In this document: piece by piece, positions 1 to 64,000 of the stretch
Position numbering within the stretch: the stretch's first letter is position 1
How the letters are laid out: the number at the start of each line of letters is the position of its first letter
IMG/VR virus record: IMGVR_UViG_3300042296_000700
Span: 1-64,000 of that record
Length of the DNA: 64,000 bases
DNA from: a virus
Strand: one strand, 5' to 3'
The notes under the pieces: generated by a model
What the model was told of the DNA's origin: nothing
Seen by the model: only the letters and a program-made list of their open reading frames with translations
Database searches by the model: none
Position numbers and translations under genes: made by a program

Positions 1-149
1 TCTATGAGTTGTTCTGGGGTGAGTTGTTTGGTGTTGTCTGTGGCTTTGTAGCGGGTTTCTCCGTCGGTGCCGATGACTTTTTCTACGAGTCCGTTGACGA
101 TGAGGAAGTTGAGGTCTTTTTCTAGTTCTTCTGGGTTGTTTAGGTTCAT
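1..149 (-). CDS. Small hypothetical protein, cut by left window edge
   Basis: The first 49 residues are visible, beginning MNLNNPEELEKDLNFLI and continuing with NGLVEKVIGTDGETRYKATD. The charged helix followed by a beta-hairpin-like stretch is suggestive of a small winged-helix protein, but I do not recognise the family. The start at 149 has no Shine-Dalgarno sequence. Instead a strong promoter places the predicted transcript start about two bases upstream of the ATG. The C-terminus lies outside the window. Confidence 0.6.
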   Translation of the reverse strand, partial: MNLNNPEELEKDLNFLIVNGLVEKVIGTDGETRYKATDNTKQLTPEQLI

Positions 150-157
150 GGTTGTTG

Positions 158-186
158 AGTTTATCGTGTCTAGTTGTGTTTGTCAA
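158..186 (-). promoter_or_regulatory. Promoter for the leftmost gene, near-leaderless
   Basis: On the minus strand a perfect -35 TTGACA (181-186) is followed by a 17-base spacer and -10 TAAACT (158-163). Transcription would start near 151, and the ATG is at 149, so the mRNA would carry almost no leader. No ribosome binding site is present, which fits leaderless translation as known in actinobacteria. Confidence 0.6.
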
Positions 187-189
187 GGG

Positions 190-218
190 TTTACTTGATG
201 GGTGGGGTTAAATATATT
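190..218 (+). promoter_or_regulatory. Promoter for the tRNA-Pro gene
   Basis: TTTACT (190-195), a 17-base spacer and TATATT (213-218) form a good sigma-70-type promoter on the plus strand. The predicted start near 225 lies about 60 bases upstream of the tRNA. It is back to back with the minus-strand promoter at 158-186. Confidence 0.5.
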
Positions 219-286
219 CAACGCTCTTGGTGCTGTTTAAATTTAACTAACTGGGGGCTGTTGTGTGTGATATTCTTTTCACAAAG

Positions 287-360
287 CCGAATGTGGCGCA
301 GTTTGGTAGCGCAGGGCGTTTGGGACGCCAAGGTCGGGAGTTCAAATCTCTCCATTCGGA
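287..360 (+). tRNA. tRNA-Pro (anticodon TGG)
   Basis: A complete cloverleaf can be drawn. The acceptor stem is CCGAATG (287-293) with CATTCGG (353-359), followed by discriminator A360. The D arm is GCGC/GCGC with AGTTTGGTA in the loop. The anticodon stem is GGGCG/CGCCA with loop TTTGGGA, giving anticodon TGG at 321-323. The T arm is GGGAG-TTCAAAT-CTCTC. The first pair of the anticodon stem is a G-A mismatch. CCA is not encoded. It is the only complete tRNA I found, and it lies opposite in strand to its neighbours. Confidence 0.93.
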
Positions 361-362
361 CA

Positions 363-857
363 CTATGCGTGTCGTTGTAGTTTTAGTAGATATTCAACGA
401 GGTCATCCATATGACGGATGTCTTCTTTGTTGACTAGATAGAAGTCGTCTGTTAACTGTTGTTTACGGTCAAAAAATGTGCGCTTTTTCCATCGCGGTTG
501 TGATGAGACCCCGATGGCTACCATCGCTCCCGTTACTTTACTGACGAGTATGTATGCGCAGGGTTTGTGGAGTTTGTCTTCAAAACTACTTACTGTGTCT
601 ACGATTGTGTCGTCGTAGGGGAAGTCGTTGGGGTCGTCTGTGAATTCTCTGCTGCTTGATTTGACTTCCAGTATGTGTGTGAGTCCTTCTAGGACGATGT
701 CTTGTTCTGTGAGTGTTAGGTGTCGGCGTTCTGCTGTGTTTTTGGCTATTTGTAGTTCTGGCGCATGGCATTTGATTTCTCTGGTGCGTAGGTATTCGGC
801 TACGCGACGGTTGTAGGCGTGTCCGTCTGTGAAGGCTTGTATGTAGTCATATGCCAC
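363..857 (-). CDS. Putative PD-(D/E)XK nuclease-fold protein
   Basis: This 164-residue protein starts with GTG. Its middle part carries the spacing typical of the PD-(D/E)XK nuclease core: D53 in an EQD turn, then a beta strand with E64-V-K66 (HILEVKSS). A further hydrophobic strand (YILVSKVTGAMVAIGV) follows. The family includes restriction, recombination and repair nucleases, so action on DNA is likely but the substrate is unknown. The stop lies three bases from the tRNA on the other strand. The nuclease call rests on motif spacing only. Confidence 0.55.
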   Translation of the reverse strand: MAYDYIQAFTDGHAYNRRVAEYLRTREIKCHAPELQIAKNTAERRHLTLTEQDIVLEGLTHILEVKSSSREFTDDPNDFPYDDTIVDTVSSFEDKLHKPCAYILVSKVTGAMVAIGVSSQPRWKKRTFFDRKQQLTDDFYLVNKEDIRHMDDLVEYLLKLQRHA

Positions 858-859
858 GT

Positions 860-1141
860 TTATTTACTGTCTGGTTTGTAGAAAGAAATGTTTTTACCGT
901 ATTTGTATTTTTTTACATTGCTTAAATCCGTGGTGACTACTGGCGTGTTGTCGTATATGAGTTGTTCGTAATAGCATTCACCACATGTCCATTGTGGCTC
1001 TTTGATTAGACGTGGAAGAATCACGCATTTGTGCGGGTGTTTTTTGTATTCTTCCAGTTGCTGCCAGTATTGCGTAACAATTTTTAGGTGTAGGTCGCAA
1101 CAAAATACTGAGTCGCCGCTTGTTGTGAGTTCGTACCACAT
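860..1141 (-). CDS. Hypothetical protein
   Basis: A 93-residue protein of unknown function. It contains FCC, a CV and a CGEC cysteine cluster that could bind a metal. It ends two bases before the next gene's GTG start and begins just after the stop of the membrane-protein gene upstream, so it is a member of a tight minus-strand operon. Confidence 0.6.
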   Translation of the reverse strand: MWYELTTSGDSVFCCDLHLKIVTQYWQQLEEYKKHPHKCVILPRLIKEPQWTCGECYYEQLIYDNTPVVTTDLSNVKKYKYGKNISFYKPDSK

Positions 1142-1142
1142 G

Positions 1143-1484
1143 TCAGATGAAGTGTTTTACGATTGCTGTTACTGCAAGGATTATCCATGCAACATTGAAC
1201 AGGATGATGGTCGGAAGGGTTTTTTTGGTGGATGTCCAGATGAGGCTGAGGCTTGATGCGACTGCGAAGATGTATAGCCACCAGATTTGTTTGCCGAACA
1301 GCAAGCCAGGGAAAATGATTACAATTTTGGTTGCGAATCCCCATGCTTCTACGGTGTTTACGCGGTTCCAGTATGACTTGGATGACATCGTTTTGACGGC
1401 ACCAATGATTTTGCTAAAAAATGTTGTTGCGACCGTTTCAATGTTTGGTTGTGTTGTGCCGTAACGCTTGATTGGTGTGTTCAT
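1143..1484 (-). CDS. Small integral membrane protein
   Basis: From the chosen start (MNTPIKRY) the protein has 113 residues with three predicted membrane segments in its second half: around KIVIIFPGLLFG, WWLYIFAVASSLSLIW and PTIILFNVAWIILAVTAI. The start at 1484 is preceded by GGAGG with a 10-base spacer and overlaps the stop of the CoA-transferase gene as ATGA. A start at 1514 is possible but less likely. The arrangement loosely resembles small transporter fragments, but I cannot assign a function. Confidence 0.65.
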   Translation of the reverse strand: MNTPIKRYGTTQPNIETVATTFFSKIIGAVKTMSSKSYWNRVNTVEAWGFATKIVIIFPGLLFGKQIWWLYIFAVASSLSLIWTSTKKTLPTIILFNVAWIILAVTAIVKHFI

Positions 1485-2626
1485 CTTGTTATTTCCTCCG
1501 CTAGTGGTGCCCAATATCCTAGCGAGTCTAGTATTTCTCCTGTGTGTTCGCCATGCATCGGTGCGTGGCTACTTGTTGTGAGTGGTGTTTCTGAGAACAT
1601 TGGTGCTTGTCGTGCTTCTCTAATCATCAAGTTTGCGCTTGGGTGTGTTCGGTCAATGAAAACTGCGTTTGTTTTAATTTGTTCATTATTTGGCAGGTCT
1701 TTGACGTCAGCAAAAATTGCTGCTGGTAAACCGTTTATGATGGCTGCTTGTACTTCTGCGACTGTCAGTTGTTTTGCGGCTTCATCTGTGATTTCAATGA
1801 GTGCTGGGGCGTTGTTGAATCGTGCCCCGATTGAACTAAAGCGTTCGTCTTCAAGGATTTCTGGAATGCATAATGTTCGTGCCCATATTTCAAACTCTTC
1901 GTCTGATGCTGGGGTCACTGCGCAGTATCCATCTTTGAGTGTGATGGTGCGGTAGTACTTATCTATTGTTGGTGAACGGTTGGTGTCTTCGTCTAGGAGT
2001 GCTGCGTCCATTCCGAGGTCTTGCCACATGAAGTGGGCTGCGACATCAAGCATGGATATGGAAATGTACTGTCCGCCGCACAGCCCGCGCTCTCGTGCGA
2101 ATAGTGCACCGAGCACTGATTGGGCTACGACGTGTGCTGTAACTTTGTCGCATACGAGTTGATGTACTACTTCTGGCGGGTCGTTTTGTGCGTTGCCCAT
2201 ACCAGTCATTGCTTGAATCATGTTGTCGTACGCTTTATTGTTTTTGAGCGGTCCGAAGTTTCCAAATCCTAAAACGTGGACGTAGATGAGGTTTGGGAAT
2301 TTTTCTTTGATTTGGTCGTATCCGAACCCGAGTGATTCCATTACGTCTGGGCGAAAGTTGTGTATGAGTACGTCTGCTGCGCATATTAATTTTTCTACTA
2401 CTTCGCGACCTTTGACGCCTTTGGCGTTTACCGCTATTCCTTTTTTGCCTCTGTTGTTGAGTGCAAAGATGCCTGACATGCCGTTTTTGTTTGAGCCAAC
2501 GAACCGCATGAGGTCACATGAGTCTTTGGGTTCTATTTTGATTACTTCGGCACCGTAGTCAGCGAGGAGGCTTGCACCTAGCGGACCAGCAATCATTGTT
2601 GACATGTCAACTATTTTTATCCCCAT
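1481..2626 (-). CDS. CaiB/BaiF family (family III) CoA-transferase
   Basis: The protein (381 residues from MGIKIVDM) has the family's hallmark N-terminus, with MIAGPLGASLLADYGAEVIKIE for the CoA/Rossmann part, then HNFRPDVMESLGFGYD and a central AYDNMIQAMTGM. The Asp of that segment (about residue 134) matches the catalytic Asp of family III CoA-transferases. Known members move CoA between carboxylic acids or racemise acyl-CoAs; the substrate cannot be read from sequence. Length is close to the usual 380-420. The start is uncertain: ATGs at 2671 and 2734 are also in frame. It overlaps the next gene as ATGA, so it is embedded in the phage operon and is not contamination. Confidence 0.85.
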   Translation of the reverse strand: MGIKIVDMSTMIAGPLGASLLADYGAEVIKIEPKDSCDLMRFVGSNKNGMSGIFALNNRGKKGIAVNAKGVKGREVVEKLICAADVLIHNFRPDVMESLGFGYDQIKEKFPNLIYVHVLGFGNFGPLKNNKAYDNMIQAMTGMGNAQNDPPEVVHQLVCDKVTAHVVAQSVLGALFARERGLCGGQYISISMLDVAAHFMWQDLGMDAALLDEDTNRSPTIDKYYRTITLKDGYCAVTPASDEEFEIWARTLCIPEILEDERFSSIGARFNNAPALIEITDEAAKQLTVAEVQAAIINGLPAAIFADVKDLPNNEQIKTNAVFIDRTHPSANLMIREARQAPMFSETPLTTSSHAPMHGEHTGEILDSLGYWAPLAEEITR

Positions 2627-2651
2627 GAGTGGTGGATATTTTATTACTATA

Positions 2652-2933
2652 TTATGCAAAGTATGGTCCATCAACATCAAAGACAATGATTGGTGTTTGC
2701 TCGCCAATGTATGCACCGATGCAGTTGAACTCAATGTATTCTTCTGCGTCGTCGTAATTCATTCCGTCACGAAACATTAGAGTGTCTATCATTTTTTTGT
2801 GTGAGTAAACAGCGAGTGTCGGCTGGTTCATTGGGCGTGTGAATCCGATGAATGCTTCATCAAATCCGTCCATTAATAGGATTGATTCGTCCATTGCTTT
2901 GAATGCCGAATCTATTTGTTCGCGTGTAGGCAT
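2652..2933 (-). CDS. Hypothetical phage protein
   Basis: A 93-residue acidic protein starting MPTREQIDSAFKAMDES, with a good AGGAG ribosome binding site ahead of the ATG. It is rich in short hydrophobic strands (TLAVYSHKKMIDTLMF, TPIIVFDVDGPYF). I do not recognise the family. It sits between the ParB-like gene and the CoA-transferase gene. Confidence 0.65.
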   Translation of the reverse strand: MPTREQIDSAFKAMDESILLMDGFDEAFIGFTRPMNQPTLAVYSHKKMIDTLMFRDGMNYDDAEEYIEFNCIGAYIGEQTPIIVFDVDGPYFA

Positions 2934-2941
2934 AGTTTCTC

Positions 2942-3745
2942 CTATGGTGTGTGTTGTTCAATAAAGTCAATAAGTTTTTCGGCTGTTGTTTCACCAGCGA
3001 CCGCTGTGTCGCTTCGTAGCCAGCGTAAGAAGTCGTACCATTTGCGTTGTTGTGCCGCATCGTCAAACACGAGTGTGTATTGAACGATTGATTTACTGTT
3101 CCCGCCTGCGCCTACTGCACCTGAACCTTGGGTGATTGCTGTTTTGATGTCTGTGCCTTGCGCGGCGTTGATTGTTACGTCACCGTTTTCTTCCCGTGTC
3201 GTAACAATGTTTTGTGGCGAGTTGTACGAGGGGAGAGATGTTGTTGATTCTGCTATTTCGTCTATGTCTCGCAGTATTGGTTGTTCGTAGACGCCTGGTG
3301 TTGCAAGTTCGCCGCGTTCCATATCTAGGTCAAGCATTGCGAGTTCAAATTCGTCCCAGCCGAGGTCTTCTAGAAGGTCGCCGTAGTCTTCAATAATGTA
3401 TTCCATTGCTGCGTGAAGCAGATTGTCGTCTGTGTGCCCTAGTTCGTTCGTGCGGTTGTCTGCTAGTGCGAATGCCATTGCGCGCGAATCGTCTGCGTCC
3501 ATTTCCACGACAGCGATGTGTGTCCATCCGAGGCGACGTGCTGCTTCTAGTTGGTGGTTGCCTGCAATAACTGTTGCTGTTCCATCTGAGTTTGGTCGTA
3601 CAACGATTGGTCGTACTTGCCCAAATTCGGAGTATGACGCTGCAATAGAGTCAATGTTTCCTATTCTTGGGTTGCCTTGTAGGTGAACTAAATCATCTAG
3701 TGGGCGGGCTAAGGATACGATTGATTCATGAATCTTGTGGTTCAT
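2942..3745 (-). CDS. ParB-like nuclease-fold protein
   Basis: Residues about 12-110 form a ParB/sulfiredoxin-like N-terminal domain: the NPR box (GNPRIGNIDSIAASYSEFGQ), then RPIVVR and VIAGNHQLEAARRLGW, where the usual GHRR box appears as GNHQ. ADNRTNELG follows, as in many phage ParB-like proteins. The rest is acidic and of unknown role. ParB-like domains in phages occur in partition proteins, nucleases and DNA modification partners; which applies here is unclear. Start ATG has AGGAAAA upstream. A second ParB-like protein lies at 47082. Confidence 0.8.
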   Translation of the reverse strand: MNHKIHESIVSLARPLDDLVHLQGNPRIGNIDSIAASYSEFGQVRPIVVRPNSDGTATVIAGNHQLEAARRLGWTHIAVVEMDADDSRAMAFALADNRTNELGHTDDNLLHAAMEYIIEDYGDLLEDLGWDEFELAMLDLDMERGELATPGVYEQPILRDIDEIAESTTSLPSYNSPQNIVTTREENGDVTINAAQGTDIKTAITQGSGAVGAGGNSKSIVQYTLVFDDAAQQRKWYDFLRWLRSDTAVAGETTAEKLIDFIEQHTP

Positions 3746-3754
3746 TTTTCCTGC

Positions 3755-4096
3755 TTACATTGATACTTGTGTACGTACGTTTGCGTTGAGCGTGCGTAGT
3801 GCGTCAATTGACGTTCTTAAAGATGTTAATTTTTCACGCTTAGATTTAACTAATGCTTCAGCGATTTTGTAGTCGTATGATTCGTCTGAAAGTTTGTAAT
3901 CCGACCATGCTTCGCGCTCGCGAATTGAGCCTTTCGCTGAAAGATACTCTTTTGCCCAATTGGATTTGTATAAAGCCTCGTTTTTAGCGCAGTCCACTGC
4001 CAAAGTTTCAAATGCTTCGGTTTCTTCCTCAAGCATGTCCATGAGGCGAACCAGTTCATTCTCAATATCAACTTGGCTAATAGGTTTACTACGCAC
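3755..4096 (-). CDS. Hypothetical coiled-coil protein
   Basis: A 113-residue, highly charged, mostly helical protein, starting at GTG after a strong AAGGAG site. Long heptad-like runs (RLMDMLEEETEAFETLAVD; AEALVKSKREKLTSLRTS) suggest a coiled coil. It overlaps the end of the RuvC-like gene by 8 bases. Function unknown. Confidence 0.6.
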   Translation of the reverse strand: MRSKPISQVDIENELVRLMDMLEEETEAFETLAVDCAKNEALYKSNWAKEYLSAKGSIREREAWSDYKLSDESYDYKIAEALVKSKREKLTSLRTSIDALRTLNANVRTQVSM

Positions 4097-4628
4097 GGTT
4101 CTCCTTATTGTTGTGTAGGGATACTAGCGGTTCCCAGTCTATTTTGTCAAGGGCTGATAATTGTGTGGCAGACCATTCGTATTCAGAAACACCAATGACG
4201 GTTCTGCACATCTCTTCCAGAATCCATGCGTCGCACATGTCGTCTGCGCCCTTGCCCGCAAAAATCATTCCAGTTTTAGCAGAGATTGATGACATCACTT
4301 CTGTTTTTGCTGCGTTCCCTCTGCCTGTAGCAAACTTTGCGCGACAAGTTGGCGGTATGTCAACGAACGGGATATTGCGCTCCCATAAGCGTGTGCGCAC
4401 TACTCCTCCGAGTTCACCAATGCTGAATGCTTGGCTATTGCGTGAAGCAAAAGAGTAACCTTCAATAGCGACAATTTCTATACTGTTATCAATTACTGCA
4501 TCCAATATTGCAAGTGAAATAATTGATAGGCGTTCTGCACCTTTTGCTTGTGTGGTGATTGTTCCAGTTTCGCCATTTACGGATATTCCAGTAGATGTTA
4601 AGGACAGGTCAATTCCAAGAATGTTCAT
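4089..4628 (-). CDS. RuvC-like Holliday junction resolvase
   Basis: The protein (179 residues) opens with MNILGIDLSLTSTGIS, the first RNase H-fold strand with catalytic Asp7. Glu56 follows in EIVAIEGYSF, and the acidic pair Asp130/Asp133 in GADDMCDAW. This is the DEDD set of RuvC-type resolvases, which cut four-way DNA junctions. In phages such enzymes resolve recombination intermediates and branched DNA before packaging. The start has no Shine-Dalgarno; a TAGATT hexamer sits six bases before the ATG, as in leaderless genes. Confidence 0.85.
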   Translation of the reverse strand: MNILGIDLSLTSTGISVNGETGTITTQAKGAERLSIISLAILDAVIDNSIEIVAIEGYSFASRNSQAFSIGELGGVVRTRLWERNIPFVDIPPTCRAKFATGRGNAAKTEVMSSISAKTGMIFAGKGADDMCDAWILEEMCRTVIGVSEYEWSATQLSALDKIDWEPLVSLHNNKENRA

Positions 4629-4674
4629 ACATGAAATCTAACACTTCTATTCGTATCGCGGTAGTGAAGTGAAG

Positions 4675-4974
4675 TTACTCCCACGAATGTTTAGCAAGAC
4701 CAAGGTCAAATGCTAACTGTGGGTTATTTCCTATGCGCGCGTGGCATGGTCTGCAGACGCACATAAGGTTCTCTTCATCCAAAATAGAACCACCCTGTGA
4801 GCGCCGAATCAACTCGTGAACATCTACGGATGCGTTTCTGCGATATGTTGTTTTCTCATCGTGCACAGCAAATACTGTGCATGCTTCACACAATGGGCGT
4901 TCTTCAAGGAGGCGTGCAACTAGCGGGCGACGCAGACGATATTCAGCCTCTTTTTTAGGAGAGCGGTAACGCAT
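4675..4974 (-). CDS. HNH endonuclease
   Basis: A 99-residue protein with the HNH core: a first zinc knuckle CEAC (29-32), the catalytic strand VDVHELIRRSQGG with His53, Asn69 in DEENLMCVC, and the second knuckle CRPCH. Small stand-alone HNH proteins of this size often sit beside terminase genes, where they assist cohesive-end cutting or packaging. Here the neighbour two genes upstream is a small-terminase-like protein, which fits that role by context. Confidence 0.85.
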   Translation of the reverse strand: MRYRSPKKEAEYRLRRPLVARLLEERPLCEACTVFAVHDEKTTYRRNASVDVHELIRRSQGGSILDEENLMCVCRPCHARIGNNPQLAFDLGLAKHSWE

Positions 4975-4976
4975 CG

Positions 4977-5339
4977 TTATTGAGTATTGCTACGGCGATA
5001 CGACTTTGCTTTTTCGGTAAAATCTTTGTAACCACACTTGAGACATGTTTTTCCCCAAGGGTAAAATCTGGTCATTTCAACTGGGTGCTGGCAATCAAGC
5101 GTTTCGTTTGCGGCAGCGTTACAGCATTCGCGCACAAATTCCGACATTGAGACGCCGTTCTTTTCTGCTGCGTCTTTCCATCGTTGATGGTCTGCCTCGC
5201 TGGCACGGACGAGCACTTGCTTCGCTGCGGGTTCACCTTGCTTTGACCCAGTATTTGTTGACCGAGTTAAATCAAGGGTTTCTGCCACTTTTTCCATTGC
5301 TGCTTCAACATTGTCAATTTCTTCTTTACTCATTTTCAA
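4977..5339 (-). CDS. Ribbon-helix-helix-like protein with C-terminal zinc motif
   Basis: The middle (VLVRASEADHQRWKDAAE, then GVSMSEFVRECCNAAA) reads as a strand-helix-helix, typical of Arc/MetJ-type DNA-binding proteins. The C-terminus has C-x-H...C-x-x-C (CQHP ... TCLKCGY), a likely zinc site. The two parts together suggest a small DNA-binding regulator or nuclease partner. It overlaps the next upstream gene by 14 bases. Confidence 0.6.
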   Translation of the reverse strand: MKMSKEEIDNVEAAMEKVAETLDLTRSTNTGSKQGEPAAKQVLVRASEADHQRWKDAAEKNGVSMSEFVRECCNAAANETLDCQHPVEMTRFYPWGKTCLKCGYKDFTEKAKSYRRSNTQ

Positions 5340-5967
5340 TTACCTCCGCATCAATGGGCATATCATCGTCTTCCGCCGCTTGTAGCATACGCTGATTTTG
5401 CGTAGTTCTACCCAACAACTGATTTATTGTATCCTCAGGAAGAACTCCTGAATCGCCCATGATTTGAAGCAATTTCTTTACCTCTTCCTCTGGGTTGAAA
5501 GCATTGAGTGCTGCTGGGCGTTCTACCCCAGCAAGCGATGCTCGCACAGGGTTTGTTCCGCCAGATATATCCATCTGGATGTTGACGTTGTTCTGTTCCA
5601 TGCCAAGTAATTTTGAGCGCCTATCCATAATGGACAGAGCGGTTTGAACCGCTTTCATGTCAGGTTCAACAGCAACTTCTGTCCCATCATCCATTTTCAC
5701 GCGACGGTGTTGTGTGAGTGGCCAGATTGCGGATTGCAAAGCGTCTAGTCTTTCAAGTTCCATGCGAAGGACTTCAGGGTAAGCCATAAGGGCTTCGCTG
5801 TTCATCTTTTGCAATTGACGGCGAATTGCGTTCCCTACAGCGGAAGGCGTCATGTTGAAGCGACGTGCTATTTCCGCTTGCTGGATACCGCTTTGGCGCA
5901 TCTTAAAGATACGTAAATCGCGCTCGGCTAAAAATTCTTTATTTAGCCCCTGTTGTGAGGTGTTCAT
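5326..5967 (-). CDS. HTH protein resembling small terminase subunits
   Basis: Residues 15-50 hold a clear helix-turn-helix (IFKMRQSGIQQAEIARRF, then NMTPSAVGNAIRRQL). A helical segment (RMELERLDALQSAIW ... DMKAVQTALSIMDRRSKLLGME) follows, of the type seen in small terminase-like proteins of actinobacteriophages. Such proteins recognise the packaging site and recruit the large subunit. The large subunit gene is 36 kb away at 42020, which is unusual, so a regulatory role is the alternative. It is translationally coupled to the primase-helicase gene. Confidence 0.6.
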   Translation of the reverse strand: MNTSQQGLNKEFLAERDLRIFKMRQSGIQQAEIARRFNMTPSAVGNAIRRQLQKMNSEALMAYPEVLRMELERLDALQSAIWPLTQHRRVKMDDGTEVAVEPDMKAVQTALSIMDRRSKLLGMEQNNVNIQMDISGGTNPVRASLAGVERPAALNAFNPEEEVKKLLQIMGDSGVLPEDTINQLLGRTTQNQRMLQAAEDDDMPIDAEVIENE

Positions 5968-7748
5968 CAGTCAACTTTCATAAATTCCAACACTTCAAAA
6001 GGAAAAATTTTTCCTCTTTTCATCTTGGTTGGGAATTGTCTTAAATCACGAGCACCACGAAAGTGCTTTACGTCGTATACGTAACCTTCCGTTGAAGTCG
6101 GGTCTGGTGTCAATGATAGACCAAATTCTGGCCAGCGTGACCATACAGCAGAACCAAATGGGCGCAAATCCCGACCACCAATAGATGAACCGAGGGGAGC
6201 GTGGTGTTCTAGCCACATAGCGCATCCGTAAACTTCGCGGATTGTGTCCAAATATTTGGCTACTTCAATAGCGATACTTTCGCTAGTTCGTCCGCCGGGG
6301 TCAACGAAAGATTTGTAAAGCGGACCCATGATGAGCAATTGTGGCTTAGTTTTTTCAATTGCTTCTTCCAGAATTGCTCTGTCTGACTGCTTCAATAGGT
6401 CAAGACCTGCTGGTTTGATAAGTAGATGTGCTTCAGTTTTGCGCGTGTGCCCGTAGTGGAGGGCGGCGCTCATAATGTTTTTTGATGTACGACGAATAAT
6501 TCGCTCAGGGTTTTCAAGGTCAACTGTCAAGGTACGAATAGGGGTCATTTTTGACATTGTGAAGGGATGTAGACCTGCTGATGCACATAATCCAACCTGT
6601 CTTGCCAGCATTGTTTTACCAACACCTTCCGCTGCTACGACAATGACGCGCTCACCTTTTTCAATAAGTTGAGGAATGACCCAGTCGTAACTATCGTTTT
6701 CAACTTCATCTAGAAAATCCTGCCAAACAACAAGTCGTCCTTTGTCGCTAATTTCTTGACGGTTCGTGGAGTTGAGTAGCAGCGATGCGCGGTTTAGTTT
6801 TTGTTCTAACGAGATGTCGTCTCGGGAAAAGATTGATTCCATTCCGCGCAATATCTCAGAAGCAGATTCGTCTTTGACTTCTAAAGAAATTTGTTCTTGT
6901 TGTGGATGTTCTGCAAGTTCTGGCTGTGCTGGTTCGTCAAACTCAAGTAGGTCATCTACACCTAACCCAGCCTCCAACATGTCGCTTACGTCTTTGTGAC
7001 CGTGGGGCGGAATGAATGAGGCGACCGTGCATCCTGCTGCCTCAAGTTGGGCGCTAACTAAGGCAACGTGTTCTTTGCCTACATCGTCTCTGTCTGAAAT
7101 TATGAATACGTTCGCGCCTGCGAGGGCTTCTGTGTGAATGTCTTGCCATTTGCCTGCACCGTTTGGCGGTGTGGTTGCGCAGAGACCAAGAGCAACAAGG
7201 TTATCTGCATCTTTTTCTCCCTCTACGAGCCATATGATTTCGCCTTTTTGTTTGGCGACTAAAATCTCTGGGAGCCTGTATAGAACTTTTGGAATTTCCC
7301 CGAGGTTGAATATCCATTCACCAGTATCTGGATTGGGTCTGCGTTGTCGGAAAGTTTTTCTACCTTCCTCGTTTACGAGACGCTGCTTTTGGAATAATAA
7401 TGTTCCGTCTGCATCACGATAATTGTATGTCGCAATGAGTGTTAACTTTTCCCGTTTAGGTTTTTCAACCTGTGTTGACTTTGGGAACAGTGAACTTTTC
7501 TGTACGTTCATTGCTTCACAAATTTCATCAACTGAACATCCACTGCCACGGTGGCAAGTTATCAGTACTCGTCCATCGGTTCCTTGACCGATTGAAAGTG
7601 ACGGGTTTGAGTCGTCGTTACGACATGGGCAACGAGCAGACCAGTTAGAACCGTTGTCGCGCACACCGTTTAGGCGTGCCAAAAATGATTCTACTTCTGG
7701 TGATGCTGAACGGTTACTCACGGACAAATGCGTCCGTTCACTGTCCAT
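5967..7748 (-). CDS. DNA primase-helicase (Toprim plus RecA-like ATPase)
   Basis: This is a 593-residue fusion. Residues 40-71 form a CHC2-like zinc finger (CPC ... CHRGSGC). Residues 174-222 are a Toprim domain with the acidic VEGEKDAD motif and DRDD. After a linker, residues 370-380 carry a Walker A (AAEGVGKT) of a RepA/DnaB-like RecA fold, with a Walker B-like LLIMGPLYK. It should unwind DNA and lay primers at the replication fork. An alternative GTG start at 7721 would overlap the thyX stop as GTGA. No DNA polymerase is in the window. Confidence 0.88.
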   Translation of the reverse strand: MDSERTHLSVSNRSASPEVESFLARLNGVRDNGSNWSARCPCRNDDSNPSLSIGQGTDGRVLITCHRGSGCSVDEICEAMNVQKSSLFPKSTQVEKPKREKLTLIATYNYRDADGTLLFQKQRLVNEEGRKTFRQRRPNPDTGEWIFNLGEIPKVLYRLPEILVAKQKGEIIWLVEGEKDADNLVALGLCATTPPNGAGKWQDIHTEALAGANVFIISDRDDVGKEHVALVSAQLEAAGCTVASFIPPHGHKDVSDMLEAGLGVDDLLEFDEPAQPELAEHPQQEQISLEVKDESASEILRGMESIFSRDDISLEQKLNRASLLLNSTNRQEISDKGRLVVWQDFLDEVENDSYDWVIPQLIEKGERVIVVAAEGVGKTMLARQVGLCASAGLHPFTMSKMTPIRTLTVDLENPERIIRRTSKNIMSAALHYGHTRKTEAHLLIKPAGLDLLKQSDRAILEEAIEKTKPQLLIMGPLYKSFVDPGGRTSESIAIEVAKYLDTIREVYGCAMWLEHHAPLGSSIGGRDLRPFGSAVWSRWPEFGLSLTPDPTSTEGYVYDVKHFRGARDLRQFPTKMKRGKIFPFEVLEFMKVD

Positions 7749-8410
7749 GCTTTGTATGTCTCGGGCATAACTTCTTGAAACATTTTTTCTGCCGCGACTG
7801 CATATTCCCGAATTTCCTCTTGTGCTGTAGGGCTGGTTCGTAATTCAAGAAAGTTCATTAGTGAGCGAGCGTTTACAGTCCAGTAGAACTCGGTGTAGAT
7901 GTTAACTGGTAGGACAAGACGAGCCTGTTCTTTTGCAACACCCAACTGGATGAGATATAGATACGTGGAGTATGCGCGAGAGTTGGCTTCTGTGATTGCG
8001 AGTTGTGCTGCTTTGGCGTCTCTTTCGCGTGTTTCAAAGATTGGTGTGTATTCATAGTTCCCTTGTTTGCCAGTTTGCTGACGTATTGATTCCGCATTTG
8101 GCGTATAGAACGTGTTTGGCATTTCTGTGTATCTTGCCGAGAATTCGTTGAATGAGCCAATGCGGTGTCTAAACCATTCCCTTGCAACAAAGATTGGGCA
8201 TTTGACGTGGAAGCGAAATGAGTTGTGTTCAAACGGTGTCCCATGCTTGTAGCGCATCAGATAATTGATTAGCCCGATATCTTTATCGCGCATTTCTTGT
8301 GTGTCCTGTCCGAACGATACACGGGCGGAGTTGACAACGCTTAGGTCGTCTGCCATATATCCATCTAGGCGGATGAAACCACCATGAATATCAAAGTACT
8401 CATTCTGCAT
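7718..8410 (-). CDS. thyX: Flavin-dependent thymidylate synthase
   Basis: The diagnostic ThyX motif RHRxxSxNEFSxRY is complete at residues 81-94. The FEHNSFRFHVKCPIFVAREWFRHR region and the C-terminal RTSPTAQEEIREYA match the family. Length 230 is normal. The enzyme makes dTMP from dUMP using methylenetetrahydrofolate and FAD, supporting phage DNA synthesis together with the ribonucleotide reductase at 16635. The start overlaps the whiB-like gene's end by 11 bases. Confidence 0.96.
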   Translation of the reverse strand: MQNEYFDIHGGFIRLDGYMADDLSVVNSARVSFGQDTQEMRDKDIGLINYLMRYKHGTPFEHNSFRFHVKCPIFVAREWFRHRIGSFNEFSARYTEMPNTFYTPNAESIRQQTGKQGNYEYTPIFETRERDAKAAQLAITEANSRAYSTYLYLIQLGVAKEQARLVLPVNIYTEFYWTVNARSLMNFLELRTSPTAQEEIREYAVAAEKMFQEVMPETYKAWTVNGRICP

Positions 8411-8720
8411 TTGCTTCTTCTTTCTTCATTCGTCGGCGTATTCGTCGTGTTGAATTGCTTTGACTTGAGGTCGCTTCTGGGGTGAGCGTGATGCCACATT
8501 TGCGTCTATAAATTTCGCGCTCTACTTCTTTCATTCCGCCCCATACGCCGTGTGTTTCGTTTCGTAATGCGTAATCCAAACATTGTTTGACAAGTTGACA
8601 TGACTTACATATGTCTATTGCTTTTGAAACATTGACTTTGGTCTCTCTGTTGTTTATTTCAGGGAACCACCAATGTGTTGGGAAGCCTTTGCAGGCACCT
8701 TGCGGTGTTGTCGTTTCCAA
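8400..8720 (-). CDS. WhiB-family iron-sulfur transcription regulator
   Basis: The 106-residue protein has the four conserved cysteines of WhiB proteins (C10, C38, C41, C47; CKSC is the central pair), then the turn GVWGG at 58-62 and a basic tail (RRIRRRMKKE). WhiB-like proteins bind a 4Fe-4S cluster and usually act through the primary sigma factor. They are confined to actinobacteria and their phages, so this is the best host marker in the window. Start is TTG after GAGGGGG. Confidence 0.95.
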   Translation of the reverse strand: METTTPQGACKGFPTHWWFPEINNRETKVNVSKAIDICKSCQLVKQCLDYALRNETHGVWGGMKEVEREIYRRKCGITLTPEATSSQSNSTRRIRRRMKKEEANAE

Positions 8721-8787
8721 TTTGCCCCCTCGTCGTTTGTGTCTCGCACGATACTACCAACGAGGTGTGTCAATATTCAAATTGAAA

Positions 8788-9261
8788 TTATTTTTGTGCT
8801 TTTCTATCTGCTTGAGCATCACGTAGTTCGTACAGTCCTCGTTTGATTTTACGAAAAATGTCTGGGCGCGATTCAATAACTTTCAGTGCAGTAGAGTGCG
8901 ACACGCTTCCGATTTCTGCAATTTGCGCTGGCGTCACTTGCTCAAATATATGCTCATCAACATAGTTGAAAATCGCAGAGTATTTGTCGCTTCGTTTTTG
9001 TTTGCGCTCTGGTGCTGAGGTTGCTTTGTCCTCACCGATAAAGAGTGCTGCTACGCGCTTGTCAATTGAGTAGTGGCGAACCACTTCGGTCAGAGTCCAA
9101 GTGGATTGCGTATCCACACAGTAGTGGAATCTGGCTTCTTCGCTAACAAGGAAGGACAGTTCTTTCGGGATGTTAGATGCATTGCCGTATTCTTCAATGA
9201 GTGCTGTCATTGCCTCTTTGTATTGAATATTGGCTTCGGAGATGGGTAGCGGTGTTTTCAT
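8788..9261 (-). CDS. Putative winged-helix protein
   Basis: A 157-residue protein with an AGAAGGA site before the ATG. The C-terminal third (FEQVTPAQIAEIGSVSHSTA, then LKVIESRPDIFRKIKRGLYEL) reads as a winged helix with a final beta hairpin, so a transcription regulator or replication accessory protein is plausible. It has its own promoter at 9295-9323. Confidence 0.6.
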   Translation of the reverse strand: MKTPLPISEANIQYKEAMTALIEEYGNASNIPKELSFLVSEEARFHYCVDTQSTWTLTEVVRHYSIDKRVAALFIGEDKATSAPERKQKRSDKYSAIFNYVDEHIFEQVTPAQIAEIGSVSHSTALKVIESRPDIFRKIKRGLYELRDAQADRKAQK

Positions 9262-9294
9262 AAATCCTTCTAGGTTTAGTAATAGTCTGTTGAC

Positions 9295-9323
9295 AGCCTA
9301 TCATCCTTTTGTTCATATGTCAA
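9295..9323 (-). promoter_or_regulatory. Promoter for the winged-helix gene
   Basis: A perfect TTGACA (9318-9323), 17-base spacer and TAGGCT (9295-9300; TANNNT type) lie between the upstream stop and the start at 9261. The predicted transcript begins near 9288, giving a leader of about 27 bases that contains the ribosome binding site. Confidence 0.6.
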
Positions 9324-9756
9324 GTCGTGATATTTTCTTTGCTGTATGTAAATCAAGAAAAACTTGAACATACTGTATTGATACATCTCCGTTGTCATCA
9401 ACATACATCACAACATCAATCGCATCAGGAGGACACCCTAGTGCAGACGAAAGTGCACCTTGCAGTTTTTGAGCGTAAATCTCCGCCTCAATAGTTTCAT
9501 CCACGAAAATGTCGTGAACGTCAGGGAGCGGCACATACTCAGGGCGTTTGGTGTTTGAAAGTGCTTGAAGTTCAACGCCTTTTTCTTTTGCGATGACGCA
9601 TAGGGCACAAGCAATTTTGGGTGCTGAACTGGGTCGTTTGCGAACTTCCGTATGACCGCACACTAAACGGTGGCGGTATTCTACTTTGCCCCAAGAGCCC
9701 GTTCGCTCAATGGATAGAATCTCTTGTTGTGGTGCCTGTTTTTTATTGACTGCCAC
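9313..9756 (-). CDS. Hypothetical protein with zinc-ribbon-like cysteines
   Basis: The protein contains LVCGHTE followed by IACALCV, a C-x-H...C-x-x-C arrangement likely to hold zinc. The C-terminal half is acidic (DVHDIFVDETIEAE). A GTG at 9756 with GGGGAA just upstream avoids a 70-base overlap with the next gene; an ATG at 9852 is the alternative. Function unknown. Confidence 0.55.
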   Translation of the reverse strand: MAVNKKQAPQQEILSIERTGSWGKVEYRHRLVCGHTEVRKRPSSAPKIACALCVIAKEKGVELQALSNTKRPEYVPLPDVHDIFVDETIEAEIYAQKLQGALSSALGCPPDAIDVVMYVDDNGDVSIQYVQVFLDLHTAKKISRLDI

Positions 9757-9781
9757 ATTTTCCCCGATGCTTTTCGCAACA

Positions 9782-10138
9782 TTATACAGATGGAGGGAAA
9801 ACAACCTGTCTGATTTGACCAACAATCTGTTGCGCTTGTGAGCCTCGTCCAATCATGGTGACTGGCTCGTCAATGCCGAGTTCGTGGCGCACCCAATAAA
9901 GAAAATCAAGGTTGTAGACGCTGTCTTTAAGTTCTTCACGCACAATTCCGTCATTTCCGAAGATTGTTCCTTTGTGGTCGGAAAGGTCGGAGCGGAAGTT
10001 TTGAATTAGCCCTGCGTCACGAAGTTCTTCTTCGCTGAAGTGGGGTGCGTAGTATTGGGGCGAAAAAATTGTGTGCCCGTCACCTTCAATCATGCCGTCA
10101 TGCATGGCTTGAAGAACTCGTGTTTGAAATGAAGTCAT
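9782..10138 (-). CDS. Hypothetical protein
   Basis: 118 residues from MTSFQTRVLQAMHDGM; the ATG at 10138 is preferred over 10150 because GGGA precedes it. No recognisable domain. It is in a minus-strand run of small, tightly spaced genes of the type that often encode host takeover functions. Confidence 0.55.
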   Translation of the reverse strand: MTSFQTRVLQAMHDGMIEGDGHTIFSPQYYAPHFSEEELRDAGLIQNFRSDLSDHKGTIFGNDGIVREELKDSVYNLDFLYWVRHELGIDEPVTMIGRGSQAQQIVGQIRQVVFPPSV

Positions 10139-10162
10139 ATTTGTTCCCATCGTTTAGTTGTT

Positions 10163-10444
10163 TTAATAGTCTGCGCCCGAGTATTCGGGGTATTCAAGGT
10201 TAAAAAATTCTGGTTTTTGATGTTCGTCTGACAACCACCAGTCGTCGTGTGTTCGCGTACGTGCTGGGGTACGCAATTGTACGACATGGAAGTCTCCACG
10301 GAAACCGTCCAAGAACTGAGCGTCCATCCATGCAATGGCTTCTGCACCAGTCGTGAAAGGACCGTAGTTGTAGTCTTCCGTGTAAGTTGGCTTTGAGTGT
10401 GAGACCGCCACAAAACACGGTCCGAAATTTTTAATGTCTAACAT
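10163..10444 (-). CDS. Hypothetical protein
   Basis: A 93-residue aromatic-rich protein (MLDIKNFGPCFVAV, YTEDYNYGPFTTGAEAIAWM, HDDWWLSDEH). The pattern is that of a small alpha/beta domain with no motif I can assign. It lies in the same operon as its neighbours. Confidence 0.55.
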   Translation of the reverse strand: MLDIKNFGPCFVAVSHSKPTYTEDYNYGPFTTGAEAIAWMDAQFLDGFRGDFHVVQLRTPARTRTHDDWWLSDEHQKPEFFNLEYPEYSGADY

Positions 10445-10461
10445 TTATCCTCACTAATTGT

Positions 10462-10695
10462 TTAGTTCTTAGAGTCTAGCGCCTTTGTTGCGATTTTGCA
10501 AATTGTTGTTGCCACAACCATAACTAGTGCTGCACCGATGCAATTGATTAAATGCGCATCGTATGCTTTCATTTTTCCAGTAAATTCGTTTTCTGTGTAA
10601 AAAGAAGCAACGTCAATCGCTACCCAGAGTGCGGTACCGATAACTGTTGAAACAATGATGTTTGCTGCGACTGCCTTGATGAGTGTGTTTGTCAT
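10462..10695 (-). CDS. Small two-helix membrane protein
   Basis: From the start MTNTLIKAV the protein is 77 residues with two membrane segments (NIIVSTVIGTALWVAIDVA and LINCIGAALVMVVATTIC) joined by a polar loop. The longer start at 10734 would overlap the upstream gene further. Function unknown. Confidence 0.55.
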   Translation of the reverse strand: MTNTLIKAVAANIIVSTVIGTALWVAIDVASFYTENEFTGKMKAYDAHLINCIGAALVMVVATTICKIATKALDSKN

Positions 10696-10711
10696 AACTC
10701 TGAACGTAGCA

Positions 10712-10939
10712 TCATTTTTTCGGTTTAGCAACATCGTCCCTGCTAGTTGCCACTTTTTTCTGATTGAAGCGTTGACCTATGCTTCCGAATCTTGCTCCCA
10801 AACTCCCTGCTGGGAAGTCTGTGATGATGACTGTAGTTTCCGCAGTACGTCTTGCAAGTTCCGCACGGATTTGTTGTATCTGCGTTTTAAGAATCTCGGT
10901 TTCTTGTCTGTGAGCGAAATCAGTATCATCCATTTCCAT
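10712..10939 (-). CDS. Hypothetical small coiled-coil protein
   Basis: 75 residues; the N-terminal half (HRQETEILKTQIQQIRAELARR) is a likely coiled coil and the C-terminus is basic. A GGAG site precedes the ATG. Another frame starting at 11001 (MDTREIGVCYFLEEEE) reads through the same place, so the true coding arrangement here is not certain. Confidence 0.5.
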   Translation of the reverse strand: MEMDDTDFAHRQETEILKTQIQQIRAELARRTAETTVIITDFPAGSLGARFGSIGQRFNQKKVATSRDDVAKPKK

Positions 10940-11014
10940 ATTTTAACTCCGTATTCTTCCTCTTCAAGGAAATAGCAAACACCAATTTCTCGTGTGTCCA
11001 TAATGTTTATAGTA

Positions 11015-11395
11015 CTAATTCTCATTGTCTTTTAAATCATGCTCGTCGGGATACATTCGCCATTCTCGTGGAAAATACCTCGTAGGTATTTCACCGAGAA
11101 TAATAGCCATATCATGTACTAAAGGACATGATTTTGGAAGTACTCTATCAAGACTAATAAGCCAACCAGCACAATACAGTTCTTCCGACATCTGCGTCAT
11201 GATTTCTGGAAGCGCAGAACGCAGAAGTGATTTTTGCTGTACGTTTTCATTAACAACACGAGTAAACGATTCTTGTATCTCGCCAATAGAAAATTTGTGG
11301 GGGTATAGAGCCATAATTTGAACATCAAATGGCTGGTTTTCCGCCCTATGACGTATTGCTCGCTCCATCGCTCCACTCATTGCATCAAAATCCAT
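11015..11395 (-). CDS. Hypothetical protein
   Basis: About 126 residues from MDFDAMSGAMERAI, with GGTGA upstream; an ATG at 11407 is the alternative. The protein is mainly helical with no motif I recognise. It overlaps the preceding gene's stop. Confidence 0.55.
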   Translation of the reverse strand: MDFDAMSGAMERAIRHRAENQPFDVQIMALYPHKFSIGEIQESFTRVVNENVQQKSLLRSALPEIMTQMSEELYCAGWLISLDRVLPKSCPLVHDMAIILGEIPTRYFPREWRMYPDEHDLKDNEN

Positions 11396-11645
11396 CGCCG
11401 TCACCATACGTCAATTGCGATAACAATGCGTACAGTTCGGGATTCGTTTGTTCCAGTGCCGCGATTTCTTCTAGGTGCGTGCTCATGTAAGTTTGTAGAG
11501 CACAAAGTGGCAAAGTGTTGCTTGTTGGCGGATGACTGTATGTGACTTTGACGCCCGAGAATGACGAATCAACAATCACATCTCTCATGTATCCACTAGA
11601 TGATGTCTGTGTGTAGTCGCCGGGGCGGCGAAGAAATTCACACAT
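11385..11645 (-). CDS. Hypothetical protein
   Basis: 86 residues starting MCEFLRRPGDYTQT, coupled to the preceding gene by a TAATG overlap. The C-terminal half is helical (THLEEIAALEQTNPELYALL). No function can be assigned. Confidence 0.5.
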   Translation of the reverse strand: MCEFLRRPGDYTQTSSSGYMRDVIVDSSFSGVKVTYSHPPTSNTLPLCALQTYMSTHLEEIAALEQTNPELYALLSQLTYGDGDGF

Positions 11646-11896
11646 TATGCGTTCTTTTCACGAATTATTATTTCGTCACAAATTTCTTTCCACATTTCGG
11701 GATGAGTTTTGCGTACCCATGATGCTGCCGCATTGTTTCGTTTTGCTTGCAGGTGCGTGTAGCGACGCGTTTTTGAACGCCCGTTTTCCGTCTTGCGATA
11801 CTTCTGCATGTAACTGCGTGCTGCCTTGCGACATTCTTCGCACCTACATTTGCTGTTCGTGTAGCATGCGTATGTTCCGTGTTTAAGTTCTGACAT
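11645..11896 (-). CDS. Small Cys-rich actinophage protein
   Basis: The N-terminus HGTYACYTNSKCRCEECRKA is a short zinc-knuckle-like module common in small actinobacteriophage proteins and often found beside HNH-type domains. It is followed by a basic helix (ARSYMQKYRKT) and a C-terminal helix. It has a GGAGAAACTT site before the ATG. DNA or RNA binding is plausible. Confidence 0.6.
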   Translation of the reverse strand: MSELKHGTYACYTNSKCRCEECRKAARSYMQKYRKTENGRSKTRRYTHLQAKRNNAAASWVRKTHPEMWKEICDEIIIREKNA

Positions 11897-11919
11897 AAGT
11901 TTCTCCGTTGTTATTTCTA

Positions 11920-12114
11920 TTAGTATTGTGCTATTTGAGTGAGGCGTTGAACCTCTGATTGTAGTTCGCAGACTTGGACTTCGTAACTCTCTAGGGCGCT
12001 ATGTGCTTGCCCTAAAAGTTGCATGACCAAGACGTCGTTGTTGATTGAGTCATACTTAAACCAATACTCATATTGGCTCTTGATGTTACTCATTAACTCT
12101 TTGCTTGCTTTGGG
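11920..12114 (-). CDS. Hypothetical small coiled-coil protein
   Basis: 64 residues from MPKASKELMSNIKSQ, chosen because AAAGGG lies five bases before this ATG. A longer TTG start at 12162 has no ribosome binding site. The C-terminus (SYEVQVCELQSEVQRLTQIA) is a probable coiled coil. Confidence 0.5.
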   Translation of the reverse strand, partial: PKASKELMSNIKSQYEYWFKYDSINNDVLVMQLLGQAHSALESYEVQVCELQSEVQRLTQIAQY

Positions 12115-12329
12115 CATTACTACCCTTTCGTATCCTCGTATCAATTCCAGTTCCTTTGACAATTTAGTATGTTTTTACATTGCCACTTGTTGTGTGCAAG
12201 CAGATACCTGTAGACCGAGAGTCTAAGGCGACGCCGTTTGCAAAAATGGCAGCGAACAAATAGGTGATTCATTTGCGTCTCCAACCTGTGTAAATATTTA
12301 GTATAACAGGTATGTCGTATAACCGCAAC

Positions 12330-12521
12330 CTATGGAATAATTTTCTCCAAAGACTTCCAGTCGCTCTTTCCCGTCAGATACGCCCAAACGTATGGAAGGA
12401 AATCCTCCTCTGTCCGAGCCACCGATGCCGCGACCTTACAAATTCTCTCGTAGTCTGCACGCATTTGTGCGCTATCGGAGAGCATCTTTGCTATTTCTAG
12501 TGTGTAGTCCTGCATAGTCAT
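12330..12521 (-). CDS. Hypothetical small helical protein
   Basis: 63 residues from MTMQDYTLEIAKML, with AGGGTG seven bases upstream. It lies four bases after the stop of the GNAT-like gene. Longer in-frame starts would run antiparallel into that gene's 3' end and are unlikely. Function unknown. Confidence 0.5.
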   Translation of the reverse strand: MTMQDYTLEIAKMLSDSAQMRADYERICKVAASVARTEEDFLPYVWAYLTGKSDWKSLEKIIP

Positions 12522-12525
12522 AATG

Positions 12526-13641
12526 TTACACCCTACGAAATACCTTGTCAAGCCCTGTGATAGATATTGACTTGGATGCTTTCGGCATTGTTCTAATCTT
12601 TCGGAACATGTCCTTATTAAGACCGCGCAATATGAACTTGGAAGCGGGAAACATAGCAAAAGCGGACGGAGATATTGCCCCTTCTGACTCAATGGTCTGT
12701 TTCTTGGCGGCTCCCAGAAGTTTTAGAAAAGCGTCCAAATGCTCCACGTTCTCAAATAGTGGTGTTGGTGCGACGATGTCCCCTTTGTCTGTATATCTAC
12801 GCCCTACGGCGGTTTTGAAGCCCCCTGCGACCAGTTTGGACTTGTCGCCTCCTGCTTCCTTGAGGAGCATCTTGTAGCGGTCTTCAATGTCTGCCAGAAA
12901 GTTCTTTCTGCCTGAATCTGACTTGAAGTTGTAGCCCGCTCGTGACCATGTATAGATGCCATCATCCAGCCCAGCGTTCAGATGAATTGACTTCACGCCC
13001 AGAGCCTCATATTTTGATTCTGCTTTTATGCCAAAATCTGCGCCGATACCTTTTCCTTGGTGCTCTTTGTCAATGCGTAAAATCTCATGGTACGCATGTG
13101 GCTCAAAACGGTCATTTGACCCGTCAAGATAAATGTGGCGTTCAAAAATGCCAACTTTTTTACCGTCAGAGTCAACAATTTTGCCACCTATTTGAATATA
13201 GGGACTACTGCTGGATTCATCTGCGACACGCATGTTTCTTTGACCCCAAATTCTTACGCCCTCGTCATCTCCCCAGAGTTCTGCAGAGTAACTACCGTCG
13301 TCTCCGAGACCCTTCATTTCAAAGATGCTTTTAGCCCAATCGCGAGTAATTTTTTTGGCTGCGCGTGAGTCTCCTTTGTCTGCCCTGAGGAGTATCTCCA
13401 GCATTTTTTCGTTGGAATGCATTGGTGGTTTTGTTTCTTTTACGGCTTTGATTATCCGTTTTTCATCAGCATCTAGTTGCTTTTTTTTAACATCATTCCA
13501 AAGTTTTTTGATGTCATCTTTAGCGTTCGCTATAGGGGCGGGAACGTTGTCTTCTCCGCTCGGTCCAGTGACAAAACCGTCTCCGTCGCCGTCTTCTTCG
13601 CCTAAGGCACCGATAGGTTTCCCGAGTATTTTGATAGACAT
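12526..13641 (-). CDS. GNAT-like acetyltransferase-domain protein
   Basis: The protein (371 residues from MSIKILGKPIGAL) begins with an acidic EEDGDGDGFVTGPSGED segment that resembles an EF-hand-like loop. Its middle carries a GNAT core: HEILRIDKEHQGKGIGADFG, where QGKGIG matches the acetyl-CoA motif R/QxxGxG/A, then LGVKSIHLNAGLDDGIYTWSRAGYNF. The latter part is shared with the C-terminus of the giant protein at 23858. An acetyl-CoA-dependent transferase is likely; the target is unknown. The longer in-frame start at 13704 would translate through a terminator-like hairpin, so I chose 13641. Confidence 0.65.
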   Translation of the reverse strand: MSIKILGKPIGALGEEDGDGDGFVTGPSGEDNVPAPIANAKDDIKKLWNDVKKKQLDADEKRIIKAVKETKPPMHSNEKMLEILLRADKGDSRAAKKITRDWAKSIFEMKGLGDDGSYSAELWGDDEGVRIWGQRNMRVADESSSSPYIQIGGKIVDSDGKKVGIFERHIYLDGSNDRFEPHAYHEILRIDKEHQGKGIGADFGIKAESKYEALGVKSIHLNAGLDDGIYTWSRAGYNFKSDSGRKNFLADIEDRYKMLLKEAGGDKSKLVAGGFKTAVGRRYTDKGDIVAPTPLFENVEHLDAFLKLLGAAKKQTIESEGAISPSAFAMFPASKFILRGLNKDMFRKIRTMPKASKSISITGLDKVFRRV

Positions 13642-13677
13642 AAAGAAGCCCTCACCTGATTTGGCGAGGGCTTCTTT
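13642..13677 (-). terminator. Terminator-like hairpin at the start of the GNAT-like gene
   Basis: AAAGAAGCCCTC and GAGGGCTTCTTT form a 12-bp arm hairpin with a GC-rich core and a T-rich 3' side, 44 bases after the stop of the deacetylase-like gene. The GAGGG in its 3' arm is also the only Shine-Dalgarno for the start at 13641, so the hairpin could hide that site as well as end transcription. Confidence 0.6.
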
Positions 13678-13720
13678 TCCAGTCTTTTTGCGGAATGAAC
13701 CCATCCCTTTATTTTAGTGC

Positions 13721-14593
13721 TTAGATACCTGCGGATGTCCAAGTTTCAATAGTAATCCTGTGCCAGTCAACAACATCTTCCATTGTTTTCTTGCCCCATG
13801 TGTAGCCTCCTGCGAGGGCAAATACTGCTGGGGTGTCTGCAATGAAATCACTGACTGCTTTTTCGCGCCAAATAATGTCGCTTAGTGATACACCACTGTT
13901 GAGAGGGTCCATGCCTGCGTTGTAGATAATTAGGTCAAATGCGTCAAGTTCTCCTGCGTAATTTAACGCTTTGCCAATCTCTTGACGGTAATCCTGATGT
14001 CCTGCGTAAGTAATGCTACTTTCGCCTTCGGGTTCGTAGGTGTCAAATGCCGCGCAAGTTACGTCAACCTGTACAACCGACGGTAGGTGTGCGTTGATAA
14101 TGTCCCACGTTCCACCGCCTGCGTGTGCGTCAAAGTCAAGAATAAGAACGCGAGGTGCGTCCATTTCCACTGCTTGCCGTGCCGCGACTGCTAGACCGTT
14201 GATTGTGCAGAAACCCTTACCACTGTTCCTGTTGGCATGGTGGAGACCAGATGAGAGACTTCCTGCTCTGGTGTCTTCGCTGAGTGCTGCCGTAGTTGCT
14301 GCAACTAGACCAGTGCTATGGGCTAACGCCATAGTCCAAATTCCTTCATCCCAGTCAAATCCTTGAGATTCCGCCATGCTGAGTGGTGTCCCTGTCTGTA
14401 CTGCATTTACGTATTTTTTGTCGTGGACAGTGGGGAGTAGGTTGTAGGACTTTTCTGTAAACAGAATGGGGTCGTAGATGATTAAGTCGTCAATAGGGTT
14501 GGTTGCTAGTGATTCCCTGATGTGCTTGGATTTGCGAGTTGTGTCGTATGCGTATTTTGCCGCTACGTAATCGTCGTTGTAAAAAAGTTTCAT
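13721..14593 (-). CDS. Histone deacetylase/acetylpolyamine amidohydrolase superfamily enzyme
   Basis: From MKLFYNDDYV the protein has 290 residues and the family's key motifs in order: HDKKYVNAV, paired histidines 118-119 in SSGLHHANRN, GKGFCTINGLAVAA, and the zinc site ILDFDAHAGGGT (D153, D155, H157). NAGMDPLNSG corresponds to the second Asp region. Bacterial members deacetylate acetyl-lysine, polyamines or small metabolites. The substrate here is unknown. A start at 14644 is possible, but the AGAAAGAAC site favours 14593. It is followed by the hairpin at 13642-13677. Confidence 0.85.
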   Translation of the reverse strand: MKLFYNDDYVAAKYAYDTTRKSKHIRESLATNPIDDLIIYDPILFTEKSYNLLPTVHDKKYVNAVQTGTPLSMAESQGFDWDEGIWTMALAHSTGLVAATTAALSEDTRAGSLSSGLHHANRNSGKGFCTINGLAVAARQAVEMDAPRVLILDFDAHAGGGTWDIINAHLPSVVQVDVTCAAFDTYEPEGESSITYAGHQDYRQEIGKALNYAGELDAFDLIIYNAGMDPLNSGVSLSDIIWREKAVSDFIADTPAVFALAGGYTWGKKTMEDVVDWHRITIETWTSAGI

Positions 14594-14652
14594 GTTTGTT
14601 CTTTCTAGTAGTTGTTTGCTATATATTACACTAATTATTGACAAATGTCAAA

Positions 14653-15135
14653 TTAGAGGTTTTGGTGCCTATGTGCGTAAAGAATGGGTATTAGGTCTAA
14701 TTTGAAAATCTTTTCCAGATGCTTGACAATGAGACGGTTCGGGATGAAGTCTCGCTTGCTGTCACGTCCCCAGTGTTCTTCCACTGGCTGTTCGTCTCGT
14801 AGCGTTATGAACGCATCTTCGGGCTCTACGCCACGAGCGATTGCAATTCCCCATGCTGTAGAGGTTGACCGTGACATGCCTGCGTGGCAGTGGACTAGGA
14901 GGTCATCTTTGTCCATTCCCCAGTTAATCATCTGCTCAATCTGTTTTAAGGTTGGCGCACGGTTGCCTATTGTGGTGTCGCCAAATTCAACGACAAGGTG
15001 CTGTGGGTGGTTCCAGTTGACTTCTGACGCCAACGGTCCTGCTGTGATGATTGCTGAAAATTCGTTTTTCCATGCTTCTGCTTCTTTGATGTTGCCAATT
15101 ACTGGTAGTGTGACGTTTGTCATAAGTTCCTTCAT
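14653..15135 (-). CDS. Cys-based (tyrosine/dual-specificity-like) protein phosphatase
   Basis: A 160-residue protein with the phosphate-binding loop VHCHAGMSRST: His82, nucleophile Cys83, Arg89 and Ser90 fit HCx5R(S/T). VVEFGDTT upstream could supply the acidic side of the active site. Such enzymes remove phosphate from Tyr, Ser/Thr or small substrates. An AGGAGGCACA site gives a firm start. It is directly upstream of the deacetylase-like gene, so the two are likely cotranscribed. Confidence 0.85.
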   Translation of the reverse strand: MKELMTNVTLPVIGNIKEAEAWKNEFSAIITAGPLASEVNWNHPQHLVVEFGDTTIGNRAPTLKQIEQMINWGMDKDDLLVHCHAGMSRSTSTAWGIAIARGVEPEDAFITLRDEQPVEEHWGRDSKRDFIPNRLIVKHLEKIFKLDLIPILYAHRHQNL

Positions 15136-15200
15136 TGTGCCTCCTATGGCTAGTATTGTTATGGGAACACTTTACATTGTTTTGCAGGGGAATGCAACCC

Positions 15201-15266
15201 CTACCTATTGAGCCACAACATGAATAGGCAAAGCGCCACAAAAGCAACGACAACTATAAAGAACAT
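15201..15266 (-). CDS. 21-residue single-span membrane peptide
   Basis: The short frame MFFIVVVAFVALCLFMLWL (then NR, stop) is almost entirely a transmembrane helix. It is preceded by GAGGTGATTTT, a strong ribosome binding site at good spacing, and is the first frame of the minus operon. It resembles other tiny phage or bacterial membrane peptides. Function unknown; the evidence is the site plus the hydrophobicity. Confidence 0.55.
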   Translation of the reverse strand: MFFIVVVAFVALCLFMLWLNR

Positions 15267-15342
15267 AAAATCACCTCGCTAGGTTGTTATTGAATGGTAC
15301 TCCCATTATTCTTCTCCATGCCGTAAATAATCTTCACAAAGG

Positions 15343-15371
15343 TTGACAACATAGCAATCACCTGATAACCT
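15343..15371 (+). promoter_or_regulatory. Promoter for the rightward 15439-19621 cluster
   Basis: Perfect TTGACA (15343-15348), 17-base spacer and TAACCT (15366-15371; TANNNT type). Transcription would begin near 15378, about 60 bases before the first gene. The 172-bp gap 15267-15438 also must carry the promoter for the divergent minus-strand operon, which I could not place. Confidence 0.6.
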
Positions 15372-15438
15372 TCACGGTAAGCCAATCGGCTGATAACAAC
15401 TAAACACAAATAACCCCTAAACAGAAATAAGGACAAAC

Positions 15439-15681
15439 ATGGCAACGGAATATGAAACATTGAAAGAAAAAATGCACATGCGACGTGGGCGGACACCGCT
15501 CCCAGTAGAGGAAAAAGCACGTCGTGAAAAGCAGCAGAAGTCGGAAAATCGTCGTCGGGCAGAGGCTCGTCGTCGTGCATACCTAGTTCTTCAACACAAA
15601 TACGAAGATGAATTTAAGACACTTTTCAACGAAGAGTACTCTGCGTTAGAAAACGACAAAAGGTTCATTACAACCCTTTAA
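15439..15681 (+). CDS. Small highly charged helical protein
   Basis: 80 residues, Arg/Glu/Lys-rich (REKQQKSENRRRAEARRRAY) and mostly one long helix, with AAGGAC before the ATG. It is first after a strong promoter and is followed by its own terminator, so it forms a single-gene unit. Such products in phages often bind nucleic acid or host proteins, but I cannot assign a role. Confidence 0.65.
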   Translation: MATEYETLKEKMHMRRGRTPLPVEEKARREKQQKSENRRRAEARRRAYLVLQHKYEDEFKTLFNEEYSALENDKRFITTL

Positions 15682-15715
15682 ATCTCGGTTTATTTTCACC
15701 GTAAAAAAACTAGTC

Positions 15716-15751
15716 AAAAGCACCCCATTCTTTATGGATGGGGTGCTTTTT
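15716..15751 (+). terminator. Rho-independent terminator
   Basis: AAAAGCACCCCAT and ATGGGGTGCTTTT form a 13-bp hairpin with a short loop, followed by further Ts. The A-rich 5' side would let it act in both directions. Confidence 0.85.
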
Positions 15752-15812
15752 ATGTGTCACAATATAAGCACCCCTTCAAACACAGGGCACCCTTCACAAA
15801 ACAGGAGAAAAC

Positions 15813-16166
15813 ATGTCAACTGCAGTACTTGCCCCCACGACCATCACATTGAACATTGCCGGGGTACTGACCACCAGCAGCATCGTCACAATGGCTATGC
15901 CATTCGCTGGCAAAATTACTGGCGCTACCGTCGCAGTAACTGGTGCACCAGCAGGTTCAGCACTTACCGCATCACTTCTTAAAGCAGCCGCTACCGCAGC
16001 AACGTTCTCTATTGCAGCCGCTGGAACATCAGCCACTGGAACATTGGGCACGGCAGCAGCGTGTGCTTTCGCAGCAGGCGACCTTGTTCACCTTGACGTC
16101 ACTGCTGTTGGCTCAGGCACCGCTGGTTCAAACATCACGGTTGCATTCACGGTCACTCAAGGCTAA
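15813..16166 (+). CDS. Probable beta-rich virion surface protein
   Basis: A 117-residue Ala/Thr/Gly/Val-rich protein with an alternating strand pattern (MPFAGKITGATVAVTGAPAG; VHLDVTAVGSGTAG; ITVAFTVTQG). Composition and length fit capsid decoration or fibre-like beta-sandwich proteins. It has an AGGAG site and is flanked on both sides by terminators, implying high, independent expression. No specific family is recognised. Confidence 0.6.
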   Translation: MSTAVLAPTTITLNIAGVLTTSSIVTMAMPFAGKITGATVAVTGAPAGSALTASLLKAAATAATFSIAAAGTSATGTLGTAAACAFAAGDLVHLDVTAVGSGTAGSNITVAFTVTQG

Positions 16167-16187
16167 GCAAACTTTTCAAGTAATATG

Positions 16188-16224
16188 AAACCACCCCACT
16201 TGTTATGAGTGGGGTGGTTTTTTT
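16188..16224 (+). terminator. Rho-independent terminator
   Basis: AAACCACCCCACT and AGTGGGGTGGTTT form a 13-bp hairpin with a 7-base loop and a run of Ts, 22 bases after the preceding stop. Confidence 0.88.
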
Positions 16225-16252
16225 ATGTAAAAATATAGTGAAAAGGCTGTGA

Positions 16253-16558
16253 ATGATGAGCAATCAATACCAACGACCAGATTACATATTTGATGACGTA
16301 CAAATTATTAGAGCAGACCGTAGCGCATGCATTATTTGCGGTCACCCAACTGGCGATTGCGCAACAGAAACAAGCAAACCAAGTCATATTTCTGGTGTCG
16401 GTGCATTCAAGTCAATTGACGTAAAACTCGTACATGTTGTAGAAGAAGACATATGGGAAGAACGGCAAATAAATCCGTACCATACTGCCCGCGTTTTGGT
16501 GTACAGAAAAGGCAGAGAGATTAGTCACGAACGAGCGCAAGAATTAGGTCTACTCTAA
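16253..16558 (+). CDS. Hypothetical protein with zinc-like CxxC
   Basis: About 100 residues. CIICGHPTGDC near the N-terminus could bind zinc. The C-terminus (YHTARVLVYRKGREISHERA) looks like a strand followed by a helix. Two adjacent ATGs (16253, 16256) follow AAAGG. Function unknown. Confidence 0.6.
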   Translation: MMSNQYQRPDYIFDDVQIIRADRSACIICGHPTGDCATETSKPSHISGVGAFKSIDVKLVHVVEEDIWEERQINPYHTARVLVYRKGREISHERAQELGLL

Positions 16559-16634
16559 ACAGTTTCTGTATTCATTCATGGTGTAATCTTTACCTCTCAC
16601 ACATCATTCTTTATGAACAGAAATGGGGGGCGTC

Positions 16635-18560
16635 ATGCCTATTCTTGAACAATCTTTTGTTGACTCTTACAAAACCAAAACCCCGCCTTGGGGATTCGGT
16701 GGTCTAGGCGAAATCGTTTATCTACGCACATACAGTCGTCCTGTAGAAGGAACAGACCGTAACGAAACATGGGTGGAAACAGTTCAGCGTGTTATTGAAG
16801 GCGCAGTAGGAATTGGTGTTCCATACACACAGCAACAAGCAGAGACTTTGTTTGACCACATGTTCTATTTGCGTTGCTCTATGTCGGGTCGTGCACTCTG
16901 GCAACTTGGCACACCACTCGTAAAGCAGTTCAACGGAACATCGCTAAACAACTGTTACTTCACAAACATTGAAAAAGTTGAAGACTTTGAACTTCTGTTT
17001 GATTACCTGATGCTCGGTGGTGGAGTTGGGTTCTCTGTTGAGCGTTCTAAAATTCATGACCTTCCTAAAATAAAAGCAGGAGTAACAGTCACACATGAGC
17101 GCACTAATGATGCAGACATCATTGTTCCTGACTCACGCCAAGGCTGGCGTCGCCTACTTCACTCGGTACTGAAGTCGTACTTTGAGACAGGAAAGTCCTT
17201 CACGTATTCCACGATTCTTGTTCGTGAATTTGGTGCTCGTCTAAAGACGTTCGGCGGAACTGCTTCTGGTCCTGGTTCGCTCATTGACGGAATTGAAGAC
17301 ATCTGCAAGGTGTTGGATAATCGTGCAGGAAAGAAGTTGCGCTCTATTGACGTTTTGGATATTTGCAATATCATCGGGCGAATTGTTGTCTCTGGTTCAT
17401 CGCGCCGTTCAGCACAAATTGCAATCGGCGACCCTGACGATGTTCTTTTCCTTCGTGCAAAGAACTGGGGAAGCGGAGAGATTCCAGCATGGCGCGCCAA
17501 CTCCAATAACAGTATTTACGCCGACTATTACGACCATATTCTTCCCGAACTATGGAAGGGCTATCAGGGCAACGGCGAACCTTACGGTTTACTTAACCGT
17601 CGTCTTTCACGCAAGTTTGGTCGCATCGGCGAAGCACGTCCAGACAACTCAATTGAAGGATTCAACCCATGTGCAGAAATTGCTCTTGGTGATGGAGAGT
17701 CTTGCAATCTTGCAACACTGTTCCTCCCGAACATTGAATCGTATGAGCAGTTTGTAGAAGTCTCAGAATTGCTGTACATCTGCCAGAAGCAAATTACTCG
17801 CATGGATTACCCATACGAAAAGACCACACAAATTGTTCGCAAAAACTCACGGCTCGGACAGTCAATCACAGGGATACTTCAAGCCAATGAAGAACAACTG
17901 TCATGGCTCAAGAAGGGCTACGAGGCTCTTGACGCATACGATGTGGCGTATTCCGAAGCAAATGGTTTCCCTCGTTCCGTGCGTCTCACAACAGTGCAAC
18001 CATCAGGAACACTCTCATTGCTGCCAGGTATCACGCCAGGTATCCATCCAGCGTATGCTCGGTTCTACACACGCCGCGTGCGTTTCAGTGCTGCTGACAA
18101 ACTTGTAGACGCATGTCGCAAGCGTGGCTACAAAGTTCAATGGGAAATCGGTCTTGATGGACGCGAAGACCATACTAAGTATGTAGTTGACTTCCCTTGC
18201 ATGTCTCCAGAGAACGCCGTTCTCGCCAAAGACATGACAGCAGTAGACCAACTTGAATGGGTCAAAAAGATGCAGGCGGAATGGGCAGACAATGCTGTTT
18301 CGGTAACCGTGTACTATCGCAAGGAAGAACTTGACGAGATTCGTGCATGGCTTGCAGCGAACTACGACACAAGCATCAAGTCAGTATCTTTCCTTCTGCA
18401 CGCAGACCACAACTTCCCACTTCCCCCATACGAGGAAATCACAGAAGATGAATACAAGAAGGCAGTCTCCAAGATTGACTTCACTATTCAAATGCAATCC
18501 TCTGGAAATGACGTAATTGACTTGGATGATTGCGCAACGGGGGCGTGCCCTGTAAAGTAA
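16635..18560 (+). CDS. Class II (adenosylcobalamin-dependent) ribonucleotide reductase
   Basis: The 641-residue protein carries the radical-site set in the exact spacing of the monomeric Lactobacillus leichmannii enzyme: C107 (SLNNCYF), then C346-A-E348 and C357 in FNPCAEIALGDGESCNLATL. The C-terminal shuttle pair is five apart in CATGAC. It converts ribonucleoside triphosphates to deoxy forms without oxygen, using vitamin B12 coenzyme and a dithiol donor. The thioredoxin at 39257 could be that donor. GGGGGG precedes the ATG at 16635; the in-frame ATG at 16623 is less likely. Confidence 0.94.
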   Translation: MPILEQSFVDSYKTKTPPWGFGGLGEIVYLRTYSRPVEGTDRNETWVETVQRVIEGAVGIGVPYTQQQAETLFDHMFYLRCSMSGRALWQLGTPLVKQFNGTSLNNCYFTNIEKVEDFELLFDYLMLGGGVGFSVERSKIHDLPKIKAGVTVTHERTNDADIIVPDSRQGWRRLLHSVLKSYFETGKSFTYSTILVREFGARLKTFGGTASGPGSLIDGIEDICKVLDNRAGKKLRSIDVLDICNIIGRIVVSGSSRRSAQIAIGDPDDVLFLRAKNWGSGEIPAWRANSNNSIYADYYDHILPELWKGYQGNGEPYGLLNRRLSRKFGRIGEARPDNSIEGFNPCAEIALGDGESCNLATLFLPNIESYEQFVEVSELLYICQKQITRMDYPYEKTTQIVRKNSRLGQSITGILQANEEQLSWLKKGYEALDAYDVAYSEANGFPRSVRLTTVQPSGTLSLLPGITPGIHPAYARFYTRRVRFSAADKLVDACRKRGYKVQWEIGLDGREDHTKYVVDFPCMSPENAVLAKDMTAVDQLEWVKKMQAEWADNAVSVTVYYRKEELDEIRAWLAANYDTSIKSVSFLLHADHNFPLPPYEEITEDEYKKAVSKIDFTIQMQSSGNDVIDLDDCATGACPVK

Positions 18561-18565
18561 GGGGC

Positions 18566-19255
18566 ATGGCTCACGAACACATAGTTATAGTTTCATATCC
18601 ACGTAGTGGCTCAACCATTATTCAGCGAGTCTTGAATAAGGCTGAAGGAACTCTGGTTAAGGGTGAAACAATCGGCGCTATCAACCATTTAGCGGAGTTT
18701 GTCCACCTGATTGAGGACGTACGCCGTGATGTGGCTCCGCTATTGGATATGCCATCTAGTGATGACCGCAATCCAATGTTCGGGTATGAGGACTTCAATA
18801 TTGATGTTGTTATGGACAATCTCCGTAACGCATTCACTCACGGAGTGCTCAGCATGCCAGAAGGCATCCATAGGCTCGGATGGAAAGAGAACTTCATTTC
18901 CCCGTTAACTTTGGGTCATCAGAAGGCAACAAAAACCTTGCAGTTCATTCAGCGGCTACTACCGAACACGAAGTTTATTTTCAATGTTCGTTCTCCTGAG
19001 GTCACTGCAAAAAGCGCCGTCTGGCGAACCCAGTTAAATCCAGTTGAAAAGATTGCCGAATTTAAAGACTGGATTCACAGCGTGCACAATTCAGAGATAC
19101 TGGGTAGCGCAAATACCCTCCTCCTTGACTACGAGGAATGGAACAACAACCCAGAACATCTTCAGATTGCTCTTGCGCGTTTTGGAATATTCATACCAAA
19201 AGAAGATGTAAAACTTATTCTTGATGAGCAATTGACCCACTTAGATAATTGGTAA
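18566..19255 (+). CDS. Sulfotransferase family protein
   Basis: The N-terminus IVIVSYPRSGSTIIQRVLN is the phosphosulfate-binding loop (PRSGST) of PAPS-dependent sulfotransferases. FIFNVRSPEVTAKSAVWRT matches the second (3'-phosphate) region, followed by LLLDYEEWNNNPEHL near the end. Length 229 is at the short end for the family. The enzyme would move sulfate from PAPS to an alcohol or amine; the acceptor is unknown. GGGG precedes ATG 18566, five bases after the ribonucleotide reductase stop. Confidence 0.8.
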   Translation: MAHEHIVIVSYPRSGSTIIQRVLNKAEGTLVKGETIGAINHLAEFVHLIEDVRRDVAPLLDMPSSDDRNPMFGYEDFNIDVVMDNLRNAFTHGVLSMPEGIHRLGWKENFISPLTLGHQKATKTLQFIQRLLPNTKFIFNVRSPEVTAKSAVWRTQLNPVEKIAEFKDWIHSVHNSEILGSANTLLLDYEEWNNNPEHLQIALARFGIFIPKEDVKLILDEQLTHLDNW

Positions 19256-19267
19256 GTAGTGGGTCTA

Positions 19268-19621
19268 ATGGAGGTGCGGTTTCTGGGTGCTAGTAAGCGC
19301 CTAGAGCGAACTATCCAAGTTCTTGATGAGCGTGGACTTTGCAAGAACATGTATGTGAATCCATATTCTAAGACCGTAAGTATGACTGGTGCTTTGTTGT
19401 GCGCTTTCGGGGTTCCTGACGAGAACATTCTCGCTTGGGGTGGTGACGTTACTGAACTGCCCTTGATAGATAAGGACAGGGCAATGTTTCAGGAATTGCT
19501 TAATCTTTTGGAAGGCGTAGTTGACGACGACTTGGAATCATGGAGCGATAAATCGTCTCAAGATGAAGTTAAACACGCGCTAAATCGTTTGATAAATCTT
19601 ATTGAAATAAGCGTCACTTAG
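19268..19621 (+). CDS. Hypothetical protein
   Basis: About 117 residues (ATG 19268; GTG 19259 is an alternative). Layout of a Gly-Cys turn, TGALLCAFGV and a C-terminal helical part recalls small actinobacterial proteins of unknown role. Its stop directly abuts the stop of the convergent gene at 19622. Confidence 0.55.
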   Translation: MEVRFLGASKRLERTIQVLDERGLCKNMYVNPYSKTVSMTGALLCAFGVPDENILAWGGDVTELPLIDKDRAMFQELLNLLEGVVDDDLESWSDKSSQDEVKHALNRLINLIEISVT

Positions 19622-20380
19622 TTAATTCTTAGTTTTATTGTATGCTTCAAGCAGCGAACGCCCTTTAGCAGCAAGTTTCGCTGCGTCTTCCATCGTTTCT
19701 GGCACTGGCTCACCCCACGCAGCAGCAGATAACGCTAATCGTGTTGGTTTTCCATTAGGTAATTTCATCGGACCGCTCGGGTTAGTGAAAAAACGAGTTA
19801 GAAATGAACCTTTGCGACGCATTTTCATGGGCGTATCGGCAGGTCCAGTAACACCTGGTCTTAGATTTGAGCCCTGTGTTCTGTTGTAGAACGCTCGCCC
19901 CCTAGCGGTTAACCCGCCTTTCGGGTCTTTAAGAGGTTGCGTTAGTTCTTTTTTTTTTGCTTCGCCATCAGTAATCGTTGGACCGCCAACAACCCATGCA
20001 TCGCAGGTTCGTTCGGCATGGCATTTGAAGTCAAATGCTTCACAGTAGCCAATCTTGCCAGCATCAATAATGTCCATTGCGGTATTGCCTGCTTCGTTAC
20101 CGAGAGCACCTTCAATACACTTAAGAATCCGAGGCGAACGCACAAACATAATACAATTACCGCATAGTTGTTTCTTTGATGATTCAATGGAAACGTCCCA
20201 GCGGTCAGCCTTTTTCTTCCAGAAATCAACATTGGGCTCTTTTGGATTTAGAGGACCATAACCAGCGGTATCAATTGCTTTTTGACGATTCTTAATATTG
20301 ACAGCAATATCTTGTGTCGCTAGAGGGCAAACATCACCTTCAGCCTTAATTTGGATTCCAGTGATTTTGCTAATGTCCAT
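19622..20380 (-). CDS. Cys-rich head-operon protein
   Basis: 252 residues from MDISKITGIQIKAEG, linked to the nuclease gene by TAATG. The middle has a cysteine cluster (LCGNCIMF ... GYCEAFDFKCHAERTCDAWV), at least six Cys that could hold a metal or iron-sulfur centre. The C-terminal part GGLTARGRAFYNRTQGSNLR, then a Gly-Val-Thr stretch, is a module seen in phage head-region proteins. Function unknown. It is the last gene of the leftward head operon. Confidence 0.65.
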   Translation of the reverse strand: MDISKITGIQIKAEGDVCPLATQDIAVNIKNRQKAIDTAGYGPLNPKEPNVDFWKKKADRWDVSIESSKKQLCGNCIMFVRSPRILKCIEGALGNEAGNTAMDIIDAGKIGYCEAFDFKCHAERTCDAWVVGGPTITDGEAKKKELTQPLKDPKGGLTARGRAFYNRTQGSNLRPGVTGPADTPMKMRRKGSFLTRFFTNPSGPMKLPNGKPTRLALSAAAWGEPVPETMEDAAKLAAKGRSLLEAYNKTKN

Positions 20381-20781
20381 TATTTTTTGAACTCTTCCCA
20401 AGTTTTGTCTCCAACACCAAAGTACTCTCTGGCGTGACCTGACTGAATAATATCAGTGTTTAGACATGCGGTCGTCGGGTCATCAATTTTGTCTGAAGAA
20501 AAGATGCGGGCTAAGACTCGCCCGTATTTATCATTTTTGTCTGGGATGGTATTCACAAAAACCCATTTATGGCTAGTGAGCCAGTCCTGAGTAAAACTTT
20601 TGGCTTTCAGACCCAACTCTTTTTCTTTGAGGTCTTTAGTGCGTGATTCAGGAGTATTGACACCGTATAGGCGGACACGAATCTTGTGGTGCACATCAAA
20701 CCCAAGGTCAACCATCAGTTCAATAGTGTCCCCATCAATCACCTTGAGAAGGGTTGCTCCATACCAAAATCGTTCAGCCAT
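20380..20781 (-). CDS. Staphylococcal-nuclease-like (SNase/TNase) protein
   Basis: 133 residues with the SNase OB-fold motifs: LKVIDGDTIELMVDLGF (calcium-binding Asp), VRLYGVNTPES with catalytic Arg and Glu, and KNDKYGRVLARIF with the second Arg. Active thermonuclease-like enzymes cut DNA and RNA. No signal peptide is seen, so it acts inside the cell or is packaged. It lies after the capsid terminator. Confidence 0.88.
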   Translation of the reverse strand: MAERFWYGATLLKVIDGDTIELMVDLGFDVHHKIRVRLYGVNTPESRTKDLKEKELGLKAKSFTQDWLTSHKWVFVNTIPDKNDKYGRVLARIFSSDKIDDPTTACLNTDIIQSGHAREYFGVGDKTWEEFKK

Positions 20782-20815
20782 ATATACATTATCCCATACG
20801 TAGTGTTCAGATAAA

Positions 20816-20853
20816 GCAAAAACCCCCCGCCGTTTCCGACAGGGGGTTTTTGT
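20816..20853 (-). terminator. Terminator after the major capsid gene
   Basis: On the minus strand AAAAACCCCC and GGGGGTTTTT form a strong hairpin around a GTCGGAAACGGC centre, 27 bases after the capsid stop. It should limit expression of the two genes downstream relative to capsid. Confidence 0.88.
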
Positions 20854-20879
20854 TGCCTAAGGTAGGCGGATGTTGCTTA

Positions 20880-22181
20880 TCAGGCAGGAGCGCTGTTGAA
20901 GGTGACTTCAACGAATGCTTCAGGGCGCTTGACTGCGAGAGCCAGACGCTGTTCTGCGAGCACAACGATTGCGTTGCGGACGAAGAAGTCTGCGTGCTGT
21001 TCGCTGATGCGGATGCTTGCCTGCTCACGGTCGTACAACTGTGCTCCCGTACCGAATGCGCCGATGAGACCCTTGCCTTCGGTCATTGCTGGGGTGTCCA
21101 CGACTGGGATGCGCCACAAGCGTGGCTCTCCGCCGAGGGCAACCGAAACGGCTACGAGGTACTGACCATTGTCGTCCTTTGACAATTCAATGTCTTCCCA
21201 ATCATTCGGGTGAAGAACAACGCCAGTTGGCTCGTAGTAAGCGAGGAACGACAAGGTTGCGGCACGACGAATCGCGTCAGCCTTGGTGTCACCTGCTGCT
21301 CCAGACGACCAAGAGTAATCCTGAACGCCAGTGGTGTTGAGGATTCCGAGGAGGTTTTCGCCAACTCCGTCACCGTTAAGGATTTGGGCATCTTCCTGAA
21401 GGCGCAAGCCGTAAAGAAGTTCGTTGTCAATGATGCTGCGCAATTGCGGCTCATCGGCGAGAACGTTACGGTGTGCTGCTTCCCAGTGAGCCAAAGTGCG
21501 AACAGGAGCCTGCTCACCAACGAATTGGAAAGACGACTGCGGCTTGGCAGCAAAGGCGTTACCACTACGCTCGGCAACTGCGCCTGCGTTGTTGGTGAAA
21601 CCAGTCATACGGAAGTATTCAATGACCGAAGCAGTCGTGGTACGGCTTGGGAACAAGTCGCGAACACGCTTGGTACGCATTGGAGGAATGACGATGGCAT
21701 CGCGCTGGATTGAACCAAACGAACCAGGGGTTCCCGTTGGCAATGCGCTGTACATGTCCTTGGTGCTCCAGAGACCCGTGACATCTGCACGGTTAACTTG
21801 GAAAGGAGCAGGCATGTTTGCGCCATTCTTGCCGCCGCCAAGAGCCTTGAATTCTGTTGAATCCAAGAACGCCTGTCCGAGGCTCTTTGCCGAAGCAGGT
21901 GCTTGACTCCACTGACCTTGAGCGGCAGCAGCCTCTGCTACTGAACCACCCTGTGGCTGTGAGCCCCATGCTTCAACATCGCGCATACTTTCAAGACCCT
22001 CAATGAGGCTCTTGATTTCGCGGATATCTCGCATATTGCTGTCAAATGCTGACTTCTGCTCGGATGAAACGATTACGGTGCCTTCTTCAATTTTGAATGA
22101 GTCGGCGATTTCTTTGTTGTTTGCCATCTTGGTGCGAAGCGCACCTTGAAGTTCAGACAATCGGTTTGCGTCAAAAGACAT
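20880..22181 (-). CDS. Major capsid protein (HK97 fold)
   Basis: 433 residues. The first about 115 are a helical, charged delta-domain-like region that a prohead protease would remove. The rest has HK97-fold features: RVRDLFPSRTTTASVIEYFRMTGF, an Ala/Gln-rich EQAPVRTLAHWEAAHRNVLAD segment, and RISEQHADFFVRNAIVVLAEQRLALAVKRPEAFVEVTF at the end. AGGAGTAAAA precedes the ATG. A following terminator and a 146-bp upstream gap suggest separate strong expression. Confidence 0.93.
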   Translation of the reverse strand: MSFDANRLSELQGALRTKMANNKEIADSFKIEEGTVIVSSEQKSAFDSNMRDIREIKSLIEGLESMRDVEAWGSQPQGGSVAEAAAAQGQWSQAPASAKSLGQAFLDSTEFKALGGGKNGANMPAPFQVNRADVTGLWSTKDMYSALPTGTPGSFGSIQRDAIVIPPMRTKRVRDLFPSRTTTASVIEYFRMTGFTNNAGAVAERSGNAFAAKPQSSFQFVGEQAPVRTLAHWEAAHRNVLADEPQLRSIIDNELLYGLRLQEDAQILNGDGVGENLLGILNTTGVQDYSWSSGAAGDTKADAIRRAATLSFLAYYEPTGVVLHPNDWEDIELSKDDNGQYLVAVSVALGGEPRLWRIPVVDTPAMTEGKGLIGAFGTGAQLYDREQASIRISEQHADFFVRNAIVVLAEQRLALAVKRPEAFVEVTFNSAPA

Positions 22182-22327
22182 TTTTACTCCTATGAGTGTG
22201 TTGAGGGGTTTGTTTTTGCTTATATAACTTGCGGTTTAGGTAAGCACCCAACCAACGTGTCTTTATGTAAGATACACCTAGATATACAACGTACGCTGTA
22301 ACTTTCAGGGATTTTGTGAGAATATTA

Positions 22328-23551
22328 TTAAATCTCTTGAGCATCTTCTAAGACATAATGTCGGGTGACATTTCTTGGTACCCCACGCCGCTCTGATGAG
22401 CCACGCAAAGAAACCTCTAGTTCCTTATAGTTTACACCATTCATTGTAAACGACTTTAATTTCTTGCCTTTGTCCTTCCAAGGATGTCCTTCTGGGAGTA
22501 GGTCATTATCTGTTGTATATGACGCTTTTGCGCTACCAGTCATCAACAATTTAAGGAAAGCATTGACACGACCCATTGCCCATTGGTTTCTATTCATGCC
22601 GGGTCGGTGGCTGACACTAAAAGCACCAGCACCGCGACGGTAAACAGATTTAAGCGCACGAAGATTAGTTTTTGACCAATCGTCTTTTTTCTTGTCTTTT
22701 ACAGCAGAGTTATGTTCGCGAACTTTGGTCACTAAAGAGTTCTCAACGCCAATAGTTAGCGAGATTTCACTCCCTGAACTTACAGAACTTGCCGAACCGA
22801 CACTATTCCGACTTGAGCCGATAATCTTGTCCTTCTTAGGCGCAGGAGTTTTTGCCCCAGATTTATCGTCAGTGATGACTTCTTCAACCTCGTCCTTTTT
22901 CTTGGGACGTCCATCGTTTCTGAGTCCACGTACTTTGTTGTAATCAGGGGATGTGGTGCACGGTAAGTAAACGATTTTGCCGTCACTTGCACGGTAACTA
23001 CGGATACCAATACAACCTAACTGACGTGCGCGTACACGGGCTGAATCTGGGTTCGTATAAACGTCAGGGTCTGTTGAACGAGAAACATAATTAACGAAAC
23101 CCTTAGCGTCCATCTGTTCCACTTCAAGCGTCTTGCCTGAAACGAGACCGCCACCAGAAAGAGTGTCTATAGAGAGCACCCCACGCTCACCCAGTTTTTC
23201 AAAATCATTCTTTTTCGGGATAGGTTGCCCATTATTGCAAATGCTGTAAACGGCAACACCGTTGCGCATTATCGTCCGTACCCCACCACACCTACGCTTT
23301 TTAGCCTCAAGCAATGCTTCAGCACGAGAACTAAATGTTTCTGTGCTTTTAGAGTCAGTAATAGCAATCTTGGCTTGAAAAGATGGAGTCAAAGTCTTTT
23401 CGTTACGCACTTTTTGTTGACCACGAATAGCGTCAGTCATCACCTCATGGCTGACACAGGGCATCCAGCGACCTTCGGCATCCTGATGAGCGCCGTAGCA
23501 CCCAAGCATTCTTGCCACGCGCATTGCCTGCTTGCGTGTTGCCGACTCCAT
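22328..23551 (-). CDS. Head-operon protein with repeated Cys-Gly modules
   Basis: 407 residues from ATG 23551 (GAGGTTTGATA upstream). Three short modules share the pattern C-x-G ... (D/N)G ... C: near LGCYGAHQDAEGRWMPC, RRCGGVRTIMRNGVAVYSIC and LGCIGIRSYRASDGKIVYLPC. A Ser/Lys-rich linker follows, then a C-terminal domain KSVYRRGAGAFSVSHRPG...QWAMGRVNAFLKLL of a type found in other phage head proteins. Function unknown; the position just before the capsid gene suggests a virion or assembly protein. Confidence 0.65.
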   Translation of the reverse strand: MESATRKQAMRVARMLGCYGAHQDAEGRWMPCVSHEVMTDAIRGQQKVRNEKTLTPSFQAKIAITDSKSTETFSSRAEALLEAKKRRCGGVRTIMRNGVAVYSICNNGQPIPKKNDFEKLGERGVLSIDTLSGGGLVSGKTLEVEQMDAKGFVNYVSRSTDPDVYTNPDSARVRARQLGCIGIRSYRASDGKIVYLPCTTSPDYNKVRGLRNDGRPKKKDEVEEVITDDKSGAKTPAPKKDKIIGSSRNSVGSASSVSSGSEISLTIGVENSLVTKVREHNSAVKDKKKDDWSKTNLRALKSVYRRGAGAFSVSHRPGMNRNQWAMGRVNAFLKLLMTGSAKASYTTDNDLLPEGHPWKDKGKKLKSFTMNGVNYKELEVSLRGSSERRGVPRNVTRHYVLEDAQEI

Positions 23552-23553
23552 TA

Positions 23554-23871
23554 TCAAACCTCAGGGTAGAGGATTTTGACTTTACGTGGAATTGAACTCT
23601 TGCCGTCTTTTTCTGTCAAATCGCCCATATAGAAACCGTTATTGGAGAACTTGACAAAAACCTTCTCTAGTTCTTTTTGGTTTTTCTTTTGGCTGAAATA
23701 CCAGACAGTTGAGTGAATTAGTTCGTCATCATCTGTTTCCTCATCAAGCGCATTCGCTATGAGAAGGACTTTACGACGCACCTCTTCAGGGAGTTTCATA
23801 AACTCCTCTTTGATGTGGGCAATGTTTTGAGGTGTTAAACCAATTTTTTTAGAAATTTTATTCTTCGTCAC
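23554..23871 (-). CDS. Hypothetical protein
   Basis: 105 residues with a GTG start inside the end of the giant gene upstream (14-base overlap). A helical N-terminus (IGLTPQNIAHIKEEFMKLP) and a C-terminus of strands. No recognised motif. It sits between two modular head-operon genes. Confidence 0.5.
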   Translation of the reverse strand: MTKNKISKKIGLTPQNIAHIKEEFMKLPEEVRRKVLLIANALDEETDDDELIHSTVWYFSQKKNQKELEKVFVKFSNNGFYMGDLTEKDGKSSIPRKVKILYPEV

Positions 23872-26800
23872 GTGGGTCCGCCTTAATCAAGTTCTTGTCA
23901 AGATAGAAAGTTCCGCTTGCTAGTCCCATGTTGGTTGCGAACCAGTTGCGCAGTTCTGTATCGCGGGCTCGCTTTGCTTCGCGTTCGTCGTTGCCGTAGG
24001 GGTTTGTTAGTGCATAAATAAAATCCATATGCCTGACGGAGTTTGGATTGTCTTTGTGTTTATCTATCAAATATTCAATGATATTAGCATCTTCTTCGTT
24101 TTTGATGATTGAAGTGTCGCCACGCCGAAAAGCGTTGAGTTGTGTATTCAAATTACTGACATGCGTGTTTGGGATAGGGGCTTCAAATCCAATGCGACCC
24201 CAAACATAAGGTCCATCGTCAGCAGTGCCTACAGTAATTTTTTCAAATCCAGCAGCCTTAGCATACATGAAAGCGTGCTGGTTGTAAACAGTTTGAATTC
24301 CATTGTTCTTGTGGTCGTTGCCACGAATAAACATTGTGCCGTTTCTAACCACACCTGCGTTGAGGTCTAAGTATCTACTACTGTCTCCCATGTTTGTCCA
24401 AGTGCCATTTGCGTTTTTTACCTCAAAATTAACGCTCACAGTGATTTGATTACCACTCAGACTGGCAGTTGCAACAGACCTGTATGTTTTACCGTTTGAG
24501 CCTTGAATTTCAGGGTGGGAGTACATTGCCTTAGCCCACGCTTCTAGTTGATTTCTTGCCGCTGATGCTTCTGGTCCACGTCCTTGTGCGTCGCGTAAAA
24601 GTTCTTGGCGTTTTTGAAGTGTCATTTCTTTCCATGGTGCGTTGCCTGCGCCGTATTGCCTATCTAGATGAAGAGCAAGTGTTCTTTGTCGTCCTTCAAT
24701 TGCGTCCTTCACACGCTGTTCTGCTTGACGTGCCAATTCAGGGTTTAGTGGTTCTGGTGCTGGCGCCGCAAGTGCTGCATCAATTTCCGCTTTCCGTTCT
24801 TTATATCTGTCGCGATGTGCAATTGCCACAATGAGGTCACGTTGCGCTACAAGGAAATTATCGTTTACTCCTTGTCCTTCGCGAGCGTCATAATTACGCT
24901 TTTTGGAAGCAACAACCTCATCTAGTTCGGCAAGACGCCGCTCATATGCTGGCAATATGCCGTCCCTATCGCGCATCCGCATGAGGGCGTCTCCGCCACC
25001 ATTGAAAGCACCGTTGAAGTCGGCATCAGCCCTGCCAACGCCGTCGTTCACAGCATTGTTTGCGCGAGATACGCGCTCGTTGACATTAGGCGCACCCTGT
25101 GCTTCAAAGAAAGCGCGCCATTGTGCAGGGGTGCGCCCTCTGACGTCATCGTCTCCACCAATACGGGTTGCTTGTTGTGCTGCCGCAGAAGGTTCTCTTG
25201 GAGCAGATGGCGTCCGACTTGGTTCTGGAGCATTTGGTGCGTCGTTGCCTTCAAGTTCTGCAGCACGACGCTTGAAAGCATTTCGTGTATCCATAACACG
25301 TTGAACTTGACCATTTTTGTCAATTACGTTTCTTGCTGCGTCTTCTTTGTCTTCATCTCCAGCATTACCAAAGGCGTCTGCCGCTTCACGAAGTTCTCTC
25401 CGTGCATCATCAAGCGCATTCTCCTGAACTTGGACGTTCGCACGAAGTTCAACAAGGTCACCACGCCTCCACGCAGCCATATTCTGAGGAAGTTGAACAT
25501 CGCGGTTTTGGATGATTCCTTCTTGAACTCGCCTTGCATAATCATCATCCATATTGTTGCCAAGCATGCGACGAAGTTGGGCTTTATCAAGACCGTCATC
25601 TGGAATATCAAATCCCATACGAAGGTCGGCTGGCACGCTACGAGGGTTACGCGCTGCTTCAACCTGACGCCTAGCCTGCTCTACAGTATTTTCAGCACGA
25701 GCAGGCTGTCCGTTGTTACGGTCATAAACCTCTTGCCATGCGTCCCTATAATCCTTGAGACCCCTTCTGACTTGACCAATACTAATTCTTTCACCGTCGT
25801 CGCGCTCAAAGAAATCCCTGTCAGCAATTTGTCCACGATTAATCGCATCCTCTAGACGGTCCCACCTCGCTTTAGAAATCGTAACTTTCTGGCGCGCTTC
25901 GTCTGCCTTGCTTCTTTTTCTAGCAGCACTGTCAGGGAAGTTGCGGTCGTCATTCAAAATCATTATTGGGTCATTGGGCAAAATGTCACGAAGTACGTAT
26001 TCCTTAAAATTGTCGTCATTTAAGACTTGGTTTAAATCACCTGCTCGTACACCACCCCCTGACGTGAATAGGCGTCCCCTGTTAGTTGCGTTATCGCTTT
26101 GACCAGCACGAGCAGGCTTGCGTGGGTCAGGAAGTGACCTCAACTGACGTTCTCTGCGAACGTCCGCAAGTATCATTCCAACTCTTGTTCTGTCTAAATC
26201 TTCACGCTGTATGTTGTCACGCTGGTTTTGAACTAGTTTTTCAAGTTCCAACAGGTCAGCGTCTTGAACTTGGTCAAGATTATTAAAGACATTCCTTTGT
26301 TCTTCATTAAACTCCCCAGCAAAGAAGTTGTCTTCAGGATTTTCTTGCATTTGGCGATTTATGCGCTTTGCGTCGCGTTCAACTCCGCCTAAACGACCAG
26401 CATTGTCGTCTCTTGTAATCGTGCGAGCAGGTGTTGTTTCGCGAGCGGCAGGTGCTGCGGATGGTTTGCGAGCCGCCGCACCTTCATTTTGACGAGAAGC
26501 AGTATCCCTATTATTGGCTGGTCGGCGACGACCCGCATTAGCAGGACGACGTGGAGCAGCAGGGCGAGGTCTTGCTGCAGGAGCAGGTGCAGCATCAACA
26601 TCAGTTCGTGCAGCACCAGGATTGTCAATTTCTCGTTGCATGCGACGTTCTTCAGATGCGCGCAGGTTTCGGCGTGGGCGTTTGGCGGCTGCAGGACGAG
26701 GGCGTGGGTTAGCATTATTTTGGCGACGACCGCGAGTTGCTTTACGTCGTTTCAACTCTGCCATTACTCGTTTGTAGTCGTCGCTATCCCTGCCATCGGT

Positions 26801-27499
26801 AGCGTTTTCTAACTCTTCACGCATTTCCTCTAAAACTTCAGTCGGTTCGGCTGCGAGAAGGTTGACGTCTTCACGTTCTTCACGAGCAGGACGAGCAGGG
26901 GTATCTGCGGCGTTGTCGGGAGTCAAGTCTCGTCCTCTGTCACGACCGCGAGGTGCTTGGGGAGCATCAGCGCGGCGAGCACGCCCTTCACGATTTGGCT
27001 TATCTGGGTCAACTACTTCGGCAAGACGACCCGCTGCTCGCTCAAGACGACCAGTAGGACGAGGCACTTCTGCGCCAACACGATTACGTTGTCCGCCTTG
27101 GCGACCTGTTAGGTCAAGAGCATCACCAACACGACCTGCGGCACGCTCAATTGCGCCTGGTGCTCCAGCCAAACGACCAGCCATACGGTCGTTACGTTTG
27201 CGTAGTTTTCGTTCGCGTCGGCGGTCACCAACATTTTCAAGACGTTCACCTAAATCAGAGATTTCATTAGCGAGACGGCGGGCTACACCCCAACCGCAGT
27301 TCCTGCCGAAACGGTCAGTAATTTGACCACCATAACGAGTTCCTACTGGACAACGAAAACCACCGCGGCGACTAGTCCCTGGTACTGCAAGGGATGGGTC
27401 AAATATTGCTCGTGCACGCTTAACTTCGTACAGCATGGAAGAGCGATTGCTTTCCGTTGTAAAGCGAAGAGCCTTATATGAAACTAGGTTTTTGTCCAT
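23858..27499 (-). CDS. Giant modular head-operon protein (RCPxG family) with GNAT-like end
   Basis: 1213 residues from MDKNLVSYKALRF (GGGAAG upstream). Residues 40-90 hold the shared signature GGFRCPVGTRYGGQITD (then C68) and a basic LERLENVGDRRRER-type helix. Several hundred residues of Arg/Pro/Ala-rich linker follow, then charged helical stretches. The last 200 residues match the GNAT-like region of the protein at 12526 (GFEKITVGTADDGPYVWGR), but the acetyl-CoA motif is not conserved (HKNNGI). Likely a virion component, possibly delivered to the host. No known name. Confidence 0.7.
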   Translation of the reverse strand: MDKNLVSYKALRFTTESNRSSMLYEVKRARAIFDPSLAVPGTSRRGGFRCPVGTRYGGQITDRFGRNCGWGVARRLANEISDLGERLENVGDRRRERKLRKRNDRMAGRLAGAPGAIERAAGRVGDALDLTGRQGGQRNRVGAEVPRPTGRLERAAGRLAEVVDPDKPNREGRARRADAPQAPRGRDRGRDLTPDNAADTPARPAREEREDVNLLAAEPTEVLEEMREELENATDGRDSDDYKRVMAELKRRKATRGRRQNNANPRPRPAAAKRPRRNLRASEERRMQREIDNPGAARTDVDAAPAPAARPRPAAPRRPANAGRRRPANNRDTASRQNEGAAARKPSAAPAARETTPARTITRDDNAGRLGGVERDAKRINRQMQENPEDNFFAGEFNEEQRNVFNNLDQVQDADLLELEKLVQNQRDNIQREDLDRTRVGMILADVRRERQLRSLPDPRKPARAGQSDNATNRGRLFTSGGGVRAGDLNQVLNDDNFKEYVLRDILPNDPIMILNDDRNFPDSAARKRSKADEARQKVTISKARWDRLEDAINRGQIADRDFFERDDGERISIGQVRRGLKDYRDAWQEVYDRNNGQPARAENTVEQARRQVEAARNPRSVPADLRMGFDIPDDGLDKAQLRRMLGNNMDDDYARRVQEGIIQNRDVQLPQNMAAWRRGDLVELRANVQVQENALDDARRELREAADAFGNAGDEDKEDAARNVIDKNGQVQRVMDTRNAFKRRAAELEGNDAPNAPEPSRTPSAPREPSAAAQQATRIGGDDDVRGRTPAQWRAFFEAQGAPNVNERVSRANNAVNDGVGRADADFNGAFNGGGDALMRMRDRDGILPAYERRLAELDEVVASKKRNYDAREGQGVNDNFLVAQRDLIVAIAHRDRYKERKAEIDAALAAPAPEPLNPELARQAEQRVKDAIEGRQRTLALHLDRQYGAGNAPWKEMTLQKRQELLRDAQGRGPEASAARNQLEAWAKAMYSHPEIQGSNGKTYRSVATASLSGNQITVSVNFEVKNANGTWTNMGDSSRYLDLNAGVVRNGTMFIRGNDHKNNGIQTVYNQHAFMYAKAAGFEKITVGTADDGPYVWGRIGFEAPIPNTHVSNLNTQLNAFRRGDTSIIKNEEDANIIEYLIDKHKDNPNSVRHMDFIYALTNPYGNDEREAKRARDTELRNWFATNMGLASGTFYLDKNLIKADPRDEE

Positions 27500-27506
27500 T
27501 AGATGT

Positions 27507-27755
27507 TCACTTCCCAAACAATTCGCGTACTTTTGCCTCATAATCGCCCGAATAGTCACCCTCGGTGATTTCGCTATAAGTGCTGCTGGTAATAATTTCA
27601 CCGATTTTAGGTTTCTTATCACCTAAAGAATACCATTCGTCAAACGATTCATCTTGCTTGCCGTCGCTATCAAACAGTTTTATGCCGTTGTCTGTCTCAA
27701 TGTAAACATTCTTATATGTTTTGTCTTCAGTTGAAGTTACTACTACGTATTTCAT
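27507..27755 (-). CDS. Hypothetical small acidic protein
   Basis: 82 residues, beta-strand-rich start (MKYVVVTSTEDKTYKNVYIE), with GGAAAAG before the ATG. Placed between two giant paralogous genes and could be a chaperone or partner for one of them, but this is only position-based. Confidence 0.55.
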   Translation of the reverse strand: MKYVVVTSTEDKTYKNVYIETDNGIKLFDSDGKQDESFDEWYSLGDKKPKIGEIITSSTYSEITEGDYSGDYEAKVRELFGK

Positions 27756-27767
27756 TTACTTTTCCAA

Positions 27768-30473
27768 TCAACGGGCTGTTATGAGGTTGTATATTTGTTC
27801 TGGTGTCAAGTTTAAGAGGTATTCCTGCCGAGCGGCAAGCCCATCAACATGGTCATTATGCCCTGGTGAAACGGATAACCCACTAGGGTCGCGCCTTGCT
27901 TCAACTGCATCTCTACCAAAGTCTGCGATATCTCGCTCGCGTTGCGCAGCACGAAGGGCATCTTGTGCTAATCCAATTTCTCGGATTACTTCGGAACGTT
28001 GGTCGTTGCGAAGTTCGGCACGCATCGGGTTGCGATTACCGCCTTGTCCATCCGCGAGCCATGTCCTGAATCCTGATTCGTTGGCATAATCACCTGATTG
28101 AAAATACCCTTGTCGCCCTCTGAACCCAAGTCCGTTATCAATTGGGACGAGATGCTTTTTGCCATTTTGCGTAACAAGAAAGTAGTTTTCGTTATGCCTG
28201 TCTGTGTTCATTATTAGGTAGTCAAGAAATGTTGCGCGAACCTTGTCCTTTACCACATTAGGGACGTCGTTACGACCACGTGGTTTGATAGGACTAGCAA
28301 CGTAGTTGCCGACATGTTCAAACATAATAGGACGAGCCTTTGCTGGAGGTTGACCGTTGAAAGGAGGCCCTGCAAATCTAAACTCACCGACAGGAAAGCC
28401 TAACCGAGCAGCAACATTATTGCCCACAATTTCGTTGAGGTCTTCATTTTTGCCAAACATAAGTTTCCCTGTCCTGCCCCTATGGTCGCCAGAGAATTTG
28501 ACAAAGAATTTTTTACCCGTTGCAGTATCTGTGAACAAATCTGCTGACCCGTTGATTCCGCCTCCTAGTGTGGATTTGGTGAAACGCTTTCCTTGACCCG
28601 AGTTGGCTTTCATTGCATTAAACAGGAAATCATCAGGTACGTCTCTAATGTCTCCGCCGTTGGCGAGGTGTAGGTCTGCGTCCGCTTGTACGTTGATATT
28701 TTTGTTGCCTTTAGGGATATGGCGAATGTCTGGGACACCGTTTGCAATATCACCTATTTTGTTGTCGTTTTGCTTTACCCTAATGTTTGGGGCTTTGCGA
28801 ACTCTGGAACCAGTGCCAGCATTACGTGGTGCTCGTGGTGCTCGCGGAGGACGAGCGGGAGCAGGAGCGGGTGCGGCTTGTTCTCCTAAAATTCTTTCTA
28901 GTTGAGCGATTCTCGCATCGCGATTAGCACCAGGAACATTCTGGTCACGGTCTTCTCGTAGTTGATTCAGTTCCTCACGAAGTCCTGCCTCTTCGGACGG
29001 GGTGAACTGTCGTGCTGCAGGTCTACGTGGACGAGGGGCTGCTGGTTGAACAGCATCTGGCTGGTCATTAGGGCGGGGACGACGATTCGCAGGACGGCGA
29101 CCATTTTGTGCGGCTGCCCCAGTACGACGTCCACGTCCTCCATTCGGGCGAGGACGGGCTGGTGCATTGCCAGCGTCAGGATTGCGGTCACGCCATGCTT
29201 GTTCTACGGCAGGACCGTGGAAACGTTCCCATTCTGAGCGACGCAAGAATCCAGCATTTCCACCTCCGTCACGAATACGACGAACCTCTGCTTGATGCTC
29301 ATTGTATTTACGTGTCTTGTATGTGTCTAGTGATTCCCGTGCACTTGGTGCTCCTGCAGGTACGGGAACTCCGCTCGTATTGTCTACGGGAACATTTCGC
29401 GGTCTTGCAGGGCGAGGATTTGCAGGACGACGCGGTGCAGCAGGACGAGGACGGTTGGCTGGCGCTACTGGGGCGTCGCCTGTTCGTGGAGCGCCAGGAT
29501 TGTCAATTTCGCGTTCCATGCGTCGTTCTTCTGAATCGCGAAGGTTGGGGCGACGACGAGGATTTCGTTGCGGAGCAGCAGGACGAGGATTGCGGGCTGG
29601 TGCTCTCCTGTTGCGGGTGGGCTTGTCGGGGTCAACAACGTCAGCAATTCGCCCTGCGGCACGCTCAAGACGACCAGGTTTCACGGTGTCTACCTGACCT
29701 GTGCGGTTGCGCTGTCCTCCTTGACGACCTCCCATACCAGTGAGGTCAAGCGCATCGCCAACTGCGCGTGCGCCTCGTTCAATTGCTCCGCCTCCAGCAA
29801 GGCGACGAGCCATTCTTTCGTTTCGTCGTGTTACGCGTCGTTCGCGTCGGCGGTCACCAACATTTTCAAGGCGTTCACCGAGGTCAGAGATTTCGTTAGC
29901 CAAACGGCGGGCAACTCCCCAACCGCAGTTCCTACCGAAACGGTCAGTGATTTGTCCGCCATAACGTGTCCCTACTGGACAACGAAATCCGCCACGGCGT
30001 TCTGTGCCTGGTACTGCTAGAGACGCGTCCCAAACTGAACGAGTGCGCTTAACTTCGTATGTGAAAGATGATTTGTTTTGGTCTGCAATAAAAGCGACAG
30101 CCTTGTACTGCACAGCATTTTTCCACGCTTCAACAGGAAATTCGGAGAGTTGAATATCCATAAGGGAGATAACTGGCAGAAGTTCTGCTGAAGCATCTTT
30201 CTTTTCAATTTCTTTAGACGGTTTTGTGAGTGAACGGTTCTTTAATTCTTCTACTACAGAGTCACTAACAGTTGTTTCAAGCGACATTGAATTATCAAGA
30301 GTTACGGTTAGTTCCTCTTTGCTAATCTTTTTCCCAGCGTATTCATCAGCCATCCACTTTGACCACGATTTTGCGGCTGCTACAACAGGATGAAACTGTG
30401 CACCGTCGGGAAGAATTTCAACGAGCGCGTACGGCTTGTTCTCTCTGTCTTTAATGAGAAATCGTGCAGCCAT
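27768..30473 (-). CDS. Giant modular head-operon protein (RCPxG family) with kinase-fold end
   Basis: 901 residues. Residues 160-185 repeat the signature GGFRCPVGTRYGGQITD...C, almost identical to the 23858 protein, followed by a similar Arg/Pro/Ala linker. Residues about 592-800 read as a HipA/PI4K-like kinase fold: Gly-rich loop LGGGINGSAD, FFVKF with Lys659, catalytic MNTDRHNENY (Asp758, Asn763) and metal-binding VPIDNGLGF (Asp779). All key residues are present, so it may be an active kinase. The location implies a virion protein. Target unknown. Confidence 0.75.
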   Translation of the reverse strand: MAARFLIKDRENKPYALVEILPDGAQFHPVVAAAKSWSKWMADEYAGKKISKEELTVTLDNSMSLETTVSDSVVEELKNRSLTKPSKEIEKKDASAELLPVISLMDIQLSEFPVEAWKNAVQYKAVAFIADQNKSSFTYEVKRTRSVWDASLAVPGTERRGGFRCPVGTRYGGQITDRFGRNCGWGVARRLANEISDLGERLENVGDRRRERRVTRRNERMARRLAGGGAIERGARAVGDALDLTGMGGRQGGQRNRTGQVDTVKPGRLERAAGRIADVVDPDKPTRNRRAPARNPRPAAPQRNPRRRPNLRDSEERRMEREIDNPGAPRTGDAPVAPANRPRPAAPRRPANPRPARPRNVPVDNTSGVPVPAGAPSARESLDTYKTRKYNEHQAEVRRIRDGGGNAGFLRRSEWERFHGPAVEQAWRDRNPDAGNAPARPRPNGGRGRRTGAAAQNGRRPANRRPRPNDQPDAVQPAAPRPRRPAARQFTPSEEAGLREELNQLREDRDQNVPGANRDARIAQLERILGEQAAPAPAPARPPRAPRAPRNAGTGSRVRKAPNIRVKQNDNKIGDIANGVPDIRHIPKGNKNINVQADADLHLANGGDIRDVPDDFLFNAMKANSGQGKRFTKSTLGGGINGSADLFTDTATGKKFFVKFSGDHRGRTGKLMFGKNEDLNEIVGNNVAARLGFPVGEFRFAGPPFNGQPPAKARPIMFEHVGNYVASPIKPRGRNDVPNVVKDKVRATFLDYLIMNTDRHNENYFLVTQNGKKHLVPIDNGLGFRGRQGYFQSGDYANESGFRTWLADGQGGNRNPMRAELRNDQRSEVIREIGLAQDALRAAQRERDIADFGRDAVEARRDPSGLSVSPGHNDHVDGLAARQEYLLNLTPEQIYNLITAR

Positions 30474-30475
30474 AA

Positions 30476-32677
30476 CTAAATCCCTACTAGTTTGTTGAAT
30501 TGGGTGTTTTGTTTTTTCAACGTATCTCTACGTGTCGTGAATAGTCTCTTGACCATTTCAAGGTGACGCTTTTCTGCATCAGAAAGCATTCCATCGGCAG
30601 TAAGCCTGCTCACATATTCATCCCAGTTGAACGCATCAATCTTCTTAAATAAGTCATCAACAAGACTTGCAAGCATTTTACGCTCTGATTCACTTAAAGA
30701 ACCGAAACTATCTTTATAAACACGAGCACCACGCTCATCAAGATAATCAGGAATGTCAATTTTGAACCGTCGTGCAATTTCGGCAGCGGTCAATCCAGCC
30801 ATATTTGACAACTCGTTACTACTTGGAATAACGGTAATCCGAGAACCATCGCGGACTGCAGAAAGTGTTGCAGGAGAGCGGTCACGACGGTCGGTCAAAT
30901 AATCGGCGATGGCTAAGCGAAGAATGTCTGCTTTAGGAATCTTGTCAAACTCCAGTGAAGTATCAAACCGTGTTTCGCCTTGACTGATGTCATTCATGAT
31001 GAGGTCACGCTTTGAGGCACTGCCACCAATTTTGGTATTAGGCATTTTGAGACCTACATGTGAAGCAATATCTGCGTACACCTTTTCCGAGACACTGCCG
31101 TACGTGACGGTTTCTGGAACTTGGAGAACAGATTTTCCGCTCCCTGCTTGATGCTTAATAATGCCAGTACCAAGCGGAGTTGACTTATAAGATTTGCTGT
31201 TTTTTAATGCGTCAGAAATGAATTCAGAAGGAATGTCAAACGGGTCTCCACCATTATCAAGCATTTTGATTGATTCAGCGAGCGTTGTCGGTGAGTCGTT
31301 CTTTGGTGTTGTGTCTTCACGGATAGTTTCCGTAGGAGCAACTGGCTTAATCTTGCCTTTACCGTTGGACATGAAAGTTTCGTAGACCCAACGGCGTACT
31401 TCAACTTTGCCCCCACGACCATTATTAACTGATATGAGGTCGTTGGGCTTGTCAATATTTGGGAACTTCTCGGTGTATTTGAACGCTCCGCCAGATGAGT
31501 TAGCAAAATCACGGATGTTGTTACCAACATCAAATTGGTCACTTTCACCAGCAACTCTGTTTAGTTGGCGTCCAAATTTACGGCGTTCGCCAACAGTTAG
31601 GTCACGAGCACGCTCAATTGTGAGGGTTGAACCGTTTGGCAGAACATACGTTACTTGCCGTACTGCTGCACCAGATAGGAGGGCAAGGTCGTCGCCAACA
31701 ATGTCTTTCGGTACTTGGATGGGGCGCACCATGACGCTTCCGTCCATGTCGGAGTTTCCACTAAACTTACGCAGCACAGAAGATGGAACGATTGGTTTCA
31801 AGACTACGGCGTCGCGCCGAATGAGTCGTCCCTCTGTTGTTGGTGCGCCAGTAACCGTGCGGATTGCGGCTTGTACTGCTTTTAAGCGTTCTGCTGGCTT
31901 ATCTGCGCCAGTTCTAGGGATTTGTGCCATGCGAAGAATTGATGCAGTGTTGGAAGTTGCTCCACCACTAACTACTTCGGAAAGGCTGTCTGCCTCTGTT
32001 CGTGGAAGTTTGGGTTTGCTGTTTAACCGCCGTGCTGCGCCGAGCGCAACACCGAGGGCAGAAGGAATATCAAACAACTGTGCACCACATGTTGAATAGC
32101 GAGAATCAGTAAATCGTCCACCAAACTGAAATCCTGCAGGACAACGAAATCCTCGTGTCGGTTTTGGTACAACACGGCGAATCTTGCCTAATCCTGGCAC
32201 GTTTCCACCAGGAACTAGAGCGGAGTAAACGCGGGAGCGAATCGGGCTGCGAATTCCTGATAGGTCACCAGGTAGGGCGATTGTGCCCGCTGCCTGAATG
32301 TTTTGACCAAGAGCGCCACTGGAACCAATCACACCAACTTTGACGCTTACCGATGAACCCATGCGGTTGCGGGTTGGCGTGGAGAATGCTGCTGCCTTAA
32401 AGTTGACGACGTTGCGTTCAGTCCCACTTAAATGTTGGTGCATTGCGAGGGACATTGATTTGACGTACGGTTCAAGCGGGCGCTTCTGTGCTGTAAAGTA
32501 TTCGCCGTTTTCAATACGTGTACGTGTTACCTGAGACTTTGTACTACTTGGGTTAAATGGAATCTTGATATAACCATCGCCGTCAACAACCGTACGAACA
32601 AAAGAACTGTCTTTACGCAGCAAAGGGCGCTGATGTCGCAAAAAACTATTTATTGAACTTTTGCTATCAACGCTCAT
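30476..32677 (-). CDS. Modular head-operon protein (RCPxG family) with pseudokinase-like end
   Basis: 733 residues. The signature is GFRCPAGFQFGGRFTD...C at 177-197. The segment 467-630 aligns by eye with the kinase-fold end of the 27768 protein: NGGDPFDIPSEFISDALK against NGGDIRDVPDDFLFNAMK, and ADYLTDRRDRSPATL against LDYLIMNTDRHNENYF. The Lys of VKF, the DRHNEN His/Asn and the DNG Asp are replaced, so catalysis is unlikely. It may be a structural or regulatory copy. Confidence 0.65.
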   Translation of the reverse strand: MSVDSKSSINSFLRHQRPLLRKDSSFVRTVVDGDGYIKIPFNPSSTKSQVTRTRIENGEYFTAQKRPLEPYVKSMSLAMHQHLSGTERNVVNFKAAAFSTPTRNRMGSSVSVKVGVIGSSGALGQNIQAAGTIALPGDLSGIRSPIRSRVYSALVPGGNVPGLGKIRRVVPKPTRGFRCPAGFQFGGRFTDSRYSTCGAQLFDIPSALGVALGAARRLNSKPKLPRTEADSLSEVVSGGATSNTASILRMAQIPRTGADKPAERLKAVQAAIRTVTGAPTTEGRLIRRDAVVLKPIVPSSVLRKFSGNSDMDGSVMVRPIQVPKDIVGDDLALLSGAAVRQVTYVLPNGSTLTIERARDLTVGERRKFGRQLNRVAGESDQFDVGNNIRDFANSSGGAFKYTEKFPNIDKPNDLISVNNGRGGKVEVRRWVYETFMSNGKGKIKPVAPTETIREDTTPKNDSPTTLAESIKMLDNGGDPFDIPSEFISDALKNSKSYKSTPLGTGIIKHQAGSGKSVLQVPETVTYGSVSEKVYADIASHVGLKMPNTKIGGSASKRDLIMNDISQGETRFDTSLEFDKIPKADILRLAIADYLTDRRDRSPATLSAVRDGSRITVIPSSNELSNMAGLTAAEIARRFKIDIPDYLDERGARVYKDSFGSLSESERKMLASLVDDLFKKIDAFNWDEYVSRLTADGMLSDAEKRHLEMVKRLFTTRRDTLKKQNTQFNKLVGI

Positions 32678-33128
32678 ACAGTGCTGTCCTTAGTCGTTTC
32701 TGCTCATTTACTACCCGACTATTTGTCTCAGCATTCAAATCAGTCGCAGTTGGTGACATCTTTTGTTTATTGCCATATATGTCTTCTGGCTTTACCCCTA
32801 CACTTGTAAGGATATCAGGGCTTATGGGCTTGGAGCGGGTAGAAAACATGGCTATCCAAGTTTCTGTATCCATCTTTTCTGAGCGTGAAGACATTTCCCA
32901 AAACTGCTTGTGGAACTCGGTTGTTTCTATTAACCGCCATTCGTCAAGTTTTGTTTGAATTCCGCCATCGTTTAGGTGAAAGTATAAAGCGTAAACTTTA
33001 ATCGGTGTATCCACGCCGCCCTCAGAAAAATAGCCGTCGTAGTTTGATGACTTTGGCTTTAGGCACGTATAAATAATTGCTTTGTCTACTACTGCGACTG
33101 GTATGGGGAATTCTTTTTTGTCAATCAT
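32667..33128 (-). CDS. Hypothetical head-operon protein
   Basis: 153 residues from MIDKKEFPIPVAVV, the ATG immediately after the upstream stop. The central LNDGGIQTKLDEWRLIETTEF reads as strand-helix. No known family. It lies between two RCPxG-family genes and may be a partner. Confidence 0.6.
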   Translation of the reverse strand: MIDKKEFPIPVAVVDKAIIYTCLKPKSSNYDGYFSEGGVDTPIKVYALYFHLNDGGIQTKLDEWRLIETTEFHKQFWEMSSRSEKMDTETWIAMFSTRSKPISPDILTSVGVKPEDIYGNKQKMSPTATDLNAETNSRVVNEQKRLRTALYER

Positions 33129-33129
33129 C

Positions 33130-35499
33130 TTACGAAACACTTTCCTCGTCTGGCGTTGACGGAGCGGACGCCCATCGGATTTGTTGCTGAACGTCTTCAA
33201 GCAACTGTTTACGCACGCGTGCCCCCCAAATGTCGGTAATGCGGTCTCCAGCCTTGCCACCGTCATATTTTGTTGGGTCTCCTAAATCAAGACCATCATA
33301 AGAACCAAAAATGACTTTAGCATTCGGAGCCTTTTCGGCGACCAATGAAGTAATTCGCTCCATTTCCATGGCAGATATCAAACCATTGAGTTTTAACTCA
33401 TCTCTCATTGCAGAAGCCTGATTCTTGGTATTATCTGGTTGAGCGTTTGTTACCTTCCATCCAGAAATTTTTGCACGTGCAACTTCTATCTCGCCCATTG
33501 TGAAACCTGCGGCAAGCAACTGTTCAGTAGAAAGATGCTGGTCTTCAATTTTTTGAATCAATTCTGCGCCATCAACGCCGTTGGGGTTAAACTGGTTTTT
33601 GTAAGTTGGGAACAATTTCGTTGCATCAAGTTTGATTTCCTTAATGTCTTGAGCGGTGAATCCTCCAAGTATTTGTGATTCCGTAAATTGACCATTTTGT
33701 TCTAGTCCACTTTTATTCCAGTTAACAAAATCTTGCGTAACGTGGGTTCGTAATAGGCGATTGATGTTGTCGTTCATGTCGCTGCTGTCCAAGTGACCAG
33801 CGATTGATTCAATTAGTTCCTCGTCTGATGCGCCAACTGCCGCAGTGCCTCTTGCTTGATTAAGGATGCTGTCCTTATGGTGAATTGTTGTCCTATCGGC
33901 AACCTCTGGGTGAAGTACAAATTCCATGTCTCCATAGCCGATTCCATTTCCAGCAAATGCACCTACAAACTCGTCAGTAACCCCTGCTGCACCCCTACCA
34001 GGAATGGTCAAGTAGTGGTCTGTGGTGAATAGTTCCATTCCTTCTTTTGCGTTGTTCTCATCTGTGATTCGTTTTAACTCGTCGTCCCAGAAAGTAAAGC
34101 GACTAAAACCGTATACAGGGCGAACACCAGAACCGTGTACTGCTCCGACACTTGCTTCATATTGTCCACGGCTGCCAAGTAGTGATGACATAGCATCACC
34201 AACCTTGGCATCAGTTTTGACTTCCATCGGAAGGTAGCCATCTGTTAAATATGCTTCTAAATGTTGCCCTTTAGCCCACACTGAGGCTTCAGGTTTGCGG
34301 GCTTTTGCAATCGTTAATGCAGTCTGTTCTATCGCTGCAATTACTTCATCATCAGTGTGCGTGAGGATAAATTCATGCGTTTTGGGGTCTATAACTTTGT
34401 CAAATGGAAGTCCATTTATGTCGGTCTGGATGCCTGATTCAATCATGCTGCGAAGGTCGGAAACCTTTTCTGCCATCATTGTCCTGCGTTGCGTCTGTCG
34501 TTCTTTCAGAGTCAAAATGGCTTTACCTGCATAGAAGCCAGAATCATTTATTGCTTTAATGTCCTCATCCGTAGGCTTGCCCCACTTCGGAGCCTTGGCG
34601 AGAACCTCGGCATTGAAGTCTTTGATTTGTGCAGATGTTGCGTGCTCAGCACTTGGAAGTCCGAGTAAGTCTGAAGAATCGGTAAGTTTCCCAACAGCAC
34701 GGTCAACAGCAGTGGGCTCGTTAGCGTTAATGCCTCTAAAACGTTCTTTTGTTGACTTAATAACATCGTTGAATGAACCTTGCATCTTTTCTGAAAGTTC
34801 GCCACCCTTAATACGGAGACGTTTCATTCTTTCGGCAAATGCCTCCTGATATTCGTCAACCTGTTCTTTGGTTTTGTTCCACTTTTCTTTAGCGTTTGCT
34901 AACGCCACCTTGACAGGCACCATGCCACCAGTAACAAATATGCTCGTCAACATTTCAATACCTTCGTTGGTATCAGAGTCACCACTGGCACCAGTGAAGT
35001 CATTTATCATGCTGCCAATGTCGCCGAAATTGCCAAAAAAAGTGCCCCAGTAAGCCGTAGCCCAAGCAAGTTTTTTCACTATCGCTTTTTGTTCAGGAGT
35101 TAAGCGTCGCTTGTCTTTTTCAAGCGTGTCATCAATATCAATACCAAGCGCCCTGAACTCTGCAATAAGTTTAGGTGACGTCTTGCTAGGCACGAGACTT
35201 GATGCTGCTTGGGCGGCAGCATTCGCCACTGTTTCTGCACTTGGAACCATACAGTTAGACATCTGCATGTCGGTAAACTGGTTAGCATTCGGCGTTCCTG
35301 GCGGACACCGCATTTTGCCATTCTCGTCAATAATGATTCCAGCACGACGAGCAGCATGCTGTCCCACTGAAGGAAGTTTATCGTTGTCGCGAACGGTAGG
35401 TCCAAGGAAACCTTTCACCATTACACTTGTGCGGACAACAGAAACTGCTGACGTGAAACCGTCAATACGTTCGTTCGCTATGTCAGGGAGTGACCTCAT
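33130..35499 (-). CDS. Modular head-operon protein with divergent RCPxG motif
   Basis: About 789 residues (ATG 35499; GTG 35505 with GGGAGG five bases ahead is equally possible). It has a shorter form of the shared signature, KMRCPPGTPNANQFTD then C, at residues 67-87. A helical Ala-rich zone and a hydrophobic part (FVTGGMVPVKVAL) follow. The latter half holds VGAVHGSGVRPVYGFSRF and YGDMEFVLHPEVADRTT, which look like an enzyme core but which I cannot name with confidence; an ADP-ribosyltransferase-like toxin domain is one possibility. Confidence 0.6.
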   Translation of the reverse strand: MRSLPDIANERIDGFTSAVSVVRTSVMVKGFLGPTVRDNDKLPSVGQHAARRAGIIIDENGKMRCPPGTPNANQFTDMQMSNCMVPSAETVANAAAQAASSLVPSKTSPKLIAEFRALGIDIDDTLEKDKRRLTPEQKAIVKKLAWATAYWGTFFGNFGDIGSMINDFTGASGDSDTNEGIEMLTSIFVTGGMVPVKVALANAKEKWNKTKEQVDEYQEAFAERMKRLRIKGGELSEKMQGSFNDVIKSTKERFRGINANEPTAVDRAVGKLTDSSDLLGLPSAEHATSAQIKDFNAEVLAKAPKWGKPTDEDIKAINDSGFYAGKAILTLKERQTQRRTMMAEKVSDLRSMIESGIQTDINGLPFDKVIDPKTHEFILTHTDDEVIAAIEQTALTIAKARKPEASVWAKGQHLEAYLTDGYLPMEVKTDAKVGDAMSSLLGSRGQYEASVGAVHGSGVRPVYGFSRFTFWDDELKRITDENNAKEGMELFTTDHYLTIPGRGAAGVTDEFVGAFAGNGIGYGDMEFVLHPEVADRTTIHHKDSILNQARGTAAVGASDEELIESIAGHLDSSDMNDNINRLLRTHVTQDFVNWNKSGLEQNGQFTESQILGGFTAQDIKEIKLDATKLFPTYKNQFNPNGVDGAELIQKIEDQHLSTEQLLAAGFTMGEIEVARAKISGWKVTNAQPDNTKNQASAMRDELKLNGLISAMEMERITSLVAEKAPNAKVIFGSYDGLDLGDPTKYDGGKAGDRITDIWGARVRKQLLEDVQQQIRWASAPSTPDEESVS

Positions 35500-35522
35500 A
35501 GTCACGGGCACCTCCCGGTGAA

Positions 35523-35753
35523 TTATTCAGCCTCTGCTGCTGGCTCTTCTTTGGCGACTTCAGGTTCAGCAGCAACTTCCTCTGCTGCGACTGGTGCTTC
35601 TTCTTCTTTGACGGCTGCTTCGGTCTTCTTGCTTGCTCGCTTAGATACCTTTTCAACTGCTGGCTCTTCAACGACTTCTGCAATCACTGGGGCTTCTACT
35701 GACTTGTTGTAAACAACGAATCCAGAATCGCTTGGTTGATTAACTTTTTTCAC
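35523..35753 (-). CDS. Acidic Glu/Ala/Lys-rich head-operon protein
   Basis: 76 residues from GTG 35753, which follows GAGGAAGGA and comes right after the upstream stop. The sequence is low-complexity (EVVEEPAVEKVSKRASKK; EEAPVAAEEVAAEPEVAKEE). Such proteins in head operons can be scaffold, decoration or disordered linkers; the role here is open. Confidence 0.55.
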   Translation of the reverse strand: MKKVNQPSDSGFVVYNKSVEAPVIAEVVEEPAVEKVSKRASKKTEAAVKEEEAPVAAEEVAAEPEVAKEEPAAEAE

Positions 35754-35754
35754 C

Positions 35755-37110
35755 TTAGATTCCTTCCTCAATTGTGAGCATTTCAAATTCAAGCAAGTCT
35801 GCAAGGAGTTTTGTTGCTTCTGCATCTTCTGCTGACTTTTCGCCTTCAGCCATCTCTTCTTTAGGCTTTTCGGCTTCTTCGTCCCAACTGTCAGGAATCA
35901 TGTCTTCCTTGCCAAGTTCCTTAGCGCGCTTCTGGCAGTGCATTTTCACTTCATCAGGGTTGGAAGCCCGACCGACAGCCATGATTGCATTCTTCAAGTC
36001 TTCTTCATCCTTGATTGGATAAGAGCCATCAGGCATAGCCATTCCGCCCTTAGCCATTTCCATGCGCTCTTCGTCGCCATACATTGCTTTCAATGCGAGG
36101 TCAGCGACTTCTGCGTCAATGTCTTCTGCTTCACTGGCGTCATATTCATCCCAACCAAGGACTTCACCGTCAAGGCTAACGAACACGTCGTATGACTTTC
36201 CGTCGTCTCCTTCAACTTCAACAGCGTAAGCGTCGTAGCCTTCAAACATGTCGGCATCAACACTGATGACTTCGCCTTCAATGCTCTTAACGGCGATGTC
36301 TGCTGCTTCGTTGAATGAAATAACTCTTTCTCCAGCAATTTCAGCGACTTCTCCAAGAACTTTTTCGTTGAGGAGATGCCAGCCCATTACTTCGCCAGAT
36401 GTTCCGTCAAAGAAAATTTCTACTGGCTTGCCATCTTTGCGTTGAACGTCAACGATGAAAATGTCTGTTTCGTCTGCGTATGCAGAGTCAAGAACTTTTC
36501 CTGAGAACATGTCTTCTGCGATGCCTTCAACTTCAAGTAGTGATGGCATGTCTGCTTCTGAGGCACATCCACCAGGGCATTGTGCACAAACTTGGGAATT
36601 TCCAGCAAGCATTTTGCGTTCAAATGCGCAAACAAATGCGTCGTCATCAAATTCGCCAGACTTTACGCCCATGGTTTCCATGCGCTTCTTGCGTGCCTTC
36701 TTGCGCTTTGCAATAGGGTCGGAATCCAGTTCGTCTTCAACGTCTGATGCCATGCTCTCCATTGGCGACATGCCACCTTTTACTTCAGGAGTTTCTGCTG
36801 TGACCCAGTCTTCTGACTTGGCAGCAATGGTTTCTGCGGCAGCACCACATTTCCCACACACCTTCTGACCAGGCTTGTAACCGCACTCAGAAATAGGTAG
36901 AGCCTTAGCGCACTTGATAGTACCGTCGGCGAGTAGTTGAACAATCGGCTTATCTGCCATTTCGTCTTTCTCCTTGTATTGCATGGTTGATGTTAGGCAG
37001 CCACTTGGTTTTGTGCATCCAGAACATGGTGCCATGCGTTTTTCGCCTGAGACCATGCAACTGTATTTTGTTGAAACTTTGGGTAATCCGTTTTGTGAAG
37101 TATAACTCAT
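35755..37110 (-). CDS. Acidic head-operon protein with PepSY-like repeats (scaffold candidate)
   Basis: 451 residues, strongly acidic. The N-terminus has two cysteine clusters (APCSGCTKPSGC; KVCGKCGAA) and a third, CAQCPGGC. Two PepSY-like repeats follow (VEIFFDGTSGEVMGW; YDVFVSLDGEVLGWDEYD). The C-terminal MAMPDGSYPIKDEEDLKNAI with its RAKELGKEDMIPDSW tail is a module often attached to phage prohead proteases or scaffolds. Its place directly after the protease suggests a scaffold or protease-linked role. Confidence 0.6.
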   Translation of the reverse strand: MSYTSQNGLPKVSTKYSCMVSGEKRMAPCSGCTKPSGCLTSTMQYKEKDEMADKPIVQLLADGTIKCAKALPISECGYKPGQKVCGKCGAAAETIAAKSEDWVTAETPEVKGGMSPMESMASDVEDELDSDPIAKRKKARKKRMETMGVKSGEFDDDAFVCAFERKMLAGNSQVCAQCPGGCASEADMPSLLEVEGIAEDMFSGKVLDSAYADETDIFIVDVQRKDGKPVEIFFDGTSGEVMGWHLLNEKVLGEVAEIAGERVISFNEAADIAVKSIEGEVISVDADMFEGYDAYAVEVEGDDGKSYDVFVSLDGEVLGWDEYDASEAEDIDAEVADLALKAMYGDEERMEMAKGGMAMPDGSYPIKDEEDLKNAIMAVGRASNPDEVKMHCQKRAKELGKEDMIPDSWDEEAEKPKEEMAEGEKSAEDAEATKLLADLLEFEMLTIEEGI

Positions 37111-37125
37111 TGTTGCACTCCTATA

Positions 37126-39156
37126 TTACCCGTTTATTGACTTATATCCATTAACTGCCGCATTTATTGCTTCAGTTGCTGACGTGGTTAGACCGCTCAA
37201 ATGAATGCCTTCATCATCAATATAACTATGGATGTTGTGGTATTCAAGCACTGGGTCAATTAATGATTTAACTTCAAACATTTCGTCAATTGCTAACGAG
37301 ATTGTTGCTGAGTCGTATTTGACTTCAACTTCTACCCCGCCAGCGGAACTGATGACTTCTTGGAGCATTACGAGCATGTCTTTGAGTTTCTTCAAGTTAC
37401 GGTTATTGAGTACGCGACCAGCCTTGGTCTCCATCTCATAACTCAATGACTTTTCAAGAGCAGTCATTGCTTGAATCATGCCGATTGCTGGCTTGTCAGT
37501 TCCGCACGACCCTGCGCCTCCGCAGCCGCATCCGCAATCACCATGGTCGTCATCGTCATCATTGCGACGAATGTGGACTACCAAGGTGCGACCTTTGCTT
37601 TCGTCATCAGATTCACCGTAGTGTTCCCAGTTTGACTTCTCTCCAATGAATTTAACGAATTCTGGCTGAGCATCAAGGAACTCCTTGAGATACATCATTG
37701 CCTTTTCCTCAACTTCTTGAGGAGGAACGCCGCTCAAGTCATCTTCGCCTTCGCCCAGTCCCATGGTTTTGCCATCGGGAATCTTGTCAAGACGTGCACT
37801 CCATTCGCTGTCATTCCAAATTGAGCCATTAGAAACGCCGCGAATCTTGTTACGGCAGTTCTTCATGCCGGGGTGATGGCATCCCTCGTTCGGCCAAAGT
37901 CCAGTTGTTTCATGGTGAAGCCAAGCACAAATGTTGTTCAATGGATATAGTTCTGGGTGGTCTGCAAGGATTACTTTGCAACGCCTAAATCCGCCTGGTT
38001 TCTTCATGATTGGACGCCAATACTTAAGCAATGCCTCAAGGTTTCCGCGACGAGGACCGTATCCACGCATAACATCGCCAGTAACCCGTTCTTGGGGGAG
38101 GGCGTCTGGAGGAATTGGTGCCTTGACTTCTTCTTCAACCTCTCCAAGTTCACTAGATTCTTTGCCACTCATGCAGCCACACTTGCAGGCTTCGTACTTT
38201 GGCTTTACGCCTTCTGGAACCATCGGGTTCTTGTCCATATCGTAGTTTGACTCGTATGGATTCTGACCTTCATTGTGGTTTGCTGCTGGATTCTTGCCCG
38301 CTTCGTTTTCGTTTGCTGGGAGGTAGACCATCTGTGGTCGGACGGCAACTGGTGTGCCAAACATGAACTCGTCACCGTCAAAATGGTAGGTGACGCGCAT
38401 TGTCGTCGGTTCTTCGTTGCCTTTTTTGTGGTCAAAAATGACCATGTTCTCTTCTGCTGAACGGACTCGTACGGCACCACCGAAGCGTGTTGCGAGGGCG
38501 CGACTAAGGTTCGCCATGCGACCCATTGCAGGGTTCATTGCTGGCACACCACCGTCTTCGCCACGAGGACCAGAGTAGTCAGCCTCGTTATTGTCTGCTT
38601 CGTAGATTTTTACACTTGGCTGTGTTTGTGCGTGCTTGATAGAGATTGTTCCAGTTAACTGGTTTGCTCCGTGGAGAACAGGGCTGACTTCGTAGAGTTC
38701 TACCTCTTTGAGAATGTTCGCTTGGCGCGATGAGTCATATTCAGCATCAAGGGTTTTGTATCCGATAGACCATTCTTGTTCTGTGCCAAAGAATGAGATG
38801 TCAAGGAATGCTTGTTTGCCGCGCTCAGATTTCAAGTTGAATTGGACGCGAGCGTAAAGTCCACCAATTCCAGCACGCTTCATTTTCATTGGCAGGCGCG
38901 GGTCGTTTGGGTTTACTTCGTAAATTTCAATAACTTTGCCGATTGGCTCGTTCCAATTATGTCCCCAAACAACTCGTGGTTTACGGCGTTTGAGACTTTC
39001 AGTAAAGCAGCCTGGTGCACAAATGTCACCAACACCGTCTTTGTTGCCAAGACCAGCAACGAAACATTCAACTATGCCCTGCGCCTCGTCTACATTGATT
39101 TGACCATTGTCAATCGCTTTGTATTCTGTTGCAGTGATTTCTTGCAGTTGCGGCAT
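37126..39156 (-). CDS. HK97-type prohead protease with long C-terminal extension
   Basis: 676 residues, about three times the usual protease length. Residues 1-180 are the protease: IVECFVAGLGNKDGVGDICAPGCF, catalytic His in RVVWGHNWNEPIGKV and Ser in EQEWSIGYKTLDAE. It then has a YGPRRGNLEALLKYWRPIMK...GFRRCKVILADHPELY module with several Cys and His (HHETTGLWPNEGCHHPGMKNC), a CGCGCGGAGSCG stretch and a helical end. It should cleave capsid delta domains during head maturation. The extension could act as scaffold. GGAG precedes the ATG. Confidence 0.88.
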   Translation of the reverse strand: MPQLQEITATEYKAIDNGQINVDEAQGIVECFVAGLGNKDGVGDICAPGCFTESLKRRKPRVVWGHNWNEPIGKVIEIYEVNPNDPRLPMKMKRAGIGGLYARVQFNLKSERGKQAFLDISFFGTEQEWSIGYKTLDAEYDSSRQANILKEVELYEVSPVLHGANQLTGTISIKHAQTQPSVKIYEADNNEADYSGPRGEDGGVPAMNPAMGRMANLSRALATRFGGAVRVRSAEENMVIFDHKKGNEEPTTMRVTYHFDGDEFMFGTPVAVRPQMVYLPANENEAGKNPAANHNEGQNPYESNYDMDKNPMVPEGVKPKYEACKCGCMSGKESSELGEVEEEVKAPIPPDALPQERVTGDVMRGYGPRRGNLEALLKYWRPIMKKPGGFRRCKVILADHPELYPLNNICAWLHHETTGLWPNEGCHHPGMKNCRNKIRGVSNGSIWNDSEWSARLDKIPDGKTMGLGEGEDDLSGVPPQEVEEKAMMYLKEFLDAQPEFVKFIGEKSNWEHYGESDDESKGRTLVVHIRRNDDDDDHGDCGCGCGGAGSCGTDKPAIGMIQAMTALEKSLSYEMETKAGRVLNNRNLKKLKDMLVMLQEVISSAGGVEVEVKYDSATISLAIDEMFEVKSLIDPVLEYHNIHSYIDDEGIHLSGLTTSATEAINAAVNGYKSING

Positions 39157-39192
39157 TGCAGACTCCGTTGCTTAGCGTGTTGATACAACAAT

Positions 39193-39220
39193 AAACTACA
39201 TAATCGTTTTGTGCGTGCAA
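39193..39220 (-). promoter_or_regulatory. Candidate promoter before the prohead protease
   Basis: TTGCAC (39215-39220), 16-base spacer and TAGTTT (39193-39198). Transcription would start near 39186, giving a 30-base leader with GGAG. It lies in the 100-base gap after the thioredoxin gene; a small hairpin (CAGGTTT/AAACCTG, 39239-39256) without a T-run precedes it. Confidence 0.45.
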
Positions 39221-39256
39221 CTATCTTGCTAAATGTCGCAGGTTTCAGTAAACCTG

Positions 39257-39574
39257 TTAAGCGACTTTCAGTAAAGTCTTAATCTTTTGGACTAGAGCGT
39301 TCTTCGCAGTTGCGCCGATGACCGACCCAACTGGTTCCCCATCCTTGAACATAATCATGTTTGGGATGCTCATAATGTTATTGGAAGAAGCAAGTTTAGG
39401 GAAATCGTCAATATTTACTTTGAAAAACTTGACTGTTGGTAACTCTTCAGAAACACCAATCAGAATTGGTTCCATCATTTTGCATGGAGCGCACCATTCT
39501 GCCCAAAAGTCAACAAACGCATAACCCGAAGAGATTGATTCCTTAAAATTGGACTCATTCAAATCTTTTATCAT
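39257..39574 (-). CDS. Thioredoxin
   Basis: 105 residues from MIKDLNESNF, coupled to the portal gene by TGATG. VDFWAEWCAPCKMMEPIL contains the active-site WCAPC (27-31), and SIPNMIMFKDGEPVGSVIG carries the cis-Pro loop. It would reduce disulfides; plausible partners are the class II ribonucleotide reductase or Cys-rich head proteins. Its position between portal and protease is unusual. Confidence 0.93.
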   Translation of the reverse strand: MIKDLNESNFKESISSGYAFVDFWAEWCAPCKMMEPILIGVSEELPTVKFFKVNIDDFPKLASSNNIMSIPNMIMFKDGEPVGSVIGATAKNALVQKIKTLLKVA

Positions 39575-41775
39575 CAGTTGAACCTTAGACGGCAACGACA
39601 GTTAATTGTGAGACTTGGTGGGGCAAGGGGGTCACCAGGGAAACGCAGGACTGAGTCATTCAACACAAATCCGTCCCCAAGAGGCACGCTTTTGCCATGA
39701 AGCAGACGGTGCTCGGTGCGAACGGCAGAATCCTTACGCGTTACCCATGTTTTCTCTGTAGCGCCAAGACGCTTACCAGTGAAGTAAATACCAGCATTAT
39801 GTGATGTCTGTGCTTCAAGTTCAGCAATGACTCGCTTCCTCTTGCCAAGCAAATTCACGAATATTGCCGTGAGTGCTGCACGCAATAATCCAATTCTGTC
39901 TTCGTCATCACCAAGCGCCATAGCAATCAAAATTGCTGCTGCAACTTCTTCCTTGGTCGTGCTGTTTGATTTCTTCATCCGTTCAATTTGCTCATCAACG
40001 GTTTTTTCAACATCTGCTTCTTCAACATCTGCAGGCATGTTTGCTTGTTGAGCGCCAGAAGTTACGCCTTCCATGGCGATTGCTTTCAGCACAGGTCGGA
40101 TGTCGTCTTCAAGTTGCTTGTTCCAAGTTGCTTCATCAAAGATTGTGTCAACATCTAATTTCTTGGTTGAAACTGCTTTGCGAGCCTTTGAGCCAGATGC
40201 TTTTTCCAATACGACACGTTGCTGACGCTCATAGACACGCTCTAGGGCGCGTTCAAGAATGTCAGTCCATCGGTCAGTATCTTGTTCTGCCTTTGTATCA
40301 AAATCGTCATACATGTATGAAATGTCTTGTGACTTAACTTCAATGCCACCCATGTTTGCCGAAAGTTGTCCTTCTGGCGGTGGAGGGGTTGCTGTTTCAG
40401 GACTGGTAGGTGCCGCTGCTTCTGGTGCAGGAAGAGCCTCTGGAGCGGGTGGTGATGTTTGAGGAAGACCTTGCTGAGGCATGCCCGCTTGACCAGTGGG
40501 GTCTTGCGCAACTCCAACCATATCAACTGGTTGTTGTTCGTCTGCCTTGAACGGCTTCTCCGTATTTGCAATCGGTGTGAGGTTAGGGTTAGACAGCAGA
40601 CTATCCGCAAGTTCGGAATCAACCTTTTTCTTACCTGTTCCATCACGATATTCGTTAACACTGATGAGACCTTGCTGGTACTCGTCCATGAGGTAACGTG
40701 CGCGTTCCTGTTTTGCAATAATCAGAATTGGGACACTACTGGTATCAAAATCAATGTAATATTTTTCGTCTAGTTCATCAAATGCGCGAGCAAGTGGTTC
40801 TAGGTGAGGGAGCATTGTCTCCATCCAGAACACACGAATTTCTTCCGATGCGTTAGAGAACGTTCGTCCTGCAGCGTTACCAATAACGGATTCAGGAACA
40901 CCAAAGGAAGCAAGAATTTCTTCTTTCTGAATTTGGCGCATTTGCGTATATGCAGCATCGCGTGGAGAAGCGGACGTGTCCACGAAGTCAACGCCATCAT
41001 CTGACGAAATAACAGTAGTTGCGCCAGTGCGACTCAAGTTTCCGCGGAACCTGTTCCGAAGTTCCTCTTTGTCGTCGTCTTCCATTTCTCCACGAACAAC
41101 AAGTAAGCCACCGGGGCGACCGTCGTTTAGGAGGTAGTTGCGATTATAAAGTTTTGAGAGATTTTCAAGTTCAATTGCGATTCCAGCAGACTCCATTGGA
41201 GTGATGGAAAGATATGGGTCTAGCGGGTGTGGGCGACGAATCCAAACAACATCTTCGGGCTTGAGAATAACTTTTGTGCCGTTTCGCATATCCACTTCGT
41301 ATCCAGAGATAAAAGTTTTCGGATGTGGAATTGGTGCTGTGTGCTGGGGCGGAAGAAGGTGGAGGGCAATTATCTCTCCGTTACGTCCTCTTACTTTTTC
41401 AACGAAAACGCCTCTGCTTGACATGAGGAGTTGTGCTGAGAGGCGATAGCGGAAAATAAAAGAGTTTTCGCCTTGGTTTGTTTTGGTATTAAAGATGTCA
41501 AGCAAAGAATTCTTTGACCTGACGATTTCCCCGTGCGGTGAATTGTCTTTGCGTAGAACCATTGGGAGGCGTGCTTGGTTGCCTGCGATGGCGTCAATGC
41601 ATCGGAAGACCCAAGTAACTTTTTGTGCACCTTCGCGATATGCGCGCTCAATGTCCCAATTGTCCTTGTATGGCTTATTTACCATTCCAGGGTTGAATGC
41701 AACTGGGGCACCTGCATTAAGAATGGACTTAGCGTCGCCTTGTTGAAGGTTTTTATTGCTCGTATTCCAACTCAT
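39574..41775 (-). CDS. Portal protein fused to MuF-like minor head domain
   Basis: 733 residues. Residues 1-420 match HK97-type portals: VTWVFRCIDAIAGNQARLPM, DVVWIRRPHPLDPYLSITPMESA, YLLNDGRPGGLLVV and ILASFGVPESVIGNA. A Pro/Gln/Ala-rich linker follows. The end, KTWVTRKDSAVRTEHRLLHGK ... LRFPGDPLAPPSLTINCRC, is the Mu gpF-like (MuF) head morphogenesis domain. The portal forms the DNA gate at one vertex; MuF proteins associate with it. Usually these are two genes; here they are one frame. Confidence 0.9.
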   Translation of the reverse strand: MSWNTSNKNLQQGDAKSILNAGAPVAFNPGMVNKPYKDNWDIERAYREGAQKVTWVFRCIDAIAGNQARLPMVLRKDNSPHGEIVRSKNSLLDIFNTKTNQGENSFIFRYRLSAQLLMSSRGVFVEKVRGRNGEIIALHLLPPQHTAPIPHPKTFISGYEVDMRNGTKVILKPEDVVWIRRPHPLDPYLSITPMESAGIAIELENLSKLYNRNYLLNDGRPGGLLVVRGEMEDDDKEELRNRFRGNLSRTGATTVISSDDGVDFVDTSASPRDAAYTQMRQIQKEEILASFGVPESVIGNAAGRTFSNASEEIRVFWMETMLPHLEPLARAFDELDEKYYIDFDTSSVPILIIAKQERARYLMDEYQQGLISVNEYRDGTGKKKVDSELADSLLSNPNLTPIANTEKPFKADEQQPVDMVGVAQDPTGQAGMPQQGLPQTSPPAPEALPAPEAAAPTSPETATPPPPEGQLSANMGGIEVKSQDISYMYDDFDTKAEQDTDRWTDILERALERVYERQQRVVLEKASGSKARKAVSTKKLDVDTIFDEATWNKQLEDDIRPVLKAIAMEGVTSGAQQANMPADVEEADVEKTVDEQIERMKKSNSTTKEEVAAAILIAMALGDDEDRIGLLRAALTAIFVNLLGKRKRVIAELEAQTSHNAGIYFTGKRLGATEKTWVTRKDSAVRTEHRLLHGKSVPLGDGFVLNDSVLRFPGDPLAPPSLTINCRCRLRFN

Positions 41776-41951
41776 TAGTCACGTCCCAACAAAAATCCGT
41801 ACAAACCTGAACATACCCCTAAGGAAACCAACCCGATGGGTGGTGCTATCATTGCTATACCTACAGACGTAAAAATTACAAAAGAAGCCATTAAACCGTG
41901 TGCAGCATTTGCTCTGGTTAAACGGGCGTTTAAGATTTTTGATAGTTTCAT
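41775..41951 (-). CDS. 58-residue membrane protein
   Basis: The frame MKLSKILNARLTRANAAHGL continues into two hydrophobic segments (MASFVIFTSVGIAMIA and IGLVSLGVCSGLYGFLL) and ends GRD. Its stop overlaps the portal ATG as TAATG. AAGGTGA lies eight bases before its ATG. It is therefore the first gene of the leftward head operon. Function unknown. Confidence 0.65.
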   Translation of the reverse strand: MKLSKILNARLTRANAAHGLMASFVIFTSVGIAMIAPPIGLVSLGVCSGLYGFLLGRD

Positions 41952-41967
41952 GTAGATATCACCTTAG

Positions 41968-41997
41968 CGCAGTACTCTGCAATAATACAGTACTGCG
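41968..41997. promoter_or_regulatory. Palindromic operator candidate in the divergent head/packaging gap
   Basis: CGCAGTACT (41968-41976) and AGTACTGCG (41989-41997) are perfect inverted repeats around a 12-base spacer. The spacer contains TAATAC on the plus strand and TATTAT on the minus strand, usable as -10 boxes, but no good -35 is seen for either. A dimeric regulator could control both the leftward head operon and the rightward packaging genes. Confidence 0.55.
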
Positions 41998-42019
41998 AGT
42001 ACAGAATTGGGGCGAAGCA

Positions 42020-43324
42020 ATGACTGACTGGCAGAAAGTTCTTGAGTATTTACAACCAAAGGCGTCTCCTTATTGTCCTGAGGAACCTTCAATCACTCAA
42101 AAGGTTTTTTTAAGAACGAATGCTCTTGAGGGATTATTCGGTGGCGCTGCAGGTGGTGGCAAGAGTTCAGCCCTACTTATGTCTGCCATGCAGTTCGTGG
42201 ATGTGCCTAACTACTCTGCGATTCTTTTCCGTCGCACATACGCCGACCTTTCGTTGCCTGGTGCTTTGATGGACAGATTCAAGGACTGGATTGGTGGAGT
42301 GGAGGAAATCCACTGGAATGCCAATAGTTATGTAGCAACATTCCCTTCTGGTGCAAGAATTTCATTTGGCTATTTAAATAATACCAATGACTATTTACGC
42401 TATAAGGGTTCTGAGTTCCAATTTATTGGCATGGACGAGGTCACGGAAATTCGTGAATCTGACTATAGGTATATGTTCTCCCGCCTTCGTCGTCCCAACT
42501 CTGGGGCACTGTCTCAAGTTCCTCTCCGAATGAGGGCAGCATCCAACCCCGCCCCAAACTGGGTTAGGCAGAGATTTATTGTGGAGGGCAAGGAAACTGG
42601 GCGTATTTTTGTTCCTTCGCTTCTAACCGACAACCCTGGAATTGATGCTGACTCCTATCGTCAGGCGCTTCAGGCTCTTGACCCCGTAGAGCGTCGGCGT
42701 CTTGAATTGGGCGATTGGTGGTCAACGACCTTGGGAACACTGTTTGACCGTAACGATTTTGTAATAATTGACCAGCACGAAGTGCCAATTGTCACATCTG
42801 CTGCTCGCGCTGTCAGATTTTGGGACTTAGCAGCAACAGAACCGCACTCTGGCAACCTTGACCCCGACTGGACAGTCGGAACACTGATGCTATTTGACCA
42901 AGGAATTGGTTATGTCATGGATGTTCGCAAAATTAGGGCAAAAGGGGACAGAGTAGAACAACTGATTGCTCAAACCGCCGCCGAAGATGGTCATAGTGTT
43001 TCAATTCGGATAGAGCAAGAGCCTGGTTCTTCTGGTAAGGCACTAATAGACCAATATGCAAGATATGTAGTCCCAGGTTACGACCTCATTGGTTTACGAG
43101 CATCTGGCGACAAAGTAACAAGAGCACGACCATTCGCTGCCGCTGTAGCAAACGGAAACATCCGACTAGTTCGCGGTCCGTGGCTGACGGACTTCCTTGA
43201 CGAAATGTCTTCATTCCCAGAAGCATGCAACCACGATGACCAAGTTGACTCCTGCGTAGGCGCTTTCACATATTTAGCAGGCTTGGGGTTGCCTCAACGG
43301 CGAAGGGCTGCTATTCTCATCTGA
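42020..43324 (+). CDS. Terminase large subunit
   Basis: 434 residues from MTDWQKVLEYL, with GGGGCGAA ahead of the ATG. ATPase: Walker A GGAAGGGKSSA (41-51), Walker B FQFIGMDE (134-140). Nuclease: VRFWDLAATE, RIEQEPGSSG and NHDDQVDSCVGA give the acidic triad of the RNase H-like domain. It packages DNA into the head through the portal and makes the cuts. Longer in-frame starts (41900) would cross the palindrome. No small subunit is next to it. Confidence 0.95.
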   Translation: MTDWQKVLEYLQPKASPYCPEEPSITQKVFLRTNALEGLFGGAAGGGKSSALLMSAMQFVDVPNYSAILFRRTYADLSLPGALMDRFKDWIGGVEEIHWNANSYVATFPSGARISFGYLNNTNDYLRYKGSEFQFIGMDEVTEIRESDYRYMFSRLRRPNSGALSQVPLRMRAASNPAPNWVRQRFIVEGKETGRIFVPSLLTDNPGIDADSYRQALQALDPVERRRLELGDWWSTTLGTLFDRNDFVIIDQHEVPIVTSAARAVRFWDLAATEPHSGNLDPDWTVGTLMLFDQGIGYVMDVRKIRAKGDRVEQLIAQTAAEDGHSVSIRIEQEPGSSGKALIDQYARYVVPGYDLIGLRASGDKVTRARPFAAAVANGNIRLVRGPWLTDFLDEMSSFPEACNHDDQVDSCVGAFTYLAGLGLPQRRRAAILI

Positions 43325-43355
43325 CATAAACCATACTGAAACCTTGGAAGGTTAA

Positions 43356-43856
43356 ATGACTGACGTAGACCTAATGCTAAAAAACCTTATGGCTTCCTTG
43401 ATGGAAGCAGACAAACTGCTAAATGAATTTGCTGAAAGTAACCCTGACCTAAAAGATGTTGGCGTAACAGTTGTTGAACTCCATTCCCTCAAAGCGGCAA
43501 TGGGCGACATCTACTCAACTTTCTCCGCAAAAGCAGTCAAACTGTTTGAAGAAGCAGAAGTCATGGATATGTCTCTTGGCGAAAGTCGCATTGAGGTAAG
43601 AGGTGCAGCAGACCGAAAGCAATGGGAGCACCCACGACTCATGGCGGAAGTAGCAAGACGATTAGTCTTTGAATCAATTGACATGGAAACAGGCGAGATA
43701 ATGGTTTCGCCTGAGCAGTTAATTTTAAAGGTTTTGGATTTCGTTCAGCCTTCATACTGGCGAATCAAAGAACTCTCAAAAATAGGTATCAACGCAGACA
43801 AATTCTGCGAAGTTGGAGAACACAAAACAAACATTATTGTTAGAAAGGGCAAGTAA
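43356..43856 (+). CDS. Hypothetical protein
   Basis: 166 residues, helical N-terminal half (MLKNLMASLMEADKLLNEFAE) and a mixed C-terminal half. A GGAAGG site precedes the ATG. It is just upstream of the Rad52-like gene and could be a recombination partner, but no motif supports that. Confidence 0.6.
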   Translation: MTDVDLMLKNLMASLMEADKLLNEFAESNPDLKDVGVTVVELHSLKAAMGDIYSTFSAKAVKLFEEAEVMDMSLGESRIEVRGAADRKQWEHPRLMAEVARRLVFESIDMETGEIMVSPEQLILKVLDFVQPSYWRIKELSKIGINADKFCEVGEHKTNIIVRKGK

Positions 43857-43861
43857 CAGAC

Positions 43862-44650
43862 ATGGCAACAGTAAAGAAAACTACTGCAGTAAACGAGGAC
43901 TCTTCCACTATTGGAGAGTATGAGATTCAGAGTGCTTTTGATTGGGCGAAGGAACGGGCACGCGCACGCGATGAACGCTCAAAACTATTAGTCCAAATGG
44001 GCAAAGAACTATCTGAACCATTCGCTCCCGAAGTTGAAAAAATACTCAAAAAGGGCGGAGCATCACTCACCTACATCCCTGTGAGCGAAGTAATCAATCG
44101 TCTCAATAAAGTATTTGGGATTGACGGGTGGAGTAGTGAGATTGTTAAATGTGAACGTGACCAACTTGACCCCGAGTTCATCGTTGCATGTGTACGACTC
44201 ACAGTGTCTGTTGATGGCGACCATTACGGAACTGTTTCAAAAGATGGTTACGGCGGACAGAAAATTAAGCGCATGAAAAATGGCGACATTGTTGACTTGG
44301 GTGACGAGTTCAAGGGCGCAGTTTCTGACGCACTCAAGAAAGCAGCACAGCAATTTGGTATCGGTCTTTACCTTGCAAGAAGCGAAGAGGCTCTCAGTCT
44401 TGATGAAGCGGAAGAAGTAGCAGCATCAGCACCTCAAGTGAGTGAGAAGTATCCTCAATTCAAAACCTTTTTGGACAAGTTCACTCCTGAGCAAAAAGGT
44501 GAAGTTAAGCAGTTTTGGACGAAGGTTAGCGATGGCAGACCAACACCGAAGCCACATGAATTCACTGACAAGGAATTGCAATCCCTTATTGCGGAATGTG
44601 TTCGCATTGAATTCGGGGGCATTACTTTAGATGAATCCCACAACGGATAA
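43862..44650 (+). CDS. Rad52-like single-strand annealing protein
   Basis: 262 residues. The core LTYIPVSEVINRLNKVFGIDGWSSEIV, then KRMKNGDIVDLGDEFKGAVSDALKKAAQQFGIGLYL, is the typical Rad52-family annealase domain of phages, at residues 60-175. The C-terminal 80 residues are a separate helical part. It should anneal complementary single strands in recombination or replication, working with the nuclease encoded next, whose start overlaps its end. Confidence 0.88.
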   Translation: MATVKKTTAVNEDSSTIGEYEIQSAFDWAKERARARDERSKLLVQMGKELSEPFAPEVEKILKKGGASLTYIPVSEVINRLNKVFGIDGWSSEIVKCERDQLDPEFIVACVRLTVSVDGDHYGTVSKDGYGGQKIKRMKNGDIVDLGDEFKGAVSDALKKAAQQFGIGLYLARSEEALSLDEAEEVAASAPQVSEKYPQFKTFLDKFTPEQKGEVKQFWTKVSDGRPTPKPHEFTDKELQSLIAECVRIEFGGITLDESHNG

Positions 44651-45410
44651 TTTACCTCTAATACCTCCGCCTCACTTATCGGCGTCTTCAATATCAACAT
44701 TTCAGCAATGCCCTCTGCGGTATAAGTATTCTCGCATTGACAATTTGCCTGAGCCACCATCGGTTGACTCATTAAGAGGCAACTTTGTGCATGATGTTCT
44801 TGAAAATGTTTACCGAGAAGAATCTGCGGTTCGGACACTGTCCACTGCTAGGGCGATTGCTAAAACAATTTGGGCAGACTATGAGGAACGGGCACACACT
44901 GTGGCTCGCTCCGAAGAAGCCATTAGGAGATTCAAAGCAACCGCATGGTATTGCATTGAAAATCTTTTCAACATGGAAGACCCAAAAAAATTAGAATTTG
45001 ATGGTCTTGAGGCTGAAATCAACCACGAAGTTAGTGGCGTTCGTGTTAAAGGATTCATTGACAGATGGAACCGTTCTGATGGAGGCATCGTAATTGGTGA
45101 CTACAAAACAGGAAAAACTCCAGCACCCAAATATGTAGACGACAAATTTTTCCAACTCCTTCTATACGGCGTAGTGCTTCGTGAACAGTTGAACGAAGAC
45201 ATCGTTGGCTTGGAGTTACTTTACATCAAAGACGGCGACCGCCTTAAGAAAACGCCAACAGAATTAGACATGCAAAATGTCCATGAAACTGTTGTAGAAA
45301 TAAAAAACAAAATTGATGCCCGATGTGTGACTGGTGAGTTTGAATACAAACCATCACGTCTATGCGACTGGTGTTCATTTAAACCAATATGCCCCCACTG
45401 GAGAAAATAA
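44631..45410 (+). CDS. RecB/Cas4-like PD-(D/E)XK exonuclease
   Basis: 259 residues. LSASSISTFQQCPLRYKY opens the family's N-terminal helix with Cys27. The nuclease core is GVRVKGFIDRW and IVIGDYKTGK. The C-terminus SRLCDWCSFKPICPHW adds three Cys, completing the four-Cys iron-sulfur set seen in AddB and Cas4. It likely resects DNA ends for the Rad52-like protein encoded just upstream. There is no CRISPR array here, so a Cas4 role in adaptation is not implied. Confidence 0.88.
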   Translation: MNPTTDNLPLIPPPHLSASSISTFQQCPLRYKYSRIDNLPEPPSVDSLRGNFVHDVLENVYREESAVRTLSTARAIAKTIWADYEERAHTVARSEEAIRRFKATAWYCIENLFNMEDPKKLEFDGLEAEINHEVSGVRVKGFIDRWNRSDGGIVIGDYKTGKTPAPKYVDDKFFQLLLYGVVLREQLNEDIVGLELLYIKDGDRLKKTPTELDMQNVHETVVEIKNKIDARCVTGEFEYKPSRLCDWCSFKPICPHWRK

Positions 45411-45925
45411 TGAATGACGATACTTTTGCACGCGTAGTAGCCGAGGATGTGAAAAATCGTGCTAGTGATGCACAACGCGATTACTTGATGCTTCCTGAAA
45501 ACTGGAGCAAATGGCAACGTGCTCTAAAGACGCTTGAAGCAAACCTTGCTGACCAACTCGTAAGTATTCAAGAACACGAGATGGGGCAGATTGCCACATA
45601 TAAGGCTCTTGGTAAAGATGGCATCAAACTAGTTGCTGAGGCTGCTGCCGAATTTGAGAGCCGTCGCAAGAAGATTGAACGATTCAAATTCCACGTTACG
45701 AATCGCCTTGATGAGGTATCGCGCATGATTGCCATGGGGACTGATGCTGTTGATGAGCGACTCAAAACAGTGGACTTTTTACGCCGTGCTATTGAGCAAC
45801 ATCGGACAATGATGACATCGTATGACCTTGAACCAACACCAATTGATGTCGCATTATGGGCAACGCTTGATGGGCGCTGGGAGTTTGACAATCTCTCAGA
45901 AGACGACATTCTCGCATTTTCATGA
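45410..45925 (+). CDS. Hypothetical helical protein
   Basis: 171 residues from MNDDTFARVVAED, joined to the nuclease gene by TAATG and overlapping the next gene by four bases. Long charged helices (RRKKIERFKFHVTNRLDEVSR) suggest a coiled coil. It may belong to the recombination cluster. Confidence 0.6.
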   Translation: MNDDTFARVVAEDVKNRASDAQRDYLMLPENWSKWQRALKTLEANLADQLVSIQEHEMGQIATYKALGKDGIKLVAEAAAEFESRRKKIERFKFHVTNRLDEVSRMIAMGTDAVDERLKTVDFLRRAIEQHRTMMTSYDLEPTPIDVALWATLDGRWEFDNLSEDDILAFS

Positions 45926-47085
45926 CTCGTCAACGGATGTTCTTGGACACTTCGTGCGTTGAAGCCGCTCGCGAACGGATGCGACATGTCTACGATACTT
46001 TTGACACTGTTTGCGTACAATTCTCGGGTGGTAAAGACTCAACCGCGATTCTTTATCTTGCAAAAGAAATCCATGAAGAAAGAAACCTTGGACCAGTCAA
46101 GGTAATTTTCAGGGATGAAGAAATGGTCAGCCCATTAGTTATTGACTTCATTATGAAGGTTCGCGACTATGACTGGGTAGACATGGAGTGGTATTGCTTG
46201 CCAGTTGGGCAAGAGGTCTGGGTTCTTGGGCGACGTGAATACTGTTTACTTTGGTCTCCAGAACGAGCAAAAAGAAACATGCTCATTCGTCAGATGCCAT
46301 CGTTTGCTATTCGTGCAGAACATTTTGGGATTGACCCATCACGCCCAATACCTGAAACCATTGACTTCTATACGATGCAAGGCAAAAAGGGTCGTACCGC
46401 TTTCATTACGGGCGTGCGGGCGAATGAGTCAATGATTCGTTATCGTTCCTGTGTTCAGAAACTCCACGAGAATTACATCAATATTCCTTTCAGGATGAAA
46501 AAGTCTGTACCCCTAAGGTTTGCTAAAGTCATTTATGACTGGACAACCGATGACGTTTTAAAGTTTATTACGGAGGAACATAATGGTGAATACTGTGAGT
46601 ATTACGATTTGGCGGCGATTACGGGAAGCAACACGCGCGTGGGCATTCCGCTACATGCAGTGGCGGCACGGCGCTTAGGTGACGTTGTTGCAACAGAGCC
46701 AGAGTTCTTTGACAGGCTCTACGAGTGTTACCCCCATGTGGATGCCCAGCGCCGCTGGTGGAGTGAGTTTAACGTTGAAGGATTAATCGCTCAATACGTT
46801 GATGACGGGTGGGAGGGTGTTCGTGATTGCATTGAAGACAATATGCTCACACCAGGAATACAGGGTGCTGCAATGAAGTTTGCTGGAGAATTCCGTCGCA
46901 AACAAGCAACTGACCCATTCGGCTACCCTCTTGATTCTTTAATCAGGACACTTTTGCTTAATGAGTTTCAGGTGACATCACCTAACCCAGTTGGTCCGAA
47001 AACACGGGCACACACGATACGAACTCTTGCTGCTCAGCAAGAACAAGACCAAAACGACCTAGACAGTTTGGATGATTTTAAATGA
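45922..47085 (+). CDS. PAPS-reductase-like PP-loop ATPase (IbrA-like)
   Basis: 387 residues. VCVQFSGGKDSTAILYLAKE has the PP-loop (SGGKDS, 35-40) of the PAPS reductase/ATP-pyrophosphatase superfamily; KVIFRDEEMVSP and ITGVRANESMIRYRSC fit the same fold. Together with the ParB-like gene that overlaps its end, it resembles the IbrA/IbrB pair known from bacteria and phages. DndC, a DNA phosphorothioation enzyme, is a distant relative. The biochemical activity of IbrA-type proteins is not settled, so sulfur or nucleotide chemistry on DNA is a possibility only. Confidence 0.82.
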   Translation: MTRQRMFLDTSCVEAARERMRHVYDTFDTVCVQFSGGKDSTAILYLAKEIHEERNLGPVKVIFRDEEMVSPLVIDFIMKVRDYDWVDMEWYCLPVGQEVWVLGRREYCLLWSPERAKRNMLIRQMPSFAIRAEHFGIDPSRPIPETIDFYTMQGKKGRTAFITGVRANESMIRYRSCVQKLHENYINIPFRMKKSVPLRFAKVIYDWTTDDVLKFITEEHNGEYCEYYDLAAITGSNTRVGIPLHAVAARRLGDVVATEPEFFDRLYECYPHVDAQRRWWSEFNVEGLIAQYVDDGWEGVRDCIEDNMLTPGIQGAAMKFAGEFRRKQATDPFGYPLDSLIRTLLLNEFQVTSPNPVGPKTRAHTIRTLAAQQEQDQNDLDSLDDFK

Positions 47086-47627
47086 ACATTATGGACGTGC
47101 CTGTAAATTCTATCAAGCCTGCCCCTTGGAGGGTTAATTACGTTTTGAAACCAGATATGCAATTGTTGAAAATTTCAATGATTGAGTATGGCTGGCTTCA
47201 GCCAATCATTGTTCGGGAGAGCACTGGCGAAATTATTGACGGTTTCCACAGGTGGTTAGTCGCGCAAGATAAAGATTTTTGGAAGAAGTACGGCGATGAT
47301 GTTCCCGTTATCTATAGAGATGTTGACAATATTGATGCGATGATTATGCACGTGCGCCTAAATAGGGCACGCGGTGACATTTTTGCCAAACCGTTCAGCA
47401 AACTTATTAGAACCATTGTCGTTTCTGACAAATATTCAACTGACGACGTGGCAGACATGCTAAATATGTCGGCAGACGAGTTTGACCTCATGGTTACGGG
47501 CGGACTCCTGAAACAACGCAAAATTCCGCAACACCAGTATTCAAAGGCATGGGTTCCCATTGAGGCACCGAGCAAAGACGAACTTGACAAGCGGATTATT
47601 GAGCGTCCACCTAATGCTGATAGATGA
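47082..47627 (+). CDS. ParB-like protein (IbrB-like)
   Basis: 181 residues. VPVNSIKPAPWRVNYVLKP, LQPIIVRESTGEIIDGFHRW and VPVIYRD are the ParB N-terminal domain boxes, with GFHR in place of GHRR. A HTH-like segment follows (TDDVADMLNMSADEFDLMV). The four-base overlap with the PP-loop gene supports a two-protein unit. It probably binds DNA and directs its partner. Confidence 0.82.
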   Translation: MNIMDVPVNSIKPAPWRVNYVLKPDMQLLKISMIEYGWLQPIIVRESTGEIIDGFHRWLVAQDKDFWKKYGDDVPVIYRDVDNIDAMIMHVRLNRARGDIFAKPFSKLIRTIVVSDKYSTDDVADMLNMSADEFDLMVTGGLLKQRKIPQHQYSKAWVPIEAPSKDELDKRIIERPPNADR

Positions 47628-47686
47628 TAAATGAAAGCGATTTAATGTGGTAATGTTGGTCAGACTCGCATTTGGAGGACTGGCTT

Positions 47687-48094
47687 ATGCCCACAAGCAA
47701 TTTAACAGAAGATGTTGAATTTTTAACTGATGTTGATACGCGTGGCGACGTTGTTCGTCGTGCCCGATTCATTCGTCGTCCTCGTCGTGTAGGCGGACGA
47801 AACGTACCAGGAAATGCACGTTACTACCGTCGCCGTCAGCGTGAATTACTCGCTGGCAGGCGCGCGGCACAGCGAGCCGAGCGCGGTGGAGCACGGGCTG
47901 CCGCTGCTGGTCGCGCTGCACGTTCTGCAGGAGGTCGCGCCGCTCGGGCACCACGCGGTGCTGGAGGAGCAGCCCCCGCAGGTGGTCAGCGTCGCGCAGG
48001 GTTACTGACTCGTATTCGCCGCACCATCAGAGATGCCGCACGACGCGTTCAGGCTAACCGCGCTAGAAAACGTCAAGCAGCAAACCGACGATAG
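47687..48094 (+). CDS. Arg-rich basic protein
   Basis: 135 residues from MPTSNLTEDVEFLTD (GGAGGACTGG upstream). After a short acidic start it is dominated by Arg, Ala and Gly (RRRQRELLAGRRAAQRAERG). The middle, about 47850-48010, is markedly richer in GC than its surroundings. It resembles protamine-like or DNA-condensing proteins and the linkers of the giant head proteins. It could bind packaged DNA. No family is recognised. Confidence 0.6.
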   Translation: MPTSNLTEDVEFLTDVDTRGDVVRRARFIRRPRRVGGRNVPGNARYYRRRQRELLAGRRAAQRAERGGARAAAAGRAARSAGGRAARAPRGAGGAAPAGGQRRAGLLTRIRRTIRDAARRVQANRARKRQAANRR

Positions 48095-48108
48095 GGAGGT
48101 AACCAGCC

Positions 48109-48975
48109 ATGCTGGTATCTATTTCTGACCTTTCCATGTATATGGATGTTAGGTTCAGCATTCGTCAAGAAGAGGCTGCTGCATTTATTCTTGAAGGTCT
48201 TCAAAGTGAACTTGAGGGCTACTTGCGTCGTCCTGTGGAACTAACAGATTTTGTAGAGACTTATGTTCTTGAATCAAACTTTGTTGGTGTACCGATGTCG
48301 TCGTTCTTCTCAAATGAGACATCCACGTCAGATGACTCTATTGGGACGGTTACATACGCTCAGCCTCCGCAGACTATCTATATTCGTAATTCTCCAGTTG
48401 TTTCGGTGCAGCAGGTGGCTGTTTCCAGTCTTACCGAAACTGGTCGTGTTCTTGGCGAAGCGGTAAGAAGGACTGCAAACATCACTTCGGTAACTGTCGC
48501 TGGAACAACTGTTACCTATACGGCTGCCAACCACGGTTTTACTGTTGGGCAGAACATTAAGGTAAGTGGTTTGAGTACTGCTGCTTTAAATCTTTCTTCT
48601 AATGTAATTTCTTCTGTTACTACTACTACTTTCACAGTGACACAAACTGGTCTTACTGCGGGAACTTTCGCTCAAACTGGAACAGTGGTTGCAGTCGGAA
48701 ATGATTACACCGTCAGAAGGTATGGAATTGACTTCTATCGTGGTTTTGCTAATGACGTCGTCACCATCTCCTACAAAGCAGGTTTGGCGGGAGATGGCAT
48801 AAAGGTTTTCCGTTTGATGATTCTTCGTGCCGCTACACGCGAAATGCAAAACATGCACGATGACGTTGTAGGTATTAAGGACTTGGAGACAAGAAATGTC
48901 GCTTCCCTTGAAACTGGTTTCCTTGAAAAAGAACTTGCCGCAGTAAAACGCTGGCGACGGAGCCGCGTCTCTTGA
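48109..48975 (+). CDS. Head-tail connector with inserted beta domain
   Basis: 288 residues after a strong GGGAGG site. The ends match helical head-tail adaptors (RFSIRQEEAAAFILEGLQ ... FRLMILRAATREMQNMHDD). Residues about 120-200 are a Thr/Val-rich beta insertion (NITSVTVAGTTVTYTAANHG ... TVTQTGLTAGTFAQTGTV) of a kind found inserted in many phage virion proteins. It would sit below the portal. Confidence 0.7.
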   Translation: MLVSISDLSMYMDVRFSIRQEEAAAFILEGLQSELEGYLRRPVELTDFVETYVLESNFVGVPMSSFFSNETSTSDDSIGTVTYAQPPQTIYIRNSPVVSVQQVAVSSLTETGRVLGEAVRRTANITSVTVAGTTVTYTAANHGFTVGQNIKVSGLSTAALNLSSNVISSVTTTTFTVTQTGLTAGTFAQTGTVVAVGNDYTVRRYGIDFYRGFANDVVTISYKAGLAGDGIKVFRLMILRAATREMQNMHDDVVGIKDLETRNVASLETGFLEKELAAVKRWRRSRVS

Positions 48976-49430
48976 TTCGCATAAACATTGAATGTGATGC
49001 GGATGATGCCATCAAGTTCCTTGATGGGATGATTGACCGTAGTCAAAATTTTACGGTTGTTTTTCAATGGGCTAAAAGATATTTGGCTAAAGCAAATTCG
49101 GAGAACTTTACTAGTGGTGGGTTGCCTGTTGGTGGTTGGTCTCCTTTGAAGCCTAAGTATTCTGCATGGAAGGCAGTGAGATTCCCCGGCATGCCGCTCA
49201 TGCAGCAAACTGGAAAGTTGTTTCGTGACTTAGCGAGCCTTAATGGTTCCCCTAATGAGATAAATCCAACTAGCGCAACATTCGGAACACGTATTGAATA
49301 TGCTAAATTTCATCAGTATGGGACGACGCGCATGCCGAAGCGAGAAATTGTTTTTGAACCACCATTGTTCGCCAAGGAATTGGCAGAAAAGGCAGCCAAG
49401 CACGTTGTTGGGAAAGCGGGTGCTTTGTAA
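48972..49430 (+). CDS. Phage virion morphogenesis (Mu gpG/neck-like) protein
   Basis: 152 residues, TTG start overlapping the previous stop. GWSPLKPKYSAWKA, LMQQTGKLFRDLA and RIEYAKFHQYGTTRMPKREIV are the motifs of the Mu gpG-like neck/tail completion family. It joins head and tail. Confidence 0.8.
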   Translation: MIRINIECDADDAIKFLDGMIDRSQNFTVVFQWAKRYLAKANSENFTSGGLPVGGWSPLKPKYSAWKAVRFPGMPLMQQTGKLFRDLASLNGSPNEINPTSATFGTRIEYAKFHQYGTTRMPKREIVFEPPLFAKELAEKAAKHVVGKAGAL

Positions 49431-50026
49431 TGCCTAGTAACGAAGATGTTGTCATGTTTGGCGCCCATTACGCTAAAGAGGTTGTAAATAATTACCTTGA
49501 ATATGATATCCCGCGACGCCTAATCAGATACAGGAATGCATGGGGCGTGGACGACTACGCACTTCCCTCGCCGCAAAAGTATTTGGTGTACGAGCCAATC
49601 GCTCTTGACCATTGGCCGACGCTGATTACCGTTGTTATCTCCACAAATTCATTTGACAGAATGATGAATTATGGTGGCGGTGACCCCCTTTACCGTGTTT
49701 CTTATTCAATGCGAACATACATTTGGGCTAAGACTGAGGGTTCAGAGGAAGTCACGTTGATGCGTGACAGGCTTTCTACTGTCGTCAGGTCTGCGTTGCT
49801 TGACTCGCCTTGCATGAAGGGTCTTTCGCAACCAGTTGTGGATGTAATGCTTGACGAAAGCACGATGAGGGAAGAGTTTTCTGATTTGACGCTCATAAAA
49901 GGCGACCGTGTACTAGCGGGAGCATACATAGGGTATGATTTATACTTGAACGAACTTGTTTACCGTCAACCTATTGGTGAGGTAACAGAGATTGAAACAG
50001 AAACCATCAATATGCGAGGTTTGTAA
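49430..50026 (+). CDS. Tail completion/terminator-like protein
   Basis: 198 residues linked by TAATG to the genes on both sides. The long beta strands and the position between the neck gene and sheath fit a tail terminator. YRVSYSMRTYIWAKTEGSEEVTLMRDRLSTVVRSAL is typical of that class. The call is mainly by position. Confidence 0.6.
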   Translation: MPSNEDVVMFGAHYAKEVVNNYLEYDIPRRLIRYRNAWGVDDYALPSPQKYLVYEPIALDHWPTLITVVISTNSFDRMMNYGGGDPLYRVSYSMRTYIWAKTEGSEEVTLMRDRLSTVVRSALLDSPCMKGLSQPVVDVMLDESTMREEFSDLTLIKGDRVLAGAYIGYDLYLNELVYRQPIGEVTEIETETINMRGL

Positions 50027-50394
50027 TGGCACAAATTAATGTATGGAACGCGACAAGTCATGTTGTAGTTCTTGACAACGGCGCAATGCTTGACCCAGCG
50101 CAAATTTCATCGGCAGACGGCGACGACGAGGGTATCAAAGCACTTCTTCAAAATGGTGAAATTATCAACGTAGACGCCGTGGAAGAGGCTCCCCAGCCAC
50201 TGCCAAGTGTTGAAGAGATGAATGAGGATTCGGCAAAATATGCCGCAAAATCAAAATCTACAAAATCAAAACGGAATGTTTCTGAAGATACTGAAGTCAG
50301 CGAAGAAAATACAGTACAATTACTTAGCGATTCAAACAACGAAGTTGAAAATGAGACACCGTCTGATTCAATACTTCCTGAAGATAGCGAATGA
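50026..50394 (+). CDS. Hypothetical protein with acidic disordered tail
   Basis: 122 residues. A short N-terminal beta part (INVWNATSHVVVLDNGAML) is followed by a Ser/Glu/Asn-rich tail likely disordered. It lies immediately before the sheath gene. Function unknown. TATAAT flanked by a 5-bp inverted repeat follows at 50401. Confidence 0.55.
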   Translation: MAQINVWNATSHVVVLDNGAMLDPAQISSADGDDEGIKALLQNGEIINVDAVEEAPQPLPSVEEMNEDSAKYAAKSKSTKSKRNVSEDTEVSEENTVQLLSDSNNEVENETPSDSILPEDSE

Positions 50395-50456
50395 CTTGAG
50401 TATAATCACTCAAAGAAGAATTCATTAGAGTTTTCAATTAGCACGGAGGATGGCGA

Positions 50457-51935
50457 ATGCCTGGTGTACAAATTACAACTGCAGTACGTACAGGGCCTGC
50501 AGTAACTGGTACTGCTCCCGACTCAACATTTTTTATTGTTGGTCGTACGGAGCGAGGGACAGACTCTGGGGCTAAACTCGTAACTAGTCTTGATGAGTAC
50601 GTAACGTACTTTGGTGGCTACGTAGCCGACCAGTACACTTACTCAAGTGTTCGCACGTTCTTTGAAGAGGGTGGAGCAAATTGCTACGTCTCTCGCGCAT
50701 CTGCTGCTGACGGCGTTGCTGCCTTCCGTGACTGCGCCGCCGCAACAGGCGGAATCAAACTTACTGCTGTCGGCAAGGGAACATGGGGCAATAATATCGG
50801 CATTCTTGTTACCGTCGCTGGTGGCACGATGGCTGTCACGTTAACCTACGGAGCAACCCCTGTAACATTTTTCTCTGTAACCGTCAGCAGCATTGCTGAA
50901 CTTGTTACAGCATTAGAGAACGACCTTGTCGCCCCTAACTATGTTTCTGTTGCGCTTCTCGCTTCAACAAACACAAGCACCCTCCTCACAACGATGGCTA
51001 CAGCAGGTTCACTTGCAACTGGTTCTGACGGCGCCATTGCTCTTACCGATTACACCGCCGCACTTGGCGACTTCACCGAAGAACTCGGTGGCGGATGTGT
51101 AGCAATCCCAGGTGTCGCTACTGGCACAATCGGCACAGACGACGATGTCTATGAAGCAATCAAGACACACGCCATGCAGTTCAACCGCATCGGTCTCTGT
51201 TCTTTCGCAAGCGGAGCATCAGATTCAGCGGTTCGTACGAACTCAACAACGTACGGCGCTTCTGACAACACTGGTCACGAATACCTTGCATTCTTCTACC
51301 CATGGGTAACAATCCCATCAGGTACTGGCGTCACACTCACCATTCCGCCTGAAGGATATGTTGCAGCCGTACGGTCAAAGACACAGAACTCAACTGGTTC
51401 ATGGAAAGCGTATGCTGGTGTTGCTTCAAATGCACGATTCGTCACTGGAATCGCTACCGCCATCAGTGCAACCACTGGCGACCTGCTTGACGCAGCACGC
51501 GTCAACGCACTTCGTGTGATTTCTAACGACATCCGCATCTACGGTGCCCGTTCACACTCAACGGTGACTGCACAGTGGCGTTTCATCACGGCACGTGAAG
51601 TTATCAACTATGTGGTCAACCAAGCCAACATCGCTCTTGAGCCGCTCGTTTTCTCAACAATTGATGGTCGTAAGACGATTTATGCTGACGTTACTGCAGC
51701 ACTTCAGTCAGTGCTTGAACCAGTCCGTATCGCTGGAGGCTTGTACGAAGGCTTCAACGCTGCTGGCAAGCGCCTTGACTACGGTTACACCATCAAGGTT
51801 GATGACGCTCTGAACCCTGCAAGTCAACTGGAAACAGGACTTATCAAGGCTCAGGTCGGTATCCGAGTCTCCACTATTGGTGACAAGATTACTGTCAATA
51901 TCGTTAAGTCAAACCTGACAACCGCTCTGGTATAA
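50457..51935 (+). CDS. Contractile tail sheath protein
   Basis: 492 residues with GGAGG ahead of the start. PDSTFFIVGRTERGTDSGAKL, EYVTYFGGYVADQYTYSSVRTFFEEGGANCYVSR are the N-terminal sheath motifs, and the C-terminal QWRFITAREVINYVVNQANI and YTIKVDDALNPASQLETG are the handshake-region motifs. It forms the contractile sheath and defines the phage as a myovirus. Confidence 0.95.
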   Translation: MPGVQITTAVRTGPAVTGTAPDSTFFIVGRTERGTDSGAKLVTSLDEYVTYFGGYVADQYTYSSVRTFFEEGGANCYVSRASAADGVAAFRDCAAATGGIKLTAVGKGTWGNNIGILVTVAGGTMAVTLTYGATPVTFFSVTVSSIAELVTALENDLVAPNYVSVALLASTNTSTLLTTMATAGSLATGSDGAIALTDYTAALGDFTEELGGGCVAIPGVATGTIGTDDDVYEAIKTHAMQFNRIGLCSFASGASDSAVRTNSTTYGASDNTGHEYLAFFYPWVTIPSGTGVTLTIPPEGYVAAVRSKTQNSTGSWKAYAGVASNARFVTGIATAISATTGDLLDAARVNALRVISNDIRIYGARSHSTVTAQWRFITAREVINYVVNQANIALEPLVFSTIDGRKTIYADVTAALQSVLEPVRIAGGLYEGFNAAGKRLDYGYTIKVDDALNPASQLETGLIKAQVGIRVSTIGDKITVNIVKSNLTTALV

Positions 51936-51945
51936 CGGAGGAAAA

Positions 51946-52410
51946 ATGCCTGATTCAATGCGTAAACTCGCAGCACAACGCCAGATTGTGGCGAAGATTG
52001 CACCAAGTGTCTCTGGCACTGGTCAACTCTTTGCCGACTACTTCACACAGGTTTCTGGTGGAGAGATTTCCGCTTCCGTGGAAAAGGTCTACCACGGCAA
52101 GTCGTTGTTCCCTGAGACACTGTGTGCCCCAGCAGAAATTGGCGACATCACCGTTACTGGCTATGTCTCCTATGACTCTTCGTTTCTTGTCAAGTTGCAA
52201 GACCTCCGTCAACTGGTAGGTCGTATCTATTACGATATTACTGTTCAAATATTTGACTGTGACCTTAGTGTTCCTGGTGCTGACCGCTTCTACTCCAAGG
52301 CTCTCCTTGTTGGTTTGAGCGAAGGCGAAGGCGATGCCTCCTCGGGAACTCCAGCAACTTTTGCGCTGACCTTCAGTATTTCAACTGTTTCTGTTCCAGC
52401 AACAGCATAA
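51946..52410 (+). CDS. Tail tube protein
   Basis: 154 residues directly after the sheath gene, with GGAGG. The sequence FADYFTQVSGGEISASVEKV ... DSSFLVKLQDLRQLVGRIYYDITVQIFDCD ... FYSKALLVGLSEGEGD fits the gp19-like tube fold of contractile tails. It would form the inner tube. Confidence 0.88.
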   Translation: MPDSMRKLAAQRQIVAKIAPSVSGTGQLFADYFTQVSGGEISASVEKVYHGKSLFPETLCAPAEIGDITVTGYVSYDSSFLVKLQDLRQLVGRIYYDITVQIFDCDLSVPGADRFYSKALLVGLSEGEGDASSGTPATFALTFSISTVSVPATA

Positions 52411-52430
52411 TTTTTTAAGGCAAGTTGCAC

Positions 52431-52458
52431 TTGCGCTCAAGAAATATAGTGCTAGGCT
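52431..52458 (+). promoter_or_regulatory. Leaderless promoter before the tail assembly chaperone
   Basis: TTGCGC (52431-52436), 16-base spacer and TAGGCT (52453-52458). The predicted +1 falls on or next to the A of the ATG at 52465. No Shine-Dalgarno is present. This matches leaderless transcripts of actinobacteria. Confidence 0.55.
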
Positions 52459-52464
52459 CACGGC

Positions 52465-52983
52465 ATGGATGAAAACAACTCATATTCAATCGTAAGCAAT
52501 ATCCCTAGTGATACAAGCGACGAATCGTCAAACAATGTGCTGGCTGCTCTTAAGGCTGTTATCAGCAAGAGCGTAAAACGCCCTGACATTTATATTGAGA
52601 TTCCAGAACGCCCAGGCGTTTCTGTGCGTGTTTCACCGAATATCACACAGCAACAGTTGAAAGCATGGCGCAAAAACGCTGGCGATGACACTAAGGCTGG
52701 AATGGACACCGTCAAGTTTGCTTGTGCCGTTATTGGTCATACGACAACTGGCATCGCTTTCAACAACGAAATTGTTAGCGATGACCGTGGAACTGCTGTC
52801 ACTTTCGCTTCGCCAGAAATCCTTGCGATGACGAACACGACACGCCCACTGCCAGATTGTGTAAAAGCATTCTTTGGTATTGAGCCTCACGTTGAAGCAG
52901 CCGCTGTAGCCATCATGGAGGCTTCAGGTTACGGAGATACGGTGGAAACCGCGGACCCTACGAGGACGTCCTCTTCAGACTGA
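52465..52983 (+). CDS. Tail assembly chaperone, short form
   Basis: 172 residues between tube and tape measure, the standard place for the tail assembly chaperone. RPDIYIEIPERPGVSVRVSP and the C-terminal RPLPDCVKAFFGIEPHVE are compatible. The frame ends at 52983, but the -1 frame is open through the end and continues to 53162, as in lambda gpG/gpGT-type genes. It helps assemble the tube around the tape measure. Confidence 0.8.
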   Translation: MDENNSYSIVSNIPSDTSDESSNNVLAALKAVISKSVKRPDIYIEIPERPGVSVRVSPNITQQQLKAWRKNAGDDTKAGMDTVKFACAVIGHTTTGIAFNNEIVSDDRGTAVTFASPEILAMTNTTRPLPDCVKAFFGIEPHVEAAAVAIMEASGYGDTVETADPTRTSSSD

Positions 52984-53162
52984 CTGAGGACGTCAGAATA
53001 GTAAATGCCGCCCGTTTGGGTGAATTATTTGGGACAGACCCCATAGCGTTGCTCAACTGCTCAGAAGATGAGTGGCTCATAAGATTTGCCTGTGCTAAAG
53101 TTATAGAGCAAGACCGTGAGCGACAGGCTAAAGAGTCTGAAAGAACTCGTGGTAAATTTTAA
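52953..53162 (+). CDS. Tail assembly chaperone extension, read by -1 frameshift
   Basis: In the -1 frame the sequence runs GPYEDVLFRLTEDVRIVNAA, RLGELFGTDPIALLNC, SEDEWLIRFACAKVIEQD and on to a stop at 53160-53162. There is no ATG or GTG start near its beginning, and it looks like the second half of a tail chaperone (DP..LL...EW.IRFACA). Expression therefore most likely needs a ribosomal slip near 52940-52960. No perfect slippery heptamer is present; G-GAA-ACC (52944-52950) is the nearest candidate. Confidence 0.7.
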   Translation, partial: GPYEDVLFRLTEDVRIVNAARLGELFGTDPIALLNCSEDEWLIRFACAKVIEQDRERQAKESERTRGKF

Positions 53163-53186
53163 ATAGTTTACGCTTTTGGGGTTCGC

Positions 53187-56100
53187 ATGGCTGAGCAAGT
53201 CACCATTAAAATTAATGTAAAGGCTGACACTGCTGCTATTGAACGCCTCAGGGCACAGTTAAAGTCGCTTTGCCGTGAAGCCGACGATTGTAGCGACACT
53301 TTTGACAAGTACTCCAAAGGACTAAACACCACTAGTACTAGCCAAAAGAAGTTGACAAATACCACAGATGACAACTCTTCAGCAATAAAAAGATTGTCTG
53401 GCGCTACACGTGGGGCAGGGAACGATAACCGCAAGTTTGGCAAGAGCATGGGGATGCTATCCAAGGTTGGAAAATTTTTTGGCAACATGCTCATGGGAGT
53501 AGCCAAGTTAGGTTTTAAATATCTTGCTATTGAAGCGGCTCTCGCGGCAGCAGTTATTGCCTCATCCGTAGTCTGGTTTAAGGTCGCTAGTGCTTCCGCT
53601 AAAGGCTATCAGATGGCTGTTGCAGGTGCTGGATACGCTTTAACGGTGTTTGCTGCGGCTGGGTCGGCATTTCTGGCTGCTCAAGAACAATTTGCCTCCG
53701 TTCAATTTGCCCCCATGTTCACCGAAGGATTAGTGAACACTAGCGACAAGTTTGAAGCAGCGAACCTTGCTATGAAGTCGTTTGTTAACGATTCGCAACT
53801 GGCAGTTTTTGGCACTAAAGCATTGTCGGGTGCATTTGCTGAAATGGCAAAAAACTTAGACGGTCAGAAACTTGGTCAAGCCACTGGCGCCCTGAGGCAA
53901 ATGGGAAATGTTGCTGCTGGCATGGGCGGGGATATTGGTAAGAACTTTGGTGACGTATCCAAGTTTGTTACCTCGTTCATGAAGGAAGGAAAATTAACCG
54001 ACAAGGTTAAGACGCAGGGTGAAGAACTTAGTCCGATATTCAAAAAAGTTATGGAAGAGCAAGTCAAGGCTGGCAACACGACTTATGAAAAGTTTATGGC
54101 GACGGTTGGGGACAACGAGACATTTAAGGAAGCATACGGCGGACAATTAGATGCGTTGAATGACACCGTTGTGGGTCGTTTCAAGTCTGCTATTACAGAA
54201 ATTAAAAAGAGTTTTACTTCTATGGGTGCACCTATGCTCGGTCCTCTCACTAAGGCTATTGGTAAAATTAAGAATCTTATTTTGGCGATGTTGATACGTG
54301 TCCGTGGAAGTGTTGAGGAGGTTGGTTCGGGGAGCCTTCTTAACGGACTGATTAAAGGGGTGGAAAAACTTACTCTCCTTATGGGGCGGATGATGACATC
54401 CGACATGGCGCAGGCTGGTGGTGCTGTTGATAAAATAAAAAACGGGTGGAAGTCTGTTCTCAGGGTTTTTGAAAAAATTTCTGATTATCTGCGTCCTTTG
54501 CAGGAATCGGCACGAGTTCTGTTTGCTGCTCTGCAACCCATTCTTGGTGCGCTGTTTGGGAATCTTGATAACACAATTCAAGGCTTGTCTAAATCACTTA
54601 TTGACAACAAAGACAAGTTCATTCAGTTCACCACAGGTATTGCCAACTTTATTAAACAGGTCGGCGCATTCGGCATGGTGATAAAAGATATTTTCATTTC
54701 GGCTATGCCATTTTTGAGCATAATGTTAAGTACTTTTACGTTGATTTTTAAGGCTGTAACTAATTTAGTTGACGCAATAATGGACCTTTCTGGACCTCTA
54801 GATGTTATTGCTGGTCCGATGCTTGCTATTGCTGGCATCGCTGGCGTCATGGGTGGAAAGGCATTATTTAAAGGCGCTGGAGGAGCCACGGGCTTGTTGG
54901 GCAAAGGGATGCAGAAGGCAGGTGGCGGAGGGGCGCTATCAAAAATTGGGGGTGCGGTCGCAACTAATGCGGCAACGATGACTGTTAATGCTGGTGTCGT
55001 GAATGTTTTGGGAGGTGCTGCAGGGGCGGCGGCAAGTTCAGCAGCAGACCTTGCTACTGGCGGAGGCAAGGCTGGCAAAGGTGGAATGTTGTCAAGAGTG
55101 AAAGGTTTTTTGAAGGGACCTGGAAAATTAGCGAAGATTGGCAAAGTGGCTGGTCCAGCCGCTTTATTGGCTGCTGGTGCTTATGGTGCTCACAAGATTG
55201 GCGACTTCGCAGGTAGTAAATTTAAAGACAACTCAATCAAGTCAAAGGCAGGCGGTGCGCTTACTGGTGCGGCAGGCGGAGCAGCGATTGGTGCAGCAGT
55301 TGGGTCAGTAGTACCAGTTGTTGGTACTGCCATGGGTGCAGTCGTTGGAGGAATTATTGGCGGTGTAAGCGGCTGGTTCTCGGCAGGAAAAAATAAAACA
55401 AAAGCCCAAAAAGCGGCAAAGAATATGGTGGAGTCTTACACGAGCGCGGTTGACGAGGCTTTCGCAGACGGTGATGTTGATGCTCTACTAGAGTTAAAAG
55501 ACGGAATGTTGGCACAAATCGCGGAGTCTGCTGCGGGGGACATAGAGGTATACAACGCGGAAATTGCAAAACTCCAACCCGAATTAGACAAAATCAATAA
55601 TCGCATAGAAAAGTTCTCGTCAAACGCCGAACAAATGGCTAAATGGCTTGGCATAGATGGCGACAAAATGAACGAACTGACCGAAAAATTTGGTTTCCAA
55701 TTCCAAACCAGATTTGTCAGCATTTTTGAAGTCATTGGCAGGGCAGGCGAAGAACTTGGTACTGACCTCGCCACGTTCTTTAAAGATGTCATTGACGAAA
55801 TGAATCAGAAACAGAACGCTGGAATTTTGGATTTGATGGACCAGCCAGCAAAAATTGCTGCACTTGGTAAGGAAGTTGATGCCTCGCAAGCCGCATATAT
55901 GAGCGGCGACAACACTGATGAAGCAAAAGATAAACTAATCAAAGACCAATATGCGTATGCCTTAGAACAAACTGGTGGCGATGCGATGAAGGCTCTCGCT
56001 TTAACTCAAGACATGTTTAAGCAAGGTGACTTAGCGGGGGGCGCATACGAGGGTAAGGGTCAGGCTCTCCTAGACCGCATGGGTGCGGGTGGAATGGGTC

Positions 56101-56678
56101 TACTGGGCGACAGTACGGAAAGTAGGCAGAACCTAGTTAACTTGGCTAGAGATTCTGGTTCGGTAAGTCTTGGTGCGACGCAAGTTGCTGGATTGTCGGG
56201 GATTGACCAAAAGTCTGCAGAAAACCTGATGTTGAATCAGATTGCTACGGGTGGCATTGATGCAGCCATGATGCAGCAAGAGTTGGTGAAGAGTTATGCT
56301 TTGACTGCAGCAGGTGAAAAGGGCGGTATATCTCAGCAAGATTTCTTGACAGGTTTGAGTGGTGGAATTGAGCAACTCACGGCAATGACTAATAAGGCGA
56401 TGGAATTGCAATCGTATAGTGACCCGACTTATGGGGGTGGCGGAGTTTTGATGAACGCACCTGTTGCTCCTGGCTCTTTATCAACTGGTACTGACGTGCT
56501 TAAACCGACTACGGCTACACAGACGATTACTGTTGGGGAAACGAAGGTTCAGGTTAGTGGCATTATGAGTCCGAGTGAAGCGCAACTGATTGCTAACGCG
56601 ATTATGAAGACGCAAACTGGCCTTTGGGAACGCATACGCTCTGGCACTCTTATTGGCAAACCGTTGCCAGTGGAATAA
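53187..56678 (+). CDS. Tail tape measure protein
   Basis: 1163 residues, with GGGG before the ATG. The N-terminus is helical (IERLRAQLKSLCREADDCSD), followed by hydrophobic segments (IEAALAAAVIASSVVWFKVA; YALTVFAAAGSAFLAA) and a Gly/Ala-rich zone (GAAIGAAVGSVVPVVGTAMG). At about 0.15 nm per residue it would set a tail of roughly 175 nm. It also helps DNA enter the cell. Confidence 0.93.
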   Translation: MAEQVTIKINVKADTAAIERLRAQLKSLCREADDCSDTFDKYSKGLNTTSTSQKKLTNTTDDNSSAIKRLSGATRGAGNDNRKFGKSMGMLSKVGKFFGNMLMGVAKLGFKYLAIEAALAAAVIASSVVWFKVASASAKGYQMAVAGAGYALTVFAAAGSAFLAAQEQFASVQFAPMFTEGLVNTSDKFEAANLAMKSFVNDSQLAVFGTKALSGAFAEMAKNLDGQKLGQATGALRQMGNVAAGMGGDIGKNFGDVSKFVTSFMKEGKLTDKVKTQGEELSPIFKKVMEEQVKAGNTTYEKFMATVGDNETFKEAYGGQLDALNDTVVGRFKSAITEIKKSFTSMGAPMLGPLTKAIGKIKNLILAMLIRVRGSVEEVGSGSLLNGLIKGVEKLTLLMGRMMTSDMAQAGGAVDKIKNGWKSVLRVFEKISDYLRPLQESARVLFAALQPILGALFGNLDNTIQGLSKSLIDNKDKFIQFTTGIANFIKQVGAFGMVIKDIFISAMPFLSIMLSTFTLIFKAVTNLVDAIMDLSGPLDVIAGPMLAIAGIAGVMGGKALFKGAGGATGLLGKGMQKAGGGGALSKIGGAVATNAATMTVNAGVVNVLGGAAGAAASSAADLATGGGKAGKGGMLSRVKGFLKGPGKLAKIGKVAGPAALLAAGAYGAHKIGDFAGSKFKDNSIKSKAGGALTGAAGGAAIGAAVGSVVPVVGTAMGAVVGGIIGGVSGWFSAGKNKTKAQKAAKNMVESYTSAVDEAFADGDVDALLELKDGMLAQIAESAAGDIEVYNAEIAKLQPELDKINNRIEKFSSNAEQMAKWLGIDGDKMNELTEKFGFQFQTRFVSIFEVIGRAGEELGTDLATFFKDVIDEMNQKQNAGILDLMDQPAKIAALGKEVDASQAAYMSGDNTDEAKDKLIKDQYAYALEQTGGDAMKALALTQDMFKQGDLAGGAYEGKGQALLDRMGAGGMGLLGDSTESRQNLVNLARDSGSVSLGATQVAGLSGIDQKSAENLMLNQIATGGIDAAMMQQELVKSYALTAAGEKGGISQQDFLTGLSGGIEQLTAMTNKAMELQSYSDPTYGGGGVLMNAPVAPGSLSTGTDVLKPTTATQTITVGETKVQVSGIMSPSEAQLIANAIMKTQTGLWERIRSGTLIGKPLPVE

Positions 56679-56686
56679 GGAATATA

Positions 56687-57487
56687 ATGGCTTATCAAAT
56701 TGACAACACAAGAAATGCCACGCGCACTATTGGTACAACGGCAAGAGCAAAACTTGGTACAAAAGTCGTCAAAATTCAGCGCAGCAACATTTCTAAAGCG
56801 ATAAATCTTGACGAAAATAGAACTACTGCTTTCATGCGATTATTGCCAATTCAGGGCGAAGACACGATTTACGAATTTCATTTCCCGTTTTCTCCTATCA
56901 ATATTTCTTATGATGGTTTATCAAACGAAATAGCAGAGATTGACAGACCTGGTGCAACTTCAATTCTTGCTTTCAAAAAACATCAATTGATGAAAGTTTC
57001 TTTTGATTTCGTTGTTGCTGTACCATATGACGGAATAACCACTTCAATTGACTCAGACTTGTTTCTTTTGCGTACGATGGCTGAGCATACGACTCGTCCT
57101 GTCCGTGTTTTTAATCTTGACCAAATGTTTGAGCGCACGGCGCGGCGTAGGTATCAACCCGCAAATACTCGGCATAGGTCATATCAGACGAAATTTCGTA
57201 TTGCCGAGTTAAACTTCACGAGTGTTAAAAGGAACATGGCGGGGAAAATTACTCAGGCTGACTGCAAGATTACATTGATTGAAGACGTGAACCCTAAAAT
57301 TGATGTCGCGCTCATCCCAAGGTTTGTGCCGCCACCAACAATTCCCAAAAAGACCACTAAGACACCCCCACCAGGTAGCAAGAAGGGTCATCCGAAGGCT
57401 TCCACTGGTACTGACGCTATGGCTAAATCAAACTTCCCATGGGTTGTTAAACCAGTAGTGCGAACTGTCGGCCCACGAGACCGTTAG
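56687..57487 (+). CDS. Baseplate/tail-tube-adaptor protein
   Basis: 266 residues from MAYQIDNTRNATR, with AAGGAATATA upstream. FHFPFSPINISYDGLSNEIA, IDRPGATSILAFKKHQLMKV and TTRPVRVFNLD are like the baseplate protein that caps the tube in contractile systems (CIS tube-type or gp53-like). The C-terminus is Pro/Lys-rich. Confidence 0.65.
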   Translation: MAYQIDNTRNATRTIGTTARAKLGTKVVKIQRSNISKAINLDENRTTAFMRLLPIQGEDTIYEFHFPFSPINISYDGLSNEIAEIDRPGATSILAFKKHQLMKVSFDFVVAVPYDGITTSIDSDLFLLRTMAEHTTRPVRVFNLDQMFERTARRRYQPANTRHRSYQTKFRIAELNFTSVKRNMAGKITQADCKITLIEDVNPKIDVALIPRFVPPPTIPKKTTKTPPPGSKKGHPKASTGTDAMAKSNFPWVVKPVVRTVGPRDR

Positions 57488-57497
57488 TGTGTGAAAA

Positions 57498-58775
57498 ATG
57501 ATTGATGCAACAATTTTTCGTCCTGTTGGCGCACCCCCACCAGGTTACCCTTACGCCCAAGCAATAAATTCATACGGCAATATAGACATGTTGAACCGCC
57601 CTAGAATTGTTAATGCGGACGGAAGTATTTCAACTGTTCGCAGTATAAGTATTTCGGAAAGTATTACTCGTGGTGACACAAAGTTTACGATTCAAGTATT
57701 GATTCCTACAGTTTTTAAAGATGGAGTCGTTTCTGACGCAGTTGCTATAAGCAGGTATAAAAAAAGCGGTGAGCATCTTGGGAAGTTTTCTACCGTAAAA
57801 GACGTTAATCGTTATTCCATTATGTTGCACGATATGGAAGAAGCAAGAATTAATGGCGAAGAATACGAACAAAAATTTTCTAGTCCTGACCAGACCGCCA
57901 TTTATGATGCGGTAACTTCATTCAAAGTGAATTATGCGTTGACTGCTGGCGCGGAAATATCTGTTGATTTTGCCGACTATCAAGGACAGATGTTCCTAAA
58001 TAACTATTTTCAGATTGGTACACAATACTTTTATCGCGAAGAACCCTTTCAGATGGCATCTGTTGAAGTCTCGCAAGGAGAAGGTGAATACTGGAATGTT
58101 ACGTGCAAACTGCGCACATGGCAACAGCAGCAGATGAAGGAAGATTTACATCCAGAAGTGTTGAAATCTGCTAACGGCTACGATTTTGCTAAAAAACTTG
58201 CTGACAAATATGGATTAAAATTTATTGGTGAAGAAGTTAAAGGTAAACAGCAGGAAATAAAAGTCAAAACTAAAAATAATAAAGAAAGTTCATGGGATGT
58301 ACTTCAGCGTAGTGCTGGAGATAATCAGTATTATGCGTTTATTGCGCAGGGTTCTTTGTTTTTTTGTAGTCCACTTTTCCTGTTGGGTCAATGGGGTATT
58401 GACGAAACGCCTGGTGTCAAAAAAAAGTTGATTCGGTACGTACCTCTCGTGTATCCGACACCAGAATCTGAAACACGTTTTCTTCTTATGGGGTTGCCTG
58501 AGATGCGTTCTTCGTTTGACTCTCCCAAAGAGGCTGAGGGTAGCGCGATGTTGTGGCGTGATAATGCAACACAACTTCGTGCTGGGATGACGGTGTATGT
58601 TAAGCAAATGGGTATTTATGACGGCGCATATATTATTAGTTCGGTTGATTATGCTGAAGGTCAGCCCGAGCCTGTTTCTATCAGTTTTGCTACTGTTACA
58701 AAATTGGCTGATGAGGATAAGAAAAAAGTTGATGAAAAAATTTCAGAAACTACCGTTATTAGTGGGGCGAAATAA
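57498..58775 (+). CDS. Baseplate hub protein with inserted virion domain
   Basis: 425 residues. The main part (SVDFADYQGQMFLNNYFQIG ... FAKKLADKYGLKFIGEE ... VLQRSAGDNQYYAFIAQGSL) is a gp27/gpD-like hub. Residues about 28-115 contain the NxDxxxRPxxxxxDGSxSTVRS...IPTV...GxHLGxF...YSxxLH module that occurs in other phage tail and lysin proteins. The hub holds the spike and tube at the baseplate centre. Confidence 0.75.
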   Translation: MIDATIFRPVGAPPPGYPYAQAINSYGNIDMLNRPRIVNADGSISTVRSISISESITRGDTKFTIQVLIPTVFKDGVVSDAVAISRYKKSGEHLGKFSTVKDVNRYSIMLHDMEEARINGEEYEQKFSSPDQTAIYDAVTSFKVNYALTAGAEISVDFADYQGQMFLNNYFQIGTQYFYREEPFQMASVEVSQGEGEYWNVTCKLRTWQQQQMKEDLHPEVLKSANGYDFAKKLADKYGLKFIGEEVKGKQQEIKVKTKNNKESSWDVLQRSAGDNQYYAFIAQGSLFFCSPLFLLGQWGIDETPGVKKKLIRYVPLVYPTPESETRFLLMGLPEMRSSFDSPKEAEGSAMLWRDNATQLRAGMTVYVKQMGIYDGAYIISSVDYAEGQPEPVSISFATVTKLADEDKKKVDEKISETTVISGAK

Positions 58776-58777
58776 TT

Positions 58778-59065
58778 ATGGCTTATGATTTTCTTAGTGA
58801 ACCGCAGTTTTATGGTGGTGGAGGAAGCGAGCCTCAGGCTGCTGGTCTTCATATTGGTATCGTAAAGACTGTTAGTTCAGCCACCAAATCTGTGATGGTT
58901 CTTGTCCCTACTATTAACGAATCTGACATGATTGGTCCTTGTCGTATTGTTGTGCCTTTGGTTTCTGGTGCGACAGTTGTTATGCCAGCAATCAACTCAA
59001 AAGTTGTTGTTGGATTTCTTGACGGTAGTTATGACCAGATGGTCTGTTTCGGGAAACTGCTTTAG
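58778..59065 (+). CDS. Small baseplate OB-fold (spike-base-like) protein
   Basis: 95 residues, beta-rich (HIGIVKTVSSATKSVMVLVP; CRIVVPLVSGATVVMPAINS; KVVVGFLDGSYDQMVCFGKL), the pattern of gp5/gpV OB domains. A separate spike tip was not found. It is encoded between hub and wedge genes. Confidence 0.65.
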   Translation: MAYDFLSEPQFYGGGGSEPQAAGLHIGIVKTVSSATKSVMVLVPTINESDMIGPCRIVVPLVSGATVVMPAINSKVVVGFLDGSYDQMVCFGKLL

Positions 59066-59103
59066 ATAATGAAAATACTTGATTGTTGTGAGAGAATTGA
59101 TTG

Positions 59104-59406
59104 ATGGACACACTATTACTACCCATGTCTTTTAGTTCTGGGCAAGCAAAAGTTCTAACTGACGGTACGGATGAGTATTACGCAACATTACTGTCAAGAC
59201 TTATGCAGATTGAACCAGGCGAATACCCGATTTCAATCTATTTTGGTGTCCCAGACCCCACATTTAGCAACATTAATCGTGCATCACTTGTAGAATTGGC
59301 TTCACAGTTTGTCCCTGAAATTGATATATCTTCTATTGAAAACACGATTGACGAAGATAATCCAGGCGAAGAAACTCTACTCATCTTCTTTGAGAGGGCA
59401 GAATGA
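59104..59406 (+). CDS. gp25-like baseplate wedge protein
   Basis: 100 residues. LLLPMSFSSGQAKVLTDGTDEY and RLMQIEPGEYPISIYFGVPD resemble the gp25/gpW family, which starts sheath assembly on the baseplate. It overlaps the baseplate J gene by four bases, as in many contractile systems. Confidence 0.75.
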   Translation: MDTLLLPMSFSSGQAKVLTDGTDEYYATLLSRLMQIEPGEYPISIYFGVPDPTFSNINRASLVELASQFVPEIDISSIENTIDEDNPGEETLLIFFERAE

Positions 59407-60731
59407 CATCCCCAGATTTTAGACAATATATTGACTTAACCGTCTTTGACACAACACCACAAAAACTGTATGACGATTCCGTAACATACGCACAGACAGC
59501 AATGCCAGAGTTTGACCCACGTATTGGAACAATTGAAGACGCCCTATTGCAGTCAATGTCCTTCGTTGGTGCGGTTCTTGCCACTGGAATCAACAGGCTT
59601 CCAAACGGTTTAATGGAAGGCATTTTGCGTCTTGTTGGATTCACTCGGAACGAAGCAACATTCGCTACAGGTTCAGTACTAATAACAACAAGCATTAACA
59701 CTGGAGCAGTTATTCCTGCTGGCACCGTCGTTACATACGACGTGCTTGACGGGGACATTGTTACCTCTTATCCGTTCGCCACCGATACCGACTTAATCAT
59801 CCCATTAGGTTCAGACAGCGGAACGATTGCCGTTACCGCCACTACAGCAGGAAAGTATCCTTCACTTCTTTCAGGGCAAGCACTGACACTCGTGTCACAA
59901 GTTCAATATGTGTTGACTACAGCATTGACCGCCGACATAGCCGTTGGTACTGACACAGAAACACAAACAGCATACTTTAATCGTGCCTCACAATATCTTG
60001 CATCTTTAAATACGACTCTCGCCACAGCGTCACATATGACAAACTATATTAGTTCAAACTATACTTCTGTTCCAGTTTTTAAAGTCTATGATTTAATGAA
60101 CAGTTCAAACATGTTGTTTGCGACCGCAGACGCACCAGGCTATGTCACCGTTGCTGTCTGCAACACGGACGGTGCTGCTTTAACTACGGACGTCAAAAAT
60201 GAACTTGATGCAGACTTGGAAGACAAGTGTGTTGCTGGGTTGGTTATAGACGTTGTCAACATGCTGAATTTTGGTGTCACAGTAACCATTGCCATAGATG
60301 TTTTGGACGGCTTCACTCCAGCGACAGTTCAAGCAGACGTTGCCACAGTCATTGAGTCATACCTAAGTTATACGGGTTGGGATTTTAGCGAAACAATCAA
60401 CAAAAACATTTTAATTGCCAAAGTGTCTCAAGTTTCTGGCGTAAAATTTGTTTCATCTTTATCTATAAATACAACAAAAACAGCAGGTAGTTTTGTTACT
60501 GGAACTAGTTATACTATTGCTACTGCTGGTACCACAAACTTTACGTTAATTGGCGCAGCAAACAACACTGTTGGCACCGTTTTTACCGCAACTGGTCCTG
60601 GTGCTGGAACTGGCACGGCAACCGCCACTTTCACTACACCCGAAATAGTGAGCAGCGTGGCAACTGGCAACATCACAATTCTTCGCGCTGGCTTAATCCC
60701 AGTTGGAGACGCAGAAGTAACGGTTATCTGA
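59403..60731 (+). CDS. Baseplate J-like protein
   Basis: 442 residues. PDFRQYIDLTVFDTTPQKLYD, RLVGFTRNEATFATGSVLIT and VIPAGTVVTYDVLDG are the family's N-terminal features. Near residues 358-405 there is a Thr/Gly-rich insertion (YTIATAGTTNFTLIGAANN, VFTATGPGAGTGTATA), a module found in many virion proteins. It forms the baseplate wedge. Confidence 0.9.
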   Translation: MTSPDFRQYIDLTVFDTTPQKLYDDSVTYAQTAMPEFDPRIGTIEDALLQSMSFVGAVLATGINRLPNGLMEGILRLVGFTRNEATFATGSVLITTSINTGAVIPAGTVVTYDVLDGDIVTSYPFATDTDLIIPLGSDSGTIAVTATTAGKYPSLLSGQALTLVSQVQYVLTTALTADIAVGTDTETQTAYFNRASQYLASLNTTLATASHMTNYISSNYTSVPVFKVYDLMNSSNMLFATADAPGYVTVAVCNTDGAALTTDVKNELDADLEDKCVAGLVIDVVNMLNFGVTVTIAIDVLDGFTPATVQADVATVIESYLSYTGWDFSETINKNILIAKVSQVSGVKFVSSLSINTTKTAGSFVTGTSYTIATAGTTNFTLIGAANNTVGTVFTATGPGAGTGTATATFTTPEIVSSVATGNITILRAGLIPVGDAEVTVI

Positions 60732-60733
60732 CC

Positions 60734-61969
60734 GTGGGACTAACAGTTAATACCCTTGCATCGGATGATTCAAACTTTCTAGCCTTGACCGTACCTACAG
60801 CATGGACTGTAGTAAATGGTGCACTAGGAATTGACCTCAACGAATACAAGAATGTTGGCTCAGGTTCTTTAAAACTAACCCCAAGTAGTGCTTCTCCTGT
60901 AGTTAGGTTTAACTATGACTTGGCGTCACTCACGGCGATAACGACAGCAGATTTTATTGGCGACAGAGCAGAGTCGTACGTATGGATAAGGGCAACAAAG
61001 AACGTAACTATCACCCCAATGATAACTTTGACTCGCGTAATGGCTGGCACGCCACAAGCGGAGGACATAATCACTGATACGGGCAGTTCAGTAAACATCA
61101 CTTCTGGTGAATGGTATCTCGTACGCACTGACCCTTTTGATATCCCGCTATCTCCCGCGAACGCGCACTATAGGGTTACTTTGCAATATACATTTTCTTC
61201 CCCAGAGTACGCAACAACATTTATTTACATTAACAAGCCTACTATTTATAATCAACTGGCTTTTTTGCGTAACTTTTATGTTATGGATGTTTGGGATTTC
61301 TTGCCCCAAATTTTTATAGACAACGACCTTGAAACGCCACTACCCAGTTATCCGATGATTCGCCTAGCAGAAATTGGTATGTCGGCACATGGCATTCTCT
61401 ATGACCTCGCGCGCGGCTTTCAGTACAACGACATCTCAGAAGGCAAGGATGCGACAGACGCTGAAACATTGAGTCTGCTGGTTGAACCTGACAGAGTTCC
61501 ACGTGAATATATGCCTTGGCTCGCCCAGTTCACAGGAACAAAACTCCTCAACCCTGTCGCTGGTGGTACCCCGTGGGCTAACTTGCCAGCAGGATGGCAA
61601 GGTATTGACGCTATTGACGTAACAGTAGACGCAAACGACTCTGTTGCGTGGGGTGCTCTGCAAGGGTTTGCACCAGAAATTGCTGGTTTGGATGAGTTTT
61701 TCCAATGGCAAATTGAGACTGGATATTACGGTTACGCGGCGGGTTCTATTGCGGCTATTCGTGAGGCTACAAAACGTGTTCTTACTGACACCAAAACATG
61801 CACTATTACTAAACGTTATACGGGTTCACCGTGGAAAATATTGATTGAAACAAAACTTGCGGAGACTCCTGACGCGACGACAGTCGGGCAGTCCATAGAT
61901 GAGATGCTTCAATTAATGGAATTATCTCGCCCACTTGGTGTTTCTCTCACTCACGCCATAATCGCATAG
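60734..61969 (+). CDS. gpI-like baseplate/tail protein
   Basis: 411 residues, GTG start coupled to the baseplate J gene. Residues 1-180 form an N-terminal beta domain. The remainder (ISEGKDATDAETLSLLVEPD, REYMPWLAQFTGTKL, AAIREATKRVLTDTKTCTI, SRPLGVSLTHAIIA) matches tail protein I of P2-like baseplates, which links the wedge to fibres. Confidence 0.8.
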   Translation: MGLTVNTLASDDSNFLALTVPTAWTVVNGALGIDLNEYKNVGSGSLKLTPSSASPVVRFNYDLASLTAITTADFIGDRAESYVWIRATKNVTITPMITLTRVMAGTPQAEDIITDTGSSVNITSGEWYLVRTDPFDIPLSPANAHYRVTLQYTFSSPEYATTFIYINKPTIYNQLAFLRNFYVMDVWDFLPQIFIDNDLETPLPSYPMIRLAEIGMSAHGILYDLARGFQYNDISEGKDATDAETLSLLVEPDRVPREYMPWLAQFTGTKLLNPVAGGTPWANLPAGWQGIDAIDVTVDANDSVAWGALQGFAPEIAGLDEFFQWQIETGYYGYAAGSIAAIREATKRVLTDTKTCTITKRYTGSPWKILIETKLAETPDATTVGQSIDEMLQLMELSRPLGVSLTHAIIA

Positions 61970-62013
61970 TTGTATAGTTGTATACTTAAAGAGTATCTGC
62001 TTAGGAGAATTGA

Positions 62014-63504
62014 ATGACAGCCATACAAACCGACCGTCTTGCACTCTATAAATGGGAAAGCAGCAACGACGAGTTCACCCGCGTGCAGATGAACGACACC
62101 CATGAATCATTAGAATTCTTGGCAGCCAAATTCAGCACTGGTGCAGGAGCGCCAACATCAAGCACCACCGCAGATACTAAAGCATTCTACTGGGATACAA
62201 CAAGTGGTTCCTTATATTTCCGTGGAATAGTGGTCGGTGGCGTTGCCCCAACGTGGACACAACTCTCTCACAGTTACGCCACAGCAACACAGATACAAAA
62301 TACTACGGCGACTGCTGGTAGTGGCGTAAGCCTTGCTCGCGCCAACCATGTTCACTCAGTTGAAACAGCAACAGCCGTTGACATCAACGCTGCTTCGGGT
62401 ACTGGTAGCGGCACTGCTCTTGCTCTGGCTAACCACACACACAAAATCCCACCACTATTTATTACCGATGCGATGATTTCTAATACTGCGGCTATCGCAT
62501 CAACAAAAATTAGTGGCGCTGTTGCTTCTGCCACATCGTGGGCGACTGCACGAACAATCAACTTGGCGGGAGATTTAACTGGTTCTGTTTCCATTAACGG
62601 AACTGCAGACGTCACGCTTACAGCAGTTGTTGTTGACGAAAGCCATGCTCACGCATCCCAATATCAGCCTGTTGACGCCGACTTGACGGCGCTTGCAGCA
62701 CTCGCCACTACAGGAATGGTTACGCGAACCGCAGCAAACACTTATGTTCCAAGAACAATAGTCGTTTCTGGTACTGGTTTAACTATCACAAACGCAGACG
62801 GTGTTAGCGGAAACCCGACTATTGCTATTGCTACTGCTACATTAGCAACAGCAAACACTCTTGTTTTGCGTGACGGTACTGGTAGTTTTACTGCAGGAAC
62901 CATCACTGCTGCTCTCGCTGGCAACGCAAACACTGCCACAAAATGGGCTGCGACGCGGACAATCACTCTTTCAACTGATGCCACTGGTTCGGTAACTTTT
63001 GATGGTTCCGCTAACGCCACTTTGGCTATAACGGTAACTAACGCTGCACAAGCAACAAAACTTACTACCGCCCGCACAATCAGTCTCGGCGGTGATGCCT
63101 CTGGTTCAGTGTCTTTTGACGGAAGCAGCGCAACGAACACCATTACTGCGACTGTCGCTACGGCTACTGCTCTGCGTACTGCTCGTACGTTTACTTTTAC
63201 TGGTGATGTTGCTACAACGAACGCTGGTACGACCGATGTTACTGCGTCGTTTGACGGTTCGGCTGCACCTACATTTAACCTTAAAATCAAGAACGACAGT
63301 CACACACACAATACTCAGCACTACACCGAAACAGAAATTAACAGCGCAAAGTTGTACCAATACGGAAATACAACATCTGGACAAGGTGTCGGACTTCCAT
63401 CCGATGCGGCACGCACAACACCACGAGTATATGTTCAGGCAACAGAACCGACATACCCTGCTGGTCAAGTAGCCGTAACTGGTGACATCTGGTTCCAAAT
63501 CTAA
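62014..63504 (+). CDS. Tail fibre protein with beta repeats
   Basis: 496 residues after AGGAG. From about residue 170 it has four repeats of the type TART-I-L-GD-TGSV-DGSA-T. It has HxH motifs (HVH, HTH, HAH, HTH), like those that bind metal in long tail fibres. The C-terminus YVQATEPTYPAGQVAVTGDI looks like a tip. It probably recognises the host surface. Confidence 0.88.
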   Translation: MTAIQTDRLALYKWESSNDEFTRVQMNDTHESLEFLAAKFSTGAGAPTSSTTADTKAFYWDTTSGSLYFRGIVVGGVAPTWTQLSHSYATATQIQNTTATAGSGVSLARANHVHSVETATAVDINAASGTGSGTALALANHTHKIPPLFITDAMISNTAAIASTKISGAVASATSWATARTINLAGDLTGSVSINGTADVTLTAVVVDESHAHASQYQPVDADLTALAALATTGMVTRTAANTYVPRTIVVSGTGLTITNADGVSGNPTIAIATATLATANTLVLRDGTGSFTAGTITAALAGNANTATKWAATRTITLSTDATGSVTFDGSANATLAITVTNAAQATKLTTARTISLGGDASGSVSFDGSSATNTITATVATATALRTARTFTFTGDVATTNAGTTDVTASFDGSAAPTFNLKIKNDSHTHNTQHYTETEINSAKLYQYGNTTSGQGVGLPSDAARTTPRVYVQATEPTYPAGQVAVTGDIWFQI

Positions 63505-63509
63505 TAGCC

Positions 63510-63704
63510 ATGGGAACTTCACGAGTATTTTTTGATGGTGAATGGAAGCACATTCTGAATGCCTATGCGTGGCATGACGGCTGGGTTCAGGTAAAAGCAC
63601 TCCGCGTCATGGGTGATAGTGGATGGGTTCAAATCCAATTTGAAAACTCAACTGCTATTGCACCAATTGAAGAATGGCGCACAATGTTGGCGATGGCGGC
63701 GTGA
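63510..63704 (+). CDS. Small fibre-associated protein
   Basis: 64 residues, Trp-rich with two GWVQ motifs (HDGWVQVKALRVMGDSGWVQI). This pattern is common in short proteins after tail fibre genes, perhaps a tip or fibre chaperone. Assigned by pattern and place only. Confidence 0.6.
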   Translation: MGTSRVFFDGEWKHILNAYAWHDGWVQVKALRVMGDSGWVQIQFENSTAIAPIEEWRTMLAMAA

Positions 63705-63705
63705 C

Positions 63706-64000
63706 ATGTCTGATTTACAAAAGATTGATATTCAACTTGATATTGCTTTAACTTTAAGGCTCGTGTTGGCATTGATGGGATTTATGGCTTTTTCACAAAA
63801 CAGCATGATTATTCCAGGGTTTTTTGCACTCGTCGCTGTCGGTTTTGTTCTTTTTCATATGCTTGTAGGTGTTTATGTTGAGCATAAGCACATGTATCTT
63901 GCCGCTATGTGTATGTGGGCTAGTGCGAGTGTCGCAACCGCTGTTCATGGAGAGGCGGTTTGGCTTACTGTTTTGTTTGCCTGTTTATATTTATACGAAA
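63706..64000 (+). CDS. Membrane protein, cut by right window edge
   Basis: 98 residues visible, beginning MSDLQKIDIQLDIALTLRLV. Four hydrophobic segments are seen (ALTLRLVLALMGFMAF; IPGFFALVAVGFVLFHMLVG; AAMCMWASASVA; VWLTVLFACLYLY). It follows the fibre genes; a holin or other lysis membrane protein is possible, but no end and no endolysin are in view. Confidence 0.6.
   Translation, partial: MSDLQKIDIQLDIALTLRLVLALMGFMAFSQNSMIIPGFFALVAVGFVLFHMLVGVYVEHKHMYLAAMCMWASASVATAVHGEAVWLTVLFACLYLYE

What the first reader, a model, noticed from the sequence alone, without database searches (positions are those of the whole stretch)
13721..15266. Deacetylase, phosphatase and tiny membrane peptide in one operon
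A zinc deacetylase-superfamily enzyme with intact motifs is rare in phage genomes. Here it follows a phosphatase and a 21-residue membrane peptide, all in the same direction without terminators between. Co-expression suggests a joint role, possibly on membrane or polyamine metabolism.
Basis: partly seen in the sequence, partly recalled or inferred. Interest (0 to 1): 0.65.

Follow-up and report, generated by a model that had tools for sequence, protein, structure and literature searches.

The report
Phage phosphatase–deacylase gene pair
An uncultured phage that probably infects actinobacteria carries a phosphatase gene directly before a zinc deacetylase-type gene, a pairing shared by many uncultured phages and by bacterial gene clusters thought to remove ADP-ribose marks, which suggests a modification-removing cassette used during infection.

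Summary
On the minus strand lie a 21-residue hydrophobic ORF, a DSP-type phosphatase with an intact HCX5R motif, and an HDAC-fold enzyme with every catalytic residue intact. No terminator separates them. Promoter-like sequences lie in both gaps, so a single transcript is unproven.

The trio recurs in phages 66-71% identical. The phosphatase–deacylase pair is far wider: 33 of 80 viral loci (21 of 58 after removing near-copies). It is not obligate, because either gene also occurs alone.

The unexpected result concerns bacterial relatives. The same deacylase subfamily sits beside other DSP phosphatases, ADP-ribosylglycohydrolases, NrtR, ARPP-1, vWA and TY-Chap3. These are the parts of the 'ARG-centric' ADP-ribose-erasing systems predicted in 2022; that section of the paper does not name this enzyme. 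In 298 Acidimicrobiales genomes, 7 of 15 deacylase loci lie within 2.7 kb of an ADP-ribosylglycohydrolase domain (about 0.02 expected).

One betaproteobacterial branch sits in PotABCD polyamine-uptake operons, so a polyamine role is not excluded. The window enzyme, however, lacks the ApaH specificity loop and the acidic residue of that branch. No evidence supports a membrane role. The substrate is unknown; I favour an eraser pair.

The parts
15201..15266 (-). 21-aa hydrophobic ORF MFFIVVVAFVALCLFMLWLNR, plausible single-pass membrane micropeptide
   Evidence: AGCGAGGTGATTTT upstream of ATG; identical in L002, 19/21 in L003; counterpart MVAIVAVMILVCLALIWLNE at the same place in L004 and a similar one in L005/L006; not seen upstream of the phosphatase in other phages
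15167..15197 (-). conserved promoter-like sequence TTGCAT-N17-TAAAGT before the phosphatase
   Evidence: same spacing and letters in L004-L006; one exact hit in the window, 0.01 expected for the long form. Function not shown
14653..15135 (-). DSP-type cysteine phosphatase, 160 aa, HCHAGMSRS
   Evidence: dN/dS 0.04-0.06; AGGAGG ribosome-binding site
14623..14651 (-). promoter-like TTGACA-N17-TAATAT overlapping the palindrome TTGACATTTGTCAA, before the deacetylase
   Evidence: strict pattern 5 hits in the window vs 0.95 expected; palindrome unique in the window; present in L002/L003, absent in L004-L006
13721..14593 (-). HDAC-fold zinc deacylase, 290 aa; all catalytic residues intact
   Evidence: PF00850 2e-24; invariant H118 H119 D155 H157 D229 Y264; model pLDDT 85, pTM 0.89; V. 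cholerae HdaH Z 31.1
12526..13704 (-). 392-aa protein: N-terminal DGDGDG motif region and a GNAT-like segment (about residues 177-260, QGKGIG motif)
   Evidence: weak Pfam Acetyltransf_1 E=0.02; conserved G217/G219/G221 and position after the deacylase in L110, L111, L112

Best explanation
The conserved unit is a two-enzyme eraser cassette: a DSP-type cysteine phosphatase followed by a zinc-dependent HDAC-fold deacylase. I propose that the phage took it from the enzyme pool of bacterial ADP-ribose/modification-erasing conflict operons. During early or middle infection it would strip phosphate and acyl marks from host or phage macromolecules, undoing a host response or resetting host proteins for phage use. 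The deacylase would activate water with Zn2+ (D155/H157/D229), the His118-His119 pair and Tyr264; the phosphatase would work through a phospho-cysteine on Cys83. Shown: genes, motifs, folds, purifying selection, the conserved pair, and the bacterial link to ADP-ribosylglycohydrolase systems. Inferred: catalytic activity, substrate class, timing, and the role in infection. The small hydrophobic peptide is probably a local accessory, and the downstream GNAT-like protein an optional partner.
For: Catalytic residues intact and under purifying selection. The phosphatase lies immediately upstream on the same strand in 33 of 80 viral loci, 21 of 58 after removing near-copies. A different DSP family sits directly before the same deacylase subfamily in Acidimicrobiia (L038, L039, L043, L085, L093, L102, L104, L190-L192, L194, L196, L203). 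Bacterial neighbours are ADP-ribosylglycohydrolase, Macro, NrtR, ARPP-1 and TY-Chap3, each above its Pfam cut-off, plus vWA-like proteins, which fall below it. These are the parts of the ARG-centric systems of PMC9503650 section 3.8. In 298 Acidimicrobiales genomes, 7 of 15 deacylase loci lie within 2.7 kb of PF03747, 0.02 expected, Poisson P 4e-16, or 6 with P 9e-14 without the centre genome. The closest solved folds are V. cholerae HdaH and a bacterial HDAC11-like enzyme (Z 31.1 and 28.9, against 27.1 for the best ApaH).
Against: Either gene occurs without the other: six phage contigs carrying this phosphatase family, up to 145 kb, have no deacylase match, and 14 phage records with the deacylase, including the E3 record, have no match to this phosphatase family. 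Three of the seven ARG-linked loci are in one genome. No ADP-ribosylglycohydrolase, Macro or NUDIX family appeared among 48 other window-phage proteins scanned. A betaproteobacterial branch points to polyamines instead. No substrate has been tested.
Confidence: 0.4

Rival explanations
1. The deacylase is an acetylpolyamine amidohydrolase: it frees spermidine or putrescine from the inactive N-acetyl form for phage DNA packaging and translation. The phosphatase is unrelated.
For: Seven betaproteobacterial members of the subfamily lie at the end of, or inside, PotD/F-PotA-PotB-PotC operons, in several cases overlapping the last permease gene by 4 nt; in L058 a glutamine-synthetase/gamma-glutamylputrescine-synthetase-type gene and an aminotransferase follow. 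Giant-virus ApaH enzymes are proven polyamine deacetylases and phages carry spermidine N-acetyltransferases (PMC9992855).
Against: PMC11532494 found bacterial polyamine deacetylase activity only in its cluster 4, marked by an extended L2 specificity loop that makes head-to-head dimers. The window enzyme is 290 aa with its second catalytic His at 119, against about 341 aa and His159 in M. ramosa ApaH, so it has no room for that loop. The Pot-linked branch has Glu three residues after the zinc Asp (DPFEGC/DPYEGC, 9 of 9); the window branch has DPLNSG. A dsDNA phage may still profit from free spermidine.
Confidence: 0.2
2. Both enzymes act on small ADP-ribose derivatives. The phosphatase removes a phosphomonoester such as ADP-ribose 1''-phosphate and the deacylase an acyl group such as O-acetyl-ADP-ribose, clearing signals or by-products of NAD-based defence.
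For: Strong association with ADP-ribosylglycohydrolase, NrtR sensor and Macro domains in bacteria. PMC9503650 predicts that rhodanese-type/DSP phosphatases process ADP-ribose products.
Against: Known HDAC-fold enzymes cleave N-acyl amides on extended chains; no member is known to take a nucleotide (general knowledge). The window phage shows none of the other ADP-ribose enzymes among the proteins scanned.
Confidence: 0.2
3. Two independent early accessory genes that happen to share a place. The deacylase alone acts on host proteins or a metabolite, and adjacency reflects inheritance of one phage module.
For: Each gene occurs alone in many phages. In L017/L018 the phosphatase stands in the same module without the deacylase, in L112 the reverse. 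Promoter-like sites separate them in the window.
Against: The pair recurs in several deep branches (7 changes needed for the viral paired label, at least 4 forced by well-supported branches) and with an unrelated DSP family in bacteria.
Confidence: 0.2

Closest known systems
Rhodococcus phage E3 gp202, 'putative histone deacetylase protein' (NC_021347)
   Same: Same deacylase subfamily, 45% identity over 97% of the query
   Different: No match to this phosphatase family in the 142,563-base record; lies before virion structural genes; has the DPHEDC loop
ARG-centric ADP-ribose-countering systems (Iyer, Burroughs, Aravind 2022, PMC9503650)
   Same: Bacterial relatives of the deacylase stand among ADP-ribosylglycohydrolase, DSP phosphatase, vWA, ARPP-1, TY-Chap3, NrtR and Macro proteins
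   Different: The paper's section on these systems does not name an HDAC-type enzyme; no other component was detected among the window phage proteins scanned
V. cholerae HdaH (cluster 5b) and bacterial HDAC11-like deacylases (PMC11532494)
   Same: Closest solved folds, Z 31.1 and 28.9, same catalytic residues
   Different: 23-25% identity; phage subfamily has DxDAH[CGA]GGGT instead of DxDVHHGDGT
Acetylpolyamine amidohydrolases (M. ramosa, M. subterrani, giant viruses; PMC9992855, PMC11532494)
   Same: Fold and catalytic residues; a betaproteobacterial branch of the phage subfamily sits in polyamine-uptake operons
   Different: Specificity/dimer loop and acidic gate not present in the window enzyme

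Membership tests
Classical Zn-dependent deacylase (HDAC, PF00850) | Pfam score above curated cut-off | tested here: met
   86.8 bits vs 27.9
Classical Zn-dependent deacylase (HDAC, PF00850) | His-His dyad, Asp/His/Asp zinc ligands, XGGY tyrosine | tested here: met
   H118 H119 D155 H157 D229 Y264 invariant in 9 sequences, motifs kept in most of 70 others
Classical Zn-dependent deacylase (HDAC, PF00850) | Arginase-deacetylase fold | tested here: met
   Model pLDDT 85; HdaH Z 31.1, rmsd 2.3 over 276 residues
Classical Zn-dependent deacylase (HDAC, PF00850) | Hydrolysis of an acyl amide | not testable with these tools
   needs an enzyme assay
Acetylpolyamine amidohydrolase (cluster 4 ApaH) | Extended L2 polyamine-specificity loop making head-to-head dimers (PMC11532494) | tested here: not met
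   290 aa and second catalytic His at 119, vs about 341 aa and His159 in M. ramosa ApaH; judged from length and numbering, not from a superposed loop
Acetylpolyamine amidohydrolase (cluster 4 ApaH) | Acidic gate near the zinc Asp (PEG of HDAC10, or Glu at Asp+3 in the Pot-linked branch) | tested here: not met
   window DPLNSG; Pot branch DPFEGC/DPYEGC in 9 of 9
Class IV / cluster 5 deacylase (HDAC11, VcHdaH) | Sequence cluster membership and extended foot pocket for long acyl chains | tested here: inconclusive
   nearest fold but 23-25% identity; pocket not examined
Dual-specificity phosphatase | HCX5R motif and conserved acid | tested here: met
   H82 C83 A85 G86 R89 S90 and D53 invariant in 15 sequences
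Dual-specificity phosphatase | DSP fold / profile similarity | tested here: met
   PDB profile hits 2e-7, fold Z 13.2; Pfam DSPc itself 23.7 bits, below cut-off 33.5
ARG-centric ADP-ribose system | ADP-ribosylglycohydrolase (PF03747) in the same locus | tested here: not met
   none next to the window genes nor among 48 other proteins of this phage scanned; met in bacterial relatives

The most novel reading that the evidence does not exclude
Phages of actinobacteria carry a reduced version of a bacterial ADP-ribose/modification-erasing conflict operon, a phosphatase plus an HDAC-type deacylase, and use it against the host's own modification-based response. The HDAC-type enzyme would be an unrecognised core enzyme of those bacterial systems.
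Probability: 0.3. Interest if true: 0.8.

Novelty: new variant of a known kind. Interest (0 to 1): 0.55.

Why it matters
If the link holds, zinc deacylases join ADP-ribose hydrolases and phosphatases as parts of bacterial conflict systems, and phages carry the deacylase-phosphatase part on its own. That would give an experimental handle on ARG-centric systems, which so far are predicted only from gene neighbourhoods. It would also make the long-open question of whether phages erase host protein modifications testable with two purified enzymes, possibly with E3 gp202 as a cultured model.

Tried and rejected
Membrane metabolism as the shared role: no lipid or membrane enzyme next to the pair in any related locus inspected; only the small peptide is hydrophobic. 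Obligate toxin-antitoxin-like pairing: rejected because each gene stands alone in many phages. Near-identical DNA in isolate phages: none. PHROGs: no family for the deacylase. NCBIfam: no model hits the deacylase. Papers on phage deacetylases of this kind: none found in the held library. Phage E3 gp202: no paper pairs it with deacetylase. Predicted viral structures: clear hits only to giant-virus HDAC/ApaH/arginase proteins. ADP-ribose or polyamine enzymes elsewhere in this phage: none named among 48 proteins scanned; structural and very small ORFs were not scanned. Mycothiol-like pathway (phosphatase, deacetylase, GNAT in order resembles MshA2-MshB-MshD): considered and dropped, because MshB has a different fold (general knowledge) and the subfamily is common in lineages without mycothiol.

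Full report
What is there. The window is the first 64 kb of a 107,127-base IMG/VR virus record. Two WhiB proteins, ThyX, a ParB-like protein, a class II ribonucleotide reductase and a capsid protein fit a tailed phage of actinobacteria. The nearest relatives of the deacylase in cellular bins are freshwater actinobacterial contigs, which may themselves be phage sequence. On the minus strand, in order, lie a 21-aa hydrophobic ORF (15266-15201), a phosphatase (15135-14653), a deacetylase-type enzyme (14593-13721) and a GNAT-like protein (13704-12526).

The deacetylase. Pfam Hist_deacetyl matches at 2e-24. The His pair, the three zinc ligands and the tyrosine are invariant in nine relatives down to 40% identity. 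The AlphaFold model (pLDDT 85, pTM 0.89) matches V. cholerae HdaH best (Z 31.1, rmsd 2.3 over 276 residues), then a Leptospira HDAC11-like enzyme (Z 28.9), then other HDACs and ApaH (about 27). The subfamily has its own signature, LSSGLHHA ... DxDAH[CGA]GGGT ... NAG(M/V)D ... AGGY, and no NCBIfam or PHROG model.

The phosphatase. It has HCHAGMSRS, with Cys83, Arg89 and Asp53 invariant in 15 sequences. Pfam DSPc is below its cut-off, but the profile finds solved DSPs at 2e-7 and the model (pLDDT 92.6) is a DSP (Z 13.2).

Transcription. No terminator-like site lies in the gaps. There is a 10-of-12 sigma-70-like site directly before the deacetylase and another, conserved in L004-L006, before the phosphatase. 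These are consensus matches only, but they make the single-operon claim open.

Conservation. The trio, peptide included, recurs in L002, L003 and in L004-L006 (66-71% identical enzymes). The pair goes much further: 33 of 80 viral deacylase loci have the phosphatase within 16 nt or overlapping, same strand. After removing near-copies it is 21 of 58 viral rows, and the label needs at least four changes on well-supported branches (FastTree only). It is not obligate: six phage contigs with this phosphatase family carry no deacylase match, and 14 deacylase phages, including the E3 record, have no match to this phosphatase family. Both empty answers come from searches without a built-in positive control. 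A GNAT-like gene follows the deacylase in L002, L003, L110, L111 and L112, so an acetyltransferase-like protein next to a deacylase may be part of the story; its GNAT match is weak.

Isolates versus metagenomes. Among 50,697 phage records only Rhodococcus phage E3 (two entries of one phage) has this subfamily. In IMG/VR 104 loci were confirmed and in bacterial genomes 241.

Bacterial context. In Acidimicrobiia the same subfamily stands next to a different DSP family, often with the phosphatase directly upstream (L038, L039, L043, L085, L093, L102, L104; and in the separate sample L190-L192, L194, L196, L203). Pfam names the other neighbours: ADP-ribosylglycohydrolase (L036, L038, L043, L049, L072), Macro (L072), NrtR (L038, L072), ARPP-1 (L034, L073) and TY-Chap3 (L030), all above cut-off; vWA-like (L042) below it. 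By sequence clustering, L028 and L035 also carry ARPP-1, and L037, L060, L076, L095 and L100 the vWA-like protein. These are the parts of the ARG-centric systems proposed in PMC9503650 to undo viral ADP-ribosylation; that section does not list an HDAC-type enzyme. A sample of 298 Acidimicrobiales genomes gave 15 deacylase loci and about 137 ADP-ribosylglycohydrolase hits. Seven deacylase loci lie within 2.7 kb of one, against 0.02 expected (P 4e-16; 9e-14 without the centre genome). Three of the seven are in one genome, so the events are fewer than the count. No control with other HDAC subfamilies was run.

Polyamines. Seven betaproteobacterial members lie at the end of PotD/F-PotA-PotB-PotC operons, L058 with polyamine-catabolism-type genes behind it. 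This supports a polyamine substrate for that branch. Its members carry Glu three residues after the zinc Asp; the window branch and the ARG-linked L038/L043 type do not. The window enzyme also has no room for the specificity loop that PMC11532494 found to mark bacterial polyamine deacetylases. The subfamily may therefore hold more than one specificity.

Mechanism. Shown: intact catalytic machinery, purifying selection, a recurring phosphatase-deacylase pair, and a bacterial setting of ADP-ribose erasure. Inferred: that the two phage enzymes are active and remove phosphate and acyl marks during early or middle infection. The early/middle placement rests on the replication-type genes downstream (ThyX, primase-like, WhiB). 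Rivals are polyamine release, clearing of ADP-ribose derivatives, and two unrelated accessory genes.

Limits. Gene calls in related loci are simple ORF choices, with starts often too long. Contigs may be fragments. The window phage's structural and smallest proteins were not scanned for ADP-ribose enzymes. No biochemical data exist for this subfamily in the sources searched.

Noticed in passing
window 1481-2734 (-): A 417-aa CoA-transferase family III protein (PF02515, E 1e-84), unusual for a tailed phage; the best hits among isolate phage records are under 30% identity over most of the protein and lie in poorly defined or very large records.
   Followed up: partly
window 12526-13704 (-): GNAT-like protein with an N-terminal (L)GKPIG...DGDGDGFxTG motif; in L016/L111 the motif occurs twice in one 590-aa protein. 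Possible calcium-binding or packaging tag.
   Followed up: partly
window 14638-14651: Perfect palindrome TTGACATTTGTCAA overlapping the -35-like box before the deacetylase; unique in the window; possible operator.
   Followed up: no
window 18530-19255 (+): Sulfotransferase-family protein (PF13469) beside the class II ribonucleotide reductase in this phage group.
   Followed up: no
L054, L057, L058, L059, L068, L070, L081: Unnamed HDAC-type gene at the end of PotABCD polyamine-uptake operons in betaproteobacteria; likely a new group of acetylpolyamine deacetylases.
   Followed up: partly
L143, L149, L156, L169, L175, L181: Deacylase directly after ThyX and a HAD-like gene in another group of phages, a different setting from the window.
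   Followed up: no
L032, L033, L035, L036: Metallo-beta-lactamase/RMMBL-type nuclease gene repeatedly near the deacylase in Acidimicrobiaceae.
   Followed up: no

Follow-up and report, generated by a model that had tools for sequence, protein, structure and literature searches.

Large head-operon proteins of a phage combine a shared two-cysteine module with exchangeable predicted enzyme ends that are tracked by small downstream genes

What are four large proteins doing between the prohead protease and the capsid gene of a virus, if they share a short cysteine signature and end in different domains? The window studied here, the first 64 kb of a virus record of 107,127 bases, carries such a head operon on its minus strand (Table 1). 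An earlier note on this DNA had read the signature, RCPxG...TD...C, as part of a constant N-terminal module with exchangeable ends. We consider it likely that these carriers form a phage polymorphic effector system, in which the N-terminal part is conserved, the enzyme ends are exchanged together with a cognate small gene, and the products are loaded and delivered.

Table 1. Head-operon features of the window, in their minus-strand order
Feature	Coordinates	Strand	Evidence	Role
Portal protein with C-terminal MuF domain	39574..41775	-	PF04860 9e-51, PF04233 1e-7	context
S78 prohead protease	37126..39156	-	PF04586 1.8e-11; PHROG head maturation protease	context
Cys-rich PepSY protein, between protease and effectors	35755..37110	-	PF03413 2.3e-8	context
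P5, carrier with RCPPGTPNANQFTDMQMSNC module, no assigned C-terminal domain	33130..35499	-	tip cassette common to L002, L025, L028, L029	
P6, 153-aa small ORF, cognate partner of P5 tip	32667..33128	-	homologue distribution	
P4, carrier (RCPAGFQFGGRFTDSRYSTC module) ending in a degenerate kinase domain and lacking a partner ORF	30476..32677	-	hhalign to kinase profile	
P3, carrier with RCPVGTRYGGQITDRFGRNC module, Arg/Pro/Ala linker, intact HipA/PI3K-like kinase	27768..30473	-	PF00454 9e-7	
82-aa small ORF, putative cognate partner of P3 kinase	27507..27755	-	position rule in 39/39 P3-type kinases	
P2, carrier (RCPVGTRYGGQITDRFGRNC module, nearly identical to that of P3) with a long basic linker and a GNAT-like end	23858..27499	-		
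105-aa small ORF, partner of GNAT tip	23554..23871	-	GTG start overlaps P2 stop	
P1, head-operon protein without RCPxG module	22328..23557	-	PF12518 1.8e-12 (two stretches), PF19141 1.4e-7	context
Major capsid protein, HK97 fold	20880..22181	-	PF05065 1e-46	context

The gene order was kept on a single strand across the loci that span this interval (portal, S78 protease, PepSY protein, P5, P4, P3, P2, P1, capsid), and the four carrier slots did not change their order within the stretch from prohead protease to capsid, where the earlier note had placed the four proteins. The nearest cultivated relatives of the portal were mostly actinophages, for example the portal-MuF fusion of Streptomyces phage Gilgamesh, and the host is therefore probably an actinobacterium. 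The S78 protease continues C-terminally in a long stretch containing Cys/His-rich segments (RRCKVILADHPELYPLNNICAWLHHETTGLWPNEGCHHPGMKNC), which in other contigs is its own gene after P5. P1, the remaining large protein of the interval, carries repeated DUF3721 two-Cys motifs and DUF5824, a repeated Cys motif different from RCPxG; it may be another modular head-operon protein, and its homologue in L125 (L125:13285-20139) is 2,285 aa long.

Six-frame translation of the window returned the signature in exactly four ORFs, P5, P4, P3 and P2, the same four that had been reported. Using an HMM seeded from these ORFs and their relatives, we found the module in 245 non-redundant ORFs from 210 sequences of IMG/VR, one module per ORF; chance occurrence was excluded on the basis of these two counts. 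The scan of IMG/VR with P3 as query gave 21 loci, and those with the three module types gave the best 80 of 99, 66 and 49 loci. Both cysteines were invariant, with the spacing C-X17-C in 244 of 244 modules, and the T and the D were conserved in 96% and 94%, respectively; each family also has a conserved Lys ahead of the module. The earlier note had described two of the modules as nearly identical in protein and similar in DNA; those of P2 and P3 share 87% DNA identity over 39 codons and 83% over 66 codons. Moreover, sequences between module types exist, such as WRCPPETPNGGQFTNRMGLGC, and support common descent of the types. The structure prediction suggested earlier for the Cys module gave a small ordered island in P4 (pLDDT 74-79), flanked by disordered linkers, and a region of lower confidence in P2 (pLDDT 41-61); a module fold common to all four proteins is supported at the level of sequence. 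A search of 50,697 cultivated phage records yielded no significant or close match to the module. The search for bacterial or prophage copies gave nothing with a P4-type module and, with a P5-type module, three MAG contigs, which are probably viral. The module was also compared with a wider phage motif, HPRD..GRF (Gilgamesh gp48), as a possible variant of it; the matches reached only E about 1-9 and are a lead only.

The C-terminal tips were more diverse. The kinase fold proposed earlier, the end of P3, was retained and refined to a PI3/PI4-kinase/HipA-like kinase: besides the PF00454 match, the domain matches PDB 4kqa (3.5e-6, PI3K/PI4K), and G, K, E, DRHxxN and the metal-binding D are invariant in 22 relatives, all of its catalytic residues being conserved. 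P4 ends, as had been proposed, in a degenerate kinase (hhalign 99.4%, E 4e-21, to the kinase profile), whose model matches the folds of CtkA, CotH, HipA and PI3K and in which key catalytic residues are missing. For P2, the GNAT-like end was upheld by the structural model and its fold matches, with no family match at sequence level: the core of the tip model has a pLDDT of about 90, and the top fold matches were almost all acetyltransferases (E 1e-3 to 0.08), which together support a GNAT fold. The P2 ORF itself reaches a GTG at 27622, an ATG near 27499 being the likelier start. The tip of P5 in the window contains a weak DUF3626-like motif, and the profile match was not significant; as its comparison with the L062 tip, itself DUF3626, was not significant either, that assignment was rejected.

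Relatives carry at least five types of enzyme tip behind the same P5 N-terminus. These include a kinase, RNase_T (4.9e-14), a SaSAS-like alarmone synthetase (4e-14), DUF3626 in L062 (1.9e-10) and an HExxH protein; the tip of another contig holds a domain with the residues VIDGHHRW, which we take to resemble ParB-like domains. Judged from such matches and motifs, the carrier ends are enzymes. Carrier length varies from about 220 to 3,500 aa. The P5 kinase of L043 (L043:5423-8514) and L054 is a separate ORF of 253 aa overlapping the carrier end, by gene splitting or a frameshift, and P5 of L042 (L042:6357-7016) and L052 (L052:4271-5017) has shrunk to 220-249 aa, a module without a tip, these being natural tipless versions or split genes. 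The post-module linkers of P3-type carriers are strongly basic (+9.6 per 100 aa vs +0.6 in the first 150 aa of other ORFs), a charge that would suit a head filled with DNA, without proving it.

Nearly all carriers with an enzyme end are followed immediately by a small ORF, which often overlaps the stop (ATGA); the three of these in the window had been missed by the earlier note. Such an ORF was present just downstream of 52 of 53 P3/P2-type genes and 37 of 43 P5-type genes, and not of P4. By tip, it accompanied 39/39 P3-type kinases, 11/11 GNATs, 9/9 P5 kinases, 8/8 HExxH tips, 5/5 copies of the window P5 tip, 2/2 DUF3626 and 2/2 of the alarmone-synthetase class; exceptions are L091/L095 and L042/L052, which lack it, and L043/L054, in which the kinase is split off. 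P4 is usually followed at once by the next carrier, as it is in the window; a few contigs have a longer gene there, and one, L086, has an ORF of 152 aa that begins much like the P3 N-terminus. The lack of key catalytic residues and of a partner in P4 fits the idea that partners are needed only for active tips. The partners contain no recognisable inhibitor domain, and the P3 N-terminal domain, considered as a fused partner, scored below 3% in hhalign against all 27 partner families and was rejected as such.

In compact phage genomes a gene is often followed by a small one, and the presence of a small ORF alone is therefore weak evidence. The argument rests on tip-specific pairing and joint exchange. 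Tip clusters and partner families corresponded nearly one-to-one in 92 pairs (Mantel r 0.889; maximum 0.057 in 1,000 permutations), and for kinase tips alone r was 0.848 vs 0.239 under permutation. Separated by slot, the tip-partner correlation was 0.96 (P5) and 0.95 (P3/P2), that between the tip and the next gene, i.e., the N-terminus of the next carrier, was 0.32 and 0.37, and that between the carrier's own N-terminus and the next one was 0.85 and 0.94. The small ORF family thus tracks the enzyme tip, not the carrier's own N-terminus or the next gene. Close homologues of P6 were confined to the window, L002, L025, L028 and L029, and these contigs and no others carry the window P5 tip; the family of the 105-aa ORF was found exclusively behind GNAT-type carriers (15/15). 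Exchange could be followed directly. L029 and L030 have P5 N-termini that are 87% identical and next genes 95% identical over 337 aa, with unrelated tips and partners; L029 and L025 share a tip (95%) and a partner (77%), with flanks of only 68% and 51%. A second case involves L060/L059/L014. Tip and small ORF are therefore inherited and exchanged as one cassette, in the manner of bacterial cassettes of toxin and immunity genes. Considering that adjacent DNA recombines jointly, linkage alone could yield part of this co-inheritance, though the next gene does not follow. The partners of P3-slot and P5-slot kinases are homologous (hhalign 94-97%), so cassettes appear to move between slots too. The varied P5 tips and these swaps bear out the constant module with exchangeable enzymatic ends, and the exchange and pairing, read from sequence, agree with the polymorphic-toxin-like design that had been suggested.

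How would such proteins be used? In its predicted parts the arrangement has the anatomy of a polymorphic toxin, with a head-operon protein as the carrier. That the carriers are packaged and injected, that they are toxic and that the small ORF inhibits them is inferred. Because of the head-operon position, packaging is the most economical route. The carriers would be loaded into the prohead via the constant N-terminal region, with the Cys microdomain as the likeliest docking element; the small partner would bind and restrain (or chaperone) its own enzyme within the producing cell, and the enzymes would enter the next cell together with the DNA, where their targets may be host proteins, nucleotides or rival elements. 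A common cleavage signal, part of the earlier proposal, found no support. We built a PSSM from 24 capsid delta/mature junctions and scored it against control ORFs; P3, P4 and P5 did little or no better than the controls, no sites stood out above them, and a common S78 protease site in the carriers is not supported. A likeness between the P5 N-terminus (FDANxR) and that of the capsid was dropped, as capsids in general do not conserve it. The tyrosine integrase profile PF00589 matched nothing in 15 records over 100 kb, and of the serine recombinase profiles PF00239 was missing from the window's own record and PF07508 from 14 records over 100 kb, records that may be incomplete; by this gene content the phages are likely virulent. 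A bolder form of the proposal, plausible but tentative, is a virion-delivered effector-immunity arsenal in apparently virulent phages, with four carriers per particle, docking through C-X17-C and cassettes traded for phage competition or host takeover.

Against the effector system stand the partners' lack of a recognisable inhibitor domain, the failure to show a common cleavage site, and that immunity has no obvious use for a virulent phage. The small genes might instead be dedicated loading chaperones or adaptors for the tips, and the enzymes ordinary host-takeover effectors like T4 Alt that require no neutralisation. This alternative, which we judge possible but rather unlikely, gains from the virulent appearance of the phages (no integrase or recombinase match in 14 records over 100 kb or in the window's record) and from the missing partner behind the degenerate kinase, and partner-tip specificity is equally compatible with chaperones. 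However, chaperones usually recognise the carrier or a secretion signal, whereas the partner here ignores the constant region and depends on the catalytic tip, which favours inhibition over chaperoning; the alarmone synthetase and metallopeptidase-like tips moreover look like those MuF toxins for which immunity proteins exist (PMC5576092, PMC12226406). As a variant of the effector system, the tips may be weapons between phages, disabling the cell or a co-infecting genome while the cognate partner protects its bringer. An arms race between related phages would be expected to leave rapidly exchanged cassettes and cognate small genes, and no integrase was found; nevertheless the case for it is indirect, and a partner gene in a structural operon, expressed late, would protect late. 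We hold this variant to be unlikely. Least probable is a mainly structural role inside the head, as core or scaffold, for carriers whose C-termini evolve fast and whose enzyme domains are relics or act in assembly. Their position between protease and capsid, the degenerate kinase retained in P4 as a conserved domain and the long disordered basic linkers speak for it; against it stand kinase active sites that are invariant across highly divergent tips, replacement of tips by unrelated enzymes without drift, and the wide range of carrier lengths.

If the effector system is real, phage-borne polymorphic toxins would extend beyond MuF and probably beyond lysogens, a short portable candidate head-loading tag would be at hand, and dozens of new enzyme/partner pairs would become available for study. 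It also raises the question why an integrase-less phage keeps a specific partner gene for each possibly injected enzyme.

Cultivated phages contain look-alikes. Gilgamesh encodes a hypothetical protein of 4,624 aa (L210:19679-33553) between portal-MuF and protease, with an 89-aa ORF (L210:33563-33832) starting 10 bases later; the N-terminus of the large protein (EVKAARRKWNPALHPRDSKGRF) is similar to the part of P3-type carriers that lies upstream of RCPxG, without the Cys. Gordonia phage Phendrix has the same layout (gp66-gp67, L214:13944-18639), a giant protein directly after the portal and then an 84-aa ORF.

Among known systems, T4 Alt and other injected head proteins are head-packaged enzymes that enter with the DNA, a route only proposed for the carriers. 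T4 Alt is one invariable enzyme, for which neither exchangeable ends nor a cognate small partner are known, and the carriers, for their part, gave no demonstrable common N-terminal targeting or cleavage signal. HipA, HipT, CtkA and the PI3/PI4-kinase fold share fold and active-site motifs with the kinase tip and the degenerate P4 domain, but here the kinase is fused to a head-operon carrier and its small downstream partner is not a recognisable HipB or HipS. The statement that no system of this form had been described was too strong, since MuF toxins (PMC5576092) and polyvalent proteins (PMC5512222) are of the same kind on other carriers. The polyvalent proteins of phages and conjugative elements are predicted to be packaged and, like the P5 proteins here, of which some reach 3,500 aa, are very large; their many domains include RNase, metallopeptidase, GNAT, ART and kinase. 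In the available text a cognate gene regularly placed behind each tip is not among the features described, nor is an RCPxG module, and the kinases belong to another group, without a C-terminal lobe (PMC5512222). MuF polymorphic toxins, for which a packaging route was already proposed, have a small ORF directly downstream of the toxin gene in 89.4% (PMC5576092), as the carriers do, and in both the carrier gene lies in the packaging/head module and the C-terminal enzymes vary, those of MuF including metallopeptidase, ADP-ribosyltransferase and RelA-like domains (PMC5576092; Apk2, PMC12226406). Known MuF toxins, however, have been reported from temperate phages alone, which nearly always have a single muf gene each (PMC5576092; Apk2 subfamily, PMC12226406), whereas RCPxG carriers are four per genome in fixed order, with HipA/PI3K-like kinases dominant and no integrase found; P2-P5 have no MuF match, and MuF here sits on the portal, without a toxin. 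With polymorphic toxins as a class the carriers share a constant N-terminus, which would serve as the trafficking signal, with variable C-terminal tips, a downstream small gene that is tip-specific by position and pairing, and cassettes of tip and partner exchanged by recombination (L029/L030/L025, L060/L059/L014).

What the first reader, a model, noticed from the sequence alone, without database searches (positions are those of the whole stretch)
28073..28700. HipA/PI4K-like kinase at the end of a virion-region protein
The last 310 residues carry a Gly-rich loop (LGGGINGSAD), a VKF lysine, MNTDRHNENY and VPIDNG, the arrangement of the HipA/phosphatidylinositol-kinase-like branch. All residues needed for phosphotransfer appear present. 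A kinase delivered with the DNA could modify host proteins at the first moment of infection.
Basis: partly seen in the sequence, partly recalled or inferred. Interest (0 to 1): 0.8.

Follow-up and report, generated by a model that had tools for sequence, protein, structure and literature searches.

The report
Swappable kinases in phage head genes
An uncultivated phage and its relatives carry, among the genes for their heads, large proteins that end in a genuine kinase-fold enzyme which these phages exchange like a cassette behind a constant front part, as expected of a weapon delivered to the host, although delivery itself has not been shown.

Summary
The 901-residue protein at 27768-30473 (-) ends in a kinase domain (residues 592-901, window 27771-28700; the finding's coordinates stop short). 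AlphaFold2 gives a confident model (pLDDT 90.6, pTM 0.91) with a complete kinase core; Foldseek's nearest solved folds include PI4KII, HipT, CotH and CtkA. In 62 related domains the seven most conserved positions are the kinase residues (K659, E681, D758, R759, H760, N763, D779) at 97-100%, with a median pairwise identity of about 26% among the KIN-slot kinases.

New here: the gene just upstream (30476-32677) ends in a paralogous pseudokinase. Four neighbouring head-block proteins share a short tag, RCPxG...[FI]TD....C. In related viruses the kinase is exchanged as a cassette behind a nearly constant N-terminus: of 54 pairs with a module at least 95% identical, 35 have kinases under 45% identical, and DNA breakpoints fall between module and kinase. 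Two other slots do not behave this way. This looks like a polymorphic effector, not a structural part.

Packaging and injection is the best explanation but rests on gene position, shared tag, basic linkers and analogy. A HipA-family kinase between portal and capsid genes was reported before (Benler 2021): new variant of a known kind.

The parts
27771..28700 (-). HipA/PI4K-like kinase domain, residues 592-901 of the 901-aa protein (stop codon at 27768-27770)
   Evidence: Pfam/PHROG hits, AlphaFold2 model, Foldseek, conservation census
28137..28499 (-). Catalytic stretch: K659 codon 28497-28499, E681 28431-28433, D758 28200-28202, N763 28185-28187, D779 28137-28139
   Evidence: Seven most conserved columns in 62 homologous domains
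27768..30473 (-). Whole gene: N-terminal part (about residues 1-150), tag module (151-240), low-complexity basic linker, kinase domain
   Evidence: ORF; architecture shared with relatives; ATG two bases after the stop of the upstream gene
29754..30023 (-). Conserved module SLAVPGTERRGGFRCPVGTRYGGQITDRFGRNCGWGVARRLAN... (residues 151-240)
   Evidence: 91% identical copy in the downstream gene; 27-row alignment with 22 invariant columns
30476..32677 (-). Upstream gene, 733 aa; C-terminal kinase-fold pseudokinase domain at 30479-31285
   Evidence: jackhmmer, hhalign probability 99.5, AlphaFold2 pLDDT 85.6 and Foldseek to CtkA/HipA; catalytic residues lost
32072..32161 (-). Tag RCPAGFQFGGRFTDSRYSTCG in the pseudokinase protein
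33130..35511 (-). 793-aa protein with tag RCPPGTPNANQFTDMQMSNC (about 35194-35328); in three relatives this slot ends in a kinase instead
23858..27622 (-). 1254-aa protein with the same N-terminal module (27122-27394) and another conserved C-terminal domain (23861-24652), GNAT-like by motif only
   Evidence: enzyme class not confirmed
39574..41775 (-). Portal protein with C-terminal MuF domain, upstream end of the head block
   Evidence: Pfam PF04860 9.1e-51, PF04233 9.8e-8
37126..39156 (-). Prohead protease (S78)
   Evidence: Pfam PF04586 1.8e-11
20880..22181 (-). Major capsid protein, downstream end of the head block
   Evidence: Pfam PF05065 9.9e-47

Best explanation
The C-terminal 310 residues are a catalytically competent kinase of the HipA/PI4K/CotH/CtkA branch, serving as the exchangeable effector end of a protein made with the phage head. 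Proposed mechanism: the N-terminal part and its RCPxG...[FI]TD....C tag module bring the protein into the prohead, the basic linker lies with the packaged DNA, the protein leaves with the DNA at infection, and the kinase phosphorylates host proteins. Lineages keep the N-terminus and swap the kinase by recombination, so the targets or resistance to them vary. Shown: kinase fold (predicted with high confidence), conserved catalytic residues, purifying selection, head-gene position, shared tag, cassette exchange. Inferred: phosphotransfer activity, packaging, injection, host-protein targets, and what the tag does.
For: Fold and residues. Purifying selection on the kinase in close pairs, dN/dS 0.09-0.47 in four pairs. 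Position between portal/protease and major capsid, in relatives too. Tag in four consecutive tag-bearing proteins of the block and throughout the relatives. Basic Pro/Ala/Gly/Arg-rich linkers, median pI 10.4 in 50 proteins. Cassette exchange: in the KIN slot tag-module and kinase identities correlate weakly (r=0.34) and 35 of 54 pairs with module >=95% have kinase <45%, against r=0.79 and 0 of 16 in the GNAT-like slot and r=0.87 for the pseudokinase. DNA: L025/L028 are 93.7% identical up to about residue 467 of the kinase gene, then unalignable until the next gene; L028/L043 show the reverse, a kinase block at 94.7% beside a flank at 75%. L089 differs from the window only modestly in other parts (65-97%) but has a 35% identical kinase, which is 72% identical to that of the more distant L094. 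Cultured relatives by capsid protein carry annotated ADP-ribosyltransferases in the same portal-to-capsid interval, and papers predict such enzymes are packaged (PMC9503650, PMC5512222).
Against: No virion proteomics, no measured activity, no substrate. The tag module has no homologue of known function. Benler et al. argued that a kinase between portal and capsid genes acts late, perhaps against superinfection. 12 of 49 capsid-anchored loci show no kinase-fold domain in the fetched stretch, so it is dispensable.
Confidence: 0.6

Rival explanations
1. The kinase works late, inside the producing cell, to protect it from superinfecting phages or to alter the envelope, and is not packaged.
For: Proposed by Benler et al. 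2021 for a HipA-family kinase between portal and capsid genes in five Gratiaviridae phages (PMC8008677). Arms-race-like exchange would also fit inter-phage conflict.
Against: The kinase is fused to an N-terminal module and tag shared with other head-block proteins, which a free cytoplasmic enzyme would not need.
Confidence: 0.17
2. The kinase acts on phage proteins during head assembly or maturation, for example by phosphorylating capsid, scaffold or tag-bearing proteins.
For: Encoded with protease, portal and capsid genes; the nearby paralogous pseudokinase could be a structural or regulatory partner.
Against: The kinase is replaced by very different kinases while capsid proteins stay 90-97% identical, the opposite of what a conserved internal substrate predicts; some loci lack it.
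Confidence: 0.12
3. It phosphorylates a small molecule or lipid (as PI kinases do) or performs another nucleotide transfer such as AMPylation.
For: Nearest PDB folds by E-value are PI 4-kinases; Pfam's best match is PI3_PI4_kinase.
Against: The same fold group includes the protein kinases HipA/HipT, CtkA, CotH and Fam20; overall TM-scores are only about 0.3-0.5, too low to transfer substrate class.
Confidence: 0.09
4. A structural head protein with a kinase-derived fold and no activity.
For: The neighbour at 30476-32677 is exactly that kind of protein: kinase fold, catalytic residues lost.
Against: All 51 KIN-slot and 10 of 11 p793-slot domains keep K, D, N and D, and these are the best conserved positions.
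Confidence: 0.02

Closest known systems
HipA-family kinase of Gratiaviridae phages (Benler et al. 2021, PMC8008677)
   Same: HipA-related kinase encoded between portal and major capsid genes of tailed phages.
   Different: There the paper describes one kinase with an AAA ATPase and a glycosyltransferase upstream, Bacteroidetes hosts; no shared tag, pseudokinase paralogue or cassette exchange is described. Sequences were not compared here.
Polyvalent proteins (Iyer et al. 2017, PMC5512222)
   Same: Large multidomain phage proteins near late genes, predicted to be packaged and injected, with protein-modifying enzymes including kinases and GNATs.
   Different: Their kinases are serine/threonine/tyrosine kinases without the C-terminal subdomain; HipA is not mentioned in the text. 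Here the C-lobe is present and the branch is PI4K/HipA-like.
T4 Alt and head-encoded ADP-ribosyltransferases (PMC9503650)
   Same: Works like: a host-modifying enzyme in the phage head injected with DNA; annotated ARTs occupy the portal-to-capsid interval in Gordonia phages GMA6 and ChisanaKitsune.
   Different: Different enzyme fold and chemistry; packaging shown for Alt, not here.
Microbacterium phage Pumpernickel gp82 (NC_073468)
   Same: Cultured phage; 2235-aa protein two genes after the portal gene with the same kinase domain near its C-terminus and full catalytic set.
   Different: Annotated hypothetical; lacks the tag module.
HipA/HipT, CtkA, CotH and PI4KII kinases
   Same: Predicted fold and catalytic arrangement.
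   Different: 11-17% identity among the reported matches; none is fused to phage head-block modules.
T7 gp0.7 protein kinase
   Same: Phage kinase thought of as a host takeover enzyme.
   Different: Expressed early and of another kinase family according to PMC8008677.

Membership tests
HipA/PI4K-like (atypical) kinase superfamily | Bilobal kinase fold with beta1-Gly loop-beta2-beta3 Lys, alphaC Glu, catalytic loop, beta7-beta8, metal-binding Asp | tested here: met
   Secondary structure of the model places G-loop 46-52, K68 in beta3, E90 in helix 86-99, D167/N172 after helix 150-162, D188 after strand 181-186; Foldseek prob 1.00
HipA/PI4K-like (atypical) kinase superfamily | Conserved catalytic residues | tested here: met
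   62 slot kinases, 97-100% at seven positions
HipA/PI4K-like (atypical) kinase superfamily | Phosphotransfer activity | not testable with these tools
   needs an assay
HipA toxin of HipBA toxin-antitoxin systems | Pfam HipA_C/HipA_2 above cut-off | tested here: not met
   HipA_2 18.2 bits, cut-off 27; HipA_C matched by one relative of 52 at E<=0.01
HipA toxin of HipBA toxin-antitoxin systems | Adjacent HipB-type DNA-binding antitoxin | tested here: not met
   Neighbours in this cluster are head-block proteins and no DNA-binding family was hit in the ten proteins scanned
Phosphatidylinositol 3/4-kinases | Pfam PI3_PI4_kinase above cut-off | tested here: met
   29.5 bits vs 27.1, over residues 748-784 only
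Phosphatidylinositol 3/4-kinases | Lipid substrate | not testable with these tools
   no assay
Polyvalent proteins | Multidomain protein near late genes | tested here: met
Polyvalent proteins | Kinase of the type described there (C-terminal subdomain lost) | tested here: not met
   Model has an extensive helical C-lobe after D779; text
Packaged and injected head effector (T4 Alt type) | Present in mature virions and injected | not testable with these tools
   only circumstantial: position, tag, linker
Pseudokinase (neighbour 30476-32677) | Kinase fold with catalytic residues lost | tested here: met
   model and Foldseek; 0 of 26 keep H760, N763

The most novel reading that the evidence does not exclude
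These phages have a dedicated cargo system: a short RCPxG...[FI]TD....C tag module sorts a series of proteins into the head, and the lineage reloads it by recombining enzyme cassettes, mainly kinases of dozens of divergent types, which are injected to rewire host signalling; the conserved pseudokinase is a fixed companion.
Probability: 0.4. Interest if true: 0.85.

Novelty: new variant of a known kind. Interest (0 to 1): 0.66.

Why it matters
Few phage kinases are characterised, and a kinase carried inside a phage head has, to my knowledge, not been demonstrated. If the best explanation holds, a family of uncultivated phages (419 candidate stretches encode the capsid relative in IMG/VR) carries a large library of diverse kinases chosen by evolution to act on bacteria at entry, and a portable tag that could be tested as a head-loading signal. 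A cultured phage with the same kinase domain (Pumpernickel) makes the question directly testable.

Tried and rejected
No phage-collection protein match for the whole protein or the tag module, nor for the pseudokinase and 793-aa proteins. Single-sequence phmmer of the domain against PDB gave nothing significant; only the family profile did. The kinase alone found no viral relatives by k-mer scan; whole protein, capsid and tag module did. The kinase alignment was too diverse for pattern scans. The tag module was not found in GTDB genomes, so no direct host link. GNAT assignment of the 1254-aa protein's C-terminal domain was considered from motif and not confirmed. Pseudokinase as obligate partner of the kinase: not supported, since loci with a kinase but no pseudokinase domain (L094, L097, L101) and loci with a pseudokinase and only a stub in the KIN slot (L067, L072, L082, L086) both exist. 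HipBA toxin-antitoxin membership rejected. Jackhmmer drift was considered for the pseudokinase: an independent model from its own alignment still matches CtkA/HipA folds. Accession and context of the Onyinye and Sixama structural hits could not be reached.

Full report
Observation. The window is bases 1-64000 of a 107,127-base IMG/VR virus record. Its last 310 residues match Pfam PI3_PI4_kinase above the curated cut-off (29.5 vs 27.1 bits) and PHROG phrog_3162 of unknown function. The stated coordinates stop at residue 800; the domain runs to the C-terminus.

Relatives. The capsid protein, the whole kinase protein and later the tag module were used to fetch relatives from IMG/VR. Iterated search of their ORFs with the kinase domain gave first 82 domains and, after the extra loci, 114 non-redundant kinase-fold proteins, a few of them from the three isolate records added. 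Several loci carry two or more in tandem. The domain also occurs in the cultured Microbacterium phage Pumpernickel, in the 2235-aa gp82, two genes after the portal gene.

Fold and active site. AlphaFold2 on a 52-row alignment gave pLDDT 90.6 and pTM 0.91, with secondary structure in kinase order: Gly-rich loop, beta3 lysine K659, helix C glutamate E681, DRHNEN catalytic loop, D779 after beta8. Foldseek in the PDB returns PI4KII-alpha (E 6.7e-5), Legionella HipT, CotH and H. pylori CtkA with probability 1.00, at TM-scores of about 0.35-0.5, so the superfamily is clear and the substrate is not. A sequence profile independently hits PI3K, PI4K, H03A11.1 (4kqa) and mTOR. In viral structures the best hits are uncultured Caudovirales proteins, one named a PI3/4-kinase, then a Mycobacterium phage Onyinye protein annotated as ADP-ribosyltransferase and a Gordonia phage Sixama protein. 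Across 51 KIN-slot and 11 p793-slot kinases, D758, R759, N763 and D779 are invariant, K659 and E681 98%, H760 97%, and these are the seven best conserved positions. dN/dS was 0.09-0.47 in the four pairs where it could be computed. I read this as an enzyme under selection to stay active; activity itself is inferred.

The neighbour. The gene directly upstream, 30476-32677, ends in a paralogous kinase fold (jackhmmer E 1.8e-54 after iteration; hhalign probability 99.5). Its own AlphaFold2 model (pLDDT 85.6) matches CtkA and HipA, but H760, N763 and nearly always D779 and K659 are gone in all 26 members. The kinase gene starts two bases after its stop codon. The two are not obligate partners, since each occurs without the other.

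Head block and tag. The genes lie between portal-MuF and S78 protease on one side and the major capsid protein on the other, all on the minus strand, and the same order recurs in relatives. Four proteins of the block (793-aa, pseudokinase, kinase, 1254-aa) share a short motif, RCPxG...[FI]TD....C, extended to a 90-residue module in the last two. The linker between module and kinase is basic and rich in Pro, Ala, Gly and Arg (441 residues from the module start, pI 11.7; median pI 10.4 in 50 relatives). No function is known for the tag; a head-loading role is my inference.

Cassette exchange. Window and L089 are 65-97% identical in every other part compared, but 35% in the kinase; L089's kinase is 72% identical to that of L094, whose tag module and N-terminus are more distant. 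L025 and L028 are 93.7% identical in DNA to about residue 467 of the kinase gene, then not alignable until the next gene; L028 and L043 show the opposite pattern. Over 50 KIN-slot proteins module and kinase identity correlate weakly (r=0.34), 35 of 54 pairs with module at least 95% identical have kinases below 45%, and the kinases form 29 clusters at 50%. The GNAT-like slot (r=0.79, 0 of 16) and the pseudokinase (r=0.87) behave as ordinary co-inherited parts and serve as controls. Part of the KIN-slot effect could come from comparing tandem paralogues, which is why the syntenic DNA comparisons matter. The p793 slot carries a kinase in some loci and another end in others.

Interpretation. Exchange of the enzyme end behind a constant front is the pattern of polymorphic effectors. 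With head-gene position, shared tag and basic linker, the best explanation is a head-packaged, injected kinase that modifies host proteins. The nearest isolates by capsid protein infect Brevibacterium and Gordonia (47.6-50% identity for the top dozen records), so an actinobacterial host is likely but unproven. In Gordonia phages GMA6 and ChisanaKitsune the same interval holds annotated ADP-ribosyltransferases, enzymes predicted to be packaged (PMC9503650).

What is known. Benler et al. 2021 (PMC8008677) reported a HipA-family kinase between portal and capsid genes in five Gratiaviridae phages and argued for a late role, possibly superinfection immunity. Iyer et al. 2017 (PMC5512222) described polyvalent-protein kinases of a different type that lack the C-terminal subdomain, and do not mention HipA. 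I found no description of kinase cassette exchange, the tag or the pseudokinase in the library searched, but searches were few and subscription papers are not held.

Limits. IMG/VR loci are fragments; edge-truncated ORFs blur counts, so of the 49 capsid-anchored loci with enough upstream DNA I rely only on 37 having some kinase-fold domain. Loci from different scans can come from one contig; redundancy was removed by sequence, not by contig. Structures are predictions. Nothing here shows activity, packaging or injection.

Noticed in passing
window 30476-32677 (-): Paralogous pseudokinase domain at the end of the gene upstream of the kinase, conserved as its own clade in relatives.
   Followed up: yes
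window 33130-35511, 30476-32677, 27768-30473, 23858-27622 (-): Shared short motif RCPxG...[FI]TD....C in four consecutive large proteins of the head block; function unknown.
   Followed up: partly
window 23861-24652 (-): Conserved C-terminal domain with GIQTIYNQHA...DDGxYVWxRxGF motif, reminiscent of acetyltransferases; no profile confirmation.
   Followed up: partly
window 39257-39595 (-): 112-aa protein with WCAPC motif, thioredoxin-like by eye, between portal and prohead protease genes.
   Followed up: no
window 35755-37110 (-): PepSY-domain acidic protein within the head block (Pfam 2.3e-8).
   Followed up: no
window 20380-20781 (-): 133-aa protein that looks by eye like a staphylococcal-nuclease-type enzyme next to the capsid gene.
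   Followed up: no
window 41775/41900: Strand switch: head genes on the minus strand, terminase and tail genes (baseplate J at 59403-60731) on the plus strand.
   Followed up: no
window 16623-18560 (+): B12-dependent ribonucleotide reductase (Pfam PF17975, PF02867, PF21995).
   Followed up: no
L004 10953-11918 and L005 11590-12576: HipA-like kinase next to a HIRAN-domain gene in small Vibrio Tectiliviricetes phages.
   Followed up: no
L067, L072, L082, L086: KIN slot reduced to a 198-248-aa stub with only the N-terminal part.
   Followed up: no
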